Below are positions 1-64,000 of a DNA stretch of 64,000 nucleotides, in pieces. The stretch is from the NCBI RefSeq assembly GCF_000190595.1, contig NC_015167.1, forward strand, positions 794,501-858,500, written 5' to 3'. This stretch comes from Cellulophaga lytica DSM 7489. Lineage in GTDB: Bacteria > Bacteroidota > Bacteroidia > Flavobacteriales > Flavobacteriaceae. The notes beneath the pieces are model-generated. The model was not told the DNA's origin. It made no database searches and worked only from the letters and a program-made list of their open reading frames with translations. Position 1 is the first letter of the stretch. Each line of letters begins with the position of its first letter. Made by a program: the position numbers and the translations under genes.

Positions 1-491
1 CCATTTTCATCTACCTCTACACCTGGTAATTTTTTTAACAAATCTTCTACATTGGCATCCTTTTTTGTTTTAAAAGAATTGACATTAAACTCTAAGGTGT
101 CTTTTTTTACAGTTACTGGTGCTGTAGCCTTGACAATTACCTCATCTAACAAATTTTCATCTGGTTGCAAATTAATTTGCCCTAAATTAATTTTGTTTTT
201 TGCTACTGTAATTTTATTAGTATAAGTTTTGTAGCCTATATAAGAAATAAACATATTTAAAGTAGCATCATAGGTTTTACCCTCTAATGTAAATGCTCCT
301 TTTTGATCTGTAATTGTATAAGTAACTAAAGAACTATCTTTTACTCTTTGTAAATAAACAGTTGCAGATTCTAGTGGTTGGTTATTATCTGCTGTAATAA
401 TAGTACCTGTAACAGTAAATGGTTGTTGTTTTGATTGAGAATAACTAGTTAATGTGGTTAGCATTACTACTAGCGATAAAAATAATTTCAT
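1..491 (-). CDS. Outer-membrane beta-barrel / TonB receptor-like protein, N-terminal part (partial)
   Basis: The reverse-strand frame opens with ATG at 491 and stays open to the window edge, giving 163 codons. The start is a signal peptide (MKLFLSLVVMLTTLTSYSQ). It is followed by a carboxypeptidase-regulatory-like Ig fold (about residues 25-105, with FISYIGYKTY) and then the opening of a plug domain (LDEVIVKA, later VEDLLKKLPGVEVDENG). This order is known from the TonB-dependent / OMP_b-brl_3 outer membrane family of Bacteroidota. The barrel lies outside the window, so substrate and exact subfamily cannot be read. It is 88 bp from the end of the glycerate kinase gene on the same strand and may or may not belong to that locus. 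Confidence 0.8.
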   Translation of the reverse strand, partial: MKLFLSLVVMLTTLTSYSQSKQQPFTVTGTIITADNNQPLESATVYLQRVKDSSLVTYTITDQKGAFTLEGKTYDATLNMFISYIGYKTYTNKITVAKNKINLGQINLQPDENLLDEVIVKATAPVTVKKDTLEFNVNSFKTKKDANVEDLLKKLPGVEVDEN

Positions 492-579
492 GTAAGTTTA
501 GCTTAGTTTGATAAAAGCAAATGTAATTTTATCAAAAACTATCCTTCTTAATAAAAACCTAAAAAACCTACAACAACTC

Positions 580-1767
580 TTAAAATATATTAAATTTTGT
601 AAAGATATTACTTACCTTAACTTTTTTTTGTGTTTTTCGCCTACTGGCAGAAAAAAAATTGAAGATACCGTCTTCTACAAGTTTAGCCGCATTATTAATA
701 CTATAATTTACACCCTTTTTAGGATTGTAAATTTCCAAAACATTATTTAACCCCATAACATTTAAGTCTGCCTCATTGGCATCTAATTTGCCACAAATAG
801 CTACTACCGGAATATTATATTGGTTTGCCAAATCTACCACTCCTTTTACTAATTTACCATTGTTAGTTTGACTGTCAATTTTACCTTCTCCAGTAACTAT
901 ATAATCTATTTTATTACTTTTTAATATTTTAGGAACCTCTGCCAACTCTAACAAAAATTTAATTCCACTAATAAACTCTGCATTAAAAAATGTTTTTAAT
1001 CCGTAAGCAGTACCACCAGCAGCTCCTGCACCTGGAACAAATGAATGATCTAATAACAAAGAATGCTTAATAACCGAGTTAAAATACTCTAAACCTTTAT
1101 CTAAGCTTTCTATATCTTTTTCTGTTGCTCCTTTTTGCTTTGCATACACTTTAGCTGCACCATTTTCTCCAAACAACGGATTGTCTACATCATTTACAGC
1201 ATAAAATTTTATTCGGTTTAATATTGTAACCGTGGCATTACGTTCTATTTTAAAAACTTTAGACAAGTTGTCTCCTATTGGGTTAAGCAACATACCATCT
1301 TCATTTACAAAAGAGTACCCTAGTGCTGCAGCCAAACCCATACCAGCATCTGTACTTGCACTACCCCCTAAACCTATATAAATATTTGTAGCTCCTTTTT
1401 TAATGGCATCTTTTATAAGTAAACCTGTACCAAAGGTAGATGTATTTTTAGCACTACGTTCTTTTGCTTTTAACAACTCTAAACCAGATGCTTTTGCTAA
1501 CTCTACGTAAGCTGTTTTGGTATCTTTATTTAATAAATAATATGCTCTTAATTTATCTCCTAATGGATTTACGGTGTCTACATATATTTTTTGCACCATA
1601 ATTTTACAGGCAACAGCTTCTAAAAAACCATCGCCACCATCTGATGCTAAAATTGATTTAACAGAAGATGATTTGTCTACTCGTTGCAAACCATTAGTAA
1701 TAGATTTTATTACCTCGTTAGCAGTAAGTGAGCCCTTAAACTTGTCTGGAATAACTAAATAATTCAT
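580..1767 (-). CDS. Glycerate 2-kinase (GarK/GlxK family)
   Basis: The product phosphorylates D-glycerate with ATP, giving 2-phosphoglycerate that enters lower glycolysis. The 395-residue protein begins MNYLVIPDKFKGSLTA, the family's typical opening. It carries the glycine-rich IGLGGSASTDAGMG segment (about residues 132-146), the PGAGAAGG loop (about 247) and YIVTGEGKID (about 290). The length is slightly above the usual 370-385 because of a basic C-terminal tail. The start lies 1 bp beyond the stop of the upstream symporter, so the two are very probably co-transcribed. In this locus it would consume the glycerate freed by the neighbouring GH63-type glycosidase. Confidence 0.93.
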   Translation of the reverse strand: MNYLVIPDKFKGSLTANEVIKSITNGLQRVDKSSSVKSILASDGGDGFLEAVACKIMVQKIYVDTVNPLGDKLRAYYLLNKDTKTAYVELAKASGLELLKAKERSAKNTSTFGTGLLIKDAIKKGATNIYIGLGGSASTDAGMGLAAALGYSFVNEDGMLLNPIGDNLSKVFKIERNATVTILNRIKFYAVNDVDNPLFGENGAAKVYAKQKGATEKDIESLDKGLEYFNSVIKHSLLLDHSFVPGAGAAGGTAYGLKTFFNAEFISGIKFLLELAEVPKILKSNKIDYIVTGEGKIDSQTNNGKLVKGVVDLANQYNIPVVAICGKLDANEADLNVMGLNNVLEIYNPKKGVNYSINNAAKLVEDGIFNFFSASRRKTQKKVKVSNIFTKFNIF

Positions 1768-1768
1768 A

Positions 1769-3415
1769 CTAACTATATATATGGGGGATTAAAAAACTTA
1801 AAATTAGTATTAGGACAAAAAAGCCTAATAATATGTATACTTCTTTTATTAAAAAATCTGACTTTTTAGGGAATACATTTATTAGTAAACCAGTATTGCT
1901 TTTTTGCCACCCTGTTAGGTAACTTACCAAATAACTAATACTTAATGTGAGTAATACCCCAGTAAAGTTTAACCAAATCCAAAAAATATGTATTCCTAGA
2001 TCTATACCTACAATATTTTGCATTGTTTTAGAAAAAATAAGATTTACCAAAACACCTATTAAAATACCTGCATTTATACCTTTATAATTTACTTTTTTAG
2101 AAAACATAGCTAATAAAAAAGTAACCAAAACTGGTCCGTAAAAAACAGATCCAATTGCATTAATAATTTCTATTACTGCACTTTTACTACCTCCAAATAA
2201 AAATGAGCTAGCCATACATACCAATCCCCAAAAGACTACTGACATTTTAGAAACTAACATGTATTTTTTTGATGATATTTTTTTATTGCCTCTTTTAAAA
2301 AAATCCTCAACTGTTACAGCAGACAAAGAGTTTACTGTAGAACTTAAAGTAGACATTGCTGCAGAAAGTATTCCCACCATTAACAAACCAATTAACCCGT
2401 GGGGTAAATATTTGGTAATAAAAATAGGTATCATTAAATCTGCTTTGGCACCAGAAGCGGCATATTCTGCTGGGAAATACTTTTCTGTCATTACCGCAAT
2501 ATCATTAAAAAAGTCTGGAGCTTTTATTACTAACGTACCCACTACTAAACCAATTGTACAGTACAATAACACAACAGGAAAACGCAATAAACCGTTAGCC
2601 AGTAACAATTTACGTATTGTACCTTCATCTTTAGCAGATAGTAAGCGTTGTGCCTGTGTTTGGTCGCACCCATAGTAAGACGCATACAGAAAAAAACCAC
2701 CTATTAACATTGGCCATAAGCCATACTCTTGCCCTTCTCCTATGCCCCAATTAAAATCTACTACCTGTAGCCTTTCTGTAGCAAAGCCTTCTCCTATGCC
2801 TCCGTGTGTATTTAGTAAAGACCAACCATAAAATAGGCACACAATTAAACCTACAAAAAGAATTATCATTTGTATGGCATCTCCCCACACAACAGCTTTC
2901 ATACCACCTTGCCATGAATATATTATGGTTATTACACTTATAATTAATACAGTGTATACATAATCTATATCTAATACGGCTTGTAATATTATAGAAATGG
3001 TATACACCATTACACCAGTGGCTAACGCTCTACTTATTAAAAAAACAACACTTAAAATCATACGAGTAGAAGAATGGAAACGCCTTTCTACAAACTCATA
3101 TATACTTACCACTCCAGATCTAAATAAAGGAGGGACTATAATGACCATTATAAAAATCATTGCAAGGGGAACAGCAAATTCAAATGTTAACCATTTCATC
3201 CCTCCTCCTAATTTTAAACCTACAAAAGCAGGTGCAGATATAAAACTAATAGCAGACAATTGTGTGGCCATAGTAGATAGGCTTAAAGGAAACCACCCTA
3301 AGCTTTTACCTCCTAAAAAGTAATCGCTAGAATCTTTGTTTTCCTTAAAAAAATAGCCCATTGCCAAGAAACCAAAAAGGTAAAGCCCAACAATTGCATA
3401 GTCTATATAGTTCAT
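1769..3415 (-). CDS. Sodium:solute symporter (SSS family)
   Basis: This 548-residue inner-membrane transporter has about 13-14 hydrophobic helices. The N-terminal helix (DYAIVGLYLFGFLAMGYF), the FLGGKSLGWFPLS segment and the GILSAAMSTLSSTVNS motif (about residue 350) are typical of sodium-coupled SSS carriers for sugars, osmolytes and organic acids. It sits between a GH63-type glycosidase (11 bp upstream) and glycerate kinase (1 bp downstream), all on one strand. The likely cargo is therefore the glycoside itself or one of its cleavage products. The exact substrate is inference. Confidence 0.9.
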   Translation of the reverse strand: MNYIDYAIVGLYLFGFLAMGYFFKENKDSSDYFLGGKSLGWFPLSLSTMATQLSAISFISAPAFVGLKLGGGMKWLTFEFAVPLAMIFIMVIIVPPLFRSGVVSIYEFVERRFHSSTRMILSVVFLISRALATGVMVYTISIILQAVLDIDYVYTVLIISVITIIYSWQGGMKAVVWGDAIQMIILFVGLIVCLFYGWSLLNTHGGIGEGFATERLQVVDFNWGIGEGQEYGLWPMLIGGFFLYASYYGCDQTQAQRLLSAKDEGTIRKLLLANGLLRFPVVLLYCTIGLVVGTLVIKAPDFFNDIAVMTEKYFPAEYAASGAKADLMIPIFITKYLPHGLIGLLMVGILSAAMSTLSSTVNSLSAVTVEDFFKRGNKKISSKKYMLVSKMSVVFWGLVCMASSFLFGGSKSAVIEIINAIGSVFYGPVLVTFLLAMFSKKVNYKGINAGILIGVLVNLIFSKTMQNIVGIDLGIHIFWIWLNFTGVLLTLSISYLVSYLTGWQKSNTGLLINVFPKKSDFLIKEVYILLGFFVLILILSFLIPHIYS

Positions 3416-3426
3416 ACTCTGTTTAA

Positions 3427-4728
3427 TTAATTATTTAAAAAATCTATAAGCAGTGCAGCACTCCATGAAAAATTATCTCCTCCATACCCTGCATTTTCAG
3501 TTCCTTTTTTACAGTTAAAGTACTCGTAAAAACCATATTTTTCAATAAGTTCTATTGAGTCTTCTTTTACGCGCTCTGCAATATTATTGTATTCGTAATT
3601 TTTTAATCCATTAAATAAAATCCAGTTCATATTAATCCAAACAGGACCTCTCCAGTATTTTTTAGGATCAAAACGATCGCTTTCTGGATCAAAAGAAGCA
3701 CATAAGTATTTGTCTTCTCCTCCAAACTTTGTCATCATTGTATTTACCAATATATCTGCTCTTTCTTTACTTGGTATATTAGCATACAATGGCGAAAAAG
3801 ATGATGATGTTACAAAACTTATAGGCTTATTTTTTCTTAAATCATAATGCACATACGCACCCAATTCTTTATCCCAAAGTTTTTTATTAAATCCTTTTAT
3901 ACTTTTTACTTGCCATTTTACAAGTTGTGCTATTTTATCATCATTATCACCTATAAGTGTATACAAGTTAATTAATGCCTGGTTAGACTTTATTAACATA
4001 GCATTAAACAATGGGTCTATTACTAAAAAAGGAGATAACTCTGCTATTTTAGCATCATTATAGTTGTTTTCTTTTGCTATTTCTATAATGTACAAGTAAT
4101 GGTCATACTCTCTTTTACTTGGTCTTTGTGAGGCATCTACATGTGTAGTATCTCTACGTTCAAAAGTATACTCTGGCGGATTCATAGTTTCCCAAATATC
4201 ATCCCAAATAGGAGAGTTATCTGTACCTGACTCCCAATTGTGGTAAATAAATACCAAGCCTTCATCATTTACATCTCTATTTTCATAAAAATATTTATGA
4301 TTGTCATAAACCTTATCTATTTGGCTCTTAATATAGCCAAACATATCTTCTTTGTCTTTTGCTATTCTGTACATTTCTTCTAGCACAAAACCTGTTACAG
4401 GAGGTTGCGTCATTCCTGTAGATTTGTATTTTTTTGATGATACAGGACTTAAATCAGACCTGTGTACATCTGCTCCAGGAAAGTAGGTATCGCTTTCGTT
4501 ATGAAAAACAATGTGTGGTATAAAACCATTATCCCATTGTGCGTCTAACAAAGTTGCTATTTCTTGCTTTGCCTTTGATACGTCATAATAAGCCTGACCT
4601 ATAGCTATAAAACCACTATCCCATTTCCATTGAAAAGGATACAACCCCTTACACGGAATTGTAAATCCTCCTGGTTGAAAATTTTCATCTAATACATTAA
4701 TGGCTTGCGATATTAACCTCTCTTTCAT
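3427..4728 (-). CDS. GH63-type alpha-glycosidase, probable mannosylglycerate/glucosylglycerate hydrolase
   Basis: The protein is 433 residues from the chosen ATG at 4728. An in-frame ATG at 4767 lies inside an intercistronic hairpin and would add an unconserved 13-residue leader. It has the (alpha/alpha)6 toroid look of GH63 and related clan-G enzymes. Visible motifs are LYPFQWKWDSGF near the start, YHNWESGTDNSP (the Asp is the likely general acid), YWRGPVWINMNW and a terminal GDNFSWSAALL. The length matches the small soluble mannosylglycerate/glucosylglycerate hydrolases rather than eukaryotic glucosidase I. No signal peptide is present, so it should act in the cytoplasm after import. The neighbouring glycerate kinase supports a glycerate-releasing substrate. 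A trehalase-like or other clan-G activity remains possible. Confidence 0.75.
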   Translation of the reverse strand: MKERLISQAINVLDENFQPGGFTIPCKGLYPFQWKWDSGFIAIGQAYYDVSKAKQEIATLLDAQWDNGFIPHIVFHNESDTYFPGADVHRSDLSPVSSKKYKSTGMTQPPVTGFVLEEMYRIAKDKEDMFGYIKSQIDKVYDNHKYFYENRDVNDEGLVFIYHNWESGTDNSPIWDDIWETMNPPEYTFERRDTTHVDASQRPSKREYDHYLYIIEIAKENNYNDAKIAELSPFLVIDPLFNAMLIKSNQALINLYTLIGDNDDKIAQLVKWQVKSIKGFNKKLWDKELGAYVHYDLRKNKPISFVTSSSFSPLYANIPSKERADILVNTMMTKFGGEDKYLCASFDPESDRFDPKKYWRGPVWINMNWILFNGLKNYEYNNIAERVKEDSIELIEKYGFYEYFNCKKGTENAGYGGDNFSWSAALLIDFLNN

Positions 4729-4741
4729 AAAAAAATGTTGA

Positions 4742-4790
4742 ATTAAACACACTGGCGGCACTGACATCCGCCAATGTGTTTTTTAATAAT
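4742..4790 (-). promoter_or_regulatory. Intercistronic hairpin between TonB receptor and glycosidase genes
   Basis: Two 14-nt arms (4745-4758 and 4768-4781) pair with one mismatch around a 9-nt loop, extended by flanking A/T runs. It lies between the receptor stop and the glycosidase start. On the transcribed strand the downstream side is only weakly U-rich, so it may be a leaky terminator or an mRNA-stabilising element that lets the receptor be made at a higher level than the enzymes. Confidence 0.6.
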
Positions 4791-4811
4791 TATAAACAAA
4801 AAACTACTAAC

Positions 4812-7406
4812 TTAAAATTTGAATGTTGCGTTTAAAAATACTCTTGTTGGCAACACTGGACGGCCTACAAAAAACTCCTCATCTGTTTGGTTGTTACCTA
4901 ACCTTGGTGAGCCCTCTGTAATACCATCTGAATTAAAAAGATTAAATACCTGTGTACCTATTCTTAATGTTTCTCCTTCTTCACTTAAACTAAAAGTATA
5001 TCCTAAATTAAGGTTAGAAATACCTATTGCGTCTAATTCTATTGTATTTGTTTCATTAGTAAACTTTTTACCTGTGTAGTTAAAATCAAAACTAGCATCT
5101 AGCTTAGCATCATCATAACTAAGGCCTAAAGCACTAATAACGTTTGGTTGTCTTCTTAACTCGTTTCCTTCTATAGCAGGGTCATTTTCAGATTTTGTAA
5201 TCTCATGATCTTGGTATGTAAAAGATCCTGTAAAAGCAAAGTTATCTGCAAAACTCCAGTTCCAAGTACCCTCAAAACCATATGTATTAGAATCTTGCTT
5301 ATCTACTTCTTCTATAAAACCACCATCTGGAGCATTAACAAAGCTAACAGAGCGTCTGTCTTTTAAACTAACATCATATATTGCTGCTGTTGCAGAAAAA
5401 CCAGGAACGCCGTATTTAATACCTAACTCTCCTTGAAGGATTTTTTCTGTATCATATGAAGAAGGATTTCCAAAATCATCAAACTTTGTACCTCTTAATT
5501 CAGGAAAGAAATACCCTCTAGAAAAGTTACCATAAACACTTAAGTTATCATTTACTTTATATAATGCCGCTGCTGCCACTGCAAAATCATCTGCATACAC
5601 ATGGCCTCTTGTATAACTACCATCTCCCCAAGTAACGTTATCTAAACCTGCTATACCTGTATTATCTACTAGGTATGATGTTGTACCTTCATTTTCTATA
5701 TCACCAGAAGCTCTCTCATATCTAATACCAAAATCTAAATTCCATCGGTCTAGTTTAATTTCATCTGCTATAAAAGCTGCTATTTTATTACTAGAAATAT
5801 TACGGTTTGTATATGCTAAACCTCTGTTTGTAACTCCGTTTACACTATAACCAGAAACATTTACTAAGCTAGGTCTGTTATTGTATTCTCCTAAATACCT
5901 TGTTATAACATTAAAATCTCCTGCCTCTGATCTAGAAAAGAAAGTACCAAAAGTTAGGTTGTGCACGCCTGCTGTTTTGGTTAGTTTTATATCTGCCATA
6001 AGCTCACGCAAAGGTCTATCTCTATCTAAAATTCTGTTTTCAAAAAGCAGAGCATCTGCAGCTAAAGGCTGCCCATTTAAGTATGTAAAATCTCCACTTG
6101 CCAAGCTTCTTGCATCTAAATACTCTTGTTGTGTTTCTACAACTTTAGCTCCGTCTACACCACTACCGTCTAAAAACAAATTAAACTGGTGCGCATATTT
6201 AGAGTAACGTAGTTTTGCATCTAGTTTAAAGCTACTATCAAACCTATGCTTAAAGTCTGCCATTATGTAAGATCCTTTAGTAGACACACCATCTTGTATT
6301 GGAGATGTGTAAATACCGTCTGGAGTTCTGTAAGATATGTCTTGAGCTGCAGCTGTTTGTAGCGTAAAAATTTCGTTGCCATCATTACCATAAGGTCTTT
6401 CTCTAGAGCCACCTTCTAATGGGTAAGGCAAGAAAAACTGCACCTGATCATCTATATATTGACCAGAAATTGTAATTGAACCCTTTTCTGTAACGTGCTT
6501 AATATTACCTCTTAATTGAAAACCTTCTGTTGGTAAACCTGTAATAATTGGTCCTTCATCATACCTGTAAAACCCAGATAATGCATAAAAGGTTTTAGAA
6601 TCTTCACCACCTAATGGACCGCTAGTAACAAAATCTGCTTTGTACCTAGAGTTGCTACCAAACTCGGTTCTTAATGTAGTTTTTTGCTGAACTGTACCAG
6701 TAATACTTGTATAGTTTATAATACCTGCAACAGAACCTACACCATATAATATTGATGATCCACCACGTACAAATTCTAAACTTTTAATACCTATATCGTT
6801 CCTAAAATACACATCATGTGCAGATGAGTTTAAACCAAATGTACTTAACACTGGCATACCGTCTATTTGTAATGGGTTAAACTGGTATTGGCCACCAGAA
6901 GGCAAACCTCTAACAAAAATGTTAGATGCTACCTCACCACCACCACCTTCTGCGGTAATACCCGGTACACTACGTAGCACATCTGCCTGGCTACTTGTAT
7001 TTACTTTTGCCAATTGTTTTGCCCCTAAAGAGGTTACAGATAAAGGCGTTTCTTTTTGAGATCTTTTTGTAGATGTTGCTGTAAGTAAAACCTCATCTAA
7101 CTGCTGACCATCTGCATTTAAAACAAAGTTTAATGTAACAGACGACCCAGATAAATTAACTGTTTTTTCTACTGTAGTATATCCTATATAGGTTACTCTT
7201 ACTATTTGCGAACCACTTAAACCAGTGCTTAACGTATAGTTTCCATCAAAATCTGATGTTGTTCCTTCACTTGTGCCTTTAATAATAATGTTTGCTCCAT
7301 CTATTGGAACACCGTCTGCATCTTTAACCGTACCAGAAATATCTGTTTGACCAAACACTCCTGTAACGCTAAAAATTAATGCAAATGCAATAATTAAGTT
7401 TTTCAT
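4812..7406 (-). CDS. TonB-dependent receptor with carboxypeptidase-like N-terminal domain
   Basis: This is an 864-residue outer-membrane importer. It has a signal peptide (MKNLIIAFALIFSVTGVFGQ), a CarboxypepD_reg-like domain (about 20-105), a plug domain with the VLRSVPGITAEGGGG and RGLPSGG signatures, and a 22-strand-type barrel ending in an aromatic strand (VFLNATFKF). No SusD partner is adjacent, so it resembles receptors for small glycosides or siderophore-like ligands rather than a SusCD polysaccharide pair. It heads a four-gene co-directional set with the glycosidase, symporter and glycerate kinase and faces a divergent LacI regulator. Its likely job is outer-membrane uptake of the same glycoside. 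Confidence 0.92.
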   Translation of the reverse strand: MKNLIIAFALIFSVTGVFGQTDISGTVKDADGVPIDGANIIIKGTSEGTTSDFDGNYTLSTGLSGSQIVRVTYIGYTTVEKTVNLSGSSVTLNFVLNADGQQLDEVLLTATSTKRSQKETPLSVTSLGAKQLAKVNTSSQADVLRSVPGITAEGGGGEVASNIFVRGLPSGGQYQFNPLQIDGMPVLSTFGLNSSAHDVYFRNDIGIKSLEFVRGGSSILYGVGSVAGIINYTSITGTVQQKTTLRTEFGSNSRYKADFVTSGPLGGEDSKTFYALSGFYRYDEGPIITGLPTEGFQLRGNIKHVTEKGSITISGQYIDDQVQFFLPYPLEGGSRERPYGNDGNEIFTLQTAAAQDISYRTPDGIYTSPIQDGVSTKGSYIMADFKHRFDSSFKLDAKLRYSKYAHQFNLFLDGSGVDGAKVVETQQEYLDARSLASGDFTYLNGQPLAADALLFENRILDRDRPLRELMADIKLTKTAGVHNLTFGTFFSRSEAGDFNVITRYLGEYNNRPSLVNVSGYSVNGVTNRGLAYTNRNISSNKIAAFIADEIKLDRWNLDFGIRYERASGDIENEGTTSYLVDNTGIAGLDNVTWGDGSYTRGHVYADDFAVAAAALYKVNDNLSVYGNFSRGYFFPELRGTKFDDFGNPSSYDTEKILQGELGIKYGVPGFSATAAIYDVSLKDRRSVSFVNAPDGGFIEEVDKQDSNTYGFEGTWNWSFADNFAFTGSFTYQDHEITKSENDPAIEGNELRRQPNVISALGLSYDDAKLDASFDFNYTGKKFTNETNTIELDAIGISNLNLGYTFSLSEEGETLRIGTQVFNLFNSDGITEGSPRLGNNQTDEEFFVGRPVLPTRVFLNATFKF

Positions 7407-7476
7407 TTTGTTGAGTTTTTAATAATGTTAAGTTTGTAGTCAGTTATTTATATAATGTACAATTGCAAAGTAAATT

Positions 7477-7495
7477 TATAACGATAATCGTAATA
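7477..7495. promoter_or_regulatory. Imperfect palindrome upstream of the TonB receptor
   Basis: The core ACGATAATCGT (7481-7491) is a perfect 5-1-5 palindrome, and the next pairs outward match with one mismatch. It sits about 75-90 bp upstream of the receptor start, in the divergent region shared with the LacI regulator. It may be a further operator or part of a promoter. The sequence does not decide. Confidence 0.35.
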
Positions 7496-7523
7496 AATGA
7501 GCAATTTTATTGCAAAAACATAA

Positions 7524-7549
7524 CGCAAACGTTTGTGCAATCGATTGCA
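7524..7549. promoter_or_regulatory. Two adjacent LacI-type operators
   Basis: CAAACGTTTG (7526-7535) and TGCAATCGATTGCA (7536-7549) are perfect palindromes placed end to end, each with the central CG that is typical of LacI/GalR operators. They lie between the divergent TonB receptor and LacI genes. They are probably bound by the regulator encoded from 7595, controlling the catabolic operon and perhaps its own gene. Confidence 0.7.
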
Positions 7550-7594
7550 TAAATGTTTTTTTTTGACTATATTAACTTACAAACCCCAAAGTAA

Positions 7595-8620
7595 ATGGCT
7601 AAACAAGGAAACATAACGTTAAAAGAACTGTCAAAAAGGCTAAATGTATCTGTATCAACAGTTTCTAGAGCATTAAATAATCATCCAGATATTAGTCCGG
7701 CTACAATTAAAAAAGTACAGGACCTTGCTAAGCAATTAAACTATATACCAAACCTTTTTGCAAAAGGTTTTAGAGCTAAAAAAACAAATACATTAGGTGT
7801 TGTAGTACCAAACATTTGCCATATATACACCTCTACCATTTTAAAAGGCATTTTAACCCAAGCAGAATCTTTAGGTTACAGAGTTATTATATCTGAATCT
7901 AAAAATAATGAAGAGAAACAGATAGAAATGCTAAAAACTATGATACAGTTTGGAGTAGATGGTGTATTAATGTCTTTGGCTAGAAAAACAAAATCTATGG
8001 ATGGCATTTTAGGTATTTTAAACCGTATTCCTTTGGTGTTGTTTGATAAAGTGTCTGATAAAATCCCGTGTTCGCAAATTGTTATAGATGATGAAGAAGC
8101 GTCATACAACGCTGTTATGCATTTAATTGGACTGGGTAAAAAACGAATTGCTATTTTAAAAGAAACAGAAAACTCATACAACTCTGAAAAAAGATTTAGT
8201 GGTTACAAACGTGCCTTAGCAGCTTCTAATATTACGTTGGATGACACTTTAATTTTTAATGCTGAAGCTGTTTCGTTAGAAAGTGGAAAGCGAATAACAA
8301 AACAAATTGCAGCTATGGAAACTAAACCCGATGCCATTTTTGCTATTACTGATAATGCAGCAATTGGAGCCATACAAACCTTAAAAGAGCACAATATTAA
8401 AATTCCTGATGAAATTGCTGTTGTAGGTTTTAGCAACTCTACAAAAGCAACAATTATATCTCCTAGCCTTACAACCGTAAACCAACCAGGAAGTAAAATT
8501 GGCGCAACTGCTGTTAATTATTTATTGCATGAAATATTAAACCCAAAAGAAAATATGGTAACCAAAACCATAGAGGTAAAAACAAATTTAGTTGTTAGAG
8601 AGTCTACCTTTAAAGGATAA
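7595..8620 (+). CDS. LacI/GalR-family transcriptional regulator
   Basis: The 341-residue protein has an N-terminal helix-turn-helix (about 8-29, TLKELSKRLNVSVSTVSRAL) with the hinge region LNYIPNLFAKGF, followed by a periplasmic-binding-protein-like sensor domain (about 62-341, starting TLGVVVPNI). It is divergent from the TonB receptor/glycosidase/symporter/kinase operon, with two LacI-type palindromes in between. By family knowledge it should sense a sugar or glycoside intermediate and repress the locus until the substrate is present. The ligand is not readable from sequence. Confidence 0.93.
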   Translation: MAKQGNITLKELSKRLNVSVSTVSRALNNHPDISPATIKKVQDLAKQLNYIPNLFAKGFRAKKTNTLGVVVPNICHIYTSTILKGILTQAESLGYRVIISESKNNEEKQIEMLKTMIQFGVDGVLMSLARKTKSMDGILGILNRIPLVLFDKVSDKIPCSQIVIDDEEASYNAVMHLIGLGKKRIAILKETENSYNSEKRFSGYKRALAASNITLDDTLIFNAEAVSLESGKRITKQIAAMETKPDAIFAITDNAAIGAIQTLKEHNIKIPDEIAVVGFSNSTKATIISPSLTTVNQPGSKIGATAVNYLLHEILNPKENMVTKTIEVKTNLVVRESTFKG

Positions 8621-8662
8621 ACCACTAACAACTAAAGTTTTATTCTAAAAAAAATAAATTCT

Positions 8663-9967
8663 TTACTTTTTTCTCATAAATAAAGAAATAGGAACTCCTT
8701 CAAAATTAAAATTCTCTCTTAATTTATTTTCTAAAAAGCGCTTGTACGGGTCTCTTACATATTGTGGCAAGTTACAGAAAAATGCAAACTGCGGGTAAGG
8801 AGTTGGCAATTGCGTACAAAATTTAATTTTAACAAATTTACCTTTATATGCTGGTGGAGGATTGTTTTCTATAATAGGCAACATAACATCATTAAACTTA
8901 CGTGTTTGTATTTTTCTTGCTCTATTATTGTATACCTCAACAGCAGTTTCTATAGCTTTAAAAATACGTTGCTTAGTAAGTACAGATATAAAAATTATAG
9001 GCACATCTGTAAAAGGTGCTATGGCTTGCTTAATACGTGTAGTGTATTCTTTTATGGTATTTGTTTCTTTGTCCTCTACCAAATCCCACTTATTAACTAA
9101 TATAACAATACCTTTATTATTACGCTGTGCTAACCAAAAAATGTTTTCTACCTGACCATCAAAACCACGAGTGGCGTCTAGCATTAAAATACAAACATCT
9201 GCGTGCTCTATTGCTCTAACAGAACGCATTACAGAATAAAATTCTAAATCTTCTTTTACTTTGGCTTTTCTACGTATACCTGCAGTATCTACCAAATTAA
9301 ACTCAAAACCAAATCTGTTGTATTTTGTATCTATACTGTCTCTGGTAGTACCAGCAACATCTGTAACAATATACCTCTCTTCACCAATTAAAGCGTTTAT
9401 AAAAGAAGACTTACCGGCATTTGGTCTACCAACTACAGCAAACCTTGGCAAATCATCATTTTCTGTTTCTTTTTCTGGCAATACTTTTACAACTGCATCT
9501 AATAAATCTCCGGTACCACTACCGTTAATACTAGCAATAGTAAAATAATCTCCTAAACCTAATGAATAAAATTCTACGGCATCCTCTGCTCTTTTAGCAT
9601 TATCTACCTTATTAACTACTAAAAAAATAGGCTTATCTACTCTGCGTAACAACTTAGCAACATCTTCATCCATACCAGTTACACCAGACTCTACGTCTAC
9701 CATAAAGACAATGGCATCTGCCTCATCTATAGCTAATTCTACTTGTTTATCAATTTCTGCTTCAAAAACATCCTCACTTCCTAATACGTACCCACCAGTG
9801 TCTATTAGAGAAAACTCAACCCCATTCCAATCACTTTTACCGTAGTGACGATCTCTTGTAACACCACTTACAGCATCTACAATTGCTTCTCTACGTTGAA
9901 TTAATCTATTAAAAAAAGTGGACTTCCCTACATTTGGTCTTCCTACGATGGCAACAATAGCACTCAT
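8663..9967 (-). CDS. der: Ribosome biogenesis GTPase Der (EngA)
   Basis: The 434-residue protein has two tandem GTPase domains, each with a P-loop (GRPNVGKST at about 9-17 and GRPNAGKSS at about 180), DTGG / DTAG switch-II motifs and NKxD motifs (VNKVDN, VNKWDL). A KH-like C-terminal domain follows from about residue 350. Der is an essential GTPase acting in 50S subunit maturation. Length and domain order are canonical. It converges with the LacI gene, leaving a 42-bp gap with no obvious terminator hairpin. Confidence 0.98.
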
Positions 9968-10045
9968 TCTCTTTTATTTTTTTGCAAAAGTACTATTAAT
10001 ATCTGAAGAAAAACAGTATCTTTTTGTTTACTATCTATTTACATA

Positions 10046-10558
10046 ATGAAAACTTTACCCAACAACCTTGTTTTACGACCCAGATTTGTTCTAAAATTAA
10101 ACTTATCTAGCTCTTCAATTTTAAATGAATTTGAACAAGCTACTAGCAACAGTATAAATTGCCAAAGGTTAGATATGCATTTGTATTTAAAAATAAAACC
10201 TAAAAACATTCATTTTTGGTCTCCTCAGCTTCATTTAGAGGTAGAAAACATTAACAAAGACAACTGCAAAATATATGGTGTTTTTGGACCAAACCCATCT
10301 CTCTGGACATTTTTTATGTTTATTCATTTTAGTGTTGCTATTGCATTTTTAGTTTTTGCTGTTTGGGGATACACCAACTGGTCTTTAAACAAATCTTACT
10401 TTTTACAGTTAACATCTGTATTTTTTATGGCTGTAATATGGGTGTCGCTCTATATTTTTGGTCGTATAGGAAAACAAAAAGGTAAGCCACAAATGAAAGA
10501 ACTTTATAGCTTTATGCAGCAAACTATTAACAATTACTCCTCACAAAAAAATCCTTAA
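10046..10558 (+). CDS. Conserved hypothetical two-helix membrane protein
   Basis: This 170-residue protein has a soluble N-terminal half of about 90 residues and two hydrophobic helices (about 90-112, FFMFIHFSVAIAFLVFAVWGY, and about 122-143), followed by a short charged tail. I do not recognise a named family. The N-terminal half, containing LYLKIKPKNIHFWSPQLHL, could be a ligand-binding fold, but that is speculation. It is divergent from der (78 bp away) and its stop codon falls inside a strong terminator hairpin. Confidence 0.75.
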   Translation: MKTLPNNLVLRPRFVLKLNLSSSSILNEFEQATSNSINCQRLDMHLYLKIKPKNIHFWSPQLHLEVENINKDNCKIYGVFGPNPSLWTFFMFIHFSVAIAFLVFAVWGYTNWSLNKSYFLQLTSVFFMAVIWVSLYIFGRIGKQKGKPQMKELYSFMQQTINNYSSQKNP

Positions 10559-10586
10559 CAACTACAAAAATGTAGTATTAAGGATT
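10550..10586. terminator. Bidirectional terminator hairpin
   Basis: The arm AATCCTTAA (10550-10558) pairs with TTAAGGATT (10578-10586), and ACTACA (10561-10566) pairs with TGTAGT (10571-10576), with a 4-nt A loop. The left arm includes the stop codon of the membrane-protein gene. An A-run lies on its left, so it can also terminate the convergent gene ending at 10613. Confidence 0.85.
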
Positions 10587-10612
10587 TAGTGTTTGTAGAA
10601 TATAAATTATAC

Positions 10613-12130
10613 TTATTTAACCTCGTAAATAGATACAGTGTTAGAAACCTCATTGGTAATTATCACTAAATTTTCTCCAGACGGACTATCATCTGCAGAT
10701 ACCGTTAGTAAGCCTTCAGGTGCTACATCACTACCATTAAAAATCCAGTGTACATATTCTGGTGCCGCTGGGTTACTAATATCATAAACCATTACACCAC
10801 CTGTACGCTCTAAACCAACAAATAACAAGGTAGCATCTTCAATTTTTAAAGTTGCAACCGATTCTGGTTCAGCTCCTTTATCATCACTTCTACCATCTGC
10901 CTCGCCTTCATCTGCATTAAAATAAGCAGGATTAACTTCTAACGTTTTTCTTCCAATAGCATCTCCACTATCATAAACTAAAGAACCATCTGTATTCCAA
11001 ATTGTAAAAGATCTTGCTCCGTAAGAATATAGCTCATCAAAATCACCATCGTTGTCTGTGTCACCATTTGCCGTAGTAATTTTAAGTCTGCCTAAATTTT
11101 CATCTAACTGAAGATCTGCTGCATTAGGAAAAACTGTAGGATCTAAAGTTACATCCTTAACACGCTCTTCTTCAGAATACCCATCATAATCTCTAGAGTC
11201 ACCTTCATTAGCAGAAATAATATAACCTGCTCCGTTTATAGATGCATACGTTATAGCATCTGGCATATAAAAACCTTTTACTGGCCAGTTTTTAAAATTA
11301 CCAACAATATCATCTTTATTACTAGCATCTAACATATTATCTGCTAGCATATGGTCTTTTATGCCTAAACCAAAAACCTGAGTAATACTTTTAGAGTTTA
11401 AGTTAACTACAGCTATACCATTATTTTCTTGTAAAGAAACGTAAGCAAACCTACTGTCTTTAGAAACCGCTACATACTCTGGCTCTATATCTTGTGCAAC
11501 AGTTGCACCAGGACCAAATACTCTAAAATTATCACCTATGTTTTGATTGTTAAAACCAGCAAAACCTAATTGTACAACTTCATTCTTTTTTAAATCTACA
11601 ACAGTTATAGACCCTTCTGGATCTACAGTATAATCATCATTTGGCTCCCCTTCATTAGCAGATATAATGTAATTACCATCTGGACTAAAAGTTACCATAT
11701 CTGGTAAAGCACCAGTTGTATAGGTGTTTTCTAAAGATTGTGTATCTGTATTATAAATTGCAATTTGTCCGTTTGCTTGTTTATTAGCATTCTCTACTGC
11801 AACAGCCAACAAACCATTATAAGTAGCCACACTATTTGGTGTGCCTGTTAATGCTATAGAGTTTAATTTAGATGGCGACTCAGGAGAAGATATATCCCAA
11901 ACAGATACCTCATTATTATTAGGATTTACAACAAACAGTTTTTTAGAAACCTTATCATAGGCACTAATTTCTGCAAAACCTTCATCTCCGGTTCCGTTGG
12001 TAAAACCACCTACTCTGTTAAATGTTAAGGCAGATGTGTCTATAGGAGTATCACCGCCACTGTTATCGTCTTTATCACAAGAAACAAATAGCGCAACAAA
12101 TAATGCGGCGCTTAATACATATTTTTTCAT
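10613..12130 (-). CDS. Choice-of-anchor I family secreted beta-propeller lipoprotein
   Basis: The 505-residue protein has a lipoprotein signal peptide (lipobox ending at Cys19, FVALFVSCDKD). It contains repeated propeller blades with motifs such as VATYNGLLAVAVEN, MVTFSPDGNYIISANEGEPN and YAYVSLQENNGIAVV. A calcium-loop-like stretch, NGDTDNDGDFDELYSYG, sits near residue 360. This matches the choice-of-anchor I family of secreted proteins, some of which are annotated as alkaline-phosphatase-like. The function is not established; surface binding or an esterase-type role is possible. It stands alone between convergent and divergent neighbours. Confidence 0.8.
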   Translation of the reverse strand: MKKYVLSAALFVALFVSCDKDDNSGGDTPIDTSALTFNRVGGFTNGTGDEGFAEISAYDKVSKKLFVVNPNNNEVSVWDISSPESPSKLNSIALTGTPNSVATYNGLLAVAVENANKQANGQIAIYNTDTQSLENTYTTGALPDMVTFSPDGNYIISANEGEPNDDYTVDPEGSITVVDLKKNEVVQLGFAGFNNQNIGDNFRVFGPGATVAQDIEPEYVAVSKDSRFAYVSLQENNGIAVVNLNSKSITQVFGLGIKDHMLADNMLDASNKDDIVGNFKNWPVKGFYMPDAITYASINGAGYIISANEGDSRDYDGYSEEERVKDVTLDPTVFPNAADLQLDENLGRLKITTANGDTDNDGDFDELYSYGARSFTIWNTDGSLVYDSGDAIGRKTLEVNPAYFNADEGEADGRSDDKGAEPESVATLKIEDATLLFVGLERTGGVMVYDISNPAAPEYVHWIFNGSDVAPEGLLTVSADDSPSGENLVIITNEVSNTVSIYEVK

Positions 12131-12215
12131 TTTCTGGTTGATTATATAGTTCTCCCAAAAATGATAATGTAATATAACTTTATTGTAAACTTAAAAACAA
12201 AGAAAGGTTAGCTTT

Positions 12216-12250
12216 TAGCCTTTATTGTAACCAAAACGTTTTAACTGGTT
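12216..12250. repeat. 35-bp direct repeat, left copy (duplicate of the 3' end of era)
   Basis: These 35 bases are identical to 12917-12951, which encode the last residues of Era (NQLKRFGYNKG). The left copy lies outside any gene, just beyond the stop of the small outer-membrane-like gene. The period is 701 bp. Confidence 0.95.
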
Positions 12251-12254
12251 ATTA

Positions 12255-12863
12255 TTAAAAATTAACACCAAAGCTAACTCCAAAAGATTTTACAGTTAAT
12301 GACCTCGGAATCTCATCTGCCACACCTAACAATGGTTTTGAACCTTCTAACCGGAAAAAATTCTGTTCAAAAAATAAGTGCAATACCATATTATATGACT
12401 TTTTTTGAGAAAAAGGCACTCCTAATCCTAACCTAAAATTATTTCCTTTATTAAATTTATCGCTGTTTAAACTAAAGTTATTGGCATCAAGTAAATAAAC
12501 GTATACTTCATCTTTATTTACGAAATAATACTTTAAAACTCCGCCTAGTTTTAAAAAAGAATAATTGGGTTTTAATTGTGTTTGAAAACCTCCCAAAGCA
12601 CCTATACTTAGTTTTTTAAATAAAAAGTAATTTACATCTAACTGTAAACCATACGACCGGAGTAAAAAACCATCATATTCATAGTCTTCATCATAAAAGA
12701 CATTTTCTGAATTTTTGTAAAAATATTCGCTTTTCCCAGGAAAAACTAAATCTACCTGAGCTGATTTTGACCATTTAGACTGGGCAAACATACTATTAAT
12801 ACCAAAAATTAATGGCAATATAAATAGTAATGCTTTACTGTGTATTATTCTTTTAACCCTCAT
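12255..12863 (-). CDS. Hypothetical outer-membrane beta-barrel-like protein inside an era-flanking repeat
   Basis: The protein is 202 residues from the chosen ATG at 12863. A GTG at 12878 would add five residues, but the ATG gives a cleaner signal peptide (RIIHSKALLFILPLIFG, cleavage after MFAQ). The mature part has alternating hydrophobic strands (LQLDVNYFLFKKLSIGALGGF, MVLHLFFEQNFFRL) and ends in an aromatic strand (FGVSFGVNF), as in small 8-strand outer-membrane proteins. I do not recognise the family. It is the only gene between two copies of the era 3' end, so it looks like an acquired cargo gene. Confidence 0.7.
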   Translation of the reverse strand: MRVKRIIHSKALLFILPLIFGINSMFAQSKWSKSAQVDLVFPGKSEYFYKNSENVFYDEDYEYDGFLLRSYGLQLDVNYFLFKKLSIGALGGFQTQLKPNYSFLKLGGVLKYYFVNKDEVYVYLLDANNFSLNSDKFNKGNNFRLGLGVPFSQKKSYNMVLHLFFEQNFFRLEGSKPLLGVADEIPRSLTVKSFGVSFGVNF

Positions 12864-12915
12864 AATATTATTAACCACTATAATATTACAAACGTAAGAA
12901 TTTTCAACCTAAATA

Positions 12916-13800
12916 CTAGCCTTTATTGTAACCAAAACGTTTTAACTGGTTTGCATTGCTACGCCAATTTTTATTTACTTTAACGTAAAGCTCTAAGTGT
13001 ACTTGCTTGTCAAAAAACTTTTCTAAGTCTTTACGTGCCTCTACACCTACTCTTTTTAAAGCAGAACCTTTGTGACCAATAATAATACCTTTTTGCGAAT
13101 CTCTTTCTACCATAATTACGGCACGCATTCTAATAATATCTTCGTCTTCAAAAAACTCTTCTGTATCTATTTCTACAGCGTAAGGAACTTCTTTTTTATA
13201 AAATTGAAGTATTTTTTCTCTAATAGTTTCGTTTACAAAAAAACGTTCTGGCTTATCTGTTAACTGGTCTTTAGGGTAGTACGCAGGAGACAGTGGCAAC
13301 AGCTCTATAATTCTAAGAAAAACCTCTTTTACATTAAAGTTCATTAAGGCAGAAATTGGGTGTATTTCTGCAGTTGGCAATTGCTCTTGCCAATATTGTA
13401 CTTGCTCCTCTAGTTTTTCTTGCTCAGAGGCATCAATTTTATTTAATAATAATAGTACCGGTATTTTACTATTTTTCAACTTATTAAAAAACGCTTCATC
13501 TTTTAATGCTTTTTCTCCTATTTCTACCATATAAATAAGAATATCAGCATCTTCAAAAGCAGTCTTCACAAAATCCATCATAGAACTTTGCAATTCATAA
13601 GCTGGTTTTATAATACCAGGTGTATCAGAAAGTATTACCTGAAAATCATCACCATTAACAATACCCAAAATACGGTGTCTTGTAGTTTGTGCTTTAGAGG
13701 TAATAATAGACAGTTTTTCGCCCACAAAGGCGTTCATTAAAGTAGATTTACCCACATTTGGGTTTCCTATAATATTTACAAATCCGGCTTTATGAGTCAT
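12916..13800 (-). CDS. era: GTPase Era
   Basis: The 294-residue protein has a GTPase domain (P-loop GNPNVGKST at about 12-20, DTPG at about 59, NKID at about 122) and a C-terminal KH domain (about 205-290, with IIGHKGSALKRVG). Era binds 16S rRNA and acts in 30S subunit assembly. Length and motifs are canonical, so the gene is intact. Its last 35 bases are duplicated 701 bp downstream, which suggests that this 3' end served as an integration or recombination target. Confidence 0.98.
   Translation of the reverse strand: MTHKAGFVNIIGNPNVGKSTLMNAFVGEKLSIITSKAQTTRHRILGIVNGDDFQVILSDTPGIIKPAYELQSSMMDFVKTAFEDADILIYMVEIGEKALKDEAFFNKLKNSKIPVLLLLNKIDASEQEKLEEQVQYWQEQLPTAEIHPISALMNFNVKEVFLRIIELLPLSPAYYPKDQLTDKPERFFVNETIREKILQFYKKEVPYAVEIDTEEFFEDEDIIRMRAVIMVERDSQKGIIIGHKGSALKRVGVEARKDLEKFFDKQVHLELYVKVNKNWRSNANQLKRFGYNKG
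12917..12951. repeat. 35-bp direct repeat, right copy (native end of era)
   Basis: This copy is inside the era coding sequence, covering its last codons and two bases of the TAG stop. It is identical to 12216-12250. Together the two copies bound a 701-bp unit holding one small gene. Confidence 0.95.
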
Positions 13801-13850
13801 TTTACTATTTTATCATTTAAAATGCAAAGGTACACTATTGTACGGCTTTA

Positions 13851-15329
13851 CTATAATGCAAACCCTAAAATTAAGTATAATATAATTGTAATAATACCAC
13901 CAATTAATGCATATGGTAACTGCGTATTTACGTGATCTATATGGTCACTGGCAGAAGACATTGACGATATTATAGAGGTGTCTGATATTGGTGAACAATG
14001 ATCACCAAAAATACCACCACCTAAAGTTGCTGCAATTACAAGCGTTATAGGTGCTTGGTGCACCTCTGCCATTGGTATTGCTATAGCCATCATTATTGCA
14101 AATGTACCCCATGATGTACCTGTAGAAAATGCTATAAAAGAGCTAATTACAAATATTATGGCTGGTAAAAACTCTGGAGACAACCAGTCTTTAGACCATT
14201 CTGCTACAAATTTACCTGTACCCAACTCGTTACAAGCATCGCCAATTGCAAATGCCAATAACATAAGTAATGCTAATGGCATAAGCTCACTAATACCTTT
14301 TAAAACCAAGTCTATCATTTCTTTGGTTTTCATTATTTTTTGAGACCTGTACAACACCATTGCCACCAAAATAGCGGTTAATACAGCGTATAACACAGAA
14401 GAAGATCCAGAGCCTTGACCAATTGCTTTAAAAATATGGTCTGATGTTGATACAGCATCTGTAACATTACCCCAACCAGTGTACACCAAATTTATTGGCA
14501 TCATAAACACCATTGTAGCCAAAGGAATAATCATATTATACGCCTTTGCTTTAATACCCTCTTTAGGTGCTAACGAAGTAACCTCACTAGATAACATAGG
14601 TTTAGAATTGTCGTTTAAAAGCTTACCTGTTTCTAGTGTTCTTTTTTCTGCTTTGGCCATAGGACCAATATCTTTTTTAGACACAATTACAATTATTACT
14701 ATTGCAATGGCTAAAATGGGATAAAAATTATACGCTACAGATGATAGCATTAACCCAAACGGATTGTCTAATCCTTGTGTCACCAACAAGCCCATAATAA
14801 AAGCTCCCCAGGCATTAAAAGGGATTAATATAGATGATGGCGCAGAACTAGAATCTGCTATATACGCTAGTTTTTCTCTTGGTATTTTTAGTTTATCAAA
14901 AACTGGTCTGTACAACGTACCAACCGTTAAAGAGCTTATACTGGTTTCTACAAATAACAAAATACCTGTAAGTAATGCTAGTAACTGTACAATTACTCTG
15001 CTGTAGCCTTTTTGTTTTTTCTCGAAATACGCAATTACTTTGTTAAGCTGATTTATAAAGCCCTCTACTCCTTTTGAGTACTGAATAAATAAGAGCAACG
15101 CACCCACCAAGGCACTAAACATTATGGTTCTTGTATTCCCTTCTGACTTAAATACATTTACCATACCTTCTATGGCGCTTAAAGTACCCGTTAAAAAGTT
15201 CCAATCGTTTATAATTATCCACGAAAACCAAATACCAAAAAGCAACGCTATGTATACTTGTTTGGTACGTAATGCTAGTACAATTGCAATTATTGGAGGT
15301 AATATTGATAGCCAACCGTAATTATCCAT
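13851..15329 (-). CDS. Na+/H+ antiporter, NhaC family
   Basis: This 492-residue inner-membrane protein has about 11-12 hydrophobic helices, including an FVETSISSLTVGTLYRP segment and the terminal GTSWGTFAIMMAIAIPM and GGGIFGDHCSPISDTSI motifs that mark the NhaC superfamily. By family knowledge it exchanges cytoplasmic Na+ for H+, a common need in marine bacteria. Related members exchange organic ligands (malate/lactate) and this cannot be excluded. It is upstream of era with a 50-bp gap on the same strand. Confidence 0.88.
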   Translation of the reverse strand: MDNYGWLSILPPIIAIVLALRTKQVYIALLFGIWFSWIIINDWNFLTGTLSAIEGMVNVFKSEGNTRTIMFSALVGALLLFIQYSKGVEGFINQLNKVIAYFEKKQKGYSRVIVQLLALLTGILLFVETSISSLTVGTLYRPVFDKLKIPREKLAYIADSSSAPSSILIPFNAWGAFIMGLLVTQGLDNPFGLMLSSVAYNFYPILAIAIVIIVIVSKKDIGPMAKAEKRTLETGKLLNDNSKPMLSSEVTSLAPKEGIKAKAYNMIIPLATMVFMMPINLVYTGWGNVTDAVSTSDHIFKAIGQGSGSSSVLYAVLTAILVAMVLYRSQKIMKTKEMIDLVLKGISELMPLALLMLLAFAIGDACNELGTGKFVAEWSKDWLSPEFLPAIIFVISSFIAFSTGTSWGTFAIMMAIAIPMAEVHQAPITLVIAATLGGGIFGDHCSPISDTSIISSMSSASDHIDHVNTQLPYALIGGIITIILYLILGFAL

Positions 15330-15466
15330 AAAAAATAGGTTTAGTAAAGGTTTTATAAAACGTTACAAAATAGTAAGATTTTATAGAATACTAGCTGTTT
15401 TAGGCGTCAAAAAACACACTTAAAAAATGCTAAATAAATATTTTTTAGAATTATTTTGATTTTGGC

Positions 15467-15496
15467 TTGTTAGATAGAAAAAAGGTTGTATATTTG
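15467..15496 (+). promoter_or_regulatory. Promoter of the initiator tRNA gene
   Basis: A TTG at 15467-15469 and TATATTTG at 15489-15496 are 19 bp apart, matching the Bacteroidota -33/-7 consensus (TTG and TAnnTTTG). Transcription would start about 7 bp downstream, leaving a leader of about 68 nt before the tRNA. Confidence 0.75.
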
Positions 15497-15570
15497 CAGT
15501 CCGAAATATGACAGTCAGCAGTTATGAACTGAAAGTTAAAAGCTAAGTTGTTTATTTTGGAAACGCAAAT

Positions 15571-15643
<73 letters not shown>

Positions 15644-15651
15644 CAAAGTTT

Positions 15652-15682
15652 AAAAGCTTCACAGAAATGTGAAGCTTTTTTT
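15652..15682 (+). terminator. Terminator after tRNA-fMet
   Basis: AAAAGCTTCACA pairs with TGTGAAGCTTTT around a GAAA loop and is followed by a T run. The 3' arm and T run overlap the start of a 44-bp direct repeat that recurs at 17822. Confidence 0.9.
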
Positions 15683-15716
15683 ATGCGCTAAATTTAAATA
15701 GGCACTTCTACTCTAT
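15673..15716. repeat. 44-bp direct repeat, left copy (downstream of tRNA-fMet)
   Basis: The sequence starts in the tRNA terminator's T run and continues through GCGCTAAATTTAA and GGCACTTCTACTCTAT. It recurs at 17822-17865 with two mismatches, a period of 2149 bp, and bounds a segment with two genes of foreign appearance. Confidence 0.93.
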
Positions 15717-15950
15717 TATTTTATTTTACACATACTTTCTATTTACACTTAAAATAGAAAAGTTACTCACCATTAATTTTATACCATTTATAAATAATTA
15801 ATGCCCAATTACACATATCTGTAATTACAATAAAAAAAATAGTTTTACATTGTAAGAAAAAATTAAGCGCTAAAAATAGAAATATGCGTTTATTACACCA
15901 ATATGGGTGAATAAACGCAATAAATTGCGTTTACTCACTAGTTGCCAGTA
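15717..15950. other. Non-coding left end of the tRNA-fMet-linked segment, with nested stem-loops
   Basis: No gene is visible. GCGTTTATT (15886-15894) pairs with AATAAACGC (15910-15918), with extra CACC/GGTG pairing. A third, related copy, GCGTTTACTCAC, follows at 15927-15938. Directly after it, GTTGCCAGTA (15941-15950) is the inverted partner of TACTGGCAAC at 17011-17020 beyond the TM2 gene. Confidence 0.6.
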
Positions 15951-15953
15951 ATT

Positions 15954-17009
15954 ATGAAAGACCGACAAACAGCAGGACTATTAGCAATATTTTTAGGAAC
16001 ATTAGGAGTTCATAAATTTTATCTTGGACAAAACCTATATGGAATTCTATTTTTATTACTAATAATTTTATTTCCTCTTGGAACTATAATAAGTGTTATT
16101 CAGGGGATAATTTGGTTAACACAATCAGATGAAAAATTCAATGCTAAACACGGATTTTCTGATTCTAACACGACCCAAACTATTGTAGAATCATCTTCTT
16201 CTTTTATTAATTCTAACTTGGTAAAAGCAAAAAAATTCACTCAAAAGAATATTAGTAAATCATATTTAACTGGTTGCACCTGGGCATTGGCAAGTGAAAC
16301 AGACAATATCCAATATATTTTTAGAGACAACAACAGTCTTCTCATATCAAAAAATGGACTTGTTGACAAAAGAACTTACGAATTGATAATTGACAACAAT
16401 AGTATCCTTATTAGCGACAATGAAAAAACAGAATTGTACAATATTGTGTTAGTACAAAATGATTTTTTATTCTTAAACAAAGTTTCCGAAAATAGAATTT
16501 TGAGATTTGCAAATCAAACAAAATTCAAAGACCTACTAAAGGCGGAATTCATAAAAATGGTCAATGAAATTGAAAAAGAGTATAACAGGAAATCGACATC
16601 TAACAATGTACTATATAGCTATCGTGATGAAAACGGAGGTCGAGTTGTAACAGAAGTCGACTTGAACGACGAAACTTTGGACAAAACCACAAGAGAAAGG
16701 GCGATTTTACAAAATCAGATTAGGGAAGATTCAAATAAAAGATATAATTCAGACCCTGAATATAAAAATGCAGTTGACAATGTCATTAATAATATGGTTT
16801 CCGGGAATGTTAATCGACAAAAAGACCTTTCGTTAGATACTAAATTTTACTATATGGAAAGAGGTACTACATTTGGACCAATTACTGGGAAAAAATTAAT
16901 TTCTTTAGTCAATAATCAACAGATTAATAAAAACTGCTTTGTTCGACAAGAATCTGAAAACGGCTTTGAAAAAAGAGCTTACGAAATAGTTGAATTAATA
17001 GAAAAATAA
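15954..17009 (+). CDS. TM2-domain membrane protein with C-terminal GYF_2 domain
   Basis: The protein is 351 residues from the ATG at 15954. An upstream TTG at 15942 lies inside an inverted repeat and is less likely. Residues 1-55 form a TM2 domain (KDRQTAGLLAIFLGTLGVHKFYLG, two helices, then LTQSDEKFN). A long polar middle follows with no recognised domain. The last 55 residues look like a GYF_2 domain (YMERGTTFGPITGKKLISLV). TM2 and GYF_2 are known as membrane-anchor and protein-interaction modules; the joint function is unknown. Codon use is more G/C-rich and mixed (for example gtcgacttgaacgac) than in neighbouring housekeeping genes, and the gene lies between direct and inverted repeats, so recent acquisition is likely. 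Confidence 0.8.
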   Translation: MKDRQTAGLLAIFLGTLGVHKFYLGQNLYGILFLLLIILFPLGTIISVIQGIIWLTQSDEKFNAKHGFSDSNTTQTIVESSSSFINSNLVKAKKFTQKNISKSYLTGCTWALASETDNIQYIFRDNNSLLISKNGLVDKRTYELIIDNNSILISDNEKTELYNIVLVQNDFLFLNKVSENRILRFANQTKFKDLLKAEFIKMVNEIEKEYNRKSTSNNVLYSYRDENGGRVVTEVDLNDETLDKTTRERAILQNQIREDSNKRYNSDPEYKNAVDNVINNMVSGNVNRQKDLSLDTKFYYMERGTTFGPITGKKLISLVNNQQINKNCFVRQESENGFEKRAYEIVELIEK

Positions 17010-17010
17010 C

Positions 17011-17020
17011 TACTGGCAAC
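17011..17020. repeat. Inverted repeat partner flanking the TM2 gene
   Basis: TACTGGCAAC is the exact reverse complement of GTTGCCAGTA at 15941-15950. Including the next bases (ATTAT/ATAAC side) the match is 14 of 15. The pair brackets the TM2/GYF gene tightly on both sides. Confidence 0.8.
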
Positions 17021-17250
17021 AATAGATATAAACAACTGCTATTACAGGTTTTTCGAGAGGTTTTTGCTTATTTACAAAGTACGCCAAATTTTTTATTTGG
17101 TTATATTTATAAAAGAAAATTAAACATAAAAATAAAAAATTCGGCTCGTGCTAAATCCGAAAAGTTAGTGTCTATTTAGACGCTACGTTTCATACACAAG
17201 ACCGTTAACACACATTTAAAACCACTGTTGGGAAGAAAATAAAAAAGAGA
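17021..17250. other. Intergenic stretch with two stem-loops, cassette-junction-like
   Basis: TTCGG (17140-17144) pairs with CCGAA (17157-17161), and TAGTGTCT (17166-17173) pairs with the TAGACGCTA stretch at 17177-17185. Next come GACCGTTAACACAC and CACTGTTGGG, just before the start of the next small gene. No open frame is credible here. Confidence 0.45.
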
Positions 17251-17667
17251 ATGACTAATAAGGAATATAAAGATATTGATGATTTGCTAAAATGGATGTC
17301 TAATGGTAATTTATGCGGCACAAATAAAGATTTATCTGATTTAAGAAGAAAGTCTATTAACTATTGTAAATCAATGGGGTTTATACAAGTTAGAGTAAAA
17401 AACCAATTTGAGTTAAGCAAAAAAGGATATGATGTTATAAACGCTAATGGTTTAAAAAATTACTCATATAAAAATAATGAGAATAAAAATTTAGAAACGG
17501 AACTAAAAAAGTTGCAAATAGATAATTTGAAATATGAAAAAACTATAAGAAGTCTAAAAGAACAATTATTAGTCATAAACTTAATAAAAGCCTACAAATG
17601 GTATATAGGATTCATAATAGCCATTGGGATATTTTTAGGATATTTCCTTTCGTTACTAATAAGATAA
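17251..17667 (+). CDS. Small hypothetical protein with coiled coil and C-terminal membrane helix
   Basis: The protein has 138 residues. The N-terminal 60 residues are a winged-helix-like stretch (YKDIDDLLKWMSNGNL, then FELSKKGYDVINANG). A lysine/glutamate-rich coiled coil follows (about 75-108, LETELKKLQIDNLKYEKTIR), and the tail is a hydrophobic anchor (about 115-136, WYIGFIIAIGIFLGYFLSLLI). I do not recognise the family. It sits inside the 2149-bp repeat-bounded segment together with the TM2/GYF gene and is probably accessory. Confidence 0.65.
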   Translation: MTNKEYKDIDDLLKWMSNGNLCGTNKDLSDLRRKSINYCKSMGFIQVRVKNQFELSKKGYDVINANGLKNYSYKNNENKNLETELKKLQIDNLKYEKTIRSLKEQLLVINLIKAYKWYIGFIIAIGIFLGYFLSLLIR

Positions 17668-17922
17668 TAGGTAGTACAAAAGCTACCCAAGCAAAGAAAG
17701 TTTTACATTTATCATTAATTCTAATTAAATTATTATCTCTTGCCAAAATAACAAAAGTTAAAAAACGTTTGGCAACAAAGTACTGTGGTAAAAACTCATA
17801 AACTTTAAAACAGGTTCTATGAGCTTTTTTTATGCGCTAAATTTAAGTGGGCACTTCTACTCTATAAAATAAAAAATCAATGTTTATTTTTGTTTTTAAT
17901 TAAGTAAAGATAAATTTGCTTT
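17668..17922. other. Intergenic stretch with right direct repeat and hairpin
   Basis: It holds a CGTTTGGCAACAAAGTACTG stretch that echoes the inverted repeats around the TM2 gene. A hairpin follows (CTCATA near 17797 with TATGAG at 17818-17823, then T7), and then the right copy of the 44-bp direct repeat. The last 57 bp are the upstream region of the Crp-family gene. Confidence 0.55.
17822..17865. repeat. 44-bp direct repeat, right copy
   Basis: It matches 15673-15716 with two substitutions (ATA versus GTG in the middle). Like the left copy, it begins in the 3' arm and T run of a terminator-like hairpin. Confidence 0.93.
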
Positions 17923-18495
17923 ATGGAAGACCAGTTACAGTTACTAAGACAACATTTTGAAGAAATCGTTTCTTTAACTGATGAGGAGTGGAACTTTATA
18001 CAATCGCACTTTGAATTTAAAAGTCTTAAAAAACACCAATTCTTAATACAAGTGGGGCAACCTGTAGATTTTGAATATTGGATTATCAAAGGCTTGGTAA
18101 AAGCGTATTCCATAAACGAAAAAGGCAAAGAACACATTCTTCAATTTGCTATGGAAAACTATTGGGTGAGCGACCATTGTGCTTTTCAGCATCAAGAACC
18201 AGGTACTATTTTTGTAGATTGTCTTGAAGATTCTGAGTTTTTCTGTTTGTCTTTAGAGAACAGGGAAAAAATTTGTTTTGAAGTGCCTGCCGTTGCCAAC
18301 TTTTTCAGAATTAAATCAAACCACGGTTACATCAATCTGCAACAAAGAATCTTGTCTTTGCTTACAATGACAGCAGAAAGTAGGTATGAGTATCTATTAA
18401 ACAAACTTCCGAAATTAATACAACGCGTTCCTAAAAAATTAATAGCTTCTTATTTAGGCGTATCCAGAGAGACTTTAAGTCGTTTTAACAGCTAA
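17923..18495 (+). CDS. Crp/Fnr-family transcriptional regulator
   Basis: The 190-residue protein has a cyclic-nucleotide-binding-like beta barrel (about 30-120, with FLIQVGQPVDFEYWIIKGLV) and a short C-terminal helix-turn-helix (about 168-190, KKLIASYLGVSRETLSRF). It lacks conserved cysteines for an Fe-S cluster, and its effector is unknown. It precedes a co-directional MFS exporter by 118 bp, and a 22-bp perfect palindrome overlaps its stop codon. It is therefore a good candidate regulator of that exporter and possibly of itself. The HTH tail is slightly shorter than usual. Confidence 0.88.
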   Translation: MEDQLQLLRQHFEEIVSLTDEEWNFIQSHFEFKSLKKHQFLIQVGQPVDFEYWIIKGLVKAYSINEKGKEHILQFAMENYWVSDHCAFQHQEPGTIFVDCLEDSEFFCLSLENREKICFEVPAVANFFRIKSNHGYINLQQRILSLLTMTAESRYEYLLNKLPKLIQRVPKKLIASYLGVSRETLSRFNS

Positions 18496-18515
18496 AAGTG
18501 ACCTAAATCACTTTT
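18494..18515. promoter_or_regulatory. 22-bp perfect palindrome, CRP-like operator
   Basis: AAAAGTGA and TCACTTTT are separated by CCTAAA. The core GTGA-N6-TCAC is the classic CRP architecture. It begins on the last two bases of the Crp-family gene's stop codon and lies about 100-120 bp upstream of the MFS start. A second palindrome, TGATGTACATCA, is at 18522-18533, and a related half site GTGATGTATGTC is at 18544-18555. Confidence 0.7.
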
Positions 18516-18613
18516 CAATATTGATGTACATCACAAAAAATCCGTGATGTATGTCCTCGCACACCCCTTTGTTTTCATAGAATTTTGTATCGAACAATTA
18601 AATACAATATACT

Positions 18614-19822
18614 ATGAAAACTAAAACAATACAGGGCTCCCAAACGGTAGCCAAAAAGAAGAGTCTACCAGCAGCATTATGGGCATTGACCATAAGTGCA
18701 TTTGCCATAGGAACAACGGAATTTGTAATTGTAGGTTTATTATCTACCGTTGCAAGTGACCTAGGCACATCATTAACGTCAGCAGGATTATTAGTTAGTC
18801 TGTACGCCATTGGTGTTGCTATTGGTGCACCCATTTTAACTGCCTTAACAGGTAAAATTCCAAGGAAACAATTACTAATGGGTATTATGTTACTATTTAT
18901 AATTGGTAACGGTTTAGCAGCTATCTCACCAAGTTTTGAGTTGTTGCTATTATCTAGAGTCGTAACAGGTTTTGCTCACGGTGTATTCTTTTCTATTGGG
19001 TCCACCATTGCTGCTAGTTTGGTTCCAAAAGATAAGCGAGCAACTGCCATTTCTATAATGTTTGCAGGTCTTACTGTGGCTATTGTAACTGGTGTGCCTT
19101 TAGGAACATACATTGGTCAGAATTTTGGATGGAGAGCTACTTTTATTGGTGTTGCCCTTTTAGGATTAGTAGGTGCAATAGCTAGTTTAACTTTGGTTCC
19201 TAAAAACATCAAACAATCGGCTCCATTACGTCTTATAGACCAATTAAAAGTGATTAAGAATCCGTCTATTTTATTGGTGTTAGCCATTACTGCATTTGGT
19301 TATGGTGGTACGTTTGTCACTTTTACCTACTTAACTCCGCTGTTAGAAGAAGTAACTGGTTTCTCTTCAAATATGACTAGTGTATTCCTTTTAATTTATG
19401 GTATTGCCATAGCAATAGGAAATATTATTGGTGGTAAAGTATCTAACAATAAACCAGGCAAAGCATTATTAGTAATGTTTGCGTTACAAGCCATCGTATT
19501 GTTTGTGTTATACTTCACAGCTTCTAGTCAGAGTTTTGCTATAGTAACCTTGTTTTTTATGGGAATATTAGCCTTTTCAAACGTACCTGCATTGCAATTA
19601 TACGTGGTGAAAATGGCGGAAAAACACTTACCAGGAACCGAAGATGTAGCATCTGCCTTAAACATTGCAGCTTTTAACGTCGGTATTGCTATTGGTGCCT
19701 ATGTAGGCGGAATGGTTGTAGAATCGAGCTTAGGTATTGAAGCGACTCCTTGGGTAGGTGGTATTCTAGTAATTGTGGGATTCTTGTTAACCTTAGTTTT
19801 ATTCAAAAAAGAAAAAATATAA
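18614..19822 (+). CDS. Major facilitator superfamily efflux transporter (DHA1/AraJ-like)
   Basis: The 402-residue inner-membrane protein has 12 predicted helices. The LAALWALTISAFAIGTTEFV-type first helix (here ALWALTISAFAIGTTEFVIV) and the helix-4/5 region with LLLLSRVVTGFAHGVFFSIG are typical of the AraJ/YdhP branch of DHA1 drug or sugar exporters. The substrate is not readable. It is paired with the preceding Crp-family regulator. Its stop is directly followed by the body of a truncated PQQ propeller gene in another frame, so the pair looks inserted there. Confidence 0.9.
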   Translation: MKTKTIQGSQTVAKKKSLPAALWALTISAFAIGTTEFVIVGLLSTVASDLGTSLTSAGLLVSLYAIGVAIGAPILTALTGKIPRKQLLMGIMLLFIIGNGLAAISPSFELLLLSRVVTGFAHGVFFSIGSTIAASLVPKDKRATAISIMFAGLTVAIVTGVPLGTYIGQNFGWRATFIGVALLGLVGAIASLTLVPKNIKQSAPLRLIDQLKVIKNPSILLVLAITAFGYGGTFVTFTYLTPLLEEVTGFSSNMTSVFLLIYGIAIAIGNIIGGKVSNNKPGKALLVMFALQAIVLFVLYFTASSQSFAIVTLFFMGILAFSNVPALQLYVVKMAEKHLPGTEDVASALNIAAFNVGIAIGAYVGGMVVESSLGIEATPWVGGILVIVGFLLTLVLFKKEKI

Positions 19823-19824
19823 AT

Positions 19825-20916
19825 AAGGATATTTTAGGTAATGAAAAAGTAGAGGAAGACCTTATTATTGTTTTAAAAAACGATGGAGAAATAACATCTT
19901 ACGACCTAGAAACTTTACACCAGAAATGGAATATTAAGTTTACAGATAGCTCTTATAATAAAATGAGGAATCAGTTTAAAATTGAAAACTCTATTTTATA
20001 TGCTACTAGTACACAGAAAGAAATTATTGCGGCTAATGTAAATGATGGTAGTCATTACTGGAAAACAGAAATTGGTATGCACTCTGGCGTAGATAAGAGG
20101 TATGTAATTAGTGGTCAGCATTTACCAATACAAGGAAATTTAATTTTTTTAGCTTCTAACAACAAACAATTATACGCTTTTAACAAATATACAGGAGACA
20201 AAGTATGGAACTACAAACTACAGTTTCCTTACAATAACTATACGCCTGTTTTAAACAAAGAGAATCTTGTAATATCTAACGCGCCTTATGTGTACTCTTT
20301 TAAATCACAAACAGGACAAGCCATTTGGCAAAGAGGTTTTGGTAATACTCCTATGTATTCTTTAATGCAGATTGATGATAAAAAAGCTTACGTTGCTAAC
20401 GAATATAATAAAGTATATGCTCTAAATATTGACGATATGGCGTCTATAGCTTGGGAATACCAAACCGAGGGTAAATACGCTAATATAGATAGTAACACTA
20501 TACTAGACGGTGGAAATTATTATTTTGCATCTGAAACAGATAGTAAAACATTAGATGTTATTGCTTTAAATAGTGATAATGGAGAACTAATATGGAAAAC
20601 TAGTTTAAACATTGAGGGTGATGATGTTAGGTACTTTAGCAAATACAATAACTATATTTTTGGTTTTACAAAAGCAGACGACAATGCTTTTTTTATGTTA
20701 AACGCTACAGATGGTAAACAGTTAAAAATAAGACAGCCTAAAGAGAAGATATTATCTAACATTTTTGTTTATAATGGTGACTTGTCATTTTTAACAAAAA
20801 ACTATTTTGTAACCTACAACCTTAAAGCAAACAAGTACACTTACAAAGATATTAAGCTTAAATATGAGGTTAATGATGCTTTTAATTTATATTTTGAAAT
20901 TGTAAAAGCTAATTAA
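19825..20916 (+). pseudogene. 5'-truncated PQQ-like beta-propeller protein
   Basis: From the base after the MFS stop, a frame of about 363 codons encodes repeated PQQ-type blades ending in W-x-(F/Y/T) motifs (HQKWNIKF, HYWKTEIG, DKVWNYKL, QAIWQRGF, ELIWKTSL). No signal peptide and no ATG, GTG or TTG start occurs at its beginning. The frame remains open backwards into the MFS gene only by chance, and the first internal Met comes about 45 codons in. Complete homologues of such propellers are secreted, so the 5' end was probably lost when the Crp/MFS pair entered. A short internal-start product is possible but would lack its first blade. Confidence 0.7.
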
Positions 20917-20940
20917 TTATTTACATAAACCTATTATTAA

Positions 20941-20982
20941 AAAAGAAAGACAGTATCATTGTTATGATACTGTCTTTCTTTT
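20941..20982. terminator. Strong bidirectional terminator
   Basis: A perfect 19-bp stem (20941-20959 with 20964-20982) with a TGTT loop has A's on one side and T's on the other. It separates the convergent propeller remnant and SDR gene. Confidence 0.95.
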
Positions 20983-21001
20983 TTAGCTATTAATTCTCCT
21001 T

Positions 21002-21715
21002 TTATTTACGTGCAGATGGCGGAACAGATGGTCTAACCTCTACTTTGCTTGGTAAGGTTCTAGGGTTCATACGTATTAAATCTACTACCATTTGACCTAT
21101 GTCTTCTGGTTGAATTTTCCAAGCATCTGCATCTGTAGGTGTGTGTCCGTTAAAATACGTAGCTACAGAACCAGGCATAATAGTAGTTACTTTAATATCA
21201 TACGGTCTTAAATCTAACATAATTGCTTGTGAAAAACCAACTACACCAAATTTACTAGCGTTATATGCGGCTCCGTTTTCAAAAAAATTGGTACCTGCTA
21301 AACTAGATATTGTAAAAATGTATCCTTTAGACTTTTTAAGTGCTGGTATTGCTGCCTTAACTGTGTTAAAAACACCAGTTAAATTAATATCTATAACCGA
21401 GTTCCAGTCTTCTGCACTCATTTCATCTATAGGAGAAAACCTCCCTACTCCTGCATTTGCAATACAAAAATCTAAACCACCCCATTTGTCTACAACTTGC
21501 TGTATAGCTTTTTCTTCATCTGCTAAGTTCCTAACATCAGATTTAATAATTAAAACCTCTGCATCTCCTATTGTTTTTAAGTGTTTTTCTGTCTCAACTA
21601 AATCGTTCTGTGTTCTAGCAGTAATAGCTACACTAACTCCTTCTTTTAGCAACGCTTCTGCTATTCCTAATCCAATTCCTTTAGATCCGCCTGTTATGTA
21701 TGCTGTTTTTTTCAT
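21002..21715 (-). CDS. SDR-family NAD(P)-dependent oxidoreductase
   Basis: The 237-residue Rossmann protein carries TGGSKGIGLGIA (about 8-19, cofactor-binding TGxxxGxG), NAGVG (about 90), the catalytic TISSLAG serine and YNASKFG (YxxxK, about 153-157). It is a classical 3-ketoacyl-reductase-like SDR of unknown substrate. A copy of its first 23 codons and upstream junction recurs at 29754-29825, next to the propeller/Dabb gene. This shows that the SDR was formerly the downstream neighbour of that gene and has been separated by 8.1 kb of inserted DNA. It may have lost its original promoter. Confidence 0.9.
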   Translation of the reverse strand: MKKTAYITGGSKGIGLGIAEALLKEGVSVAITARTQNDLVETEKHLKTIGDAEVLIIKSDVRNLADEEKAIQQVVDKWGGLDFCIANAGVGRFSPIDEMSAEDWNSVIDINLTGVFNTVKAAIPALKKSKGYIFTISSLAGTNFFENGAAYNASKFGVVGFSQAIMLDLRPYDIKVTTIMPGSVATYFNGHTPTDADAWKIQPEDIGQMVVDLIRMNPRTLPSKVEVRPSVPPSARK

Positions 21716-21912
21716 TTTAAATTATTTATAATTATTTCTAAAATTAAGAAGAAATTCTGTTTTATTCTGTGGTATAATAATCCATAACAAAAACATCATC
21801 TATTAGCTAACCTATATTTTTTATAAGTGCTAAATGTTCTTTATGAACTAAATATACCTCTAGTGTTTTTTCATCTTTAAAAGTAAGCATAAAACTATGG
21901 GTAAACCCTTTA
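21644..21912. repeat. About 270-bp direct repeat, left copy
   Basis: Aligned base by base with 29754-30023, it shows 13 substitutions and one 1-bp gap (about 95% identity). It spans the first codons of the SDR gene, the 46-bp junction and the last 50 codons of the propeller/Dabb gene. The period is about 8110 bp. Confidence 0.93.
21762..21912 (-). pseudogene. 3' fragment of the propeller/Dabb gene
   Basis: The reverse strand reads the final codons of the 508-residue protein encoded at 29873-31399 (the end MDYYTTE and the terminal stop are intact). Homology stops abruptly at 21912. It is a remnant left by the 8.1-kb insertion. Confidence 0.85.
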
Positions 21913-22114
21913 TTTATTATAGTAACTAATAACTTAATAAATACAAAGAATTCATCAAGTTAATTTCTTTTACATTTCCCTTTATTTTAAAAATATAGTC
22001 TTTTAGAAAAGAAAAGAAACCGTTTAGAAAAATTTTTAAATACATAAGCGCAGCACTTTTACATTTGCTTTCATATACCAGTAAACCTATTTAAAAACCA
22101 AAAAATAAAACCAA
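21913..22114. other. Intergenic left margin of the 8.1-kb insertion
   Basis: This is an AT-rich upstream region for the anchor/LRR lipoprotein gene. I see no gene. A single ACCGTTTAG at 22019-22027 fits one half of a LytTR-type binding site, but no properly spaced second half is evident. Confidence 0.4.
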
Positions 22115-24598
22115 ATGAGAAAAAAAATTACAGCGTATACAAGTGTTATAGTTTTTATGCTAATTAGTATAATAAGTTGTAGTAAAGATGAAGAAATTTT
22201 ACCTGCAGAATTTTCTATTGATGAAACTATGTTTGATTATGCAGGTGTTATGGTAACTGAATTTTCATCAAAGAGTTTTACCATAACTAATACAGGAGGT
22301 AGAGATTTAGAATTAACTTCTTTTTCATTAACAGGAGATGCCTCTGCAGATTTTTCAACAAATGCTTCAGAAAATTCATTGTCAGCAGGAGATAGTTACG
22401 TGTTTGATGTAGTTTTTGAGCCGCAATCAGAAGGAGAAAAAAACGCAGACCTTGTTATATTAACTAATGATGGAAAAAAAACTATAAACTTAACAGGTAT
22501 AGCATCTCCTCAGTTAGTGGCTGCTGCTACTTTGAGTACTACAAACATTGATTTTACCAATGTAGAAATAGGAGCATCGAGTTCTTTACCATTTACAATT
22601 ACAAGTACTGGAGATAGTGATTTAGAAATAATTGGATATTCTTTTTCTGGAGCTAATGCAAGTGATTTTACTACAAACGGAACAGCAACAACAGTAAGTC
22701 CAAACCAAACTTCAGATGTTTCGGTAACTTTTACACCGCAATCTGAAGGTGTAAAATCTGCTGTGTTAGCAATAGAAACGAATGCAGGAACTTTTAATGT
22801 TGCTGTTGAAGGAAATGGAACTGCGCAACCAATGCCTGTTATTTCTTTAGACAACACTTCATTAGATTTTGAAGATGTTGAACTAAATACGGATAATGAT
22901 TTAATATTGGTAGTATCAAATACTGGATCTGCAGATTTAGTTATTACTAATTTTACGTTTAACGGAACAGATGCGTCTCAATTTTCAGTACAAAACGTAG
23001 TTACACCTTTAACCATTGCTGCAGGAACCAATACATCAGTAACTGTACAATTTAGTCCAACTTCTGAAGGAGCAAAATCTGCGGTATTAGTTATAGATTC
23101 AAATGTGGCAGATGCTTCTGTAAGTTTAACAGGTACAGGAATTGCAGCAGCTACTTCTGTGATGCAGTTTAGTGAATCACCAATTAGTTTTGGAAATGTA
23201 GCCGTAGGACAAGAGTTGTCTAAAAACATTACAATTTCTAATACAGGTACTGCAGATTTAGAGATTACTAATGCAAATGTTATTGGAGGTAGTTCTGCAT
23301 CATCTTTCACAGTAATAGGAGGAACAAGTTCGTTAATTAGAACAATTGCTCCTGGAGGTAGTTATACATTTGAAGTAAAGTTTACTCCAAGTTCAGAAGG
23401 TTTTGCTTCTGGTTCTATTAGATTTAGTAATAATTCTAGTGAAAATGAAGTGTCTTTACCAATGAATGGAACAGGAACAGCGCCAGCACAACCTGCAATT
23501 GCATTTAGTGAAACAGGATTAAATTTTGGAGACGTTACAGTTGGCAACTCAGGAACCGATTTAACTTTTGATATTCAAAATAATGGTCAAGGAAATTTAG
23601 AGGTAAGCACTATTAGAATTAACGGAGCTAACGCAAGTGATTTTAGTTTAATTAATGTGTCTGCACCACAAACTGTAATGACAAACGGTTATTATACTGT
23701 TAATGTTAGATTTACACCACAAAGCGTAGGCCAAAAATACGCACAAATTGTTGTAGAAAGCAATGATCCTACAAAACCTAATTATGGTATTATAGCTCAA
23801 GGAAATGGATTACAAGCTACTACAGGTACTATTGTTAATATACCAGATGCTAACTTTAAAGCAGCATTAGTAGGGAATTCATCAATCAATACAAACGGAG
23901 ATGGTGAAATTCAAGTGTCAGAAGCTCAAGCTTTCACGGGTGAAATTAGAGTAGACGGATTAAATATTTTAGATGTAACGGGTTTGGAGGCTTTTGTGAA
24001 TATTACACAGTTTCATGCAGAGAATAATTCGTTAACAAGTATAGATTTAAGTCAAAATACAGCAGTAACAAGGTTAACCTTAAAAGGAAATAGTTTAACA
24101 GCCTTAGATCTTTCTGCTAATTTAGCACTAGAAACTATATTAATTCAGCAAAATAGTATTAGTACAATAGATTTAACAAATCATTCTAGCTTAGTGAACT
24201 TTCAATGTGGAGACAACAATATTTCTACGCTAGTGTTACCTACTACTGCAAACGGTTTAAGAACTTTATATTTAGAAGAAAATCAAATTAGTACGTTAGA
24301 TGTTTCTATGTATCCAGATTTAAGAACACTTGTTGCGTATAATAACAACTTGTCAAGTATGGATATTTCTAATAATTCAAGAGTAATCTCATTGCATGTA
24401 AGAAATAATAATTTAACAAGTTTAAACGTAGCAAATGGTAATAATGTAAATTTCATTTATATGGTTGCAGATGGAAATGCTAACTTAACGTGTATTCAAC
24501 ATGATGCAGGTTTTGATCCTTTAAATCCACCAAATACTACAGCAAATCAATGGTCAAAGCCAAGCGGAGCCTCTTGGAGTACTACTAGCTGTCAATAA
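22115..24598 (+). CDS. Lipoprotein with five choice-of-anchor-D/ASH-like domains and C-terminal leucine-rich repeats
   Basis: The 827-residue protein has a lipoprotein signal (FMLISIISC, Cys near residue 22). Five Ig-like repeats of about 100 residues follow, each with an F-x-x-V-x-(V/I)-G-x(5-8)-(I/V)-T-N-T-G pattern, for example FGNVAVGQELSKNITISNTG. From about residue 575 comes the segment VNIPDANFKAALVG and then LRRs (LKGNSLTALDLSANLALETI and similar) up to the C-terminus. These modules are known for binding and adhesion, and the protein is probably surface exposed. It is the first gene of the 8.1-kb insertion, upstream of a secreted protein and a two-component pair. Confidence 0.85.
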   Translation: MRKKITAYTSVIVFMLISIISCSKDEEILPAEFSIDETMFDYAGVMVTEFSSKSFTITNTGGRDLELTSFSLTGDASADFSTNASENSLSAGDSYVFDVVFEPQSEGEKNADLVILTNDGKKTINLTGIASPQLVAAATLSTTNIDFTNVEIGASSSLPFTITSTGDSDLEIIGYSFSGANASDFTTNGTATTVSPNQTSDVSVTFTPQSEGVKSAVLAIETNAGTFNVAVEGNGTAQPMPVISLDNTSLDFEDVELNTDNDLILVVSNTGSADLVITNFTFNGTDASQFSVQNVVTPLTIAAGTNTSVTVQFSPTSEGAKSAVLVIDSNVADASVSLTGTGIAAATSVMQFSESPISFGNVAVGQELSKNITISNTGTADLEITNANVIGGSSASSFTVIGGTSSLIRTIAPGGSYTFEVKFTPSSEGFASGSIRFSNNSSENEVSLPMNGTGTAPAQPAIAFSETGLNFGDVTVGNSGTDLTFDIQNNGQGNLEVSTIRINGANASDFSLINVSAPQTVMTNGYYTVNVRFTPQSVGQKYAQIVVESNDPTKPNYGIIAQGNGLQATTGTIVNIPDANFKAALVGNSSINTNGDGEIQVSEAQAFTGEIRVDGLNILDVTGLEAFVNITQFHAENNSLTSIDLSQNTAVTRLTLKGNSLTALDLSANLALETILIQQNSISTIDLTNHSSLVNFQCGDNNISTLVLPTTANGLRTLYLEENQISTLDVSMYPDLRTLVAYNNNLSSMDISNNSRVISLHVRNNNLTSLNVANGNNVNFIYMVADGNANLTCIQHDAGFDPLNPPNTTANQWSKPSGASWSTTSCQ

Positions 24599-24667
24599 AC
24601 AAAATTTACTAAATATACAGAAGTTGCCTGTAGTTACAGGCAACTTTACTCAACTAAATATGTTATT

Positions 24668-25993
24668 ATGAAACTTACAACATCAAAAATAATATGTCTA
24701 TTTTTTTTGGGTTTTTTAACGCAATTTTCTGCACACGCGCAATTTGGAAATATGCTTAAAAAAGCTAAAAAAAATATAGCTAAAAAGGCAGAAAATAAAA
24801 TAAGCGCTAAAAACAGTACTAGCGACTCTAATAGTCAGACCAATTCAGAAGAAAAAACATCATACACAGACGAAGAATTTAAACAAGAACTAGCTAAAAA
24901 GTACCCTAACGATAAGGAAAAGCAAGAGTACTATTTTAAAAAGTATAAAGAATACCAACAAAAACAAACCGCAGAAAAAGAAGCTTTATTAGCTAAAGAA
25001 AATAGTAAAGGAACGGTTGTGAGTGAAATTCCTTCCCCGGTAGAAAGTAGTGAAGATGATAAATTTAAAGACAATCAAATTTATGTGTTAAACAGAACAA
25101 AGTTTAAAAAAATACCTGCTTATGATGGTGGTTTTTCAGATAAAATGAAACTGTCTGGTTACTACCATTTATCACAATATTTTGTTAGAAACCCTGCAAA
25201 CCATTTTGATAGTGACCCAGGTGATATTTATGAAGGTTTTTCTTTAGAATACAACCCTGAATCTTATGAAGTAAACGCATATTTTTCTGCCGATAAAAAG
25301 CGTTACGGTGTGGTTCCTGAACAGTATAGAAAATCTGCTAATAAAGGAAATATTCAGTTTCAGTTTGGTATGGGAGACGGACCAGAGTGGACCAATGCCA
25401 ACGTGCTTTTACTTGAACCGGGTGTACTATTAATTGGAGCAGAAGTGTATCATAAAAATGATGAAGAAGGACATAAATGGATGAATAACGCACAACCACA
25501 ACAGTTTGTTATTGCAGCTAAAAATCCTGATTTAATAAAAAAGTATTATAAAAACCCAGAGGTAACTTCTAAGGCAACTTTTGCAAAGTTTGATGATTTA
25601 CGTAAAGACTGGTTAGGAGCAAAGTTAAATAGTGTAACAATGCCAGTAAAAGGAAGTTTTGATAAAAACTCAGCAATTAAAACTGCAGCTGTAAGTGGAT
25701 TAAATACATACTATGGTAAAATGAGTATGAAAAACTTATATCAATACATGACATCTAATAAATGGTCTACTGTAAAACATAAAGTAACAGGCGTGCCTTT
25801 ATATCAATGGTCGGTTGGTGCTGTTATACAAGAAAATAAAAGTGGGAAATGTATGCTAAACCAATTTATTGTAAGAAGAGATTATACTGGTGGTGGCAAC
25901 TACGGAAATCCGTATTTTAACGGAATAAACCGCGGTAGTATTAGAGCACCATATGGAGATTATGTAAAGTGTGATGCAAGGCCAAATAATTAA
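24668..25993 (+). CDS. Secreted hypothetical protein
   Basis: The 441-residue protein has a signal peptide (IICLFFLGFLTQFSAHAQ), a lysine-rich linker (KKAKKNIAKKAENKISAKN) and a Gln/Lys/Glu coiled-coil-like stretch to about residue 115. A compact domain of about 320 residues ends in a glycine/aromatic-rich segment (DYTGGGNYGNPYFNGINRG). I do not recognise a family. It is 70 bp behind the anchor/LRR gene and followed by a terminator, so the two likely form one transcription unit. Confidence 0.75.
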   Translation: MKLTTSKIICLFFLGFLTQFSAHAQFGNMLKKAKKNIAKKAENKISAKNSTSDSNSQTNSEEKTSYTDEEFKQELAKKYPNDKEKQEYYFKKYKEYQQKQTAEKEALLAKENSKGTVVSEIPSPVESSEDDKFKDNQIYVLNRTKFKKIPAYDGGFSDKMKLSGYYHLSQYFVRNPANHFDSDPGDIYEGFSLEYNPESYEVNAYFSADKKRYGVVPEQYRKSANKGNIQFQFGMGDGPEWTNANVLLLEPGVLLIGAEVYHKNDEEGHKWMNNAQPQQFVIAAKNPDLIKKYYKNPEVTSKATFAKFDDLRKDWLGAKLNSVTMPVKGSFDKNSAIKTAAVSGLNTYYGKMSMKNLYQYMTSNKWSTVKHKVTGVPLYQWSVGAVIQENKSGKCMLNQFIVRRDYTGGGNYGNPYFNGINRGSIRAPYGDYVKCDARPNN

Positions 25994-26040
25994 ATACTAA
26001 CAATTAAAAGCAACTAATTTTTAGATTTATATTTTAAAAG

Positions 26041-26084
26041 AAAAGGCGGTGATTTGTTTATATTGCAATACCGTCTTTTTTTTT
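26041..26084 (+). terminator. Terminator before the sensor kinase gene
   Basis: AAAAGGCGGT (26041-26050) pairs with ACCGTCTTTT (26070-26079, one G-T pair), followed by a run of T's. It closes the unit ending at 25993. Confidence 0.85.
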
Positions 26085-26101
26085 GACATAGTTTATATTT
26101 T

Positions 26102-29008
26102 GTGAAAAATTACCTTTACATACTAGTTTTTATCTTTTTTTGCAACAGCATAGCTTTTGCTCAAGATCCTTTTTTTACCCATTTTGGATCTAATGAAGGT
26201 TTGGTTGCTTTAGCTAATTTTAATGTAGTTCAAGATGATCAAAATTTAATTTGGATTGGAAGTGAAAAGGGTTTGTTTTACTATGACGGAAAACAATTTA
26301 CCTTGGTTAAAAATGAAAAAGCCACAACTAAAGGTATTTTTAATTTACAAAAAGATGAAAACGGAAACCTATGGTGCTCCACAATATCTGGACATATTTA
26401 TAAGGTTAAGAATAAAAAATTAGTTTTATTTAAAGACTTATCTTCAGAATTAAAAGGAGCTTTTGCTCATTTATGTATTCTCAAAAAAAATATTTTCTTT
26501 CTTTCGCAAACAGAGAGCTTTCAGTTAGACAAACAGACTGCTGAAATCAAAAAAAAACTCAATACCAAAGTATCAAAAGTTATTAAAATAAATAATGGGT
26601 TTTATTATTATAACATTAATTCTGTAAATACTTTAACGTTAGTAGAAGAAATTAATAATGAAATACAAACCACCATACTAAAAGAAAATAAACAATTTGA
26701 CTTTGGTAAATTCCAAACTCTAAAATTATTTAATAATGCTGCTTTTGTAAGAGATAGCGACAAAAAAGTATTTTTAATTAAAGCAAAAACTAAAGAGTTA
26801 GAATCTATTACACTACCAAAAACAGTACAACAATTACAGATCTACACATCTAAATTAATTGGTAATACTACCTGGTTATTAACCTCAAAAGGCATTGTAC
26901 AATTAGTTAAAAATAAAACCGGTTTTATTGTTAAAAATCATTTTTTAAAACAATACCAAATTACAGATTTACAGGTTGATAACGAAGGTAATTATTGGTG
27001 TACAACATTATACAACGGCGTTTTAGTAATGCCAAATTTAGCAGTAACTAAACACTATGTTTTACCCAAAGACGATGATATTATTTTTGTAGAAAAAGCA
27101 TCCGAAAATATTTTATTACTTGGTACGCAAAAAGGATATTTTGTAGTCTATAACATTAAAGAAAAATCTTTTAAAAAAATAGAAATACCTAATTCACGAC
27201 CGGTGAATAGAATTTATTACAATTCGGCTTCTAAAAAAGCTTTTATAAGTACTAACGGAACCAATAGTTATACCTATTCTTTACATGATGAAAAGTTAGT
27301 TACATTAAAAACGGAATTTACTACAGCTAAGGGTTTTGCTGAAATAAATAAGGATTCATTACTATACCTTTCTTACAGAGGTGTTTTGCTTTATAACAAT
27401 ATTCAAAAGAGCACAATGCACCAGGAAATAGCCACAAAACGCCCAATAAGTGTGCATTATGACACAAATAGTAAAAAATCTTACATTAGTTATATAGATG
27501 GAACGGTTTCTTACAATCATCAATTTAAAACTACACCTGTTTATTATAATAAAAAACCAATAATATTCTCTAATTATACATCAACAACTCACAATGTTTG
27601 GGCCTTGTCTAATAATAAATTATATCATTTAAATAATGCTCAAATAAAAGATAGCATAACTGCAAAAGAGGGTTTGCTAAATTCTCAAATTCAAGGAATT
27701 TTAGGTGTTGATAATCAAATTTGGATTGTTACAGAAAAAGGAATTCAAAAATTTAATGAAGCAACCAGAGAAATTACCACCATTAAATTAAAAGATGAAA
27801 ACTCTATAAAATTTAAACAACCTATTTATGCCAACAAATCGTTATGGATTCCTGGAAACAATTACTTGTGCGTAATAAATAATGATGGCGAGGATTTATT
27901 TAAACAAAATAAAATTCCTAACGCATATATTAGCGAGGTTACCGTTGGAGGAGAACCTTCTCCTTATAAAACATCTTATTTGTTACCATATAATACTAAT
28001 GACATCACTTTTCTGCTTAGGGCAAATGGTTTTTTAGCAAACAAACAGCTTGTGTTTCAATACAAACTTAAAGGCTATGATGCTAATTGGCAAACTGCAG
28101 AGCTTAACGAGGATATTGTAAGGTATATTGGAATACCTTCTGGAAAGTACCAATTTTTAATTAGAAGTAAAGCTTTAAACGGGGATGTTGGTACAATAAG
28201 CGAGCCAGTAATTATAAATGTTGAAAAGCCTTTTTGGGATACTTGGTGGTTTTATGCGTTAGCCATAATAGTTGCTGTAATAGGAACAGTTCTTTATTTT
28301 AAAATTAAAATGAGAATTAAGGAGGAAGAAGGACAACGAACATTAGAAAAAGTAATTTTAGATAGTAGAATTAGTAAGTTAAAGCTAGAAAACTTGCGCT
28401 CTCAAATGAATCCGCATTTTATTTTTAATTCTTTAGGTGCTATCCAAGACTATGTTATGAAGAACGAAAAATATTTAGCTAGTGATTATTTAGTGAAATT
28501 TTCTCGTTTAATACGCTTATATCTTGATCATAGCCGACTGAATTCTATTTCTTTAAAGGAAGAAATCAATTCTCTAGAAATATACATTGCTTTAGAACAA
28601 CTTCGATTTGAAAAAAAGTTTGAAGTACATTTAAATATTGACTCAAAATTACAGCAAGACCAAATACAAGTACCACCATTATTTATTCAACCTTTTGTTG
28701 AAAATGCAATAAAACACGGTTTAATTCATAAAAAAAATCCAGGTAACTTATGGATTCATTTAAATCATCTTGCAAGTGATATTATTCAAATAATTGTTGA
28801 AGATAATGGAATTGGAAGAAAAAAATCTGCAGAAATAAATAAAAAAAGAAGAGGACATCAATCTTTTGCAGTTAGTGCAACCGAAGAAAGGATAGCTTTG
28901 TACAAAAAAGAAAAGTTATTTGTGATTAAGGTAGATTTTAAGGATAAAAAAGATGTAAATAAACAGCCCGCAGGAACTAAAGTAACCATAACCATTAAAA
29001 AGTTTTAA
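26102..29008 (+). CDS. Triple-Y/propeller sensor histidine kinase (LytS/HisKA_5 type)
   Basis: The start is GTG at 26102; it gives an immediate signal peptide (KNYLYILVFIFFCNSIAFAQ), which supports this choice. Of its 968 residues, about 20-620 are regulator-propeller repeats (NLIWIGSEKGLFYYDG, NYWCTTLYNGVLV). A Y_Y_Y domain follows (about 625-710, FQYKLKGYDANWQTA), then one transmembrane helix (about 715-735), then a His-kinase domain with QMNPHFIFNSL (phospho-His about 775), PFVENAIKHG (about 864) and EDNGIGRKKS (about 900). It is a membrane sensor that should phosphorylate the LytTR regulator encoded one base downstream. Unlike many propeller sensors of Bacteroidota it is not a hybrid, because no receiver is fused. 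Confidence 0.92.
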   Translation: MKNYLYILVFIFFCNSIAFAQDPFFTHFGSNEGLVALANFNVVQDDQNLIWIGSEKGLFYYDGKQFTLVKNEKATTKGIFNLQKDENGNLWCSTISGHIYKVKNKKLVLFKDLSSELKGAFAHLCILKKNIFFLSQTESFQLDKQTAEIKKKLNTKVSKVIKINNGFYYYNINSVNTLTLVEEINNEIQTTILKENKQFDFGKFQTLKLFNNAAFVRDSDKKVFLIKAKTKELESITLPKTVQQLQIYTSKLIGNTTWLLTSKGIVQLVKNKTGFIVKNHFLKQYQITDLQVDNEGNYWCTTLYNGVLVMPNLAVTKHYVLPKDDDIIFVEKASENILLLGTQKGYFVVYNIKEKSFKKIEIPNSRPVNRIYYNSASKKAFISTNGTNSYTYSLHDEKLVTLKTEFTTAKGFAEINKDSLLYLSYRGVLLYNNIQKSTMHQEIATKRPISVHYDTNSKKSYISYIDGTVSYNHQFKTTPVYYNKKPIIFSNYTSTTHNVWALSNNKLYHLNNAQIKDSITAKEGLLNSQIQGILGVDNQIWIVTEKGIQKFNEATREITTIKLKDENSIKFKQPIYANKSLWIPGNNYLCVINNDGEDLFKQNKIPNAYISEVTVGGEPSPYKTSYLLPYNTNDITFLLRANGFLANKQLVFQYKLKGYDANWQTAELNEDIVRYIGIPSGKYQFLIRSKALNGDVGTISEPVIINVEKPFWDTWWFYALAIIVAVIGTVLYFKIKMRIKEEEGQRTLEKVILDSRISKLKLENLRSQMNPHFIFNSLGAIQDYVMKNEKYLASDYLVKFSRLIRLYLDHSRLNSISLKEEINSLEIYIALEQLRFEKKFEVHLNIDSKLQQDQIQVPPLFIQPFVENAIKHGLIHKKNPGNLWIHLNHLASDIIQIIVEDNGIGRKKSAEINKKRRGHQSFAVSATEERIALYKKEKLFVIKVDFKDKKDVNKQPAGTKVTITIKKF

Positions 29009-29009
29009 A

Positions 29010-29759
29010 ATGAGAGCACTAATTATTGATGATGAAGCTAAGGCTAGGAGTGTTTTACAAACAATGCTTTCTGAATTTTTTACAGAAATAACAGGTATTA
29101 AATTAGCTGAGAATTTAATGGAAGGTGTAAAGGTAATTAAGGATTATAAACCTGATATTGTTTTTTTAGATATTGAGATGCCAGAATATTCTGGTTTAGA
29201 AATACTTGATTTTATTAATGAACCAATTAATTTTCAATTGATTTTCACAACAGCTTATCAACAATATGCGTTAGATGCGCTTAAATTATCAGCTGTTGAT
29301 TATTTAGTAAAACCAATAGCAATTGATGAGTTAAAAACAGCCATTCAAAAAGCAGTAGTAAATATTGAGTCTAAAAAGGTATCTTTTCAGTTTGAAGAAT
29401 TAAAAAAGGCTATACAATCACTTTCTTCACATAAAATAGCTTTAGAAATTCCTGGCGAGATAATTTTTGTATCACATGATGATATTTTATACCTAGAAGC
29501 AGATGGAATGTACACTAATGTTTACCTTGCCAACAATAAACAAGAATTGATATGTAAACCATTATCTTATTTTGAAACACAATTAAAAGGAAATCATTTA
29601 TTTTTTAGATGTCATAGATCTTATTTAATAAATCTGCATTACCTAGAAAAATATGTAAAAAAGGATGGCGACTTTTTACAAATGGAAAATAAAATAGCTA
29701 TTCCTATTTCTAAAACAAAAAAGCAAGAATTTTTAAAAATAGTAAAAGAGGTGTTTTAG
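29010..29759 (+). CDS. LytTR-family response regulator
   Basis: The 249-residue protein has a receiver domain (acidic D7/D8, phospho-acceptor Asp about 54 in VFLDIEMP, conserved Thr in TTAYQQ, Lys in YLVKPI) and a LytTR DNA-binding domain (about 145-249, with DILYLEADGMYTNV and FFRCHRSYLINL). It starts one base after the sensor kinase stop, so the pair is co-expressed. Likely targets are the surface-protein genes of the same insertion; this is inferred from position only. The stop codon lies within the first bases of the right 270-bp repeat. Confidence 0.95.
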   Translation: MRALIIDDEAKARSVLQTMLSEFFTEITGIKLAENLMEGVKVIKDYKPDIVFLDIEMPEYSGLEILDFINEPINFQLIFTTAYQQYALDALKLSAVDYLVKPIAIDELKTAIQKAVVNIESKKVSFQFEELKKAIQSLSSHKIALEIPGEIIFVSHDDILYLEADGMYTNVYLANNKQELICKPLSYFETQLKGNHLFFRCHRSYLINLHYLEKYVKKDGDFLQMENKIAIPISKTKKQEFLKIVKEVF

Positions 29760-29825
29760 CAATGCCTACGCTATTCCTAATCCAATTCCTTTAGATCCGC
29801 CTGTTATGTATGCTGTTTTTTTCAT
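29754..29825 (-). pseudogene. 5' fragment of the SDR gene
   Basis: Starting with ATG at 29825, the reverse strand encodes MKKTAYITGGSKGIGLGIA and then an in-frame TAG, where the intact SDR has GAA. Homology ends at 29754. It is the remnant of the SDR start that originally followed the propeller/Dabb gene. Confidence 0.88.
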
Positions 29826-30023
29826 TTTTAAATTATTTACAATTATTTCTAAAATTAATAAGAAATTCTGTTTTATTCTGTGGTATAATAATCCATAACA
29901 AAAACATCATCTATTAACGAACCTATATCATTAATAAGTGCTAAATGTTCTTTATGAACTAAATATGCCTCTAGTGCTTTTTCATCTTTAAAAGTAAGCA
30001 TAAAACTATGGGTAAACCCTTTA
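29754..30023. repeat. About 270-bp direct repeat, right copy
   Basis: It matches 21644-21912 at about 95% identity. Here the propeller/Dabb end is native and the SDR part is a remnant. The two copies bound the 8.1-kb unit with four genes. Confidence 0.93.
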
Positions 30024-31399
30024 CTTTTTCCTTCTTTACTATTGTTAATTCCCCATTCAAAATCTATAATCTCAGGAATTTTATTTTTTAACGCTACAAA
30101 ATTCTCTACTGCCCTATTTACCTCTTTTGGTGTAGCTGCATCTTTATATTTTAAATTTATAACATGTCTAAGTTTTTTGCCATTTTTTGGCTTAAAATTG
30201 ACTTTATACGCAAACATCTTTTTTACTTTTGGATCTACAGAACCAGATAGAAAAAAGAAATTCTCTTTAATTTTTATTGATGTTAAACCGTAATAAATAG
30301 GGTAGTTAGTATCTAACACGCTAGAAGGTTTTAATACGCCATTTGCGTTTAACTTACATAATTGTATACTGTTATCATCACGTGTACCTATTGCTACCAA
30401 TGCTTCAGAATCATCAATTTTTAATATTTCAATACGTGTTTGTCCTGCTAATTTTGTGGCAGCATTATTAACTAAAACAGAATGAGGAATAAGCTCTCCT
30501 GCCTCATTAACTTTAAAAACGCTTACACCATCACCGTGAAAAATAAAATCTTTCTTCTTTATAAAATTACCTCTTTTATAATATTTATGATGTCTATGCC
30601 CTACAACAATATAATGGTTACCTCCTAAAGTAACTCCGTTTACAGGATATGTACCTGTTAAGTAACGGTTGGTGGTATTGTCTGCAATGTTATTTATATT
30701 TTTAAAATTACCATTGTTAAAAACCTCAAAACTACTAATGCCATTGTCTTGAAAACCACCTGTAATAAGATACGTTTTGCCATTTATTTTATGAGAATAC
30801 ATACCAATTATACCGTCTGTATGTATAAGATCATCATCTGCAAGCGATTGTATATGACTAAGTTTTCCGTTCTTATGTATTTTAAAACAACTTAAACCAG
30901 GTGTGCTCTCTAACCCACCAACAAAAAGGTAAAAATTATTTTTTATATGAATAACCTTAAGGGTAATAACTGTGCCTAAATATGTTTCTGGCGTATCGTT
31001 TAAAACAAATGCCCTTTGTAAACTTCCGTTATCCTCTATGCTATAAACTTCTACACTGTTGCCTCCTTTATTGCCAACAAACAAATAATCTGTTCCTTTA
31101 ATATTGTGGGCTACCAAACCTCTTGCTGGTCCTTTTTTATTCTGCAACTCATAAGCACCAACTGGCATTAATTCTCCGGTAGCGTTTAATTTAAATACAT
31201 TTATAAATGCACCATCTCCCCCAGAAAACACGTAATTAACTCCGTTTTTCTTATAAGTAGTAGCTGTTACTGTGTTGTACTTAGTTGTTTTGTAATCTGT
31301 TTGTTCTAAAATGGTAAGGTTACCTTTTGTAAGTTGAGCGTAACCAAGCAGGCAATTACAACTTACAATAACAAAAAATATACTTTTAATCCAATTCAT
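29873..31399 (-). CDS. Secreted beta-propeller protein fused to a C-terminal Dabb domain
   Basis: The 508-residue protein has a signal peptide (cleavage near LLGYAQ). Residues about 25-400 form a lactonase-like propeller with repeated blades (YVFSGGDGAFINVFKLN, YLFVGNKGGNSVEVYSI, YLITGGFQDNGISSFEVF). The last 100 residues (LRHVINLKYKDAATPKEV to VMDYYTTE) look like a stress-responsive Dabb alpha/beta barrel. Dabb domains are usually cytoplasmic or single-domain dimers, so a secreted fusion is unusual. It starts one base after the GlcG/HbpS-like gene on the same strand and was formerly followed by the SDR gene. Its role is unknown; binding or turnover of a small aromatic or haem-like ligand is speculation. 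Confidence 0.8.
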   Translation of the reverse strand: MNWIKSIFFVIVSCNCLLGYAQLTKGNLTILEQTDYKTTKYNTVTATTYKKNGVNYVFSGGDGAFINVFKLNATGELMPVGAYELQNKKGPARGLVAHNIKGTDYLFVGNKGGNSVEVYSIEDNGSLQRAFVLNDTPETYLGTVITLKVIHIKNNFYLFVGGLESTPGLSCFKIHKNGKLSHIQSLADDDLIHTDGIIGMYSHKINGKTYLITGGFQDNGISSFEVFNNGNFKNINNIADNTTNRYLTGTYPVNGVTLGGNHYIVVGHRHHKYYKRGNFIKKKDFIFHGDGVSVFKVNEAGELIPHSVLVNNAATKLAGQTRIEILKIDDSEALVAIGTRDDNSIQLCKLNANGVLKPSSVLDTNYPIYYGLTSIKIKENFFFLSGSVDPKVKKMFAYKVNFKPKNGKKLRHVINLKYKDAATPKEVNRAVENFVALKNKIPEIIDFEWGINNSKEGKSKGFTHSFMLTFKDEKALEAYLVHKEHLALINDIGSLIDDVFVMDYYTTE

Positions 31400-31400
31400 T

Positions 31401-31940
31401 TTATTTTGTTTTTTTCTCTGTTAATATAGATTTTGCTCCGTAAGTCGCTATTTTATGATCCTCCTCTATTGTACCACCACTTACTCCTATGGCTCCTATT
31501 ATTTTTCCTTTATTGTTTTTGATAGGAACTCCTCCTGGAAAACTGACTAACCCATTATTAGAGAGTTCTATATTGTAAATAATACCACCTGGTTGGGTAA
31601 GTTTACCTAAATCTCCCGTAGCGATATTAAAATAACGAGAGGTTTTTGCCTTTTTTATAGCTACATCTATACTACCTAAAAAAGAATCGTCCATACGTAT
31701 AAAGGCTTTTAAATTTGCTCCTGCATCTACCACTGCAATATTTACCAAAACTCCCATAGTCTCTGCTTTCTCTTTTGCTGCCAAAACAGCACTTAAAGCA
31801 TCTTTATCTGTAACATCTGTTGTGTTTTGCGCCACTAAAAAAGGTGAGGTAAAAATTAGGAGTACAAATAAAAGTCTACTGTGTTTTAAAGTTTTTTCTT
31901 TTGGTTTAGAGGCAGTTTTATGGTTATAAAAATTCATCAT
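31401..31940 (-). CDS. Secreted GlcG/HbpS-family protein
   Basis: The 179-residue protein has an N-terminal extension of about 22 residues before a hydrophobic signal (RLLFVLLIFTSPFLVAQ), then a complete GlcG/HbpS fold (about 45-178: NIAVVDAGANLKAFIRMD, FPGGVPIKNNKGKIIGAIGVSGG). HbpS is known as an extracytoplasmic haem-binding protein and GlcG as a protein of unknown role. It heads the operon with the propeller/Dabb gene. The second Met (31937) is an equally possible start. Confidence 0.85.
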   Translation of the reverse strand: MMNFYNHKTASKPKEKTLKHSRLLFVLLIFTSPFLVAQNTTDVTDKDALSAVLAAKEKAETMGVLVNIAVVDAGANLKAFIRMDDSFLGSIDVAIKKAKTSRYFNIATGDLGKLTQPGGIIYNIELSNNGLVSFPGGVPIKNNKGKIIGAIGVSGGTIEEDHKIATYGAKSILTEKKTK

Positions 31941-32022
31941 TATTGGTTATTACAGTTACAATAAATGCAAATCTCCATAATGAAAATGAAAAAAAAGTTG
32001 AACAAGTTCAACTTTAAAAAAA

Positions 32023-32598
32023 TTATTTTTCGCTTTTTTTAATTTTACTCAAAAACTCGTGTCTAATACCAAGGTAACCTGCTATTTGTTTATCTGTTAA
32101 TTTTAAAGAAATATCTGGATATGTATTTATAAAATACAAATACCTTTCTTTAGCTGTTAGGGAATGGTTGCGTATTAACCTTCTTTGCCATGATACAATT
32201 GCTTTTTGAAACATTATTTTGAAAAGCTTTTCTACAATTGGGAGTGAGTTGCATAATGTCTGCTTGTCTTCTCTACTAATTAACAACACCTTACTATCTT
32301 CTAAAGCTTGTATATTTAATTCTGATGGAGACTGATTCATAAAACTATCTATATCCATTAACCACCAGTCTTTTGCTGCAAAATATAAAGTATTATCATT
32401 ACCATTTTTATCTAATGAAAACACTCTAAAGCAACCTTGTACTACAAAACCTTCAAACTTACAAATGCTACCTTGAGTTAATAAAAACTCTTTTTTCTTT
32501 ATTTCTTTAGTTGTAAAATAAGAACATATTTGTTCTAGCTCTTTACTAGAAAGGTCTAAGTTTTGTTTTAAATTATCTTTTAATAATTGGTATGGCAT
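32023..32598 (-). CDS. Crp/Fnr-family transcriptional regulator
   Basis: The 191-residue protein has a cNMP-binding-like barrel (about 30-120, FLLTQGSICKFEGFVVQGCFRVF) and a C-terminal helix-turn-helix (about 165-190, LTDKQIAGYLGIRHEFLSKI). It is upstream of the GlcG/HbpS - propeller/Dabb operon on the same strand, with an 82-bp gap, and downstream of the photolyase gene. It could regulate either. No Fe-S cysteine cluster is seen and the effector is unknown. Confidence 0.88.
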   Translation of the reverse strand: MPYQLLKDNLKQNLDLSSKELEQICSYFTTKEIKKKEFLLTQGSICKFEGFVVQGCFRVFSLDKNGNDNTLYFAAKDWWLMDIDSFMNQSPSELNIQALEDSKVLLISREDKQTLCNSLPIVEKLFKIMFQKAIVSWQRRLIRNHSLTAKERYLYFINTYPDISLKLTDKQIAGYLGIRHEFLSKIKKSEK

Positions 32599-32638
32599 CT
32601 TTCAAAAAAAATAGTTTTAATGCTTTTTTTATTCACAG

Positions 32639-34123
32639 CTAATTAAAGGTAGCTAAATACTCTTCTGCATTAGTTAGGTGTGTATTTTGTTTCTCCTCAT
32701 CCATTTTATCATACATACGCACTAACATTCCTAATCTAGGGTTAGACAAGAAAAAATCTCTATGTGTATGCATAAATCTCCAAAAGAGTCCGTCCCATAT
32801 ATTTTGCCACTCTCCTTTTTTGTAATTACTCATTTTAATTACATAATTACTACCACTTATATAGGGTTTGGTTGCCATTAATCCGCCATCTGCAAACTGA
32901 CTCATACCATACACATTGGGTACCATAACCCAGTCATAAGAATCTATAAACAATTCCATAAACCATTGGTAAACCTCATCTGGATTAAACTCGCACAACA
33001 ACATAAAATTACTTAACACCATTAAACGTTCTATATGGTGGCAATAGCCTGTTTGTAGTAGTTTTTTAATAGTTTGGTCTATTGGTGGTATACCTGTTGT
33101 TCCGTTATAAAAAGATGCCGGTATTTTACGTGTAAACTTCCAATAGTTGGTAGTGCGCTCTTCTGCACCTCTAGTGATATACATACCTCTAATAAATTCT
33201 CGCCAACCTATAATTTGCCTTACAAAACCTTCTGTAGAGTTTATGGGTACATTATTAGTCTTGGCATAATCTAGTGCTTTGTCTATAATCTCTTTTGGTG
33301 TAATTAACCCCACATTTAACATAGGTGTTAATACACTGTGGTTAAGTATAGAGTTTTCTGCTACAATGGCATCTTCATACACACCAAACTCCATAAATCG
33401 TTGGTCAAAAAATTGTTGCAACCAATCCTCTGTTGCCTTAAAACTAGTTGGGTAAAGAGATTGCTCTGTTAGTTTTCCTAAGTTATCAGCAAAATTTTTA
33501 TTTACATACTCTTTTGCTTCTTTATAATACTCATCTACGTCTGGAAACTGAATTGATGGAGGCGTTTTTTTAGCTGGGTATTTTTTACGATTCTCGGCAT
33601 CATACGTCCATTTACCACCTTCTGGCTCTCCGTTTTCATCAATAAGAATATCTAATTTTTTACGCTGCTCTTTGTAAAAAGTAGTTTGATGATATTTTTT
33701 TTTGTCTGCTGTAAAAAACGATTCTAAATCATCTTCTGTATTTATAAATAAAGGCGATGTATGTACTGTGGTTTTTATTCCTGCTTTTTCAGCACTTTCT
33801 TCAATTCGTTTTTTTAACCAATTATCTGTTGGGTCTATATAATTTATATGCTCAACATTATTGTTTTGTAATTCTTGTATAAATACTCTTATATCAGATT
33901 TTTTTTTAATTGATTCTATATATGTTACATCACATTTATGCTTCTCAATTAAAAAATCTTTATACCTCATCATTGTTGCTCTATGAAAAGCAATTTTTTG
34001 TTTATGAAAAGAGTACTGTTTAAAAAATAAATATTCTTCTATTAAATAAATGGTTTCATCTTTACCTAATATGGGTGATTTTTTAAATAATTGATGCGGA
34101 AAAACAATACTTATACTTTTCAT
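32639..34123 (-). CDS. PhrB-like cryptochrome/photolyase family protein lacking Fe-S cysteines
   Basis: The 494-residue protein has an N-terminal antenna-type alpha/beta domain (about 1-130, [10 protein letters not shown]) and an FAD-binding helical domain with signatures of the photolyase-related/PhrB family ([34 protein letters not shown]). The family's (6-4) photolyases carry a 4Fe-4S cluster bound by four cysteines. Here the loop after MSNY reads [11 protein letters not shown], so the CxxC and the following Cys are absent, and the segment GIPPIDQTI lacks the first Cys. It overlaps the upstream DUF2256 gene by ATGA. It is either a cluster-free repair enzyme or a photoreceptor. Confidence 0.88.
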
Positions 34124-34248
34124 TTATTTCTTTTACAACGTTGACTACAATACTTAACCTCTTCCCAATTTTTCTCCCACTTTTTACGCCAAGTAAATGG
34201 ACGTTCACAAACAATACATATTTTTTGTGGTAGGTGCTGTTTTTTCAT
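34120..34248 (-). CDS. DUF2256 zinc-ribbon-like small protein
   Basis: This 42-residue frame starts at ATG 34248. It contains [19 protein letters not shown] and ends [10 protein letters not shown], with CxxC (Cys11/14) and CxxxC (Cys34/38). It matches the DUF2256 family, a tiny Trp-rich zinc-binding protein often encoded next to photolyase genes. Its stop TGA overlaps the photolyase ATG (sequence ATGA), implying translational coupling. Function is unknown; accompanying the photolyase is the reasonable guess. Confidence 0.9.
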
Positions 34249-34325
34249 TTTTATTATTTTTTCTTCCCAATTAGTAGTTTTACAACCCAATTAGGTAATG
34301 TAGCATTACACAACTATTTTTTTTA

Positions 34326-35093
34326 TTAATTTTTTACACGAAAACAAACTTTAAGCATTTGGTATAAGTCTGGATGTTTTTTCTTCATTAGTTTGGGCTT
34401 TTCAAAAAAATATTCTGCAGCTACTGCTAAAAACTCAGCTTCATTGGTTCCTCCATAATTTCTAATATCAGACTTATTATCATTAATGGCTTCCATTTCT
34501 TTATGTATAATTTTTAACCAAGGTATAACATTAGGTTCTTGTATTAATCGTTCTGGCACACCATCAATAACACCATCTTGTTTGTCTATTAAATGTACAA
34601 ACTCATGAATACCTGTGTTATGAACATGTGCTTTTTTTTGAAATCCTTGATGAAGTGCTTTTCTAGATAAAAGCATTTGATTTTTAAATTGCCCACTACC
34701 CACCATACCTGCAATATTTCTGTTTTTATCTTTTTGTGCAAAACCCAAATCTTCATTAAAATGGTCTGGGTAAACCAATACTGTACTTAAGTTTTTGTAA
34801 TACCACTCATTAAAATTAAAAACAGGAATTACAGCACTAGATGCAATTAAAACCCTATCTACATCTTCTAATTTAAAACCTACACTTTCCACATTAACCT
34901 CACTTAAAAACAGCATTATACGTGCTTGAAAACGTTGTTGTTCTGCTACAGATAAGTTTTTATAAAACCGAACGTGTTTTAATAAAATAGTATGCCAATT
35001 GGCAGGAAAAGCTTGTGCCTTTTTCTTTCTGGTTAACATAAAACCATAAATAATAAAGGCTACTAACAGTAAAAATCCAATAGTATATATCAT
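34326..35093 (-). CDS. Membrane-anchored MtfA-like zinc metallopeptidase (M90)
   Basis: The 255-residue protein has an N-terminal membrane helix (about 1-20, IYTIGFLLLVAFIIYGFML) and a soluble domain with HEFVHLID (HExxH, about 168-175) followed by an NEAEFLAVAAEYFFEKP helix supplying the third ligand. MtfA of E. coli is soluble and inactivates the Mlc repressor. Here the membrane anchor suggests a different partner. It lies between two photolyase-type genes on the same strand. Confidence 0.87.
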   Translation of the reverse strand: MIYTIGFLLLVAFIIYGFMLTRKKKAQAFPANWHTILLKHVRFYKNLSVAEQQRFQARIMLFLSEVNVESVGFKLEDVDRVLIASSAVIPVFNFNEWYYKNLSTVLVYPDHFNEDLGFAQKDKNRNIAGMVGSGQFKNQMLLSRKALHQGFQKKAHVHNTGIHEFVHLIDKQDGVIDGVPERLIQEPNVIPWLKIIHKEMEAINDNKSDIRNYGGTNEAEFLAVAAEYFFEKPKLMKKKHPDLYQMLKVCFRVKN

Positions 35094-35120
35094 ATTTATA
35101 AATTAGGTAAAAGTGCTTTA

Positions 35121-36239
35121 TTAAACATACAGCTCTTTTTTACATTTTTTCCAAAAAGCAAAGAAAGAAGGGTAATAACCGGTAACTGTAAACATCCAAT
35201 CTCTTGCATCTTGCTCTCCCTTATAGTGTGTTGCTGTTGGATGCTCTTTAAAGTAAATATTGTTGAGCTTATAAGTTGCGACTAAGTCTGCAAACTCCCC
35301 AACATAAATTTGTACATTACCTATATTATCTTCTGCTAATTTTAGCATAAAATCTATACTCTTTTTAGATACCGGATACTTTTTAAAGTGAGAAGGCTCT
35401 AATAACAAAACTCTATTTACAACTTCTTCTTTTCTCCAATTAGGATCTAGATTGTAAAAATTATAAATACAAGTTGGTAATTCTTCATTTAACTCTATTT
35501 GTAAAGGTTTAGGAAGTGCAATTGTTAAATCTATATCTATATTTTTTTCTAGCTCTTCAGGTATTTTTAAGGTCTCAAAAGCACTGTAAGGAATATCTAA
35601 AAAAGTATTATTCTGTTCTGTAAAACAGTACTTATTAATATTTTCTTGATTGGCATAATATTTTTTATTAGAATTTGAACCTGCCACCCATTGCCAACTT
35701 AAAGCGTTACTTGCCCAATCTGCATCTAACAAGTAATAGTACATCCATTTTGCAGGTAACAACCAATGGCTTTGCCCTATATTACACGCCAAAGATGCTG
35801 CATACATACGCAAATGGTTGTGCATATAACCTGTTTGTTCTAATTTTCTTATTGCGTTATCTACAGCTATTATTCCTGTATTTGCCTCTACAATTGATTT
35901 TGGTATTTGTATATTAGATACAGGTGTTTGTGTGTGTTTTAAATCTGTATTAATTTCATCTCCTTTTGCTATCCAAACCTGCTGCCAATAATCTCTCCAA
36001 GCTAATTCCTGTATAAATTTTTCAATTTCTAAAGGTTTATGTCCTTGAGATAAAACTTCTTTTAATATATATTTAGTAGAAATTACACCTCTAGAAATAT
36101 AGGGCGATAAATGGGTTACTGCTCCGTTAATATAATTTCTTGTAGAAGCATATTCTATAGGATTTATTTGATTTACTCGCTTGTAAATTTCATCAATAGT
36201 GGTTGGAAAAAAGGCAGATTCATCTTCAAATAACTTCAT
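35121..36239 (-). CDS. Photolyase/cryptochrome FAD-binding domain protein without antenna domain
   Basis: The 372-residue protein starts directly in the helical FAD domain (ATSRNYINGAVTHLSPYISRG-like; here STRNYINGAVTHLSPYISRG) and continues with FIQELAWRDYWQQVW, EQTGYMHNHLRMYAASL and DADWASNALSWQWVAGS, all classic flavin-binding motifs of DNA photolyases. Full-length photolyases have an extra N-terminal alpha/beta antenna domain of about 130 residues that is absent here, while a C-terminal part of about 120 residues (from about 245) is retained and may hold a different Rossmann-like fold. It may be a domain-permuted or minimal photolyase. It is 10 bp from the DUF2452 gene. Confidence 0.82.
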   Translation of the reverse strand: MKLFEDESAFFPTTIDEIYKRVNQINPIEYASTRNYINGAVTHLSPYISRGVISTKYILKEVLSQGHKPLEIEKFIQELAWRDYWQQVWIAKGDEINTDLKHTQTPVSNIQIPKSIVEANTGIIAVDNAIRKLEQTGYMHNHLRMYAASLACNIGQSHWLLPAKWMYYYLLDADWASNALSWQWVAGSNSNKKYYANQENINKYCFTEQNNTFLDIPYSAFETLKIPEELEKNIDIDLTIALPKPLQIELNEELPTCIYNFYNLDPNWRKEEVVNRVLLLEPSHFKKYPVSKKSIDFMLKLAEDNIGNVQIYVGEFADLVATYKLNNIYFKEHPTATHYKGEQDARDWMFTVTGYYPSFFAFWKKCKKELYV

Positions 36240-36248
36240 ACTGCGCTG

Positions 36249-36653
36249 TTATTGTACTTTCTCCCAGATTAGCTCTGCGTTTAAATAAAAACTACCTATA
36301 AAATTAAAATTACATTCATTAGGCTTTATAATAGATAAGAAGGTTTCATTATTCTCTCTCTTGTATAAATGATAGGTCTGGCCTACAATAGGTTCAAAAG
36401 TAAACTTAGCATCAAAAATTAGTTTGTTATACTCGTATTGCTCTAGCATAGCATCATACTCAGCTTTAAGCTCTAAATACCTTGCCTCTAACTTGTGGTT
36501 TACTTTATTTATACTCCTATTTTTCCAGGCTATATTATCTGTAGTGGTAATAACTGGTGCACCAACAGATGTTGCATATGGCTTAAGTGCAGCATCATAC
36601 TTTTGGTTTTCTACATTAAAAACTACATTATCAGGTTTTTTACTCTCCTTCAT
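36249..36653 (-). CDS. DUF2452 domain-containing protein
   Basis: The protein has 134 residues and no membrane segment. The opening PDNVVFNVENQKYDAALKPYATSVGAPVI and the terminal GSFYLNAELIWEKV match the DUF2452 family of unknown function. It is the first gene of a same-strand run with the antenna-less photolyase protein and the MtfA-like peptidase. Confidence 0.85.
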   Translation of the reverse strand: MKESKKPDNVVFNVENQKYDAALKPYATSVGAPVITTTDNIAWKNRSINKVNHKLEARYLELKAEYDAMLEQYEYNKLIFDAKFTFEPIVGQTYHLYKRENNETFLSIIKPNECNFNFIGSFYLNAELIWEKVQ

Positions 36654-36768
36654 TTATAATAACTTGTTTATCAATAACTAAAAAAGAATTAAAAAAAGAA
36701 ATCCTCTTTTACTTTATAAAGATAAGCATTGTATCATAATTAACAGAACTAAAAGTGAACGGGCGTTC

Positions 36769-38205
36769 TTACAAAACTGACAGTTCTACACTCTTGTAAT
36801 TAGATTTTGGAGCATCACAAACCGAGCATTTATAATTTTCTGGCAAGTCTGTAAAAGCGGTATTAGGAGAGATTCCAAAAGTAGTATCTCCGTACTCTTC
36901 ATCATAAACGGTAAAACAAGAAACACATTGGTGTACCGCTTTTACTAATTGCTCTGCCTTGTTACTATCCTCTACGGCAACAACATCTGTACGTCCTAAT
37001 TGTTTAAAGTATTTTTTACTAAGTTCCATTAGTAAACCTGGCAGTTCTATTTTATCTACATCTAATGCATAAGCTTTATAAATATGTGTATTTGGGTCAA
37101 AATTTTTAAAGTGTAATACATTATACGTTGGCCTAATTACAAAATCTTTAGCTATTGTTGGTGTTGTATTTTTTTCTATAATTACAGATGCAAAATGCGA
37201 TCTTTTACCAGATTCATTACTTAAGCCAAAGGTTAAACCGTAGGTGCTAATATCATTTTGGTTTAAACTTAATACCAAAAAGTTTTTTAAGTCCAGAGCC
37301 TCTATATCATCAACCGGTAAATGCCAATTCATTTCTAATTGAGAATGCCTAATATTTATACCTCTTTGCCCTAAAAAACGTTCTAAACTTGGCCTACTTT
37401 GCTTTTTAATACCCTTTACAATAAGAGATTTCCAAGGAGTTATGCATATTTTACCAATACCATTGTCTAAACAAAAACCACAAAATTCTTTTAAAAAATT
37501 AAGGTCATATTTATTATTTCTCCAATACAAACCAAGCCAATATTGGTCTAGTCCCATACGGTTCATCCCCTCATAATACGGAAAAGTAAGGTAAGGCACT
37601 TCTAAGTCTTTCTCTATGGTTTTATTATTGGTGTCTAGTTTTTTACTAAGTACAAAAAATAATTCTTCAACACTTTCTACATCTTCATAAATATCTTCTA
37701 TGGCTTTAGATATAATATTAATATCCCAACTATACACTAATACTGGGTAATAGTCTCCTTTTTCCCACTGTGGCAATTTTATATTTAAATACCAATAATC
37801 TTCGCTCTCTGATGCTATAAAATTTAAATTACCACTAAAAATAGGCACTAGACGCTGCTTTGGGTCTGTTATATTTATTTTTAATTTAGGCAGGTAATTA
37901 AATCGTTCTAAAATATATAAAAAGGTAGATCCTTTTAACCAAAAGGTCATATCAAAAATATCTGCACATACGTAAGACGACACTATATTTTGGTAAGCTC
38001 TTGTACCAATGATATCTGTATTATATTCAGAAATACGCTCTAACTGTTCTTCTTTGGTGTTTTCTAACGGAAACAACAAATCTTGCCTAGAACCAAAATA
38101 AACTTCTTTAAGGCCAGCTGCCTCTAACATTGTTATACTATCTTTTAATTCTCCTGGAGAAGTAACGCCACCTTTAATTAAAATTCTATGTAAATCATCA
38201 TTCAT
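36769..38205 (-). CDS. Rubredoxin-fused, nitrite/sulfite-reductase-like protein
   Basis: The 478-residue protein is in two parts. Residues 1 to about 400 resemble ferredoxin-like and core repeats of nitrite/sulfite reductases (GGVTSPGELKDSITMLEAAGLKEVYFGSR, QNIVSSYVCADI). The four-cysteine siroheme/4Fe-4S signature is not visible, only FCGFCLDNGIGKIC. The C-terminal 55 residues are a rubredoxin (CVSCFTVYDEEYGD, then CSVCDAPKSNYK, with two CxxC pairs). It is 10 bp downstream of the nitrate reductase fusion gene and probably shuttles electrons in nitrate assimilation. Whether the core binds siroheme is doubtful. Confidence 0.78.
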   Translation of the reverse strand: MNDDLHRILIKGGVTSPGELKDSITMLEAAGLKEVYFGSRQDLLFPLENTKEEQLERISEYNTDIIGTRAYQNIVSSYVCADIFDMTFWLKGSTFLYILERFNYLPKLKINITDPKQRLVPIFSGNLNFIASESEDYWYLNIKLPQWEKGDYYPVLVYSWDINIISKAIEDIYEDVESVEELFFVLSKKLDTNNKTIEKDLEVPYLTFPYYEGMNRMGLDQYWLGLYWRNNKYDLNFLKEFCGFCLDNGIGKICITPWKSLIVKGIKKQSRPSLERFLGQRGINIRHSQLEMNWHLPVDDIEALDLKNFLVLSLNQNDISTYGLTFGLSNESGKRSHFASVIIEKNTTPTIAKDFVIRPTYNVLHFKNFDPNTHIYKAYALDVDKIELPGLLMELSKKYFKQLGRTDVVAVEDSNKAEQLVKAVHQCVSCFTVYDEEYGDTTFGISPNTAFTDLPENYKCSVCDAPKSNYKSVELSVL

Positions 38206-38215
38206 AATAAAACTA

Positions 38216-41200
38216 TTAATTTGCTAGTAAAAGCTGACTATTAAGTATTTCTTTAATTTCTGGCTTGCAGCTACCACAACCTAAACCTGCTCCTGTTTGT
38301 GAACACAGCTTGGCAAAATCTGTACAGCCGTCTTTAATTGCATCTGTAACATTACCTTTACCAACTTGACTACATGAACAAACTAATTTACCTTTTAAAG
38401 GTACAGAGTTAGAGGCACCTCTTAGCAGCTCATTTCGTTTTTCCGATAGTTCTATTTCCTCTTCAATTAAACGTTTAAATTCTGCAAATTCATTTTTATC
38501 TCCCATTAAAATGGCTCCTTTTAATGTATCATCCTTAACAATACATTTTTTATAAAAGCGCTTGCTTACATCCATTAAAATAATTTCTTCATAACTGTTA
38601 TCACCTGCAGGAGAGTTTACCATACCAATGCTACATAAATCTAAGTTTTCAAACTTTAAAATATTCATTAAAACTGAGCCATTATAAATACTACTGTAAT
38701 CTCCTAAAATATAATTTGCAGCAATATCTGCCTGTTGTTCTGCGGCAGATGTAATACCAAAAAGTGAGTTGTTAAACTCTGCAATTTCACCCAATGCAAA
38801 AATTGATGGATTACTGGTTTGCATATAAGAATTTACCACAACACCGCGCCTAGTTTTTAACTTTGTTTGTTTTGCCAACTCTATATTTGGCCTTGTACCA
38901 ATAGCATAAACTATAGCGTTACATTTTATAGTTTTTCCTGTTTTTAGGTTTACCAAAATACTATGACTAGTTGTTTTTTCATCAAAAACAGTACTAACTT
39001 CATTATCAAAATATAAATTTATATCTCTTTCTAAAACATCTTGCGCTAATAACCTACTTGCAACATTATCTAATTGACGCTCCATTAACCTTGGAGCTCT
39101 TTGTATAATACTAATATTTACATTAATTTTTTTTAAAGCAGCTGCCAACTCCAAACCTAAAAGTCCGCCTCCTACTATAACCACGTGTTGTGCATTATTA
39201 GGCAAGCCTGTTTCATACAAGTACTTTTTTAACTTATCTGCATCTCCACGTTCTCTCATAGTAAACCTACCTGGCAGGTTAATTGGCACATCACTAGGTA
39301 CAAAAGCTCTACTACCAGTTGCCATTATTAGTAAATTGTAATTGTGGGTTACTCCATTAGCATCTGTAACTTGTTTTTTGTCATCGTTTATTTTAGAAAC
39401 TCCAACTCCAGCATGTAGTTTAATATTTAATTTTTTTAGTTCTCCTTTTTTAAGTTTTTCTAAAGATTGCCATGAGAGCTCATTACTAACATACTCTGGC
39501 AATAATACTCTGTTATAAAAAGGATCTTTCTCTTTAGAAAAAACATGCAGTTCATCTACCGTATTTTTTTCTCTATAAGTTTGTATAAATCTATATGCTG
39601 CAGCACCCGCGCCAACAATTATAACTTTTTGTTTGGGTTTTACGTATTTTTCTACTTGTACTGCACAGTACTTAAAGTCGGGCTCTTTAGATACTGGGTC
39701 TACAATATCATTAGTTAAATTATTTGCCCTTCCAAAATCGTTATTTAATATTTTCCCCCAATGCATTGGTAAAAAAACCACCTGTTCTCTAATATCAAAA
39801 TTAATAGTTACTTTAACCTGTACTTTACCTCTTTTACTTTTTACTACGGCAATATCTCCTTCTTTTAATTTTCTTAAAAAGGCATCTACCATATTCATTT
39901 CTAAATAAGGCATAGGTATGTGCGTAAGCAAACGTTTTACTTTACCCGTTTTTGTTCTGGTATGCCATTGGTCTCTTACTCTACCTGTGTTTAAAATTAA
40001 TGGGTAATCTACACTTGTTTCCTCAGACTGGTTATAGGTTTCTGATGGCGCATTAAAATGTGCTTTGCCATCTTGGGTATTAAAAGCAAAATTAGTAAAC
40101 AGGCGCGGTGTTCCTGGATGGTTTTTATCTGGTACTGGCCACTGAAAACTTCCTTCGGTTTTTAGCCTATTGTATGATAAACCAGAAACATCTATACTTG
40201 TGCCTTTAGTAAGTAAACAGTACTCATCATACACCTCACTAGCATTGTTATAATTGAAGCCAGAGTATCCCATTTCTTGAGCAAAACGCCATAATATTTC
40301 TGCGTCTGGCAATGCTTCGCCTGGTGCATTAATAACTTTTGGCAAGTAACTAATTCGTCTTTCAGAATTTGTCATTGTGCCTTCTTTCTCTAACCAACCA
40401 GCAGCTGGCAAAAGTAAATCTGCAAATTTTGTGGTCTCAGAATTATGAGAAACATCTTGTACTACAACAAATTTTGCCTTTTTTAGTGCTTGCTCAATTT
40501 TAGTTGCGTTAGGCATACTTACCACGGGGTTTGTACAAATAATCCAAATAGCTTTTAAATCACCATTATCTAAAGCATTAAACATTTCTGTTGCGGTGTA
40601 GCCTGGTTTTGCTTGTACTTGTTTACCTCCCCAAAAATCCGATACTTCTTTTCTGTGTTCAGGATTATTTAAATCTTTATGTACTGCCAACAAATTTGCC
40701 ATACCACCAACCTCACGACCACCCATTGCATTTGGTTGCCCTGTTAAAGAAAACGGACCAGAACCTGGCTTACCAATTTGACCTGTAAGTAGTGATATGT
40801 TTAGCAATGCTACATTTTTAGAAACTCCAATTACACTTTGGTTAAGCCCCATTGTCCACATACTAATAAAGCCTTTTGCATTACCAATATATAGTGCTGC
40901 TTTTTTTATATCTTCTGCTTTAATTCCACATTTTTTAGCAGCAGTATTTATTGTAAGTTGAAAAGCACTTGCTTTGCATTCTTCAAAATTTATGGTATGC
41001 TTTTTTATAAAACTCTTGTCTATTTTCTTTTTCTCTATAAGCACACGTGCTATAGCATTAAAGAGAATTACATCTGTACCTGGTAAAATTTGTAAGTGCA
41101 AATCTGCAGAGGCACAAGTCTGTGTTTTTCTTGGGTCTACTACTATTATTTTTACATTTGGGTTTTCTTCTTTATGCTTCTCTAAACGTCTAAATAATAT

Positions 41201-41746
41201 TGGGTGACACCAGGCAGGGTTTGCACCAGCAATTAAAAAACAATCTGCCAACTCTATATCTGCATATGCAATTGGTACAGAGTCCTCGCCCACTGTTTTT
41301 TTATAACCAACAACAGCAGAACTCATACATAAACGTGAGTTGGTATCTATATTATTACTACCAATAAAACCTTTTATTAATTTATTAGCCAAATAATATT
41401 CTTCAGTTAAGCACTGACCAGACACATAAAAACCTACACTATCTGGCCCGTGCTTATCTATAATACTTTTAAAAACTGCTGCTCCTCTTTTAAAAGCATC
41501 ATCCCAAGAAACTCTTTGTAAAGGGTGGTTTTTACTCCAACGCATTTCTGGATACAAAATACGATCTGTGGTGTCTTGAGCTACGTAGTTTAAATTTTTA
41601 CCCTTAGAACACAACATACCTTTGTTTACCGGATAGTTTTTATTACCCGATACAGTTAGTACGTTTTTAGCATCTTTTTCTACAATTATTCCGCAACCTA
41701 CACCGCAATAACAGCAAATAGTTTTATGTGTTGTATTTTTTTGCAT
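38216..41746 (-). CDS. nasA: Assimilatory nitrate reductase fused to NAD(P)H diaphorase and BFD-like [2Fe-2S] domain
   Basis: From the chosen ATG at 41746 the protein has 1176 residues. An ATG at 41773 would put the start almost on the predicted transcription start. The order is: a 4Fe-4S motif (CCYCGVGCG, then GMLCSKGKN); a molybdopterin reductase (about 60-690, with SRLCMSSAVVGY and molydopterin dinucleotide-binding NTGRVRDQWHTRTKTG); an FAD/NAD(P) oxidoreductase like the NirB front end (about 705-1070, VIIVGAGAAAYRF, VIVGGGLLGLELA); and a C-terminal BFD-like domain (VCSCSQVGKGN, GLGCGSCKPEI). It should reduce nitrate to nitrite in the cytoplasm with its own pyridine-nucleotide electron entry. 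NasA and diaphorase are separate subunits in many bacteria. Confidence 0.9.
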   Translation of the reverse strand: MQKNTTHKTICCYCGVGCGIIVEKDAKNVLTVSGNKNYPVNKGMLCSKGKNLNYVAQDTTDRILYPEMRWSKNHPLQRVSWDDAFKRGAAVFKSIIDKHGPDSVGFYVSGQCLTEEYYLANKLIKGFIGSNNIDTNSRLCMSSAVVGYKKTVGEDSVPIAYADIELADCFLIAGANPAWCHPILFRRLEKHKEENPNVKIIVVDPRKTQTCASADLHLQILPGTDVILFNAIARVLIEKKKIDKSFIKKHTINFEECKASAFQLTINTAAKKCGIKAEDIKKAALYIGNAKGFISMWTMGLNQSVIGVSKNVALLNISLLTGQIGKPGSGPFSLTGQPNAMGGREVGGMANLLAVHKDLNNPEHRKEVSDFWGGKQVQAKPGYTATEMFNALDNGDLKAIWIICTNPVVSMPNATKIEQALKKAKFVVVQDVSHNSETTKFADLLLPAAGWLEKEGTMTNSERRISYLPKVINAPGEALPDAEILWRFAQEMGYSGFNYNNASEVYDEYCLLTKGTSIDVSGLSYNRLKTEGSFQWPVPDKNHPGTPRLFTNFAFNTQDGKAHFNAPSETYNQSEETSVDYPLILNTGRVRDQWHTRTKTGKVKRLLTHIPMPYLEMNMVDAFLRKLKEGDIAVVKSKRGKVQVKVTINFDIREQVVFLPMHWGKILNNDFGRANNLTNDIVDPVSKEPDFKYCAVQVEKYVKPKQKVIIVGAGAAAYRFIQTYREKNTVDELHVFSKEKDPFYNRVLLPEYVSNELSWQSLEKLKKGELKKLNIKLHAGVGVSKINDDKKQVTDANGVTHNYNLLIMATGSRAFVPSDVPINLPGRFTMRERGDADKLKKYLYETGLPNNAQHVVIVGGGLLGLELAAALKKINVNISIIQRAPRLMERQLDNVASRLLAQDVLERDINLYFDNEVSTVFDEKTTSHSILVNLKTGKTIKCNAIVYAIGTRPNIELAKQTKLKTRRGVVVNSYMQTSNPSIFALGEIAEFNNSLFGITSAAEQQADIAANYILGDYSSIYNGSVLMNILKFENLDLCSIGMVNSPAGDNSYEEIILMDVSKRFYKKCIVKDDTLKGAILMGDKNEFAEFKRLIEEEIELSEKRNELLRGASNSVPLKGKLVCSCSQVGKGNVTDAIKDGCTDFAKLCSQTGAGLGCGSCKPEIKEILNSQLLLAN

Positions 41747-41787
41747 AGTTCTAAATAACAGATGCGTAAACATCTTTTTAAACTATG

Positions 41788-41817
41788 GAAAGATACAGAA
41801 TTACGTATAAATACGTA
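41788..41817 (-). promoter_or_regulatory. Promoter and 7-2-7 palindrome of the nitrate reductase gene
   Basis: TACGTATAAATACGTA (41802-41817) is a perfect palindrome of heptamers TACGTAT separated by 2 bp, the 7-2-7 layout of NarL sites. On the reverse strand a -7-like TATCTTTC (41788-41795) follows six bases later. Confidence 0.65.
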
Positions 41818-41836
41818 GTAACGATATGATAATAAT

Positions 41837-41874
41837 AAGGGGATGAAATTGTTTAATTTACAAATAAACCCCTT
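41837..41874. terminator. Possible weak hairpin between nasA promoter and narL-like gene
   Basis: AAGGGG (41837-41842) pairs with CCCCTT (41869-41874), with a short AATT/AATT inner match. It lies downstream of the NarL-like gene on that strand but has only a mixed T/A tail, so it is a weak terminator at best. Confidence 0.35.
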
Positions 41875-41925
41875 AAAAATAGTAGGTTAACTATTGTTGC
41901 AGCTTGTCATACGCTGTTGGTAGTT

Positions 41926-42594
41926 TTAAACTAAATTATACTGTTGTGCTTTTTTAGATAAATCTATAAGGTTTTTAACTTCCATTTTACGCATTAAATT
42001 AAACCTATGCGTTTCTACAGTACGTTTACTATTTTGTAGTTTTTCTGAAATTTGTTTGTTAGTTAAACCTGTTAAAACCAATTCTAACACCTGTAATTCT
42101 TTACTTGTAAGATCAAAAGGATTACTATTATTTTTAGAAGTTTTTACTGTTTCTGATGCTGTTTTATTATGAAGTAAATTATTAACCAATACATTAGATA
42201 TGTCTCCGCTAAAATACTTGCCTCCTTGTTGCACAGTGTGTATTGCTTTTATAAACTCTACTTTACCTGTATCTTTTAATAAGTAACCGTTTGCACCTGC
42301 ATCTACAGATTTAAGAATATATTCTTCTGAATCATGCATAGACAAAATAATGGTTTTAGTTATAGATCCTTTTTTATTTAAAACCTCAACAGCATCTATA
42401 CCATTCATTACTGGCATTCTAATATCTATAATTAAAAGGTCTGGTTTTTTTTCTTCAACAATATCAATGGCTTCTTTACCGTTAGACACCTCTGCTACTA
42501 CAACCAAATCTTTTTCTTCTTCTAGTAAAGAACGTATTCCGTCTCTTACTAAAGAATGATCATCTGCCAATACAATACTTATAGTGCTACTCAT
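41926..42594 (-). CDS. NarL/FixJ-type response regulator
   Basis: The 222-residue protein has a receiver (acidic D10/D11 in VLADDHS, phospho-Asp about 56 in LLIIDIRMP, Lys in YLLKDTGK) and a LuxR-type helix-turn-helix (about 155-215, LTSKELQVLELVLTGLTNKQI, SKRTVETHRFNLMRKM). It lies between the nitrate reductase and the transport operon. Together with the NarX-like kinase at 53730 it forms a probable nitrate/nitrite-sensing pair. TACGTA palindromes at the cluster's promoters, including its own, are the likely binding sites. Confidence 0.93.
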   Translation of the reverse strand: MSSTISIVLADDHSLVRDGIRSLLEEEKDLVVVAEVSNGKEAIDIVEEKKPDLLIIDIRMPVMNGIDAVEVLNKKGSITKTIILSMHDSEEYILKSVDAGANGYLLKDTGKVEFIKAIHTVQQGGKYFSGDISNVLVNNLLHNKTASETVKTSKNNSNPFDLTSKELQVLELVLTGLTNKQISEKLQNSKRTVETHRFNLMRKMEVKNLIDLSKKAQQYNLV

Positions 42595-42611
42595 TCATCA
42601 AAATATTTTTA

Positions 42612-42646
42612 CAAATATAATTTAAAAATACGTAGTGACATACGTA
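42612..42646 (-). promoter_or_regulatory. Promoter region of the NarL-like gene with two TACGTAT heptamers
   Basis: Reading the reverse strand, two TACGTAT heptamers (42640-42646 and 42628-42634) are followed nine bases later by a perfect -7 element TATATTTG (42612-42619). No TTG sits at the usual -33 distance, so an activator site may replace it. Confidence 0.65.
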
Positions 42647-42663
42647 ATATACTTAGGCAATAC

Positions 42664-42698
42664 TATAAAAAAAGTCGCCACATAATACTGTAGCGACT
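42664..42698 (-). terminator. Terminator of the nitrate transport operon
   Basis: On the reverse strand AGTCGCTACA pairs with TGTGGCGACT (one G-T pair), followed by a run of T's (A run at 42664-42673 on the forward strand). It closes the operon ending with the porin gene. Confidence 0.88.
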
Positions 42699-42722
42699 AA
42701 TGAACAGTTATTTAATTGATGA

Positions 42723-44006
42723 TTATTTTGTTGTATTTAAAAATTTTGGTTTGATGGTTAACATTGCCCATGCCCAATTTTGACCTCCAGCAGAAGCATC
42801 TTTAGTTGTTTCTTTTAGCTCATACATACCATCATTTGCAAACATTTGAGAATATCCTATAGCCAAACCATACCCTTTAAACTTTTTTGAAAAAACTAGG
42901 TCTACCTCTGTACCTAAAGATTTGTCACCACTAGCTAACTCTTGTTCTGCACTAAAATTTAACGCTTTTACCATAAGGCTAGAGGTATCATTTAGTTTAA
43001 AATTAGCGCTAATGTGTACATCTAGTAAACCTACAGAATTGGCGTGGTTGCCTACATAAAAATAATCCATAAAGCCATTAAATTTATGATTGGTTCCGTA
43101 AAGTGGAAAAAAGGCGCCTGTTTCACCAGCATCTGCATCATTACCACTAATAAGCTCTAAGCCCGCACCTAAAGTAATTTTATCTGATGCTTTTAAGCTA
43201 AAATCTAAACTTGCCAAATAAGCTCCTTTTACATCTACTTCTCCTTGTCTTTTACCTGTTTGTAAAAATAGATTACTACTAACACCTAGTTTTCCTTTTT
43301 TGTATGCTAAATGTGTACCAAGTGTTAACAAACTACTTGTACCATCTGGTGTTGTTTCATCATCCTCATACTCCTGAAAACCATTATTTAAAAGTAAAAA
43401 GCTACCAGAAAAAGCGTCCCATTTTTGCTTTAGATACAAATATTGCATTGTTTTATAAGAGAAAAAACCTGTAGTGCTGTACGCTGTACCAACAGATGAA
43501 AAGCCCGATAAGTTTGCCTTATCTTGATTAAATGCCAAACCTACATCCAATAAAAATTTGTCTTTTTTATATTTTAACAATGCTGCATCATGGTTACGTG
43601 CTTGCTGTGCCCAACCTACAGAACCCAATATTCTTTGATCGTCATAATCTATTGTTTGCCTTCCTATTTTTGTAGAGAAACCTTCTCCTAAATTTAGCTC
43701 TCCCCAAGCTTCAAAAACTGCAAAAGAATTATTAGCATCCGCAGGTAAAAGTTGCCTGTTTTCTCCCCATGTCATTACATCTTGCAGGCTTACATACACC
43801 TTGTAAGATTGGTCTGCATAACCAAAATTTATACGTGCTCTAGTAGATATGCCAAAACCAGCATCTGTATCTTCAGAAATTATGTTTCCGTAGCCATGGC
43901 GGTACTCTGTTCTTGGCCTAAACTCGCCATCTATTGTAAACTGTGCTGATATGTATTGCGTTATAAATAAAAAGAGTGCTATTGTTATATATTGATTTTT
44001 TTTCAT
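42723..44006 (-). CDS. Alginate-export-type outer-membrane porin of the nitrate operon
   Basis: The 427-residue protein has a signal peptide (NQYITIALFLFITQYISA) and alternating strands throughout, with a conserved front part (GEFRPRTEYRHGYG, SLQDVMTWGENRQL, TKIGRQTIDYDDQRILGSVGWAQQ, written in pieces) typical of the alginate_exp family. Despite the name, such barrels are often found beside nitrate importers in Bacteroidota and may act as anion-conducting porins. It is the last gene of the nrtABCD-type operon, so outer-membrane passage of nitrate/nitrite is the likely role. Confidence 0.82.
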   Translation of the reverse strand: MKKNQYITIALFLFITQYISAQFTIDGEFRPRTEYRHGYGNIISEDTDAGFGISTRARINFGYADQSYKVYVSLQDVMTWGENRQLLPADANNSFAVFEAWGELNLGEGFSTKIGRQTIDYDDQRILGSVGWAQQARNHDAALLKYKKDKFLLDVGLAFNQDKANLSGFSSVGTAYSTTGFFSYKTMQYLYLKQKWDAFSGSFLLLNNGFQEYEDDETTPDGTSSLLTLGTHLAYKKGKLGVSSNLFLQTGKRQGEVDVKGAYLASLDFSLKASDKITLGAGLELISGNDADAGETGAFFPLYGTNHKFNGFMDYFYVGNHANSVGLLDVHISANFKLNDTSSLMVKALNFSAEQELASGDKSLGTEVDLVFSKKFKGYGLAIGYSQMFANDGMYELKETTKDASAGGQNWAWAMLTIKPKFLNTTK

Positions 44007-44047
44007 AATCTATTTTTTTGGTGGTGTTATAGTGTTCTTAATTAATT

Positions 44048-44875
44048 TTAGTGTTCTAAAAAATCTATTAAATGCTTTCTGCAAGCGTAGTAATCCTTAT
44101 GATCTAAAACAGATTTTCTTGTTCTAGGTCTTTCAAAATCTACAGTTAATACGTCCCCAATTTTTGCCCTTGGGCCACTTGTCATCATAACTACTCTGTC
44201 TGCTAAAAAAATAGCTTCATCTACATCATGAGTAATCATTACTGCTGTAATTTTCTCTTTGTTCCATATTTCTATTAAAATATCCTGAAGCTCTCCTCTT
44301 GTTAACGAATCTAACATTCCAAAAGGCTCATCTAACAACAATACCTTGGGTTTAATAGCAAAGGCTCTTGCAATACCAACTCTTTGTTGCATACCTTGCG
44401 ATAGCTCTGTTGCTTTTTTATTAAAAGCCCCATCTAAACCAACCTTATGTAAATAATATTTGGCAATATCTACACGTTGTTTTTTGGGTACATGAGGAAA
44501 AACTTGATTTACCCCTAAAAGAACATTTTGTAAGGCTGTCATCCAAGGCATTAAACTTGGCGACTGAAAAATTACTCCTCTATCTGGACCTGGTCCTTTT
44601 ACAGGATTACCCAAAACAGATATGTTTCCGCCAGAAATAGGATTTAAACCAGCTATCATAGAGAGCATTGTTGTTTTTCCACAACCAGAGTGACCTATAA
44701 TTGTAACAAACTCCTCTTTCATTATTTGTAAATTTAGGTTCTCAAGAACCACATAATCTCCCTTTGGTGTTGGGTAAACCTTTTTTAAATTAATAAGGTC
44801 TAACATAACTTTTGATGGATAGAAAATTCCGTTTTCAAAGTTTGTATTATCTGTTTTTGATATGGTAGAATTCAT
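44048..44875 (-). CDS. Nitrate ABC transporter ATP-binding protein (NrtD-like)
   Basis: The 275-residue ATPase has a Walker A (GHSGCGKTT, about 60-68), a signature ([14 protein letters not shown]), a Walker B ([13 protein letters not shown]) and an H-loop (ITHDVDEA). About 25 residues precede the usual domain start ([12 protein letters not shown]). It matches the NrtD/SsuB/TauB branch. It is 12 bp downstream of a second, related ATPase gene and completes the importer. Confidence 0.9.
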
Positions 44876-44887
44876 TTTTCTATAGTT

Positions 44888-45733
44888 TTAAAATTGACCA
44901 ACAAAGCTTTTTGGTGTTACATCTGGCAATACATACTCTGTGTTAGAAACGGACTTTCTGTTTTCTCCTATAGCCATTAAATAGGCTATAATTTTATTTC
45001 TTGTTTCTATATAATTTATATTATCATTTAATTTGGTTTTGTCCCTTGGACGTTCAATATCAATAGTAAATTCTGGGCCCAATGTAGCTTTAGGTCCTGG
45101 TTTTAAAGGAATAATCCTATCTGCCATATAAATTCCCTCATCCACGTCATTTGTAATTAGCAATGCGGTTCTTTTATCTTTACTCCAAATGTTTAATATT
45201 TCATCTTGTAAATTACCTCTGGTTAATGCATCTAAAGCTCCTAAAGGCTCATCCATAATTATCATCTCTGGTTTCATAGCCAATGCCCTAGCTACAGAAA
45301 CTCTCTGTCTCATTCCGCCAGACAATTCTTTTGGTCTTTTATCAATTGCATGAGATAAACCTACCATTTTTATAAAACTAACAACTCTTTCCCTAATCTC
45401 TGTTTTACTTTCCTTTGGAAAAGCCTCCTTAACAGCCATTGCAACATTCTGATATACTGTTAACCAAGGTAGTAGTGAGTAATTTTGAAAAATAACACCA
45501 CGTTTGTGACTTGTACCAACTACAGGTTCTCCCTTAAAAAGCACCTCTCCACTGGTTGGTTTTATTAAACCATTAATTAAATTTACTAGTGTAGTTTTTC
45601 CACTTCCAGTAAAACCTACAATGGCAACAAATTCTCCTTCTTCAATTTTTAAATTGATGTTAGAAAGTACCTCTGTACTATTGTTACTCTGCCCATATGT
45701 TTTACATACATTCTTTAATTCTAAATATGCCAT
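44888..45733 (-). CDS. Nitrate ABC transporter ATP-binding protein (NrtC-like, without sensor domain)
   Basis: The 281-residue ATPase has a Walker A (GFTGSGKTT, about 43-51), a signature (LSGGMRQRVSVARA), a Walker B (EMIIMDEPLGALD) and a switch segment ITNDVDEG, where the usual H-loop His is replaced by Asn. Cyanobacterial NrtC carries a fused NrtA-like domain, which is absent here. It pairs with the following ATPase, so the importer probably has a heterodimeric motor. The missing H-loop His suggests this site may be less active. Confidence 0.88.
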   Translation of the reverse strand: MAYLELKNVCKTYGQSNNSTEVLSNINLKIEEGEFVAIVGFTGSGKTTLVNLINGLIKPTSGEVLFKGEPVVGTSHKRGVIFQNYSLLPWLTVYQNVAMAVKEAFPKESKTEIRERVVSFIKMVGLSHAIDKRPKELSGGMRQRVSVARALAMKPEMIIMDEPLGALDALTRGNLQDEILNIWSKDKRTALLITNDVDEGIYMADRIIPLKPGPKATLGPEFTIDIERPRDKTKLNDNINYIETRNKIIAYLMAIGENRKSVSNTEYVLPDVTPKSFVGQF

Positions 45734-45751
45734 AGTGCTTGTTTTTATAAA

Positions 45752-46852
45752 TTAAATGCCCTCGTTTTTATTAAAAGACACCATTTGTTGTATGGTTAAC
45801 ATTAACCTATCTAACAAAAAGCCTATAATCCCAATAACAAACATTGCCACTATAATTTTGGCATTAGAATCGTTTGCTCCATTCTGAAATTCTTCCCAAA
45901 CAAACAATCCTAAACCTGGACTTTGAGCCAGTAACTCTATGGCAATAAGAACCATCCAAGCAACAGAAAGTGTAATTCTAAGCCCCGTAAATATTAATGG
46001 TAAAGAAGAGGGTAAAATAACTTTAAATACTTTTTGAAAAGTTCCTAATTTTAAAACTTTAGCAACATTTATATAATCTTTATCTACAGAAGAAACACCC
46101 ATTGCTGTGTTTACTAAAGTTGCCCACATTGCACACAAACCAACACTAACAAAAGAAATTACAAATGCATTATCTGAGCTGGCTCCTATGTATAATGTTT
46201 TTACAATCATAAAAACTAACAAGTACCATACTACTGGAGACACAGGTTTAAATATCTGAATAAACCAATTAAATGCACTTCTAAGAGACGGACTTAATCC
46301 TATAATAACACCTATAGGAACTGCTATAATAAGCGCAAGCAAAAAACCTGCAAAAACCGTTTTTATACTAGTTAAAACAATGTCTATAAAAGATGCTCTT
46401 CCTGTGTAAACAATTGCCTTTTTTCCTTGTGCAATTAACTTTGTATTAGTTGCTTCCATTTTTAAATTAAAAGCCTCTTTTTTAGCCTGTATTAATTGAT
46501 GATCTGCAATTAAAGACATAAACGATGCCCAAACCTGTGTTGGTGATGGTAGTGTATTTGGCTGACACCTACTTTCGCCAGAAGCTATACAAGCCTTTTC
46601 TGCATCTGCAGCAGCTTGGCCTTGTTCTACCAATGCTTTTTCTATTCTGTATGCGGCCTCTTTATTATACAACGCCTTAGAACCAAGATGCCACAACCCT
46701 AAAAATAAAAGGATAGAAACAATGGTTATAGCTGTTTTTTTTAGTGATTTTGATACCGCCTCTTTTTCAAATTTAGATTTAACAATTGAAGCTATTTGCT
46801 TAAAAAAAGCAAAACCAGAGTGCTGTTTCTTTAATGTAATTTCTTGTTTCAT
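45752..46852 (-). CDS. Nitrate ABC transporter permease (NrtB-like)
   Basis: The 366-residue inner-membrane protein has one N-terminal helix (about 38-58, AITIVSILLFLGLWHLGS). A periplasmic insert of about 100 residues follows, with paired cysteines (KACIASGESRC). A BPD-type permease domain comes next (about 150-355), with the EAA-loop-like VAKVLKLGTFQKVFKVILPSSLP. The insert is typical of NrtB-type proteins of Bacteroidota and Proteobacteria. It sits between the solute-binding protein and the two ATPases. Confidence 0.9.
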   Translation of the reverse strand: MKQEITLKKQHSGFAFFKQIASIVKSKFEKEAVSKSLKKTAITIVSILLFLGLWHLGSKALYNKEAAYRIEKALVEQGQAAADAEKACIASGESRCQPNTLPSPTQVWASFMSLIADHQLIQAKKEAFNLKMEATNTKLIAQGKKAIVYTGRASFIDIVLTSIKTVFAGFLLALIIAVPIGVIIGLSPSLRSAFNWFIQIFKPVSPVVWYLLVFMIVKTLYIGASSDNAFVISFVSVGLCAMWATLVNTAMGVSSVDKDYINVAKVLKLGTFQKVFKVILPSSLPLIFTGLRITLSVAWMVLIAIELLAQSPGLGLFVWEEFQNGANDSNAKIIVAMFVIGIIGFLLDRLMLTIQQMVSFNKNEGI

Positions 46853-46881
46853 AGTATATTCTTTTTGGGTTGTAGTGGTAG

Positions 46882-48255
46882 TTAATCTTTATTACCTATT
46901 GAAAAACTGTTTATATAACCAATAGGATCTTTTGCATCATAAAGAGTACCGTCTATAAAATCTGTTGTTGCTGGCTTATAACCATCTGTATCTGGTATAT
47001 CTTGCTTTGGTATTTTGCCTTCGGCAACCAATAAGTCTGCAGCTTTTCTCCAAACATCTGGGCGGTAAATTTCTTTTATAGTTTCCTTGTACCAAGCGGC
47101 AGGTTTTGCTTCTGAAATTTGCCCCCATCTTCTCATTTGTGTTAAAAACCAAATTCCGTCAGAATAAAAAGGGTAAGTAGCATTGTATTTGTAAAACACA
47201 TTAAAATCTGGCATAGAACGTTTGTCACCTTTTTCAAACTCAAAAGTACCCGTCATAGAATTTGCTAAAACTTCTTCTGGAGCTCCTACATACTGTGACA
47301 TAGACAATATTTTAACGGCCTCTTTTCTGTTGTTAGGATTATCTAACCACTTACCAGCTCTTATTAAAGCTTTTGTAACCGCTACTGCTGTGTTTGGGTT
47401 TTCATCTACAAACTTTTTTGTCATTACAAATACTTTCTCTGGGTTATTTTTCCAGATATCATAATTTGTAACAACTGGTACACCTATACCTTTAAAAACT
47501 GCTTGCTGGTTCCATGGTTCACCTACACAATAGCCATATATTGTGCCCGACTCTAGTGTTGCTGGCATTTGTGGTGGTGGTGTTACAGATAATAAAACTT
47601 CTGCATCAATTTGTCCTTGCACATTGTCTGCTGTGTACATCCCTGGGTGTATGCCTGCTGCTGCTAACCAATATCTTATTTCATAATTGTGGGTAGATAC
47701 CGGAAAAACCATTCCCATTTTAAATGGTTTTCCGCTGTTTTTATACTCAGCTACTACTGGTTTTAAAGCATCTGCCTTTATTGGATGTATTGTTTTTCCG
47801 TTATCATCTAAAGGCACATTTGGTTTCATTTTTGCCCAAACATCATTAGATACTGTTATTCCGTTTCCATTTAAATCCATTGAAAACGGAGTAACTAATT
47901 TTGCACGTCTACCAAACCCTACTCCTGCTGCTATTGGTTGTCCTGCTAGCATATGAGAACCATCTAACTGGCCATCTATAACACGGTCTAAAACATTTTT
48001 CCAATTAGACTGTGCCTCAACAGAAACAAAAAGCCCTTCTTCTTCAAAAAAACCTTTTTCCTTTGCTATAGCTAAAGGAGCCATATCTGTTAACTTTATA
48101 AAGCCAAAAGTTAATTGTGGTTTTTCAATTTCAAATGCTGACCCTGTTACTTCTTCTGTTGTAGTAGTACTTGCTTTTTTATCTTTTTCACCACAAGCCG
48201 ATAGAAAAGCTAGTGCTATTAAATAAAGAAGTACATTGTTTACTGTATTTTTCAT
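46882..48255 (-). CDS. Nitrate ABC transporter substrate-binding lipoprotein (NrtA-like)
   Basis: The 457-residue lipoprotein has a lipobox ending LAFLSAC (Cys21) and a Thr/Ser-rich linker. The NrtA/CmpA/SsuA-type binding domain ([63 protein letters not shown]) matches nitrate- rather than sulfonate-binding members in length and motifs. It is the first gene of the operon nrtA-nrtB-nrtC-nrtD-porin, whose promoter holds TACGTA palindromes. Confidence 0.92.
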
Positions 48256-48276
48256 AGTTAATTATTTAGTGTGTTC

Positions 48277-48318
48277 TACGTATTAATACTTAATAAAACA
48301 AAAGTATACGTATACTTT
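48277..48318 (-). promoter_or_regulatory. Promoter of the nitrate transport operon with two palindromes
   Basis: TACGTAT-TA-ATACTTA (48277-48292) is a 7-2-7 repeat with one mismatch. AAAGTATACGTATACTTT (48301-48318) is a perfect 18-bp palindrome that overlaps a perfect -7 element TACTTTTG on the reverse strand (48299-48306). The predicted leader is about 37 nt. Confidence 0.65.
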
Positions 48319-48430
48319 GTAAAATTTTATGAAATTACACAGAACAAAACATCCTTTTACACCATTAAAAAACCTGTCTTAAAACATAAAAAAGGTATAA
48401 TTAACTATTAACAAGCACTTTATAAAAAAC

Positions 48431-48458
48431 AAAAGCCACGTATAAATACGCAGCTTTT
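48431..48458 (-). terminator. Terminator after the Fnr-like gene, containing the CGTATAAATACG core
   Basis: AAAAGC and CGTAT pair with ATACG and GCTTTT around small internal loops, followed on the reverse strand by T-rich sequence. The inner CGTATAAATACG is the same 12-mer as in the nasA operator, so a second role as a distal operator is possible. Confidence 0.6.
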
Positions 48459-48482
48459 GTTTTTGGTGAATTTTAAATTTAT

Positions 48483-49208
48483 TTATAAATCTAAATAATA
48501 ATTATGTTCAGATATTTCTTTTTTAAGTAAGGTTATGTTAGTTATTCCTATTTTTTTTCCTTTAGTAAAAATTAAACTTTCCTTTTTTAGGGCAGAAAAA
48601 ACTCTTATTACTTGTTCTTCTGTAGTACCTGCATAATCTGCATATTCCCTTCTACTTAGTTGCAAGTTTAAAAAACCATTATAGTCTTTAAATTTTCTAT
48701 GTATGTAAAGTAACGAATCTACCACACGCTCTCTAACCGTCATTTGTGAAATGGTTTTTAATTTTGCTTCACTCCTATTTAGTTCGTTTGCATAAAATAG
48801 CATCATATCATAGGTAAAAGTTGCATTACTTTTAAGTTTTTGCTGTAAACTATTCTTAGAATAATAGCATAAAACAGTATCTTCTAGTGCTATAGCTCCT
48901 ATAGAATAATACTCTTCGGTTCCAAAACCACGGTGACCTATTATTTCTCCTTCTTTAGCAAATCTTACAATTTGCTCTTTTCCATTTATTCCTGTTCTAT
49001 AAACTTTTACTTTGCCTTTTAGTATAAAAAAGAGACCGTTTACTGGCGCTCCTTCTATTATAAACTGCTGCCCTTTTTTACAACTAATCTCAGTTTTTAA
49101 TGAAGAAAAAAAATCATCTTGTTCTGTTAAAACACTTCTTTTTACCAAACACTCTGTATTAACACAGTTTTTACAAGAAGTAGCTAAAAATGTATACTTG
49201 CCAGACAT
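48483..49208 (-). CDS. Fnr-like regulator with N-terminal cysteine cluster
   Basis: The 241-residue protein starts with SCKNCVNTECL (Cys12, Cys15, Cys20) and has Cys43, which resembles the Fe-S ligands of Fnr in number but not spacing. A cNMP-like barrel follows (about 40-130, FIIEGAPVNGLFFILKGKVKVYR), then a dimer helix and a helix-turn-helix (about 185-212, LSRREYADYAGTTEEQVIRV). Its position between the transport operon and cobA/nirB suggests control of nitrate assimilation by redox, NO or oxygen state. That is inference from cysteines and neighbours. Confidence 0.88.
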   Translation of the reverse strand: MSGKYTFLATSCKNCVNTECLVKRSVLTEQDDFFSSLKTEISCKKGQQFIIEGAPVNGLFFILKGKVKVYRTGINGKEQIVRFAKEGEIIGHRGFGTEEYYSIGAIALEDTVLCYYSKNSLQQKLKSNATFTYDMMLFYANELNRSEAKLKTISQMTVRERVVDSLLYIHRKFKDYNGFLNLQLSRREYADYAGTTEEQVIRVFSALKKESLIFTKGKKIGITNITLLKKEISEHNYYLDL

Positions 49209-49266
49209 AATATTTGGTTTAAATTTTTAAATAAAATATGAAAACTACTTTTTAAATTGACTTTAC

Positions 49267-50040
49267 TTATAAGCCAGACTGAAGTACTCGTTGCAATTCT
49301 TCTTCAAAAAAGGAGGGGTGTTCTGCAACAACATCACCAATAACTATAACACCAGGAAGCGCAGTATTAATATCCTTTTTAACTGTTTTATAATTTAATA
49401 AAGTACCTGTTATACAGGTTTCTTTATCTAAAGTTCCGTTTTGAATTATAGCAAAAGGTGTTGTTTTATTTCTTTGTTTTGCAACTTCTTGCACAATTTC
49501 TTCAAACTTACGTATACCCATTAATATTACTAATGTTGCAGAAGATTTTGCTGCTAAAGTTAAATCTCCAGAAAAAGAACCATCTTTTTTTGTAGCTGTC
49601 ATTACCCAAAAACTACTACTAATTCCTCTGCGTGTAACAGGTATACCTTGACTAGCTGGTACAGAAATAGCACTGCTTACACCTGGCACAACAGTTACAG
49701 GTATACCAAAAGACTCTACATACTCTATTTCTTCACTAGCCCTACCAAACACAAAAGGATCTCCGCCTTTTAAACGTACAACGTGTCCGTATGCATACGC
49801 ATTTTTAACAATCAACTTATTAATATCATTTTGAGTAAAAGAATGTTCTCCACATCGTTTCCCTACGTATATTTTTGGTATTTCTATATCTATTTCATTT
49901 AGTAATTCTTTACTTACCAGTGCATCATACAAAACTACAGATGCCTGCTGCAAGACCTTAAATCCTCTACGTGTAATAAGGTCTACACTACCGGGACCTG
50001 CACCTACTAAACTAACTTTTGGAGTACTTGCTAACATCAT
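49267..50040 (-). CDS. cobA: Uroporphyrinogen-III C-methyltransferase (siroheme synthesis)
   Basis: The 257-residue protein has the SUMT motifs VSLVGAGPGSVDLITRRG (start), VRLKGGDPFVFGRASEE (about 85-100), VPGVSSAISVPA and TLVILMGI. It methylates uroporphyrinogen III to precorrin-2, the first step to siroheme, the cofactor of NirB. It is divergent from nirB with shared TACGTA-containing regulatory DNA. The dehydrogenase/ferrochelatase (CysG-N type) part is not fused and must be elsewhere. Translation may start at the second Met. Confidence 0.94.
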   Translation of the reverse strand: MMLASTPKVSLVGAGPGSVDLITRRGFKVLQQASVVLYDALVSKELLNEIDIEIPKIYVGKRCGEHSFTQNDINKLIVKNAYAYGHVVRLKGGDPFVFGRASEEIEYVESFGIPVTVVPGVSSAISVPASQGIPVTRRGISSSFWVMTATKKDGSFSGDLTLAAKSSATLVILMGIRKFEEIVQEVAKQRNKTTPFAIIQNGTLDKETCITGTLLNYKTVKKDINTALPGVIVIGDVVAEHPSFFEEELQRVLQSGL

Positions 50041-50080
50041 AATATATAATTATTAAAGTCAAAAATTATTAATAACACAA

Positions 50081-50141
50081 CAAAACTACGTATTTATTTT
50101 GATAAAAATAGATAAAATATACGTAATAATACGTATGTTTG
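50081..50141. promoter_or_regulatory. Divergent cobA/nirB promoter region with TACGTA palindromes
   Basis: TACGTA-ATAA-TACGTA (50120-50135) directly overlaps the nirB -7 element TATGTTTG (50134-50141). Another TACGTA (50087-50092) overlaps a reverse-strand -7 element TAGTTTTG (50081-50088) for cobA. In both cases the last TA of the motif is also the TA of the -7 box. Confidence 0.7.
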
Positions 50142-50167
50142 CTAAGTAATCTGATAAACTCCTACGT

Positions 50168-52681
50168 ATGAAAACCGTAATTGTAATAGGAAATGGAATG
50201 GTTGGTTATAAATTTTGCGAAAAGTTTGTAGCCCAAAAAGAATATAGAAATTTTAAGCTATTAGTTTTTGGTGATGAACCAAGACCTGCTTATGACCGCG
50301 TACATTTAAGTGAGTTTTTTGAAAACCAAAATGCAAAAGCGTTAGAAATGGCCTCTGAAGATTGGTATACAAAAAACGGAATTGAACTAATGATAAATGA
50401 GCGTGTTGCAGACATTAACAGAGATAACAAAACAATTACAACAGCTAACAATCGTAATTTTTCTTATGATTATCTAGTACTAGCAACTGGTTCTTCTGCT
50501 TTTGTACCTCCAATAAAAGGGGTAGAAAAAGAAGGTGTTTTTGTATACCGTACTATTGAAGATTTAGAAAGTATGTTGGCCTATGCAGCTAAATTAAAAT
50601 CTACTAAACCTAAAGCAAAAGCTGCGGTTTTAGGAGGCGGACTATTAGGTCTTGAAGCTGGTAAAGCCGTAATGGATATGGGCTTAGAACCTCATATAGT
50701 TGAGTTTGCACCAAAACTAATGCCAAGACAATTAGATAGTAGAAGCAGCCAAGTATTACAATTAAAATTAGAATCTATTGGTTTACATATACACCTTAGC
50801 AAAGCTACCAACCAAATACTAGGAGATAAATTTATTACCGGAATGGAATTTGGAGAAGATGATATTTTAGATGTAGATATGCTTATAATATCTGCTGGTA
50901 TTAGACCAAGAGACGAGTTAGGAAAAGCTTGTGGATTAGAAATTGGTGTACGTGGCGGCATTGTAGTTAACAACAAAATGCAAACCTCTGATGAATATAT
51001 TTATGCTATTGGAGAAATTGCTCTTTACAACCAAATGATATATGGTTTGGTAGCTCCTGGATATGAAATGGCATCTGTTGCCGTTGACCAAATTATAGGC
51101 AATGCAAACAACATTATGTCTGAAAGTATAGATATGTCTACCAAATTAAAATTAATTGGTGTAGATGTGGCAAGCTTTGGAAACCCTTTTATGCCAGCAA
51201 CTAAAGGACATTCTGTAATATTTGAAAACAAAACACAACATTTATACAAAAGAATTAATGTAAGTCTTGATGGTAAAAAATTACTTGGCGGAATATTAGT
51301 TGGCGATGCTACTGATTATAGTATGCTACATCAAATATATTTAAATGGTATGCCTATTCCATCAGATCCATCACAGTTAATACTACCTGCTGGTGATGGT
51401 GCAGCTTCTTTTGGTAGCGTTATAGATTTACCAGATGCTGCTGTTGTTTGTTCTTGTGAAGCCGTAACTAAAGCAGAAGTTTGTTGTGCTGTAAAAGATA
51501 ATGGTAAAGAGACAGTAAAAGATATTGCAAAGACAACCAAAGCAACTACTGGCTGTGGTGGCTGTAAACCAATGGTAACAGATTTAATAAACGAAACTTT
51601 AAAATCTTTAGGCAAGGTTGTAAAAGAACGTATTTGCGAACATTTTGATTACTCTAGACAAGAGTTATATGATATTGTAAAAATGAAAAACATTAAAGAT
51701 TATGATGAGCTACTAGATACCCACGGAAAAGGCAATGGTTGCGAAGTATGTAAGCCTTTAGCTGCATCATTATTTGCAAGTATTTATAATGAAACCGCTA
51801 ATAGACAAGACACCATACAAGACTCTAATGACAGGTATTTAGCTAACATTCAGCGTAACGGAACCTACTCTGTTGTGCCACGTGTTGCTGGCGGAGAAAT
51901 ATCTCCAAAACAAATGATTGCGATGGGCAGAATTGCTCAAAAATATGATTTATACACCAAAATTACAGGCGGTCAACGTATAAATATGTTTGGAGCAAAA
52001 CTACATGAACTTCCACTTATTTGGGAAGAATTAATTGCTGAAGGTTTTGAAACCGGGCAAGCCTACGGAAAATCTTTACGTACCGTAAAAAGCTGTGTTG
52101 GATCTACTTGGTGCAGATATGGTATGGATGAAAGTGTAAGTTTTGCCATTGAAATAGAAAACAGATACAAAGGCATACGTTCTCCTCATAAATTTAAAGG
52201 TGGCGTATCTGGCTGTATTAGAGAATGTGCAGAAGCTCGTGGAAAAGATTTTGGTTTTATTGCTGTTGAAGGCGGCTGGAATATTTATATCTGCGGTAAC
52301 GGTGGCGCTACTCCTAAACACGCTGTTTTATTGGCAGAAAAAGTAGATAAAGAAACTGCTATTAAATATGTAGACAGGTTTTTAATGTACTACATACAAA
52401 CAGCACAGCCACTAATGCGTACTGCCGCCTGGTTAGAGAAGTTAGAAGGTGGTATAGACTATGTTAAAGATGTAGTAATTAATGATTGTCTAGGCATTGT
52501 AGACCAGTTAGACAAGGATATGCAACATTTGGTAGAAACTTACAAATGCGAATGGAAAGAAGCCATAGAAACCCCTGAAATAAGAGCCAAATACACACAT
52601 TTTGTAAACTCTACAGAAGAGGATGAAAACATTGAATTTGTAGCACTAAGAGATCAAAAAATGCCAACTCCTTGGGTGTAA
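50168..52681 (+). CDS. nirB: Nitrite reductase (NAD(P)H) large subunit NirB
   Basis: The 837-residue protein is complete. It has an FAD/NAD(P) oxidoreductase (about 1-400: VIVIGNGMVGYKF, AAVLGGGLLGLEAG). Two BFD-like [2Fe-2S] domains follow (about 427-475, VVCSCEAV to GCGGCKP; about 490-540, ICEHF to GCEVCKP). The siroheme nitrite reductase core (about 560-837) has ligands in CVGSTWC (about 642/648) and GCIRECAEA (about 682/686). It reduces nitrite to ammonium in the cytoplasm. It is followed by NirD, DUF4202 and a NarX-like kinase on the same strand. Confidence 0.97.
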   Translation: MKTVIVIGNGMVGYKFCEKFVAQKEYRNFKLLVFGDEPRPAYDRVHLSEFFENQNAKALEMASEDWYTKNGIELMINERVADINRDNKTITTANNRNFSYDYLVLATGSSAFVPPIKGVEKEGVFVYRTIEDLESMLAYAAKLKSTKPKAKAAVLGGGLLGLEAGKAVMDMGLEPHIVEFAPKLMPRQLDSRSSQVLQLKLESIGLHIHLSKATNQILGDKFITGMEFGEDDILDVDMLIISAGIRPRDELGKACGLEIGVRGGIVVNNKMQTSDEYIYAIGEIALYNQMIYGLVAPGYEMASVAVDQIIGNANNIMSESIDMSTKLKLIGVDVASFGNPFMPATKGHSVIFENKTQHLYKRINVSLDGKKLLGGILVGDATDYSMLHQIYLNGMPIPSDPSQLILPAGDGAASFGSVIDLPDAAVVCSCEAVTKAEVCCAVKDNGKETVKDIAKTTKATTGCGGCKPMVTDLINETLKSLGKVVKERICEHFDYSRQELYDIVKMKNIKDYDELLDTHGKGNGCEVCKPLAASLFASIYNETANRQDTIQDSNDRYLANIQRNGTYSVVPRVAGGEISPKQMIAMGRIAQKYDLYTKITGGQRINMFGAKLHELPLIWEELIAEGFETGQAYGKSLRTVKSCVGSTWCRYGMDESVSFAIEIENRYKGIRSPHKFKGGVSGCIRECAEARGKDFGFIAVEGGWNIYICGNGGATPKHAVLLAEKVDKETAIKYVDRFLMYYIQTAQPLMRTAAWLEKLEGGIDYVKDVVINDCLGIVDQLDKDMQHLVETYKCEWKEAIETPEIRAKYTHFVNSTEEDENIEFVALRDQKMPTPWV

Positions 52682-52710
52682 CCATAAAAACAGAACTAAA
52701 ATATATAACG

Positions 52711-53091
52711 ATGATAACATCAATTTTAAAAGAGTACTCGCCTACTGCATTAGACGATGTAACTACGTGGTTTAAAGCTGCAGAAATAACTAAATTTCCA
52801 AAAAACGGTGGGGCCTGTGTAAAATATAAAAACAAACAAATTGCTGTTTTTAATTTTACACGAGAAAACAAATGGTATGCTTGCCAAAACTTATGTCCGC
52901 ATAAAATGGAAATGGTACTTTCTCGCGGAATGATTGGCGAAGATATGGGCACACCTAAAGTGGCTTGTCCCCTGCATAAAAATACGTTTTCGTTAGAAAC
53001 CGGAGAAAATTTAAATGGCACTTTAGATGCTATTGCAACATATCCTGTAAAAATTGAAGATGGTTTTGTGTATATTGGGTTTTCTGAATAG
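52711..53091 (+). CDS. nirD: Nitrite reductase small subunit NirD, Rieske type
   Basis: From the ATG at 52711, chosen because the earlier frame start at 52672 overlaps nirB, the protein has 126 residues. It keeps a full Rieske motif pair, CPHKMEM and CPLHKN (CxH ... CxxH), so it should bind a [2Fe-2S] cluster; classical NirD proteins have lost these ligands. It partners NirB, encoded 29 bp upstream. Confidence 0.92.
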   Translation: MITSILKEYSPTALDDVTTWFKAAEITKFPKNGGACVKYKNKQIAVFNFTRENKWYACQNLCPHKMEMVLSRGMIGEDMGTPKVACPLHKNTFSLETGENLNGTLDAIATYPVKIEDGFVYIGFSE

Positions 53092-53114
53092 CTTTGAAAC
53101 AAACCTTACCACAT

Positions 53115-53702
53115 ATGGCAACAGTAAATAAACTAAAACAAGCTTTTGATCTTTTTGATAAAGCAAACGAACAAGACCCTAATAAAGAAACATACCAAGG
53201 TAAAACGTATGCTAAAGAGGTTTTGTATGCTATGCGTATGACAAAAAAATTAAACTCTTTTGCTCCTAATGCTTCAGAAACACTAAAATTAACTGCACGT
53301 TGCCAGCATATATGCCGATGGGAAATACCTAGAGATTCTTATGAAATGAACAGAACAGGGTATTTGAAATGGAGACAAGACCTAAAAAAATATCACGCTA
53401 AAAAAGCAAGTGAAATTTTAACCGCTGTTGGATATGACCAAAATACCATTGAAAAAGTTGCTTTTTTACTTGAAAAAAAACAATTAAAAAAAAATGAAGA
53501 AACACAGACACTAGAAGATGTTATCTGCTTAGTGTTTTTAGAGTATTATTTTGAACCTTTTGCTAAAAAATACTCAGAAGAAAAACTTATTGATATTTTA
53601 CAAAAAACGTGGCGTAAAATGTCTAAAGAAGGTCAAGATGCTGCTTTAAAATTACCACTATCTAAATCGTCTTTAGAACTTGTAGGTAAGGCATTATCTT
53701 AA
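53115..53702 (+). CDS. DUF4202 domain-containing protein
   Basis: The protein has 195 residues from ATG 53115 (a TTG at 53094 would add seven). It matches DUF4202: YAKEVLYAMRMTKKLNSFAPNASE, LTARCQHICRWEIPRDSYEMNRTGY, LEDVICLVFLEYYFEPF. The conserved His/Asp residues in RCQHICRWEIPR and EDVICLVFLEYY suggest an HD-like all-helical metal site, but no activity is known. Its location directly after nirD in nitrite operons is recurrent in the family, so a role in nitrite reduction is likely. Confidence 0.85.
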   Translation: MATVNKLKQAFDLFDKANEQDPNKETYQGKTYAKEVLYAMRMTKKLNSFAPNASETLKLTARCQHICRWEIPRDSYEMNRTGYLKWRQDLKKYHAKKASEILTAVGYDQNTIEKVAFLLEKKQLKKNEETQTLEDVICLVFLEYYFEPFAKKYSEEKLIDILQKTWRKMSKEGQDAALKLPLSKSSLELVGKALS

Positions 53703-53729
53703 TTATTTTTCCTTTTACAAGACCAATTT

Positions 53730-55577
53730 ATGAGTTATAATAAACTTGAGAAATCTTTAGACAACACCACCTTTTTAAGAATTAGAAAGTGGTACTTATT
53801 GGCTTTGTTAGCCATTGCTTTTTCTATAGTATTTTCTCAGGTATTAATACAAATGCATTTAAACTCACAACTAAACGACTCTAGAGTAATAAATGTTGCT
53901 GGTAGACAACGTGCTTACAGTCAAAAATTAGTAAAAGACATTTTATTACTAGACAGAACCAATTTAAAAAAAGAAAAAAATCTGGTTTTAAAAAACACAA
54001 AAAATACTTTAGACGTTTGGCGTATTTCTCACAAGGCATTACAATTTGGTAATGATTCTATGGGCATACCCAAAGAAGATAATAAAGATATATTAGCATT
54101 ACTACAAAAAATTACACCACACCACAATGCTATGATTAATGCTGCAGAACGCATTATTACACTTAAAACTAACGCTACAGCAGAAGACACTTTAAGCTTA
54201 AGGAAAAACATAGATATCATTTTAAAAAATGAGAAAATATTTTTAGAAGCAATGGATGCTATTGTAAACAAATATGATAGTATTAGTAAAACTCAACTTG
54301 AAAAATTAAAGCAAAAAGAGCACATACTTGTTGCTTTCTCATTAGTAATTCTTCTATTAGAAATTCTATTTATTTTTAGACCCTTATCTATACAGATTAG
54401 AAACACAATAACGAAACTATTAAAAAGTAAAATTGAATCTGAAGAAAACACTTTAAAAATAGAGCAGTTATATCAAGAAAAAGAGCGCTCTTTACAAGAG
54501 TTGCAAGAGTTGAATTTTGTTATAGATAATGCTGCCCTGTTTGCGAGTATTAAAAATAACGAAAGTGTTGTTTTTATTAGTAAAAAATTTCAAGAACTAT
54601 TGGGCTGTAACACTCAGGATTTAGCCAAGCCATTGTCTGAAATACTCACAACAAATGAAGGCCAACAACAATATCTAAAAGAAGTTTTTAAAAGCAATAG
54701 AAAAAATATTAGAAACGAGGAGATAAAAATAAGAACAAAAAAAGAGGAAGATATTTGGTTAGATATGTCCATAATTCCTCTTCATAAATCTTCAAAACAA
54801 CAAAGCATTTTAATTTTATGTTCTGATATTACAGAGCGTATAGAAAACCAGCAAAAACTAGAACTGCTAACCAAACAAAGTTTTGAAGACAAAATACTAC
54901 AAAGAAAACTACAAGCTAGCCTAATTGTAGAAGGCCAAGAAGAAGAGCGCAAACGTATTGCAAAAGACATACATGATGGTATTGGACAAATGTTAACTGC
55001 GCTAAAATTTAACATAGAATCTATTAACCTTGAAAACACAGATAAAACAGAAGAAAAAATAGCGTACTTAAAATCGTTATGCACAGACTTAATAAAAGGT
55101 GTGCGTACAGCTACTTTTAACCTTACACCGCCAGAACTTAAAGACCACGGCATACTACCTGCATTGCAAAAAATGACCGTAGAACTATCTAAACTCACCG
55201 GAAAAAACATACTTTTTGAGAACAAAACAGAAAAAAACATTAGGTTTAGTTCCTTAGCAGAAACTAATATTTATAGGGTTGCACAAGAAGCAATAAACAA
55301 TGCTATTAAATATGCTGATGCTAATTATATTTTACTAAGTATAAACTACAACCAAAATACATTAAGTGTTTTAATTGATGATGATGGTAAAGGGTTTGAT
55401 AATTCTATTTTAAACAAAACACCTCAAAATAATAGTGAAGGTGGTATGGGATTATTTTATATGAAAGAACGTATAAACTATATAAATGGCAGGCTATTTA
55501 TTAACTCTACACCTGGTAAAGGAACAAGGGTAACTATAAATTACAAACCAGAAAAAACTACTAAGCAACAACCGTAA
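53730..55577 (+). CDS. NarX-like sensor histidine kinase with PilJ-type sensor and PAS domain
   Basis: The 615-residue protein has TM1 (about 22-44) and a periplasmic four-helix sensor with the NarX P-box-like motif VAGRQRAYSQKLVK (about 54-67). TM2 (about 199-217), a linker helix and a PAS domain (about 255-375) follow. A HisKA_3 domain (ERKRIAKDIHDGIGQML, His about 415) and HATPase (NNAIKYA, DDDGKGFD, GGMGLFYMKERI) complete it. By homology to NarX/NarQ, the P-box senses nitrate/nitrite. Its likely partner is the NarL-like regulator at 41926, encoded about 11 kb away on the other strand. Confidence 0.92.
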   Translation: MSYNKLEKSLDNTTFLRIRKWYLLALLAIAFSIVFSQVLIQMHLNSQLNDSRVINVAGRQRAYSQKLVKDILLLDRTNLKKEKNLVLKNTKNTLDVWRISHKALQFGNDSMGIPKEDNKDILALLQKITPHHNAMINAAERIITLKTNATAEDTLSLRKNIDIILKNEKIFLEAMDAIVNKYDSISKTQLEKLKQKEHILVAFSLVILLLEILFIFRPLSIQIRNTITKLLKSKIESEENTLKIEQLYQEKERSLQELQELNFVIDNAALFASIKNNESVVFISKKFQELLGCNTQDLAKPLSEILTTNEGQQQYLKEVFKSNRKNIRNEEIKIRTKKEEDIWLDMSIIPLHKSSKQQSILILCSDITERIENQQKLELLTKQSFEDKILQRKLQASLIVEGQEEERKRIAKDIHDGIGQMLTALKFNIESINLENTDKTEEKIAYLKSLCTDLIKGVRTATFNLTPPELKDHGILPALQKMTVELSKLTGKNILFENKTEKNIRFSSLAETNIYRVAQEAINNAIKYADANYILLSINYNQNTLSVLIDDDGKGFDNSILNKTPQNNSEGGMGLFYMKERINYINGRLFINSTPGKGTRVTINYKPEKTTKQQP

Positions 55578-55587
55578 AACCAATATT

Positions 55588-55950
55588 ATGAAAATACGAA
55601 TTAGAGGAAATTCTATTAGGTACAGACTTACTAAAAGTGAAGTAGAAGCATTTTGTAAAACTGGTTATTTTGCTCAAAAAACGGAGTTTAACACAACGCT
55701 ATTCTGTTATGAAATAAAAATAAAAAAAAATATAAACAGTCTACAAACAGACTTTGCCAACAATACAATAACTATTTACGTCCCTAACAGTTACACCAAA
55801 GACTGGGCTACTAACTCTGTAGTTGGTTTTAATAACAATTACATTACACCACAAGGTAAAACGCTTTTTATTTTAGTAGAAAAAGATTTTGTTTGTATGG
55901 ATGAAACTGTAGAAGACCAGTCTGACAATTACCCAAACCCTAATGCTTAA
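55588..55950 (+). CDS. Small conserved protein, DUF7009-like
   Basis: The 120-residue cytosolic protein begins MKIRIRGNSIRYRLTKSEV and contains a beta-rich segment (TITIYVPNSYTKDWATNSVVGF) and a terminal acidic tail (CMDETVEDQSDNYPNPNA). This matches my recollection of the small DUF7009 family, found near nitrite reductase genes; the family name is from memory. It starts 10 bp after the NarX-like kinase and appears to be the last gene of the nirBD operon. Confidence 0.75.
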   Translation: MKIRIRGNSIRYRLTKSEVEAFCKTGYFAQKTEFNTTLFCYEIKIKKNINSLQTDFANNTITIYVPNSYTKDWATNSVVGFNNNYITPQGKTLFILVEKDFVCMDETVEDQSDNYPNPNA

Positions 55951-55959
55951 CAGTATTTT

Positions 55960-56778
55960 TTAAACATTTTTTTTAAATGCTTCTATAGCCTTTTTTACCG
56001 AGCCATACTTTTCTAGTATTGCTTTTGCCTCATTATAATTAATTTGCAATTCTTGTACTAAATAACGCGTACCTCTGTCTACCAACTTAATATTGCTTAG
56101 CTGCATATTAACCATTTTGTTGCCTTCTACCCTACCAGCTTTAATCATTAAAGCTGTAGAAATCATATTTAACACCATTTTTTGTGATGTACCACTTTTC
56201 ATTCTTGTGCTACCCGTAACAAACTCTGGCCCTACATTTATTTCTAAAGGAATAGCAACAGATTTTGCTAAAGGAGAACCTGGGTTATTAGTAATGCAAG
56301 CAGTTAACAATCCTTTTTCATTTGCCATAGTAACACCTCCTATAACATATGGGGTTGTGCCAGATGCTGCAATCCCTACTACAACATCATTATTTGTAAT
56401 ATTAAATTCTTCTAAATCTCTCCATGCTTGCTGTAAATTATCTTCTGCGTTTTCTACCGCATTTCTTATGGCTTTATCGCCACCAGCAATTATACCTATT
56501 ACCCTGTCTATAACACCAAATGTTGGCGGAATTTCTGAAGCATCTAAAATTCCTAATCTACCACTAGTACCTGCACCTATATAAAATAATCTTCCTCCTT
56601 TTTTATAGCGCTCCACAATACTATCTACCAATTTTGTTATTGAAGGTATTATGTACTTAACAGCTTCTGCTATTTTTTGATCTTCGTTATTAATACCCAA
56701 CAAAAGATCTTTACTACTCATTGTTTCCAATGCATTATAGTTTGATGGCTGTTCTGTAATTTTAATATAATCTGACAT
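55960..56778 (-). CDS. murQ: N-acetylmuramic acid 6-phosphate etherase MurQ
   Basis: The 272-residue SIS-domain protein carries FYIGAGTSGRLGILDASE (about 66-83, with catalytic Glu), the GIAASGTTPYV loop and TGSTRMKSGTSQKMVLN. MurQ cleaves the D-lactyl ether of MurNAc-6-phosphate to GlcNAc-6-phosphate and D-lactate in the cytoplasm. It is somewhat shorter than the usual 295-300 residues but keeps all motifs. It converges with the nir operon and is followed upstream by a DeoR regulator and a SusCD locus. Confidence 0.96.
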   Translation of the reverse strand: MSDYIKITEQPSNYNALETMSSKDLLLGINNEDQKIAEAVKYIIPSITKLVDSIVERYKKGGRLFYIGAGTSGRLGILDASEIPPTFGVIDRVIGIIAGGDKAIRNAVENAEDNLQQAWRDLEEFNITNNDVVVGIAASGTTPYVIGGVTMANEKGLLTACITNNPGSPLAKSVAIPLEINVGPEFVTGSTRMKSGTSQKMVLNMISTALMIKAGRVEGNKMVNMQLSNIKLVDRGTRYLVQELQINYNEAKAILEKYGSVKKAIEAFKKNV

Positions 56779-56851
56779 AAAATCTTATTATTATTTTTTT
56801 TGGTTGATAAGGCTGCAGAATTATATTAAATGCATAAAAACACATTAAAAA

Positions 56852-57610
56852 CTACAACACTTCTATATTTTTATTTTTAAATTCTACTAGTTTTTCATTG
56901 GTAGAGTCTAGTTCTGTAACTAGCATATCTATTTGTTGAATATCACAAATTTTGTAACGTTGCTTTGTATTTAATTTTTCAGAAATAACAGGTGCTATAA
57001 CCTTTCTTGAAGACTGCATCATAGCTTTTTTCATTTGCACAATCTCCCAGTCAAACTCTGTTAACCCTTCATCTAAATCTATAGAGTGTGTTCCTAAAAA
57101 ACAGATGTCTACTTTTATGCTATTTAACATATTAACAGCAGCAGAACCCATTGTTATTTGTGCATCTTTAGAAACCTTACCCCCTATAAAAATTACCTCT
57201 ACATTTGGCTTAGACATTAATTGATTAGCAACTGGTAAACTTGGCGTAAAACAGGTTAATGATAAATTTGTAGGCAGCATTCTTGCCAGTTCCATATTGG
57301 TTGTTCCGCCAGTTAATAACAGTACTTGCCCGTTACGCAAAAGGTTTATGCATTTTACTGCAATCTTTGACTTTTTTTCTAAAGAATATACTTCATTAAA
57401 CTGAAAACTATAGTTATTAAAGCCTAAAGAGATAGCACCACCGTGCACTTTTTTTAACTTTTTCTCTTTATGAAGCTCTTTAATATCTCTTCTAATTGTA
57501 TCCATAGATACTTTTAAAAGGTCTGCCATATCTGTTAAGAGCACTCTATTGTGCACTCTTACCTCGTTTAAAATAAACTGTTGTCTTTCTTCTTTTAACA
57601 TATTAGGCAA
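56852..57610 (-). CDS. DeoR/GlpR-family transcriptional regulator
   Basis: The 252-residue protein has an N-terminal DeoR helix-turn-helix (about 5-57: ERQQFILNEVRVHNRVLLTDMADLLKVS in parts, then MDTIRRDIKELH) and a sugar-phosphate sensor domain (about 75-235, LLLTGGTTNMELARML, TMGSAAVNML, FLGTHSIDLDEGLTE). DeoR regulators usually sense phosphorylated sugars; here MurNAc-6-P or GlcNAc-6-P is plausible. It is 73 bp from murQ on the same strand and divergent from SusC, so it probably controls both. Confidence 0.93.
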   Translation of the reverse strand: MPNMLKEERQQFILNEVRVHNRVLLTDMADLLKVSMDTIRRDIKELHKEKKLKKVHGGAISLGFNNYSFQFNEVYSLEKKSKIAVKCINLLRNGQVLLLTGGTTNMELARMLPTNLSLTCFTPSLPVANQLMSKPNVEVIFIGGKVSKDAQITMGSAAVNMLNSIKVDICFLGTHSIDLDEGLTEFDWEIVQMKKAMMQSSRKVIAPVISEKLNTKQRYKICDIQQIDMLVTELDSTNEKLVEFKNKNIEVL

Positions 57611-57881
57611 ATATATGCAATAAAAATATTGCTAATAACTGCAAAGAAAAAACAATATTACATACAAAACAGCATAAAATTGCAAAAATTATTATCAACA
57701 ATGCAATTATTTGCATTTTTTTGCATAAGTTTGAAAAGATTAACAATGAGTTAACTTAAAGTTTAAAACTATTAACATAAGATTTTTAAAGACTATTAAT
57801 TTATAAGCATAGTAAAATATTAAACCCTAGAATTTACCTACTAACTAAAACCAAAAAAGTAATTTAAAACAAACTCTAATT
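57611..57881. promoter_or_regulatory. Divergent control region with repeated TTGCA/TGCAA half sites
   Basis: ATGCAATTATTTGCAT (57701-57716) is a perfect palindrome. Additional TGCAA, TTGCA or ATTGC half sites occur near 57616, 57628, 57640, 57680 and 57721. Repeated half sites are typical of DeoR-type operators. The region from 57740 to 57881 is plain AT-rich leader before susC. Confidence 0.55.
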
Positions 57882-60800
57882 ATGAAAAAAGGATTTCAAA
57901 AATCAATCTTATTTTTTCTGTTTTTATGCTCCTTACAGATGTTTGGACAGTCTAAAACAGTTACGGGTGAAGTAAAAGACCCAGAAGGAGTGCCCATTCC
58001 TGGAGTTAGTGTTTTTGCAAAAAACACAAGCAACGGAACTGAAACTGATTTTGATGGAAAATTTACCATTGATTTATCAGATAGTGAAAACACAATTCTT
58101 GTTTTTTCTTATTTAGGATATGCAAAACAAGAAATACCGGTAGGCAACCAAAGCTTTTTTAATATTACACTTTTAACTGACGTACAAGGGTTAGATGAAG
58201 TTGTGTTGGTTGGTTACGGTAACCAAAAGAAGAGAAGTGTAACAGGATCTGTAGCTTCTGTAGACACAGACGTACTTGCATCTAGACCTATTACAGATGT
58301 TGCACGTGGTTTACAAGGGGTTACACCTGGTTTAACAATTACTACTCCAAGCGGACAAATAGGTACTAACCCAACTATTAAGCTTAGAGGTAATGTTGGC
58401 ACATTAGGTACTGGTGGCGGTGCACAACCTTTAATATTGGTTGATAATGTTGAAATTCCAAGTTTACAATCTATTAACCCTGAAGATATTGATGAAATAT
58501 CTGTTTTAAAAGATGCTGCATCTACTTCTATTTATGGTGCAAGAGGTGCTTGGGGTGTAATTTTAATTACTACTAAAAAAGGGCGTAGAAACCAGGCTCC
58601 TTCTATAAGTTACTCCAATAACTTTTCTTGGGCAACACCTACAAACACTCCAAAAGTAGCTCCTGCTGCCGAAGGTGCAGAAATGGCATTTGCTGCTGTT
58701 AACCGCAGAATACCATCATTACAATCTTACGGTGTTGTAGGTATGCGTATAGACCAACTTGCTATTGAAAAAATGAGAGAATGGGAAGAGCTATATGGAG
58801 GCCAAAACTTAGGCAATGAAATGGTAGAGGGCCGTGACTATGAAATTAGAGATGGTAGCTTGTTCTTTTACAGATCTTGGGATCCTAGAGAACAATTTGT
58901 AGAAAAATGGGCTCCACAACAAAAACACGATTTTTCTTTATCTGGTGGTAGTGAAAAAACCAACTATTATTTAGGTCTTGGTTATTTAGACCAAGGTGGT
59001 GTATACAAAACCAATCCTGATAAATACCAACGTTACAATGTAAATTTAAGTGTAAACTCTACTATTAACGACTGGGTAGATGTTAGAGCCAAAGTTTTAC
59101 ATAGCAACTCTAAAACTACAGAACCTTTTAAATTTGGTTCTGCTACTTATGATGCTTGGTTCTACACTACCAGATGGCCAGCTTTTTACCCATACGGAAC
59201 TGTAGATGGCAAACCTTTTAGAAACCATATTTCTGAAGTAGAGCAAGCAAAAATGAATGAAACTAATTACTCTTTATCTAGAATTAACTTAGGTACTACT
59301 TTAACACCTATTAAAGATTTAGCTATAAACTTTGACTTTACACATGACAGAGTAGAAGAACATGAAAAGCAAGTGGGAGGCACTCTTTATGCGTATAATT
59401 TTTGGGGACAAGGAGCAGATTTCTCATATGTACCTTATAGTAGTTCTGCATATGACCGCGTACAATACAACTCGGACTGGAGCAGAAGAAATACCGCTAA
59501 AGCTTATTTAAATTATGATAAAGAATTTAACAATCATAAGTTCAAATTTACTTTTGGTGGTGATATGGAAGAATATGAATATTGGTTTCACTATTCTCAA
59601 AGAAGAGAGTTACTAAACCCAGACCAGGGTGAACTAGCCTTAGCAACAGGAGACCAATTTGTAGGAGGAGATAGAAACAAATGGACAACCTTAGGTTTCT
59701 TTGGTCGTGTTAACTATTCATATAAAGACAAATTATTACTAGAGGTTAATGCTCGTTATGATGGTTCTTCTAGATTATCATCAGACAAAAAATGGGGCTA
59801 TTTTCCATCTGTATCTGCAGGTTATGTAATGACAGAAGAAGATTTTATGAAAAACTTAGATCCTGCTTTATCATTTTTAAAGTTTAGAGGTTCTTACGGT
59901 TCTGTTGGTAACCAAAACACGTACTTATCTAGTATTTATAGAATCATGTCCTCTACATCATCTAGTTGGTTAATTGACGGACAAAACCAATTAACCGTTG
60001 GCACACCTGGTGCACTACCTTCTTCATTAACGTGGGAGACTGTAACAACTTTAGATTTTGGTTTAGATGCTAAATTTATAAATAACAAACTAGGTTTAAC
60101 TTTTGATTGGTACAGAAGAACGGTAAGTGATATGCATAGCTCTGGTGTAACGTTACCTAACACTTTTGGCACCTCTTCTCCAAGAAGAAACTTTGGTGAA
60201 ATGCAAACTAATGGTTGGGAGCTTGCTTTAGATTTTAATCATCAATTTGATAATGATTTACGCATTAATGCAACAGCAACTTTATCAGACTTTAAAGAAA
60301 AAATTACAAAGTACGCTAATGACACCAAAAGCATTTACTCTAATTACGAAGGAAAAGTAATTGGTGAAATTTGGGGTTATGAAACAGATAGATTTTTTAC
60401 TGAGGATGATTTTAATGCAGACGGATCTTACGCTGCAGGTGTTCCTAGTCAAGAATTGTACGAAACTAACGGGTGGTTTAAATATGGTCCTGGAGATATT
60501 AAATACAAAGATATTAATGGTGATGGTGTTATTGACTATGGCTCTAACACAGTTGGAGACTCAGGAGATATGAAAGTGATTGGTAACACCACACCAAGAT
60601 ATCAGTACAGCATACAACTTGGTGCAGATTGGAAAGGTTTTGACCTTAATATGTTTATGCAAGGTGTTGGTAAAAGAGATTTTTGGGCAAACGGACCTGT
60701 ATTTATCCCTGGTTACCGCTATGCAGAGGCTTGGTATGACCATCAGTTAGATTACTGGACGCCAGAAAATACTAATGCATATTACCCAAGACCTAATGAC

Positions 60801-61106
60801 CAGCAACAAAGTAATTCTCAAATGAATTTTTTACCGCAAACAAAGTACTTACTTAATATGTCTTACTTACGCATGAAAAACATAACTCTTGGTTATTCTT
60901 TACCAGAGTCTATCACCAATAAGCTTAAAGTAAACAAATTTAGATTATATGTAAGTGGAGAAAACTTATTTGAAATAAGCGGTGTAGAAATTCCTGTAGA
61001 CCCAGAAGTAGACTACACAAACGCTGGTACTAATGACACATCTACATTTGGTAGAGTTTATCCTTTTAGAAGAAGTTATTCTTTTGGACTTCAAATATCT
61101 CTATAA
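57882..61106 (+). CDS. SusC/RagA-family TonB-linked outer membrane transporter
   Basis: The 1074-residue protein has a signal peptide (SILFFLFLCSLQMFGQ) and a CarboxypepD_reg-like domain (about 24-105, GEVKDPEGVPIPGVSVFAKN). A plug domain with the SusC signature follows (VSVLKDAASTSIYGARGAWG, about 207-226), then a large barrel ending YSFGLQISL. It forms an outer-membrane pedal-bin importer with the SusD-type lipoprotein encoded 17 bp downstream. Neighbouring MurQ and a DigH-like hydrolase suggest peptidoglycan-derived glycans as cargo. Confidence 0.96.
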   Translation: MKKGFQKSILFFLFLCSLQMFGQSKTVTGEVKDPEGVPIPGVSVFAKNTSNGTETDFDGKFTIDLSDSENTILVFSYLGYAKQEIPVGNQSFFNITLLTDVQGLDEVVLVGYGNQKKRSVTGSVASVDTDVLASRPITDVARGLQGVTPGLTITTPSGQIGTNPTIKLRGNVGTLGTGGGAQPLILVDNVEIPSLQSINPEDIDEISVLKDAASTSIYGARGAWGVILITTKKGRRNQAPSISYSNNFSWATPTNTPKVAPAAEGAEMAFAAVNRRIPSLQSYGVVGMRIDQLAIEKMREWEELYGGQNLGNEMVEGRDYEIRDGSLFFYRSWDPREQFVEKWAPQQKHDFSLSGGSEKTNYYLGLGYLDQGGVYKTNPDKYQRYNVNLSVNSTINDWVDVRAKVLHSNSKTTEPFKFGSATYDAWFYTTRWPAFYPYGTVDGKPFRNHISEVEQAKMNETNYSLSRINLGTTLTPIKDLAINFDFTHDRVEEHEKQVGGTLYAYNFWGQGADFSYVPYSSSAYDRVQYNSDWSRRNTAKAYLNYDKEFNNHKFKFTFGGDMEEYEYWFHYSQRRELLNPDQGELALATGDQFVGGDRNKWTTLGFFGRVNYSYKDKLLLEVNARYDGSSRLSSDKKWGYFPSVSAGYVMTEEDFMKNLDPALSFLKFRGSYGSVGNQNTYLSSIYRIMSSTSSSWLIDGQNQLTVGTPGALPSSLTWETVTTLDFGLDAKFINNKLGLTFDWYRRTVSDMHSSGVTLPNTFGTSSPRRNFGEMQTNGWELALDFNHQFDNDLRINATATLSDFKEKITKYANDTKSIYSNYEGKVIGEIWGYETDRFFTEDDFNADGSYAAGVPSQELYETNGWFKYGPGDIKYKDINGDGVIDYGSNTVGDSGDMKVIGNTTPRYQYSIQLGADWKGFDLNMFMQGVGKRDFWANGPVFIPGYRYAEAWYDHQLDYWTPENTNAYYPRPNDQQQSNSQMNFLPQTKYLLNMSYLRMKNITLGYSLPESITNKLKVNKFRLYVSGENLFEISGVEIPVDPEVDYTNAGTNDTSTFGRVYPFRRSYSFGLQISL

Positions 61107-61123
61107 ATTTTAAAACTAAAAAA

Positions 61124-62836
61124 ATGAAAGTAACAAATAAATTAATACTGCTTTTTCTTTGCATTGTTGCATTTGTAGGGTGTGAAGATGACTACCTTGA
61201 TGTTCCCCCACAAGATTTACTTACAGATGAAACATACTGGACTAGTGAAGGCAATGTAAAGGCTTTTGCTTTTGGCTTCTATAATGGATATTTTAGAGGA
61301 TACGGATCTAGCTATAGCTGGGGAAATTATTTTTCTGGACAATCTTTAAATGATGATTTTGCTTCTACAAACCCGTCTAGATTTACACAACAAGTACCTA
61401 CCTCTGGTGGCGGCTGGGGCTTTAGTTGGGTACGTAAAGCAAACATTTTTATAAATCGTGTACAAACAGTTCCTATGGAGCAAGAAGCTATTAACCACTG
61501 GACTGGTATTGGTAGATTTTTTAGAGCTTTAGAATACCACGATTTAACAAGTAGATTTGGAGATGTTCCTTATTTTGACACTGAGCTATCTGAAAATGAT
61601 AATGAACAATTATACAAAAAAAGAGATGAGCGCACTTTTGTAATGGATAAAGTACTTGAAGACTTACAATATGCAGCAGACAATGTTAGAGCTTCTGTAG
61701 ATGACAATGGTTTAGAAGTAAATAAATATGTTGTACTAGCTTATATGTCTCGTATTATGTTGTATGAAGGTACTTGGCAAAAATATCATGAAGGGAACAC
61801 AACAAAAGCTTTAGAGTACTTAACTGCTGCAAAATGGGCTGCTAATGAAGTTATAAGTTCTGGCAACTATAGTTTAGGCAATTATAGAGAAGTATTTAAT
61901 TCTTTAAGCTTATCTGGAAATCCTGAGGTTATCTTATACAAAGAATACCAAGAAGGACTAATAACACACGCCTTAAACAGCTATAATAACAAAGAGCCAC
62001 AAGTTGGTGTCTCTAGAAATGCTATTAATGCATATTTAGCCAATGACGGTTTACCTATAACAGTTTCGTCTGAATACCAAGGAGACCAAGGCATAGATAA
62101 TGTTATGGCAAACAGAGATCCAAGAATTTATGAAACATTTGTTTCTTATGAATTACGTTTAAACGGCATCGCATCTAACCACTCATCATCTGGTTTTGCT
62201 ACTCACAAATTTTTAAATGAGTCTATAAAAGATGATCCAATAGGTAGCTCTAACTTAAACCCTACAGACGCTCCAATTATTAGGTATGGAGAAGTTTTAA
62301 TGAATTACGCAGAAGCTGCTGCAGAAATAGGAACTGTTGGTGGTGCTGCTATAACACAAGCAGATGTAGATAAATCTATCAATGTTTTAAGAGACAGACC
62401 TGGTGTTGAAATTCCACATTTAGAAGTTGCTGGAGATTTACCAGCGGTTGGTGGTGTAACTTATGATGACCCTAATAGAGATGCATCTGTACCAGCTTTA
62501 TTATGGGAAATTAGAAGAGAAAGAAGAGTTGAGTTAATGATGGAAGGCTTTAGACTTGACGATCTTAAAAGATGGAAAAAACTTGAGTATGTAGATATGG
62601 TTGATAATCCTGAAATTAACCAAGGTGCATATATTGTTAAGGCAGATTACCCAGATAACAACTTAGATGAAATTACATTAACAAATGGAGATGAAGGATA
62701 CATAGTTCCGGCCTCTGCGGCAGAATCTTTACGTGTTTTTGACAACCCAAGAGTTTACTTAAGCCCTATTCCTTTAGATCAAATTACGCTGTATAAAAAT
62801 CAAGGTGTAGAGCTAGAGCAAAATCCTGGCTGGTAA
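61124..62836 (+). CDS. SusD/RagB-family nutrient-binding lipoprotein
   Basis: The 570-residue lipoprotein has a lipobox ending IVAFVGC (Cys21, EDDYLDVPPQD following). TPR-like helices and the typical SusD segments are NHWTGIGRFFRALEYHDLTSRF, PIIRYGEVLMNYAEAA and WEIRRERRVELMMEGFRLDDL, given in pieces. It is surface-exposed and caps the SusC transporter. It is followed by a terminator and then by a hydrolase gene. Confidence 0.95.
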   Translation: MKVTNKLILLFLCIVAFVGCEDDYLDVPPQDLLTDETYWTSEGNVKAFAFGFYNGYFRGYGSSYSWGNYFSGQSLNDDFASTNPSRFTQQVPTSGGGWGFSWVRKANIFINRVQTVPMEQEAINHWTGIGRFFRALEYHDLTSRFGDVPYFDTELSENDNEQLYKKRDERTFVMDKVLEDLQYAADNVRASVDDNGLEVNKYVVLAYMSRIMLYEGTWQKYHEGNTTKALEYLTAAKWAANEVISSGNYSLGNYREVFNSLSLSGNPEVILYKEYQEGLITHALNSYNNKEPQVGVSRNAINAYLANDGLPITVSSEYQGDQGIDNVMANRDPRIYETFVSYELRLNGIASNHSSSGFATHKFLNESIKDDPIGSSNLNPTDAPIIRYGEVLMNYAEAAAEIGTVGGAAITQADVDKSINVLRDRPGVEIPHLEVAGDLPAVGGVTYDDPNRDASVPALLWEIRRERRVELMMEGFRLDDLKRWKKLEYVDMVDNPEINQGAYIVKADYPDNNLDEITLTNGDEGYIVPASAAESLRVFDNPRVYLSPIPLDQITLYKNQGVELEQNPGW

Positions 62837-62868
62837 CTAAATAATTATAGTTTTTTAGTTTTTCAAAA

Positions 62869-62904
62869 AAAGTTCTTCAGGTTTATTTCTGAAGGACTTT
62901 TTTA
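62869..62904 (+). terminator. Terminator after the SusD gene
   Basis: AAGTTCTTCAG (62870-62880) pairs with CTGAAGGACTT (62889-62899) with one G-T pair and an 8-nt loop, followed by a T run. The hydrolase gene beyond may be transcribed by read-through or from its own promoter. Confidence 0.88.
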
Positions 62905-62947
62905 ATACCTAGTAGCATTTTTCAAAAAAAAACATAAATCACATCGT

Positions 62948-64000
62948 ATGAAAATTTATTCTTTTAGATATTTTTTTATAGCAACTATAGCGTTACTGTT
63001 TGTTAGTTGCAAATCTTCAAAAGAACTATCATTTTTTAATAAAACCCCTTTAGGAAAAACTAAAAAAACCACAAAATGGGATCCAAAAACACCTTATAAT
63101 ATTGAAGAATTTAGGGCTGCTTGGGTTGCTACTGTTGCTAATATTAATTGGCCCAGTAAACCAGGCTTATCTATTTATGAACAACAAAAAGAAGCTTTAG
63201 CTCTTTTAGATTATTTAAAAGATCATAATTTTAATGCTGTAATTTTTCAGGTTAGGCCTCAAGCAGACGCTCTTTACCAAAGCAGTATAGAACCCTGGTC
63301 TTATTACTTAACAGGTGAACAAGGCAAAGCTCCGGAACCATTTTATGATCCTTTAAAGTTTTGGATTTATGCTGCGCACGAAAGAGGCTTAGAGCTACAC
63401 GCATGGCTAAACCCATACAGAGCACACCATACACAAGGAGGTAATATTAAAAATACATCTGTTGTAAAAACCAATCCAGAATTAGTTGTTGGTTTAGAAA
63501 ATGGAATGTATTGGATGGATCCTTCTTTACAAGAAACCCAAGACCGTTCTTTAGCTGTTGTTATGGACATTGTTAACAGGTACGAAGTAGACGGAATACA
63601 TTTTGATGATTATTTTTATCCTTACGATTCTTACAACAACGGCAAAGATTTTCCAGATAACAAAAGTTGGAGCGCATACATTAGTAATGGAGGAAAACTA
63701 AGCAAATCTAACTGGAGAAGACAAAGTGTGAATACTTTTATTAAAAATGTATATACCGAAATTAAGAAAAGTAAACCTCACGTAAAATTTGGTTTAAGTC
63801 CGTTTGGAATATGGAGACCTGGCTACCCAGAATCTGTTGTAGGTTATGATCAGTATGAAAAACTATATGCAGATGCCAAATTATGGATAAACAATGGGTG
63901 GGTAGATTATTTTACACCTCAACTTTATTGGACAACAAACAAAATAGGACAAAGTTTTCCTGAACTATTAGGCTGGTGGCAAACAGAAAACAGCAAACAA
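62948..64000 (+). CDS. GHL10/DigH-like glycoside hydrolase lipoprotein (partial at right edge)
   Basis: The frame opens at ATG 62948 and stays open for 351 codons to the window end. It has a lipobox (ALLFVSCKSS, Cys22) and from about residue 52 a GHL10 (PF02638-type) TIM barrel: FRAAWVATVANINWPSKPG, VIFQVRPQADALYQS, ELHAWLNPYRAHH, DGIHFDDYFYPY and KFGLSPFGIW. E. coli DigH (YddW) of this family cuts glycan strands of peptidoglycan that have lost their peptides. With murQ and SusCD nearby, an outer-surface peptidoglycan-glycan hydrolase is the best guess. Confidence 0.9.
   Translation, partial: MKIYSFRYFFIATIALLFVSCKSSKELSFFNKTPLGKTKKTTKWDPKTPYNIEEFRAAWVATVANINWPSKPGLSIYEQQKEALALLDYLKDHNFNAVIFQVRPQADALYQSSIEPWSYYLTGEQGKAPEPFYDPLKFWIYAAHERGLELHAWLNPYRAHHTQGGNIKNTSVVKTNPELVVGLENGMYWMDPSLQETQDRSLAVVMDIVNRYEVDGIHFDDYFYPYDSYNNGKDFPDNKSWSAYISNGGKLSKSNWRRQSVNTFIKNVYTEIKKSKPHVKFGLSPFGIWRPGYPESVVGYDQYEKLYADAKLWINNGWVDYFTPQLYWTTNKIGQSFPELLGWWQTENSKQ

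Follow-up and report, generated by a model that had tools for sequence, protein, structure and literature searches.

A sensor kinase-LytTR module between two copies of a host gene junction in Cellulophaga lytica, and a second insertion of the same form

In Campbell-type plasmid integration, also called insertion-duplication, a cassette comes to lie between two copies of a homologous segment. A closely similar arrangement, "insertion with long target duplication", was described for restriction-modification genes of Helicobacter pylori [Nobusato, Uchiyama, Ohashi and Kobayashi, 2000, Gene 259:99; see PMC1643837, PMC3031569, PMC4978471, PMC3154945]; as the available text of the later papers outlines it, genes that are absent in a relative are flanked by a long direct repeat, the sequence of which is single there. 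In Arabidopsis, transposed genes have likewise been reported with flanking direct repeats whose sequence is present at the empty site of a relative, and the part of that report considered here weighs both target duplication and a circle recombining at the target [PMC2869330]. To judge by their titles, papers on long target duplication are concerned mostly with H. pylori or with restriction-modification, and none of these titles names a flavobacterium; nor is the pattern described in the titles listed among papers on illegitimate recombination in natural transformation.

The locus presented here is in the genome of Cellulophaga lytica DSM 7489, within a stretch of 64 kb, i.e., the whole of the DNA that was analysed, which is referred to as the window. 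Its features are as follows (positions are those of the window).

21002-21715, minus strand: SDR oxidoreductase, intact (Pfam adh_short, 2.1e-54), once the last gene of a HbpS-propeller/Dabb-SDR row
21644-21912, no strand assigned: left junction copy, with the first 24 SDR codons, the intergenic stretch and the last 50 propeller/Dabb codons as a dead copy
22002-22030, plus strand: predicted LytTR-type direct repeat, TTTAGAAA-N13-TTTAGAAA, upstream of the LRR gene
22115-24598, plus strand: LRR lipoprotein, with five choice-of-anchor D / ASH domains and a C-terminal LRR (Pfam, NCBIfam; lipoprotein as read from the N-terminus)
24668-25993, plus strand: secreted protein, partner in the module (secretion as read from the N-terminus)
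26102-29008, plus strand: sensor histidine kinase, with Reg_prop propeller, Y_Y_Y and His_kinase domains
29010-29759, plus strand: LytTR response regulator (Response_reg-LytTR), its last codon and stop, TTTTAG, on the right joint
29754-30023, no strand assigned: right junction copy, with 19 SDR codons, a stop and the live propeller/Dabb end
29873-31399, minus strand: propeller/Dabb protein, intact (Pfam Dabb, 6.6e-23), 92-93% identical in two relatives (G007, G005)
31401-31940, minus strand: HbpS/GlcG-like gene (Pfam HbpS-like, 1.9e-35), first of the ancestral row

The two junction copies, with edges read from the sequence, are 269 and 270 bp long, in direct orientation and about 94% identical. 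BLAST pairs 21644-21918 with 29754-30029 (276 columns, 94.2%, E 1.6e-118) and carries both copies six bases past 21912 and 30023, at lower identity. The left copy differs from the right at 14 of 271 compared columns, one of these at the outer edge, and by one indel, and the longest runs common to both are 59, 57 and 46 bp. When the window was compared with itself (repeats of at least 60 bp, E up to 1e-8, copies up to 30 kb apart), there was one other direct repeat, of 229 bp and 67%, against this strong pair. The original prediction of a split operon at 21644-30023 had been made from the letters and a list of open reading frames, and its anatomy was borne out: the direct repeats of about 270 bp are present; the left one holds the intact SDR start together with the last 50 propeller/Dabb codons (codons 459-508, with one in-frame TAG); the right one holds the intact propeller/Dabb end and the first SDR codons, ending in a TAG after codon 19; and the 7.8-kb spacer between them carries four plus-strand genes, opposite in direction to the SDR and propeller/Dabb genes. 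An assembly artefact is unlikely as the source of the repeats, because the genome is one contig (of 3,765,936 bases), the copies differ at 14 of 271 columns and have different flanks, and the sequence is single copy in relatives. Excision of the insert by recombination between the repeats would be possible from their arrangement. At 20938-20985, two convergent genes are separated by an inverted repeat (22 bp, perfect, with a loop of 4 bp) that probably terminates transcription from both sides. The motif TAnnTTTG is absent within 400 bp upstream of the SDR gene and equally absent before HbpS, and hence is uninformative about an SDR promoter.

The close relatives compared at the site were G007, G005 (C. 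omnivescoria) and G004, from a set of 18 genomes of the genus (the present genome included), and it is in these three relatives only that the orthologous site is present. In each of them the HbpS-propeller/Dabb-SDR row is uninterrupted, with a single junction, and nothing in the surrounding 19-20 kb aligns to window positions 21919-29751 (blastn, E up to 1e-8). Thus, relatives with an unbroken propeller/Dabb-SDR pair, which the original prediction had proposed to look for, exist with one junction each and without the insert, and they have the genes in the order that it had taken to be ancestral (GlcG/HbpS, propeller/Dabb, SDR). As the row is uninterrupted in these relatives, the inserted block and the partial gene copies are most likely the derived state; precise loss via the repeats would look identical to never having carried the insert. 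Across the genus, the propeller/Dabb gene is near full-length in 8 of the 18 genomes, the present one included, with some match in 15. A propeller/Dabb gene (55-56%) with an SDR neighbour is also found in G015, G001, G010 and G002 (L052-L055), where the SDR is 31-34% identical and may be another SDR that occupies the equivalent place. The gene at 34326-35093 adjoins a cryptochrome-like gene both here and in G004; its match in G007 and G005 (79-80%) adjoins the SDR gene.

By its gene content, the insert forms a module complete in itself, and relatives of it occur in other Flavobacteriaceae. The His_kinase protein and the Response_reg-LytTR protein adjoin each other, as in a LytTR two-component system. 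Among the matches listed (best E per genome), the kinase is full-length in the present genome only of the 18 genus genomes, the best other match being 30% over residues 537-966, in G001. In a sample of 397 genomes of the family, the kinase is found at E up to 1e-70 in 40 (own included). With at most two candidates scored per genome, there were 45 family kinase matches outside the present genome, and the surroundings of 40 were examined (L116-L126 and L210-L238; those left out were two from G096 and one each from G074, G175 and G289). A regulator match is directly beside the kinase at 39 of the 40 loci, and at L236 it is about 0.8 kb away, beyond a second kinase piece. Within the stretches fetched around these 40 loci there is a relative of the LRR gene in 17, of the secreted-protein gene in 11, and of either in 21; it is the LRR part of the lipoprotein that matches genes near the homologous kinases. 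The secreted protein, which has no sequence match in Pfam, NCBIfam or PDB, is matched in 16 of the 397 genomes (own included). A 168-amino-acid protein at 11638-12144 of L116 is 62% identical to its residues 319-435, and, on this likeness, two neighbouring genes may have fused to give the window protein. The order of genes in the window is LRR, secreted protein, kinase, regulator; in six of the seven examined loci that have both partner genes, it is kinase, regulator, secreted protein, LRR.

The G+C content of the insert (0.302) is near that of the window (0.322), and thus composition gives no mark of foreign origin. A search for a closer donor in 395 genomes of the order (E up to 1e-155) returned the present genome and the already known G229 only. 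The open reading frames of the insert include no integrase, recombinase, transposase or insertion sequence (open reading frames, Pfam, NCBIfam) and no replication or mobilisation gene (Pfam). The insert has no megablast match in the plasmid and phage collections, the viral contigs scanned contain no relative of the kinase, and PHROGs matches of the inserted proteins are to families of unknown function and one hydrolase family. Defence cargo was considered as well and set aside, the matches being weak ones to response regulators and TPR proteins only.

LytTR regulators bind paired direct repeats that are two helical turns apart. The motif predicted upstream of the LRR gene occurs in exact form once in the genome, inside the insert; with up to one mismatch it occurs at 21 places, versus 14 for a reversed control motif. 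Of 11 family loci scanned, all but L119 have an exact copy of the repeat, with the same 21-bp spacing, next to the module (10 of 11); because the window and L126 served to derive the motif, nine of the ten other loci are independent. The exact family motifs sit mostly before secreted-protein or LRR genes, and the motif with one or two mismatches stands before nine of those family kinase genes. Taking together the binding habit of LytTR regulators and the placement of the motif, the module would act alone once in place: the kinase, answering its presumed signal, would phosphorylate the LytTR regulator, which would bind the repeat at 22002-22030 and drive the LRR and secreted-protein genes. Thus, the module would bring its own target with it.

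How did such a module come to lie between two copies of a junction? The account regarded here as the probable one is that a foreign module of about 7.8 kb, probably from outside the genus, was joined to the row at two positions separated by about 270 bp. Foreign DNA would have been taken up, and with it the kinase, regulator and target genes; it would have been joined through short matches, as DNA was repaired or replicated, at two staggered positions of the row; and the stretch between these points would have been copied, so that it now stands on both sides of the insert. The form of the event, i.e., insertion with duplication of the target, is held far more firmly than this route, and the donor is our interpretation, as the route is. 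The sequence TTTTAG, which is the last codon and stop of the regulator gene, lies exactly on the right joint and also occurs in the host SDR gene. This would fit joining at a short match; it may also have arisen by chance, and F-M-stop is the ending of 8 of 11 regulator relatives. The genome has no match to Ku, and classical non-homologous end joining is therefore unlikely; the Ku control matched in one of 14 genomes, Bacillus subtilis. Both of the split genes stay whole only if the insertion copies the junction, which is why products of this kind survive selection.

A comparison of the divergence of the repeats with that of the genome, also proposed in the original prediction, was carried out. 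The left and right copies differ at 14 of 271 positions, the left copy and G005 at 12, and the right copy and G005 at 14, which is close to a three-way split; a maximum-likelihood tree groups the left and right copies with 71% support. Examined along their length for a mosaic structure, the repeats have few usable sites. At fourfold sites, the present genome differs from G005 by 0.22 (131/595) for six genes close by and by 0.118 (20/169) for the propeller/Dabb gene alone; these counts leave out the PQQ gene (for all three relatives) and the CRY gene (for G004). The comparison fits an old duplication and a donor junction from another lineage alike. Since the copies are about as far from each other as from G005, which is more than a simple recent duplication predicts, the insertion would seem to be old, with an age probably a little below that of the species split, or else the incoming junction came from another lineage. 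In the SDR gene, 21242-21541 has an excess of changes private to this genome, where the three relatives agree; it is probably a separately imported tract, and stops short of the repeat.

There is a second insertion in the same genome, at a locus designated L129. Its two copies are located as follows (G000 is the present genome, C1 its contig).

G000:C1:60526-60844 (L129 527-845): left copy of the L129 repeat
G000:C1:66665-66983 (L129 6666-6984): right copy of the L129 repeat

This direct repeat of 319 bp is 99% identical between copies (three differences), encloses 5.8 kb, and is the 3' part of a DUF5606/DUF6852 gene, a target unrelated to that in the window. The repeat has one main match in each of the 17 other genomes of the genus (74-91%), with one further match of 25-43 bases each in G006, G009, G014 and G017, and the locus is uninterrupted in G005, G007, G004 and G012. 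The insert, with a G+C content of 0.27 versus 0.309 in the flank, encodes a MORN-repeat protein, a protein of 340 amino acids, a TPR histidine kinase and a LytTR regulator. At E up to 1e-60 this kinase has a relative in G014 only (40%), with the regulator adjoining; the other two genes are absent from that contig, where the kinase is 1.1 kb from the contig end. Read from its sequence, L129 is the same form of insertion with the same class of cargo, a kinase with a LytTR regulator, as that in the window; the two have unrelated targets and similar repeat lengths, and no recombinase was seen. The L129 insertion is recent on the measure of its repeats, the copies differing at three positions from each other and at 23-24 of 319 from G005. 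The right copy continues past the repeat edge by 11 bp, which are identical to G007 and resemble the left copy poorly. This faintly suggests that different alleles gave rise to the two copies, and such a mismatch favours a donor that already carried the target. At 18952-20000 of L129, reaching the end of that stretch, units of about 291 bp are repeated in tandem (94-97% identity).

The main rival to joining at two staggered points is a donor, circular or linear, that already carried the junction. In its Campbell form, a circle with the cassette and a copy of the junction, perhaps from a strain that already had the insertion, would have integrated by a single crossover. This is a real but clearly less likely possibility: the structure of the product is exactly as it predicts, and if the junction on the circle were from another lineage, both a left-right distance near the distance to G005 and the mismatch of alleles at the edge of L129 would be expected. 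However, an identical product results from insertion in one step with staggered joints, the insert has neither a plasmid or phage match nor a gene for replication or mobilisation, and an earlier event that united junction and cassette would be needed, so that the circle explains the spread of the arrangement and not its origin. It is improbable that the insertion is ancestral to the clade and was lost precisely from G007, G005 and G004: the repeats do permit such loss, and the left-right distance is about as large as that to G005, but a loss is demanded in all three relatives, and among the matches listed no other genome of the genus retains a full-length kinase. Still less probable is tandem duplication of a larger ancestral region followed by a deletion that left the cassette between remnants of the junction. 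By reasoning only, this would yield direct repeats without any mobile element, but several more steps are needed, the cassette is unaligned in the 19-20 kb around the row in G007, G005 and G004, and no full-length kinase is found elsewhere in the genus among the matches listed. Finally, some integrative elements leave flanking direct repeats and intact gene ends, and both are seen here, but a site-specific element or transposon with long att-like repeats is very improbable for an insert that has no integrase, recombinase or transposase and whose repeats are coding sequence of two host genes, the target at L129 being unrelated. Staggered joining of a foreign module is the preferred account.

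Two insertions with LytTR cargo in one genome raise the matter of whether cargo and form of insertion are linked. Flanking direct repeats (of at least 60 bp, sought inside 20-kb stretches) span 2 of the 18 LytTR loci of the present genome, and ten kinase loci that were examined, partly at the same places, have none. As a control, 35 stretches of 20 kb of the same genome were taken (19 of 20 and 16 of 20 planned; one fell on the window and four overlapped earlier stretches, and these were dropped), with the best five or six repeat pairs considered for each. The only verified insertion among them is L129, itself a LytTR locus, and without the four stretches that bear LytTR genes the comparison is 2 of 18 versus 0 of 31, which is not significant (p about 0.13, estimated by hand). 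The link is suggestive, two cases being too few for proof. In G007, 19 of 20 planned stretches (one that overlapped was dropped) have no pair of at least 150 bp and at least 85% identity that is more than 2 kb apart, save for shifts within the tandem array of L200. Two other arrangements were noticed in the genome of C. lytica. At L182 (G000:C1:1660368-1680367), small single genes lie between related repeats of up to 659 bp (91-99.6%), resembling a cassette array; at L189, a 92-bp repeat of 89% (6017-6108 and 10665-10752) is beside an apparent polymorphic toxin-immunity locus.

Mobility built into the module itself was also considered. Among the 40 family loci, repeats around the kinase were found in L118, L227 and L234 only, and none was clean. 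In L118, a 228-bp repeat (3087-3313 and 10842-11069) flanks the homologous cassette of G131; this repeat is matched five times in G131, once at 70%, and was rejected as a second clean case. The repeats in L227 and L234 are 71-75% identical and were taken as paralogous genes. As judged from these stretches, clear flanking repeats are present around the same cassette in none of the 40 other family loci. In L239, one of two genus loci run, repeats of 112 bp (72-78%) lie around a distant kinase.

A tentative generalisation, more doubtful than the account of either insertion, is that self-contained kinase-LytTR-surface-protein modules repeatedly enter Cellulophaga by long target duplication without a recombinase of their own, and that the copies may carry donor alleles. 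If so, genes can move in this manner outside restriction-modification systems as well, and the insertion target travels with the cargo. The insertion in the window itself shows how an entire sensing module can be accommodated inside a functioning row of genes while both neighbours stay intact. The L129 insertion, with its repeats 99% identical, could still be polymorphic within the species. The form of insertion is already known; what is new is a second insertion of this form in one genome, again with a kinase and a LytTR regulator as cargo.

Compared with known systems, the module has the same domains (Reg_prop-Y_Y_Y-His_kinase), the same adjacency of kinase and regulator and the same paired predicted repeat boxes as other LytTR modules of Flavobacteriaceae, but those mostly have the order kinase, regulator, secreted protein, LRR, whereas in the window the LRR gene is first. 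Campbell-type integration gives the same end product, but here there is no plasmid backbone, replication gene or matching plasmid record. The Arabidopsis cases, as far as the consulted part of that report goes, differ in being eukaryotic, with mostly shorter repeats and single genes rather than a bacterial module. The closest likeness is to long target duplication: the insert is absent and the target single in G007, G005 and G004, and a host-derived repeat of 269-270 bp is on both sides of an insert with no transposase, integrase or insertion sequence. The cargo in H. pylori, as given in the portions of those papers drawn on here, is restriction-modification genes, whereas here it is a two-component system with surface or secreted proteins, in a marine member of Bacteroidota. 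Two cases from Bacteroidota, one old and one recent, are thus added to a mechanism which, in those portions, is discussed mainly for restriction-modification in H. pylori.
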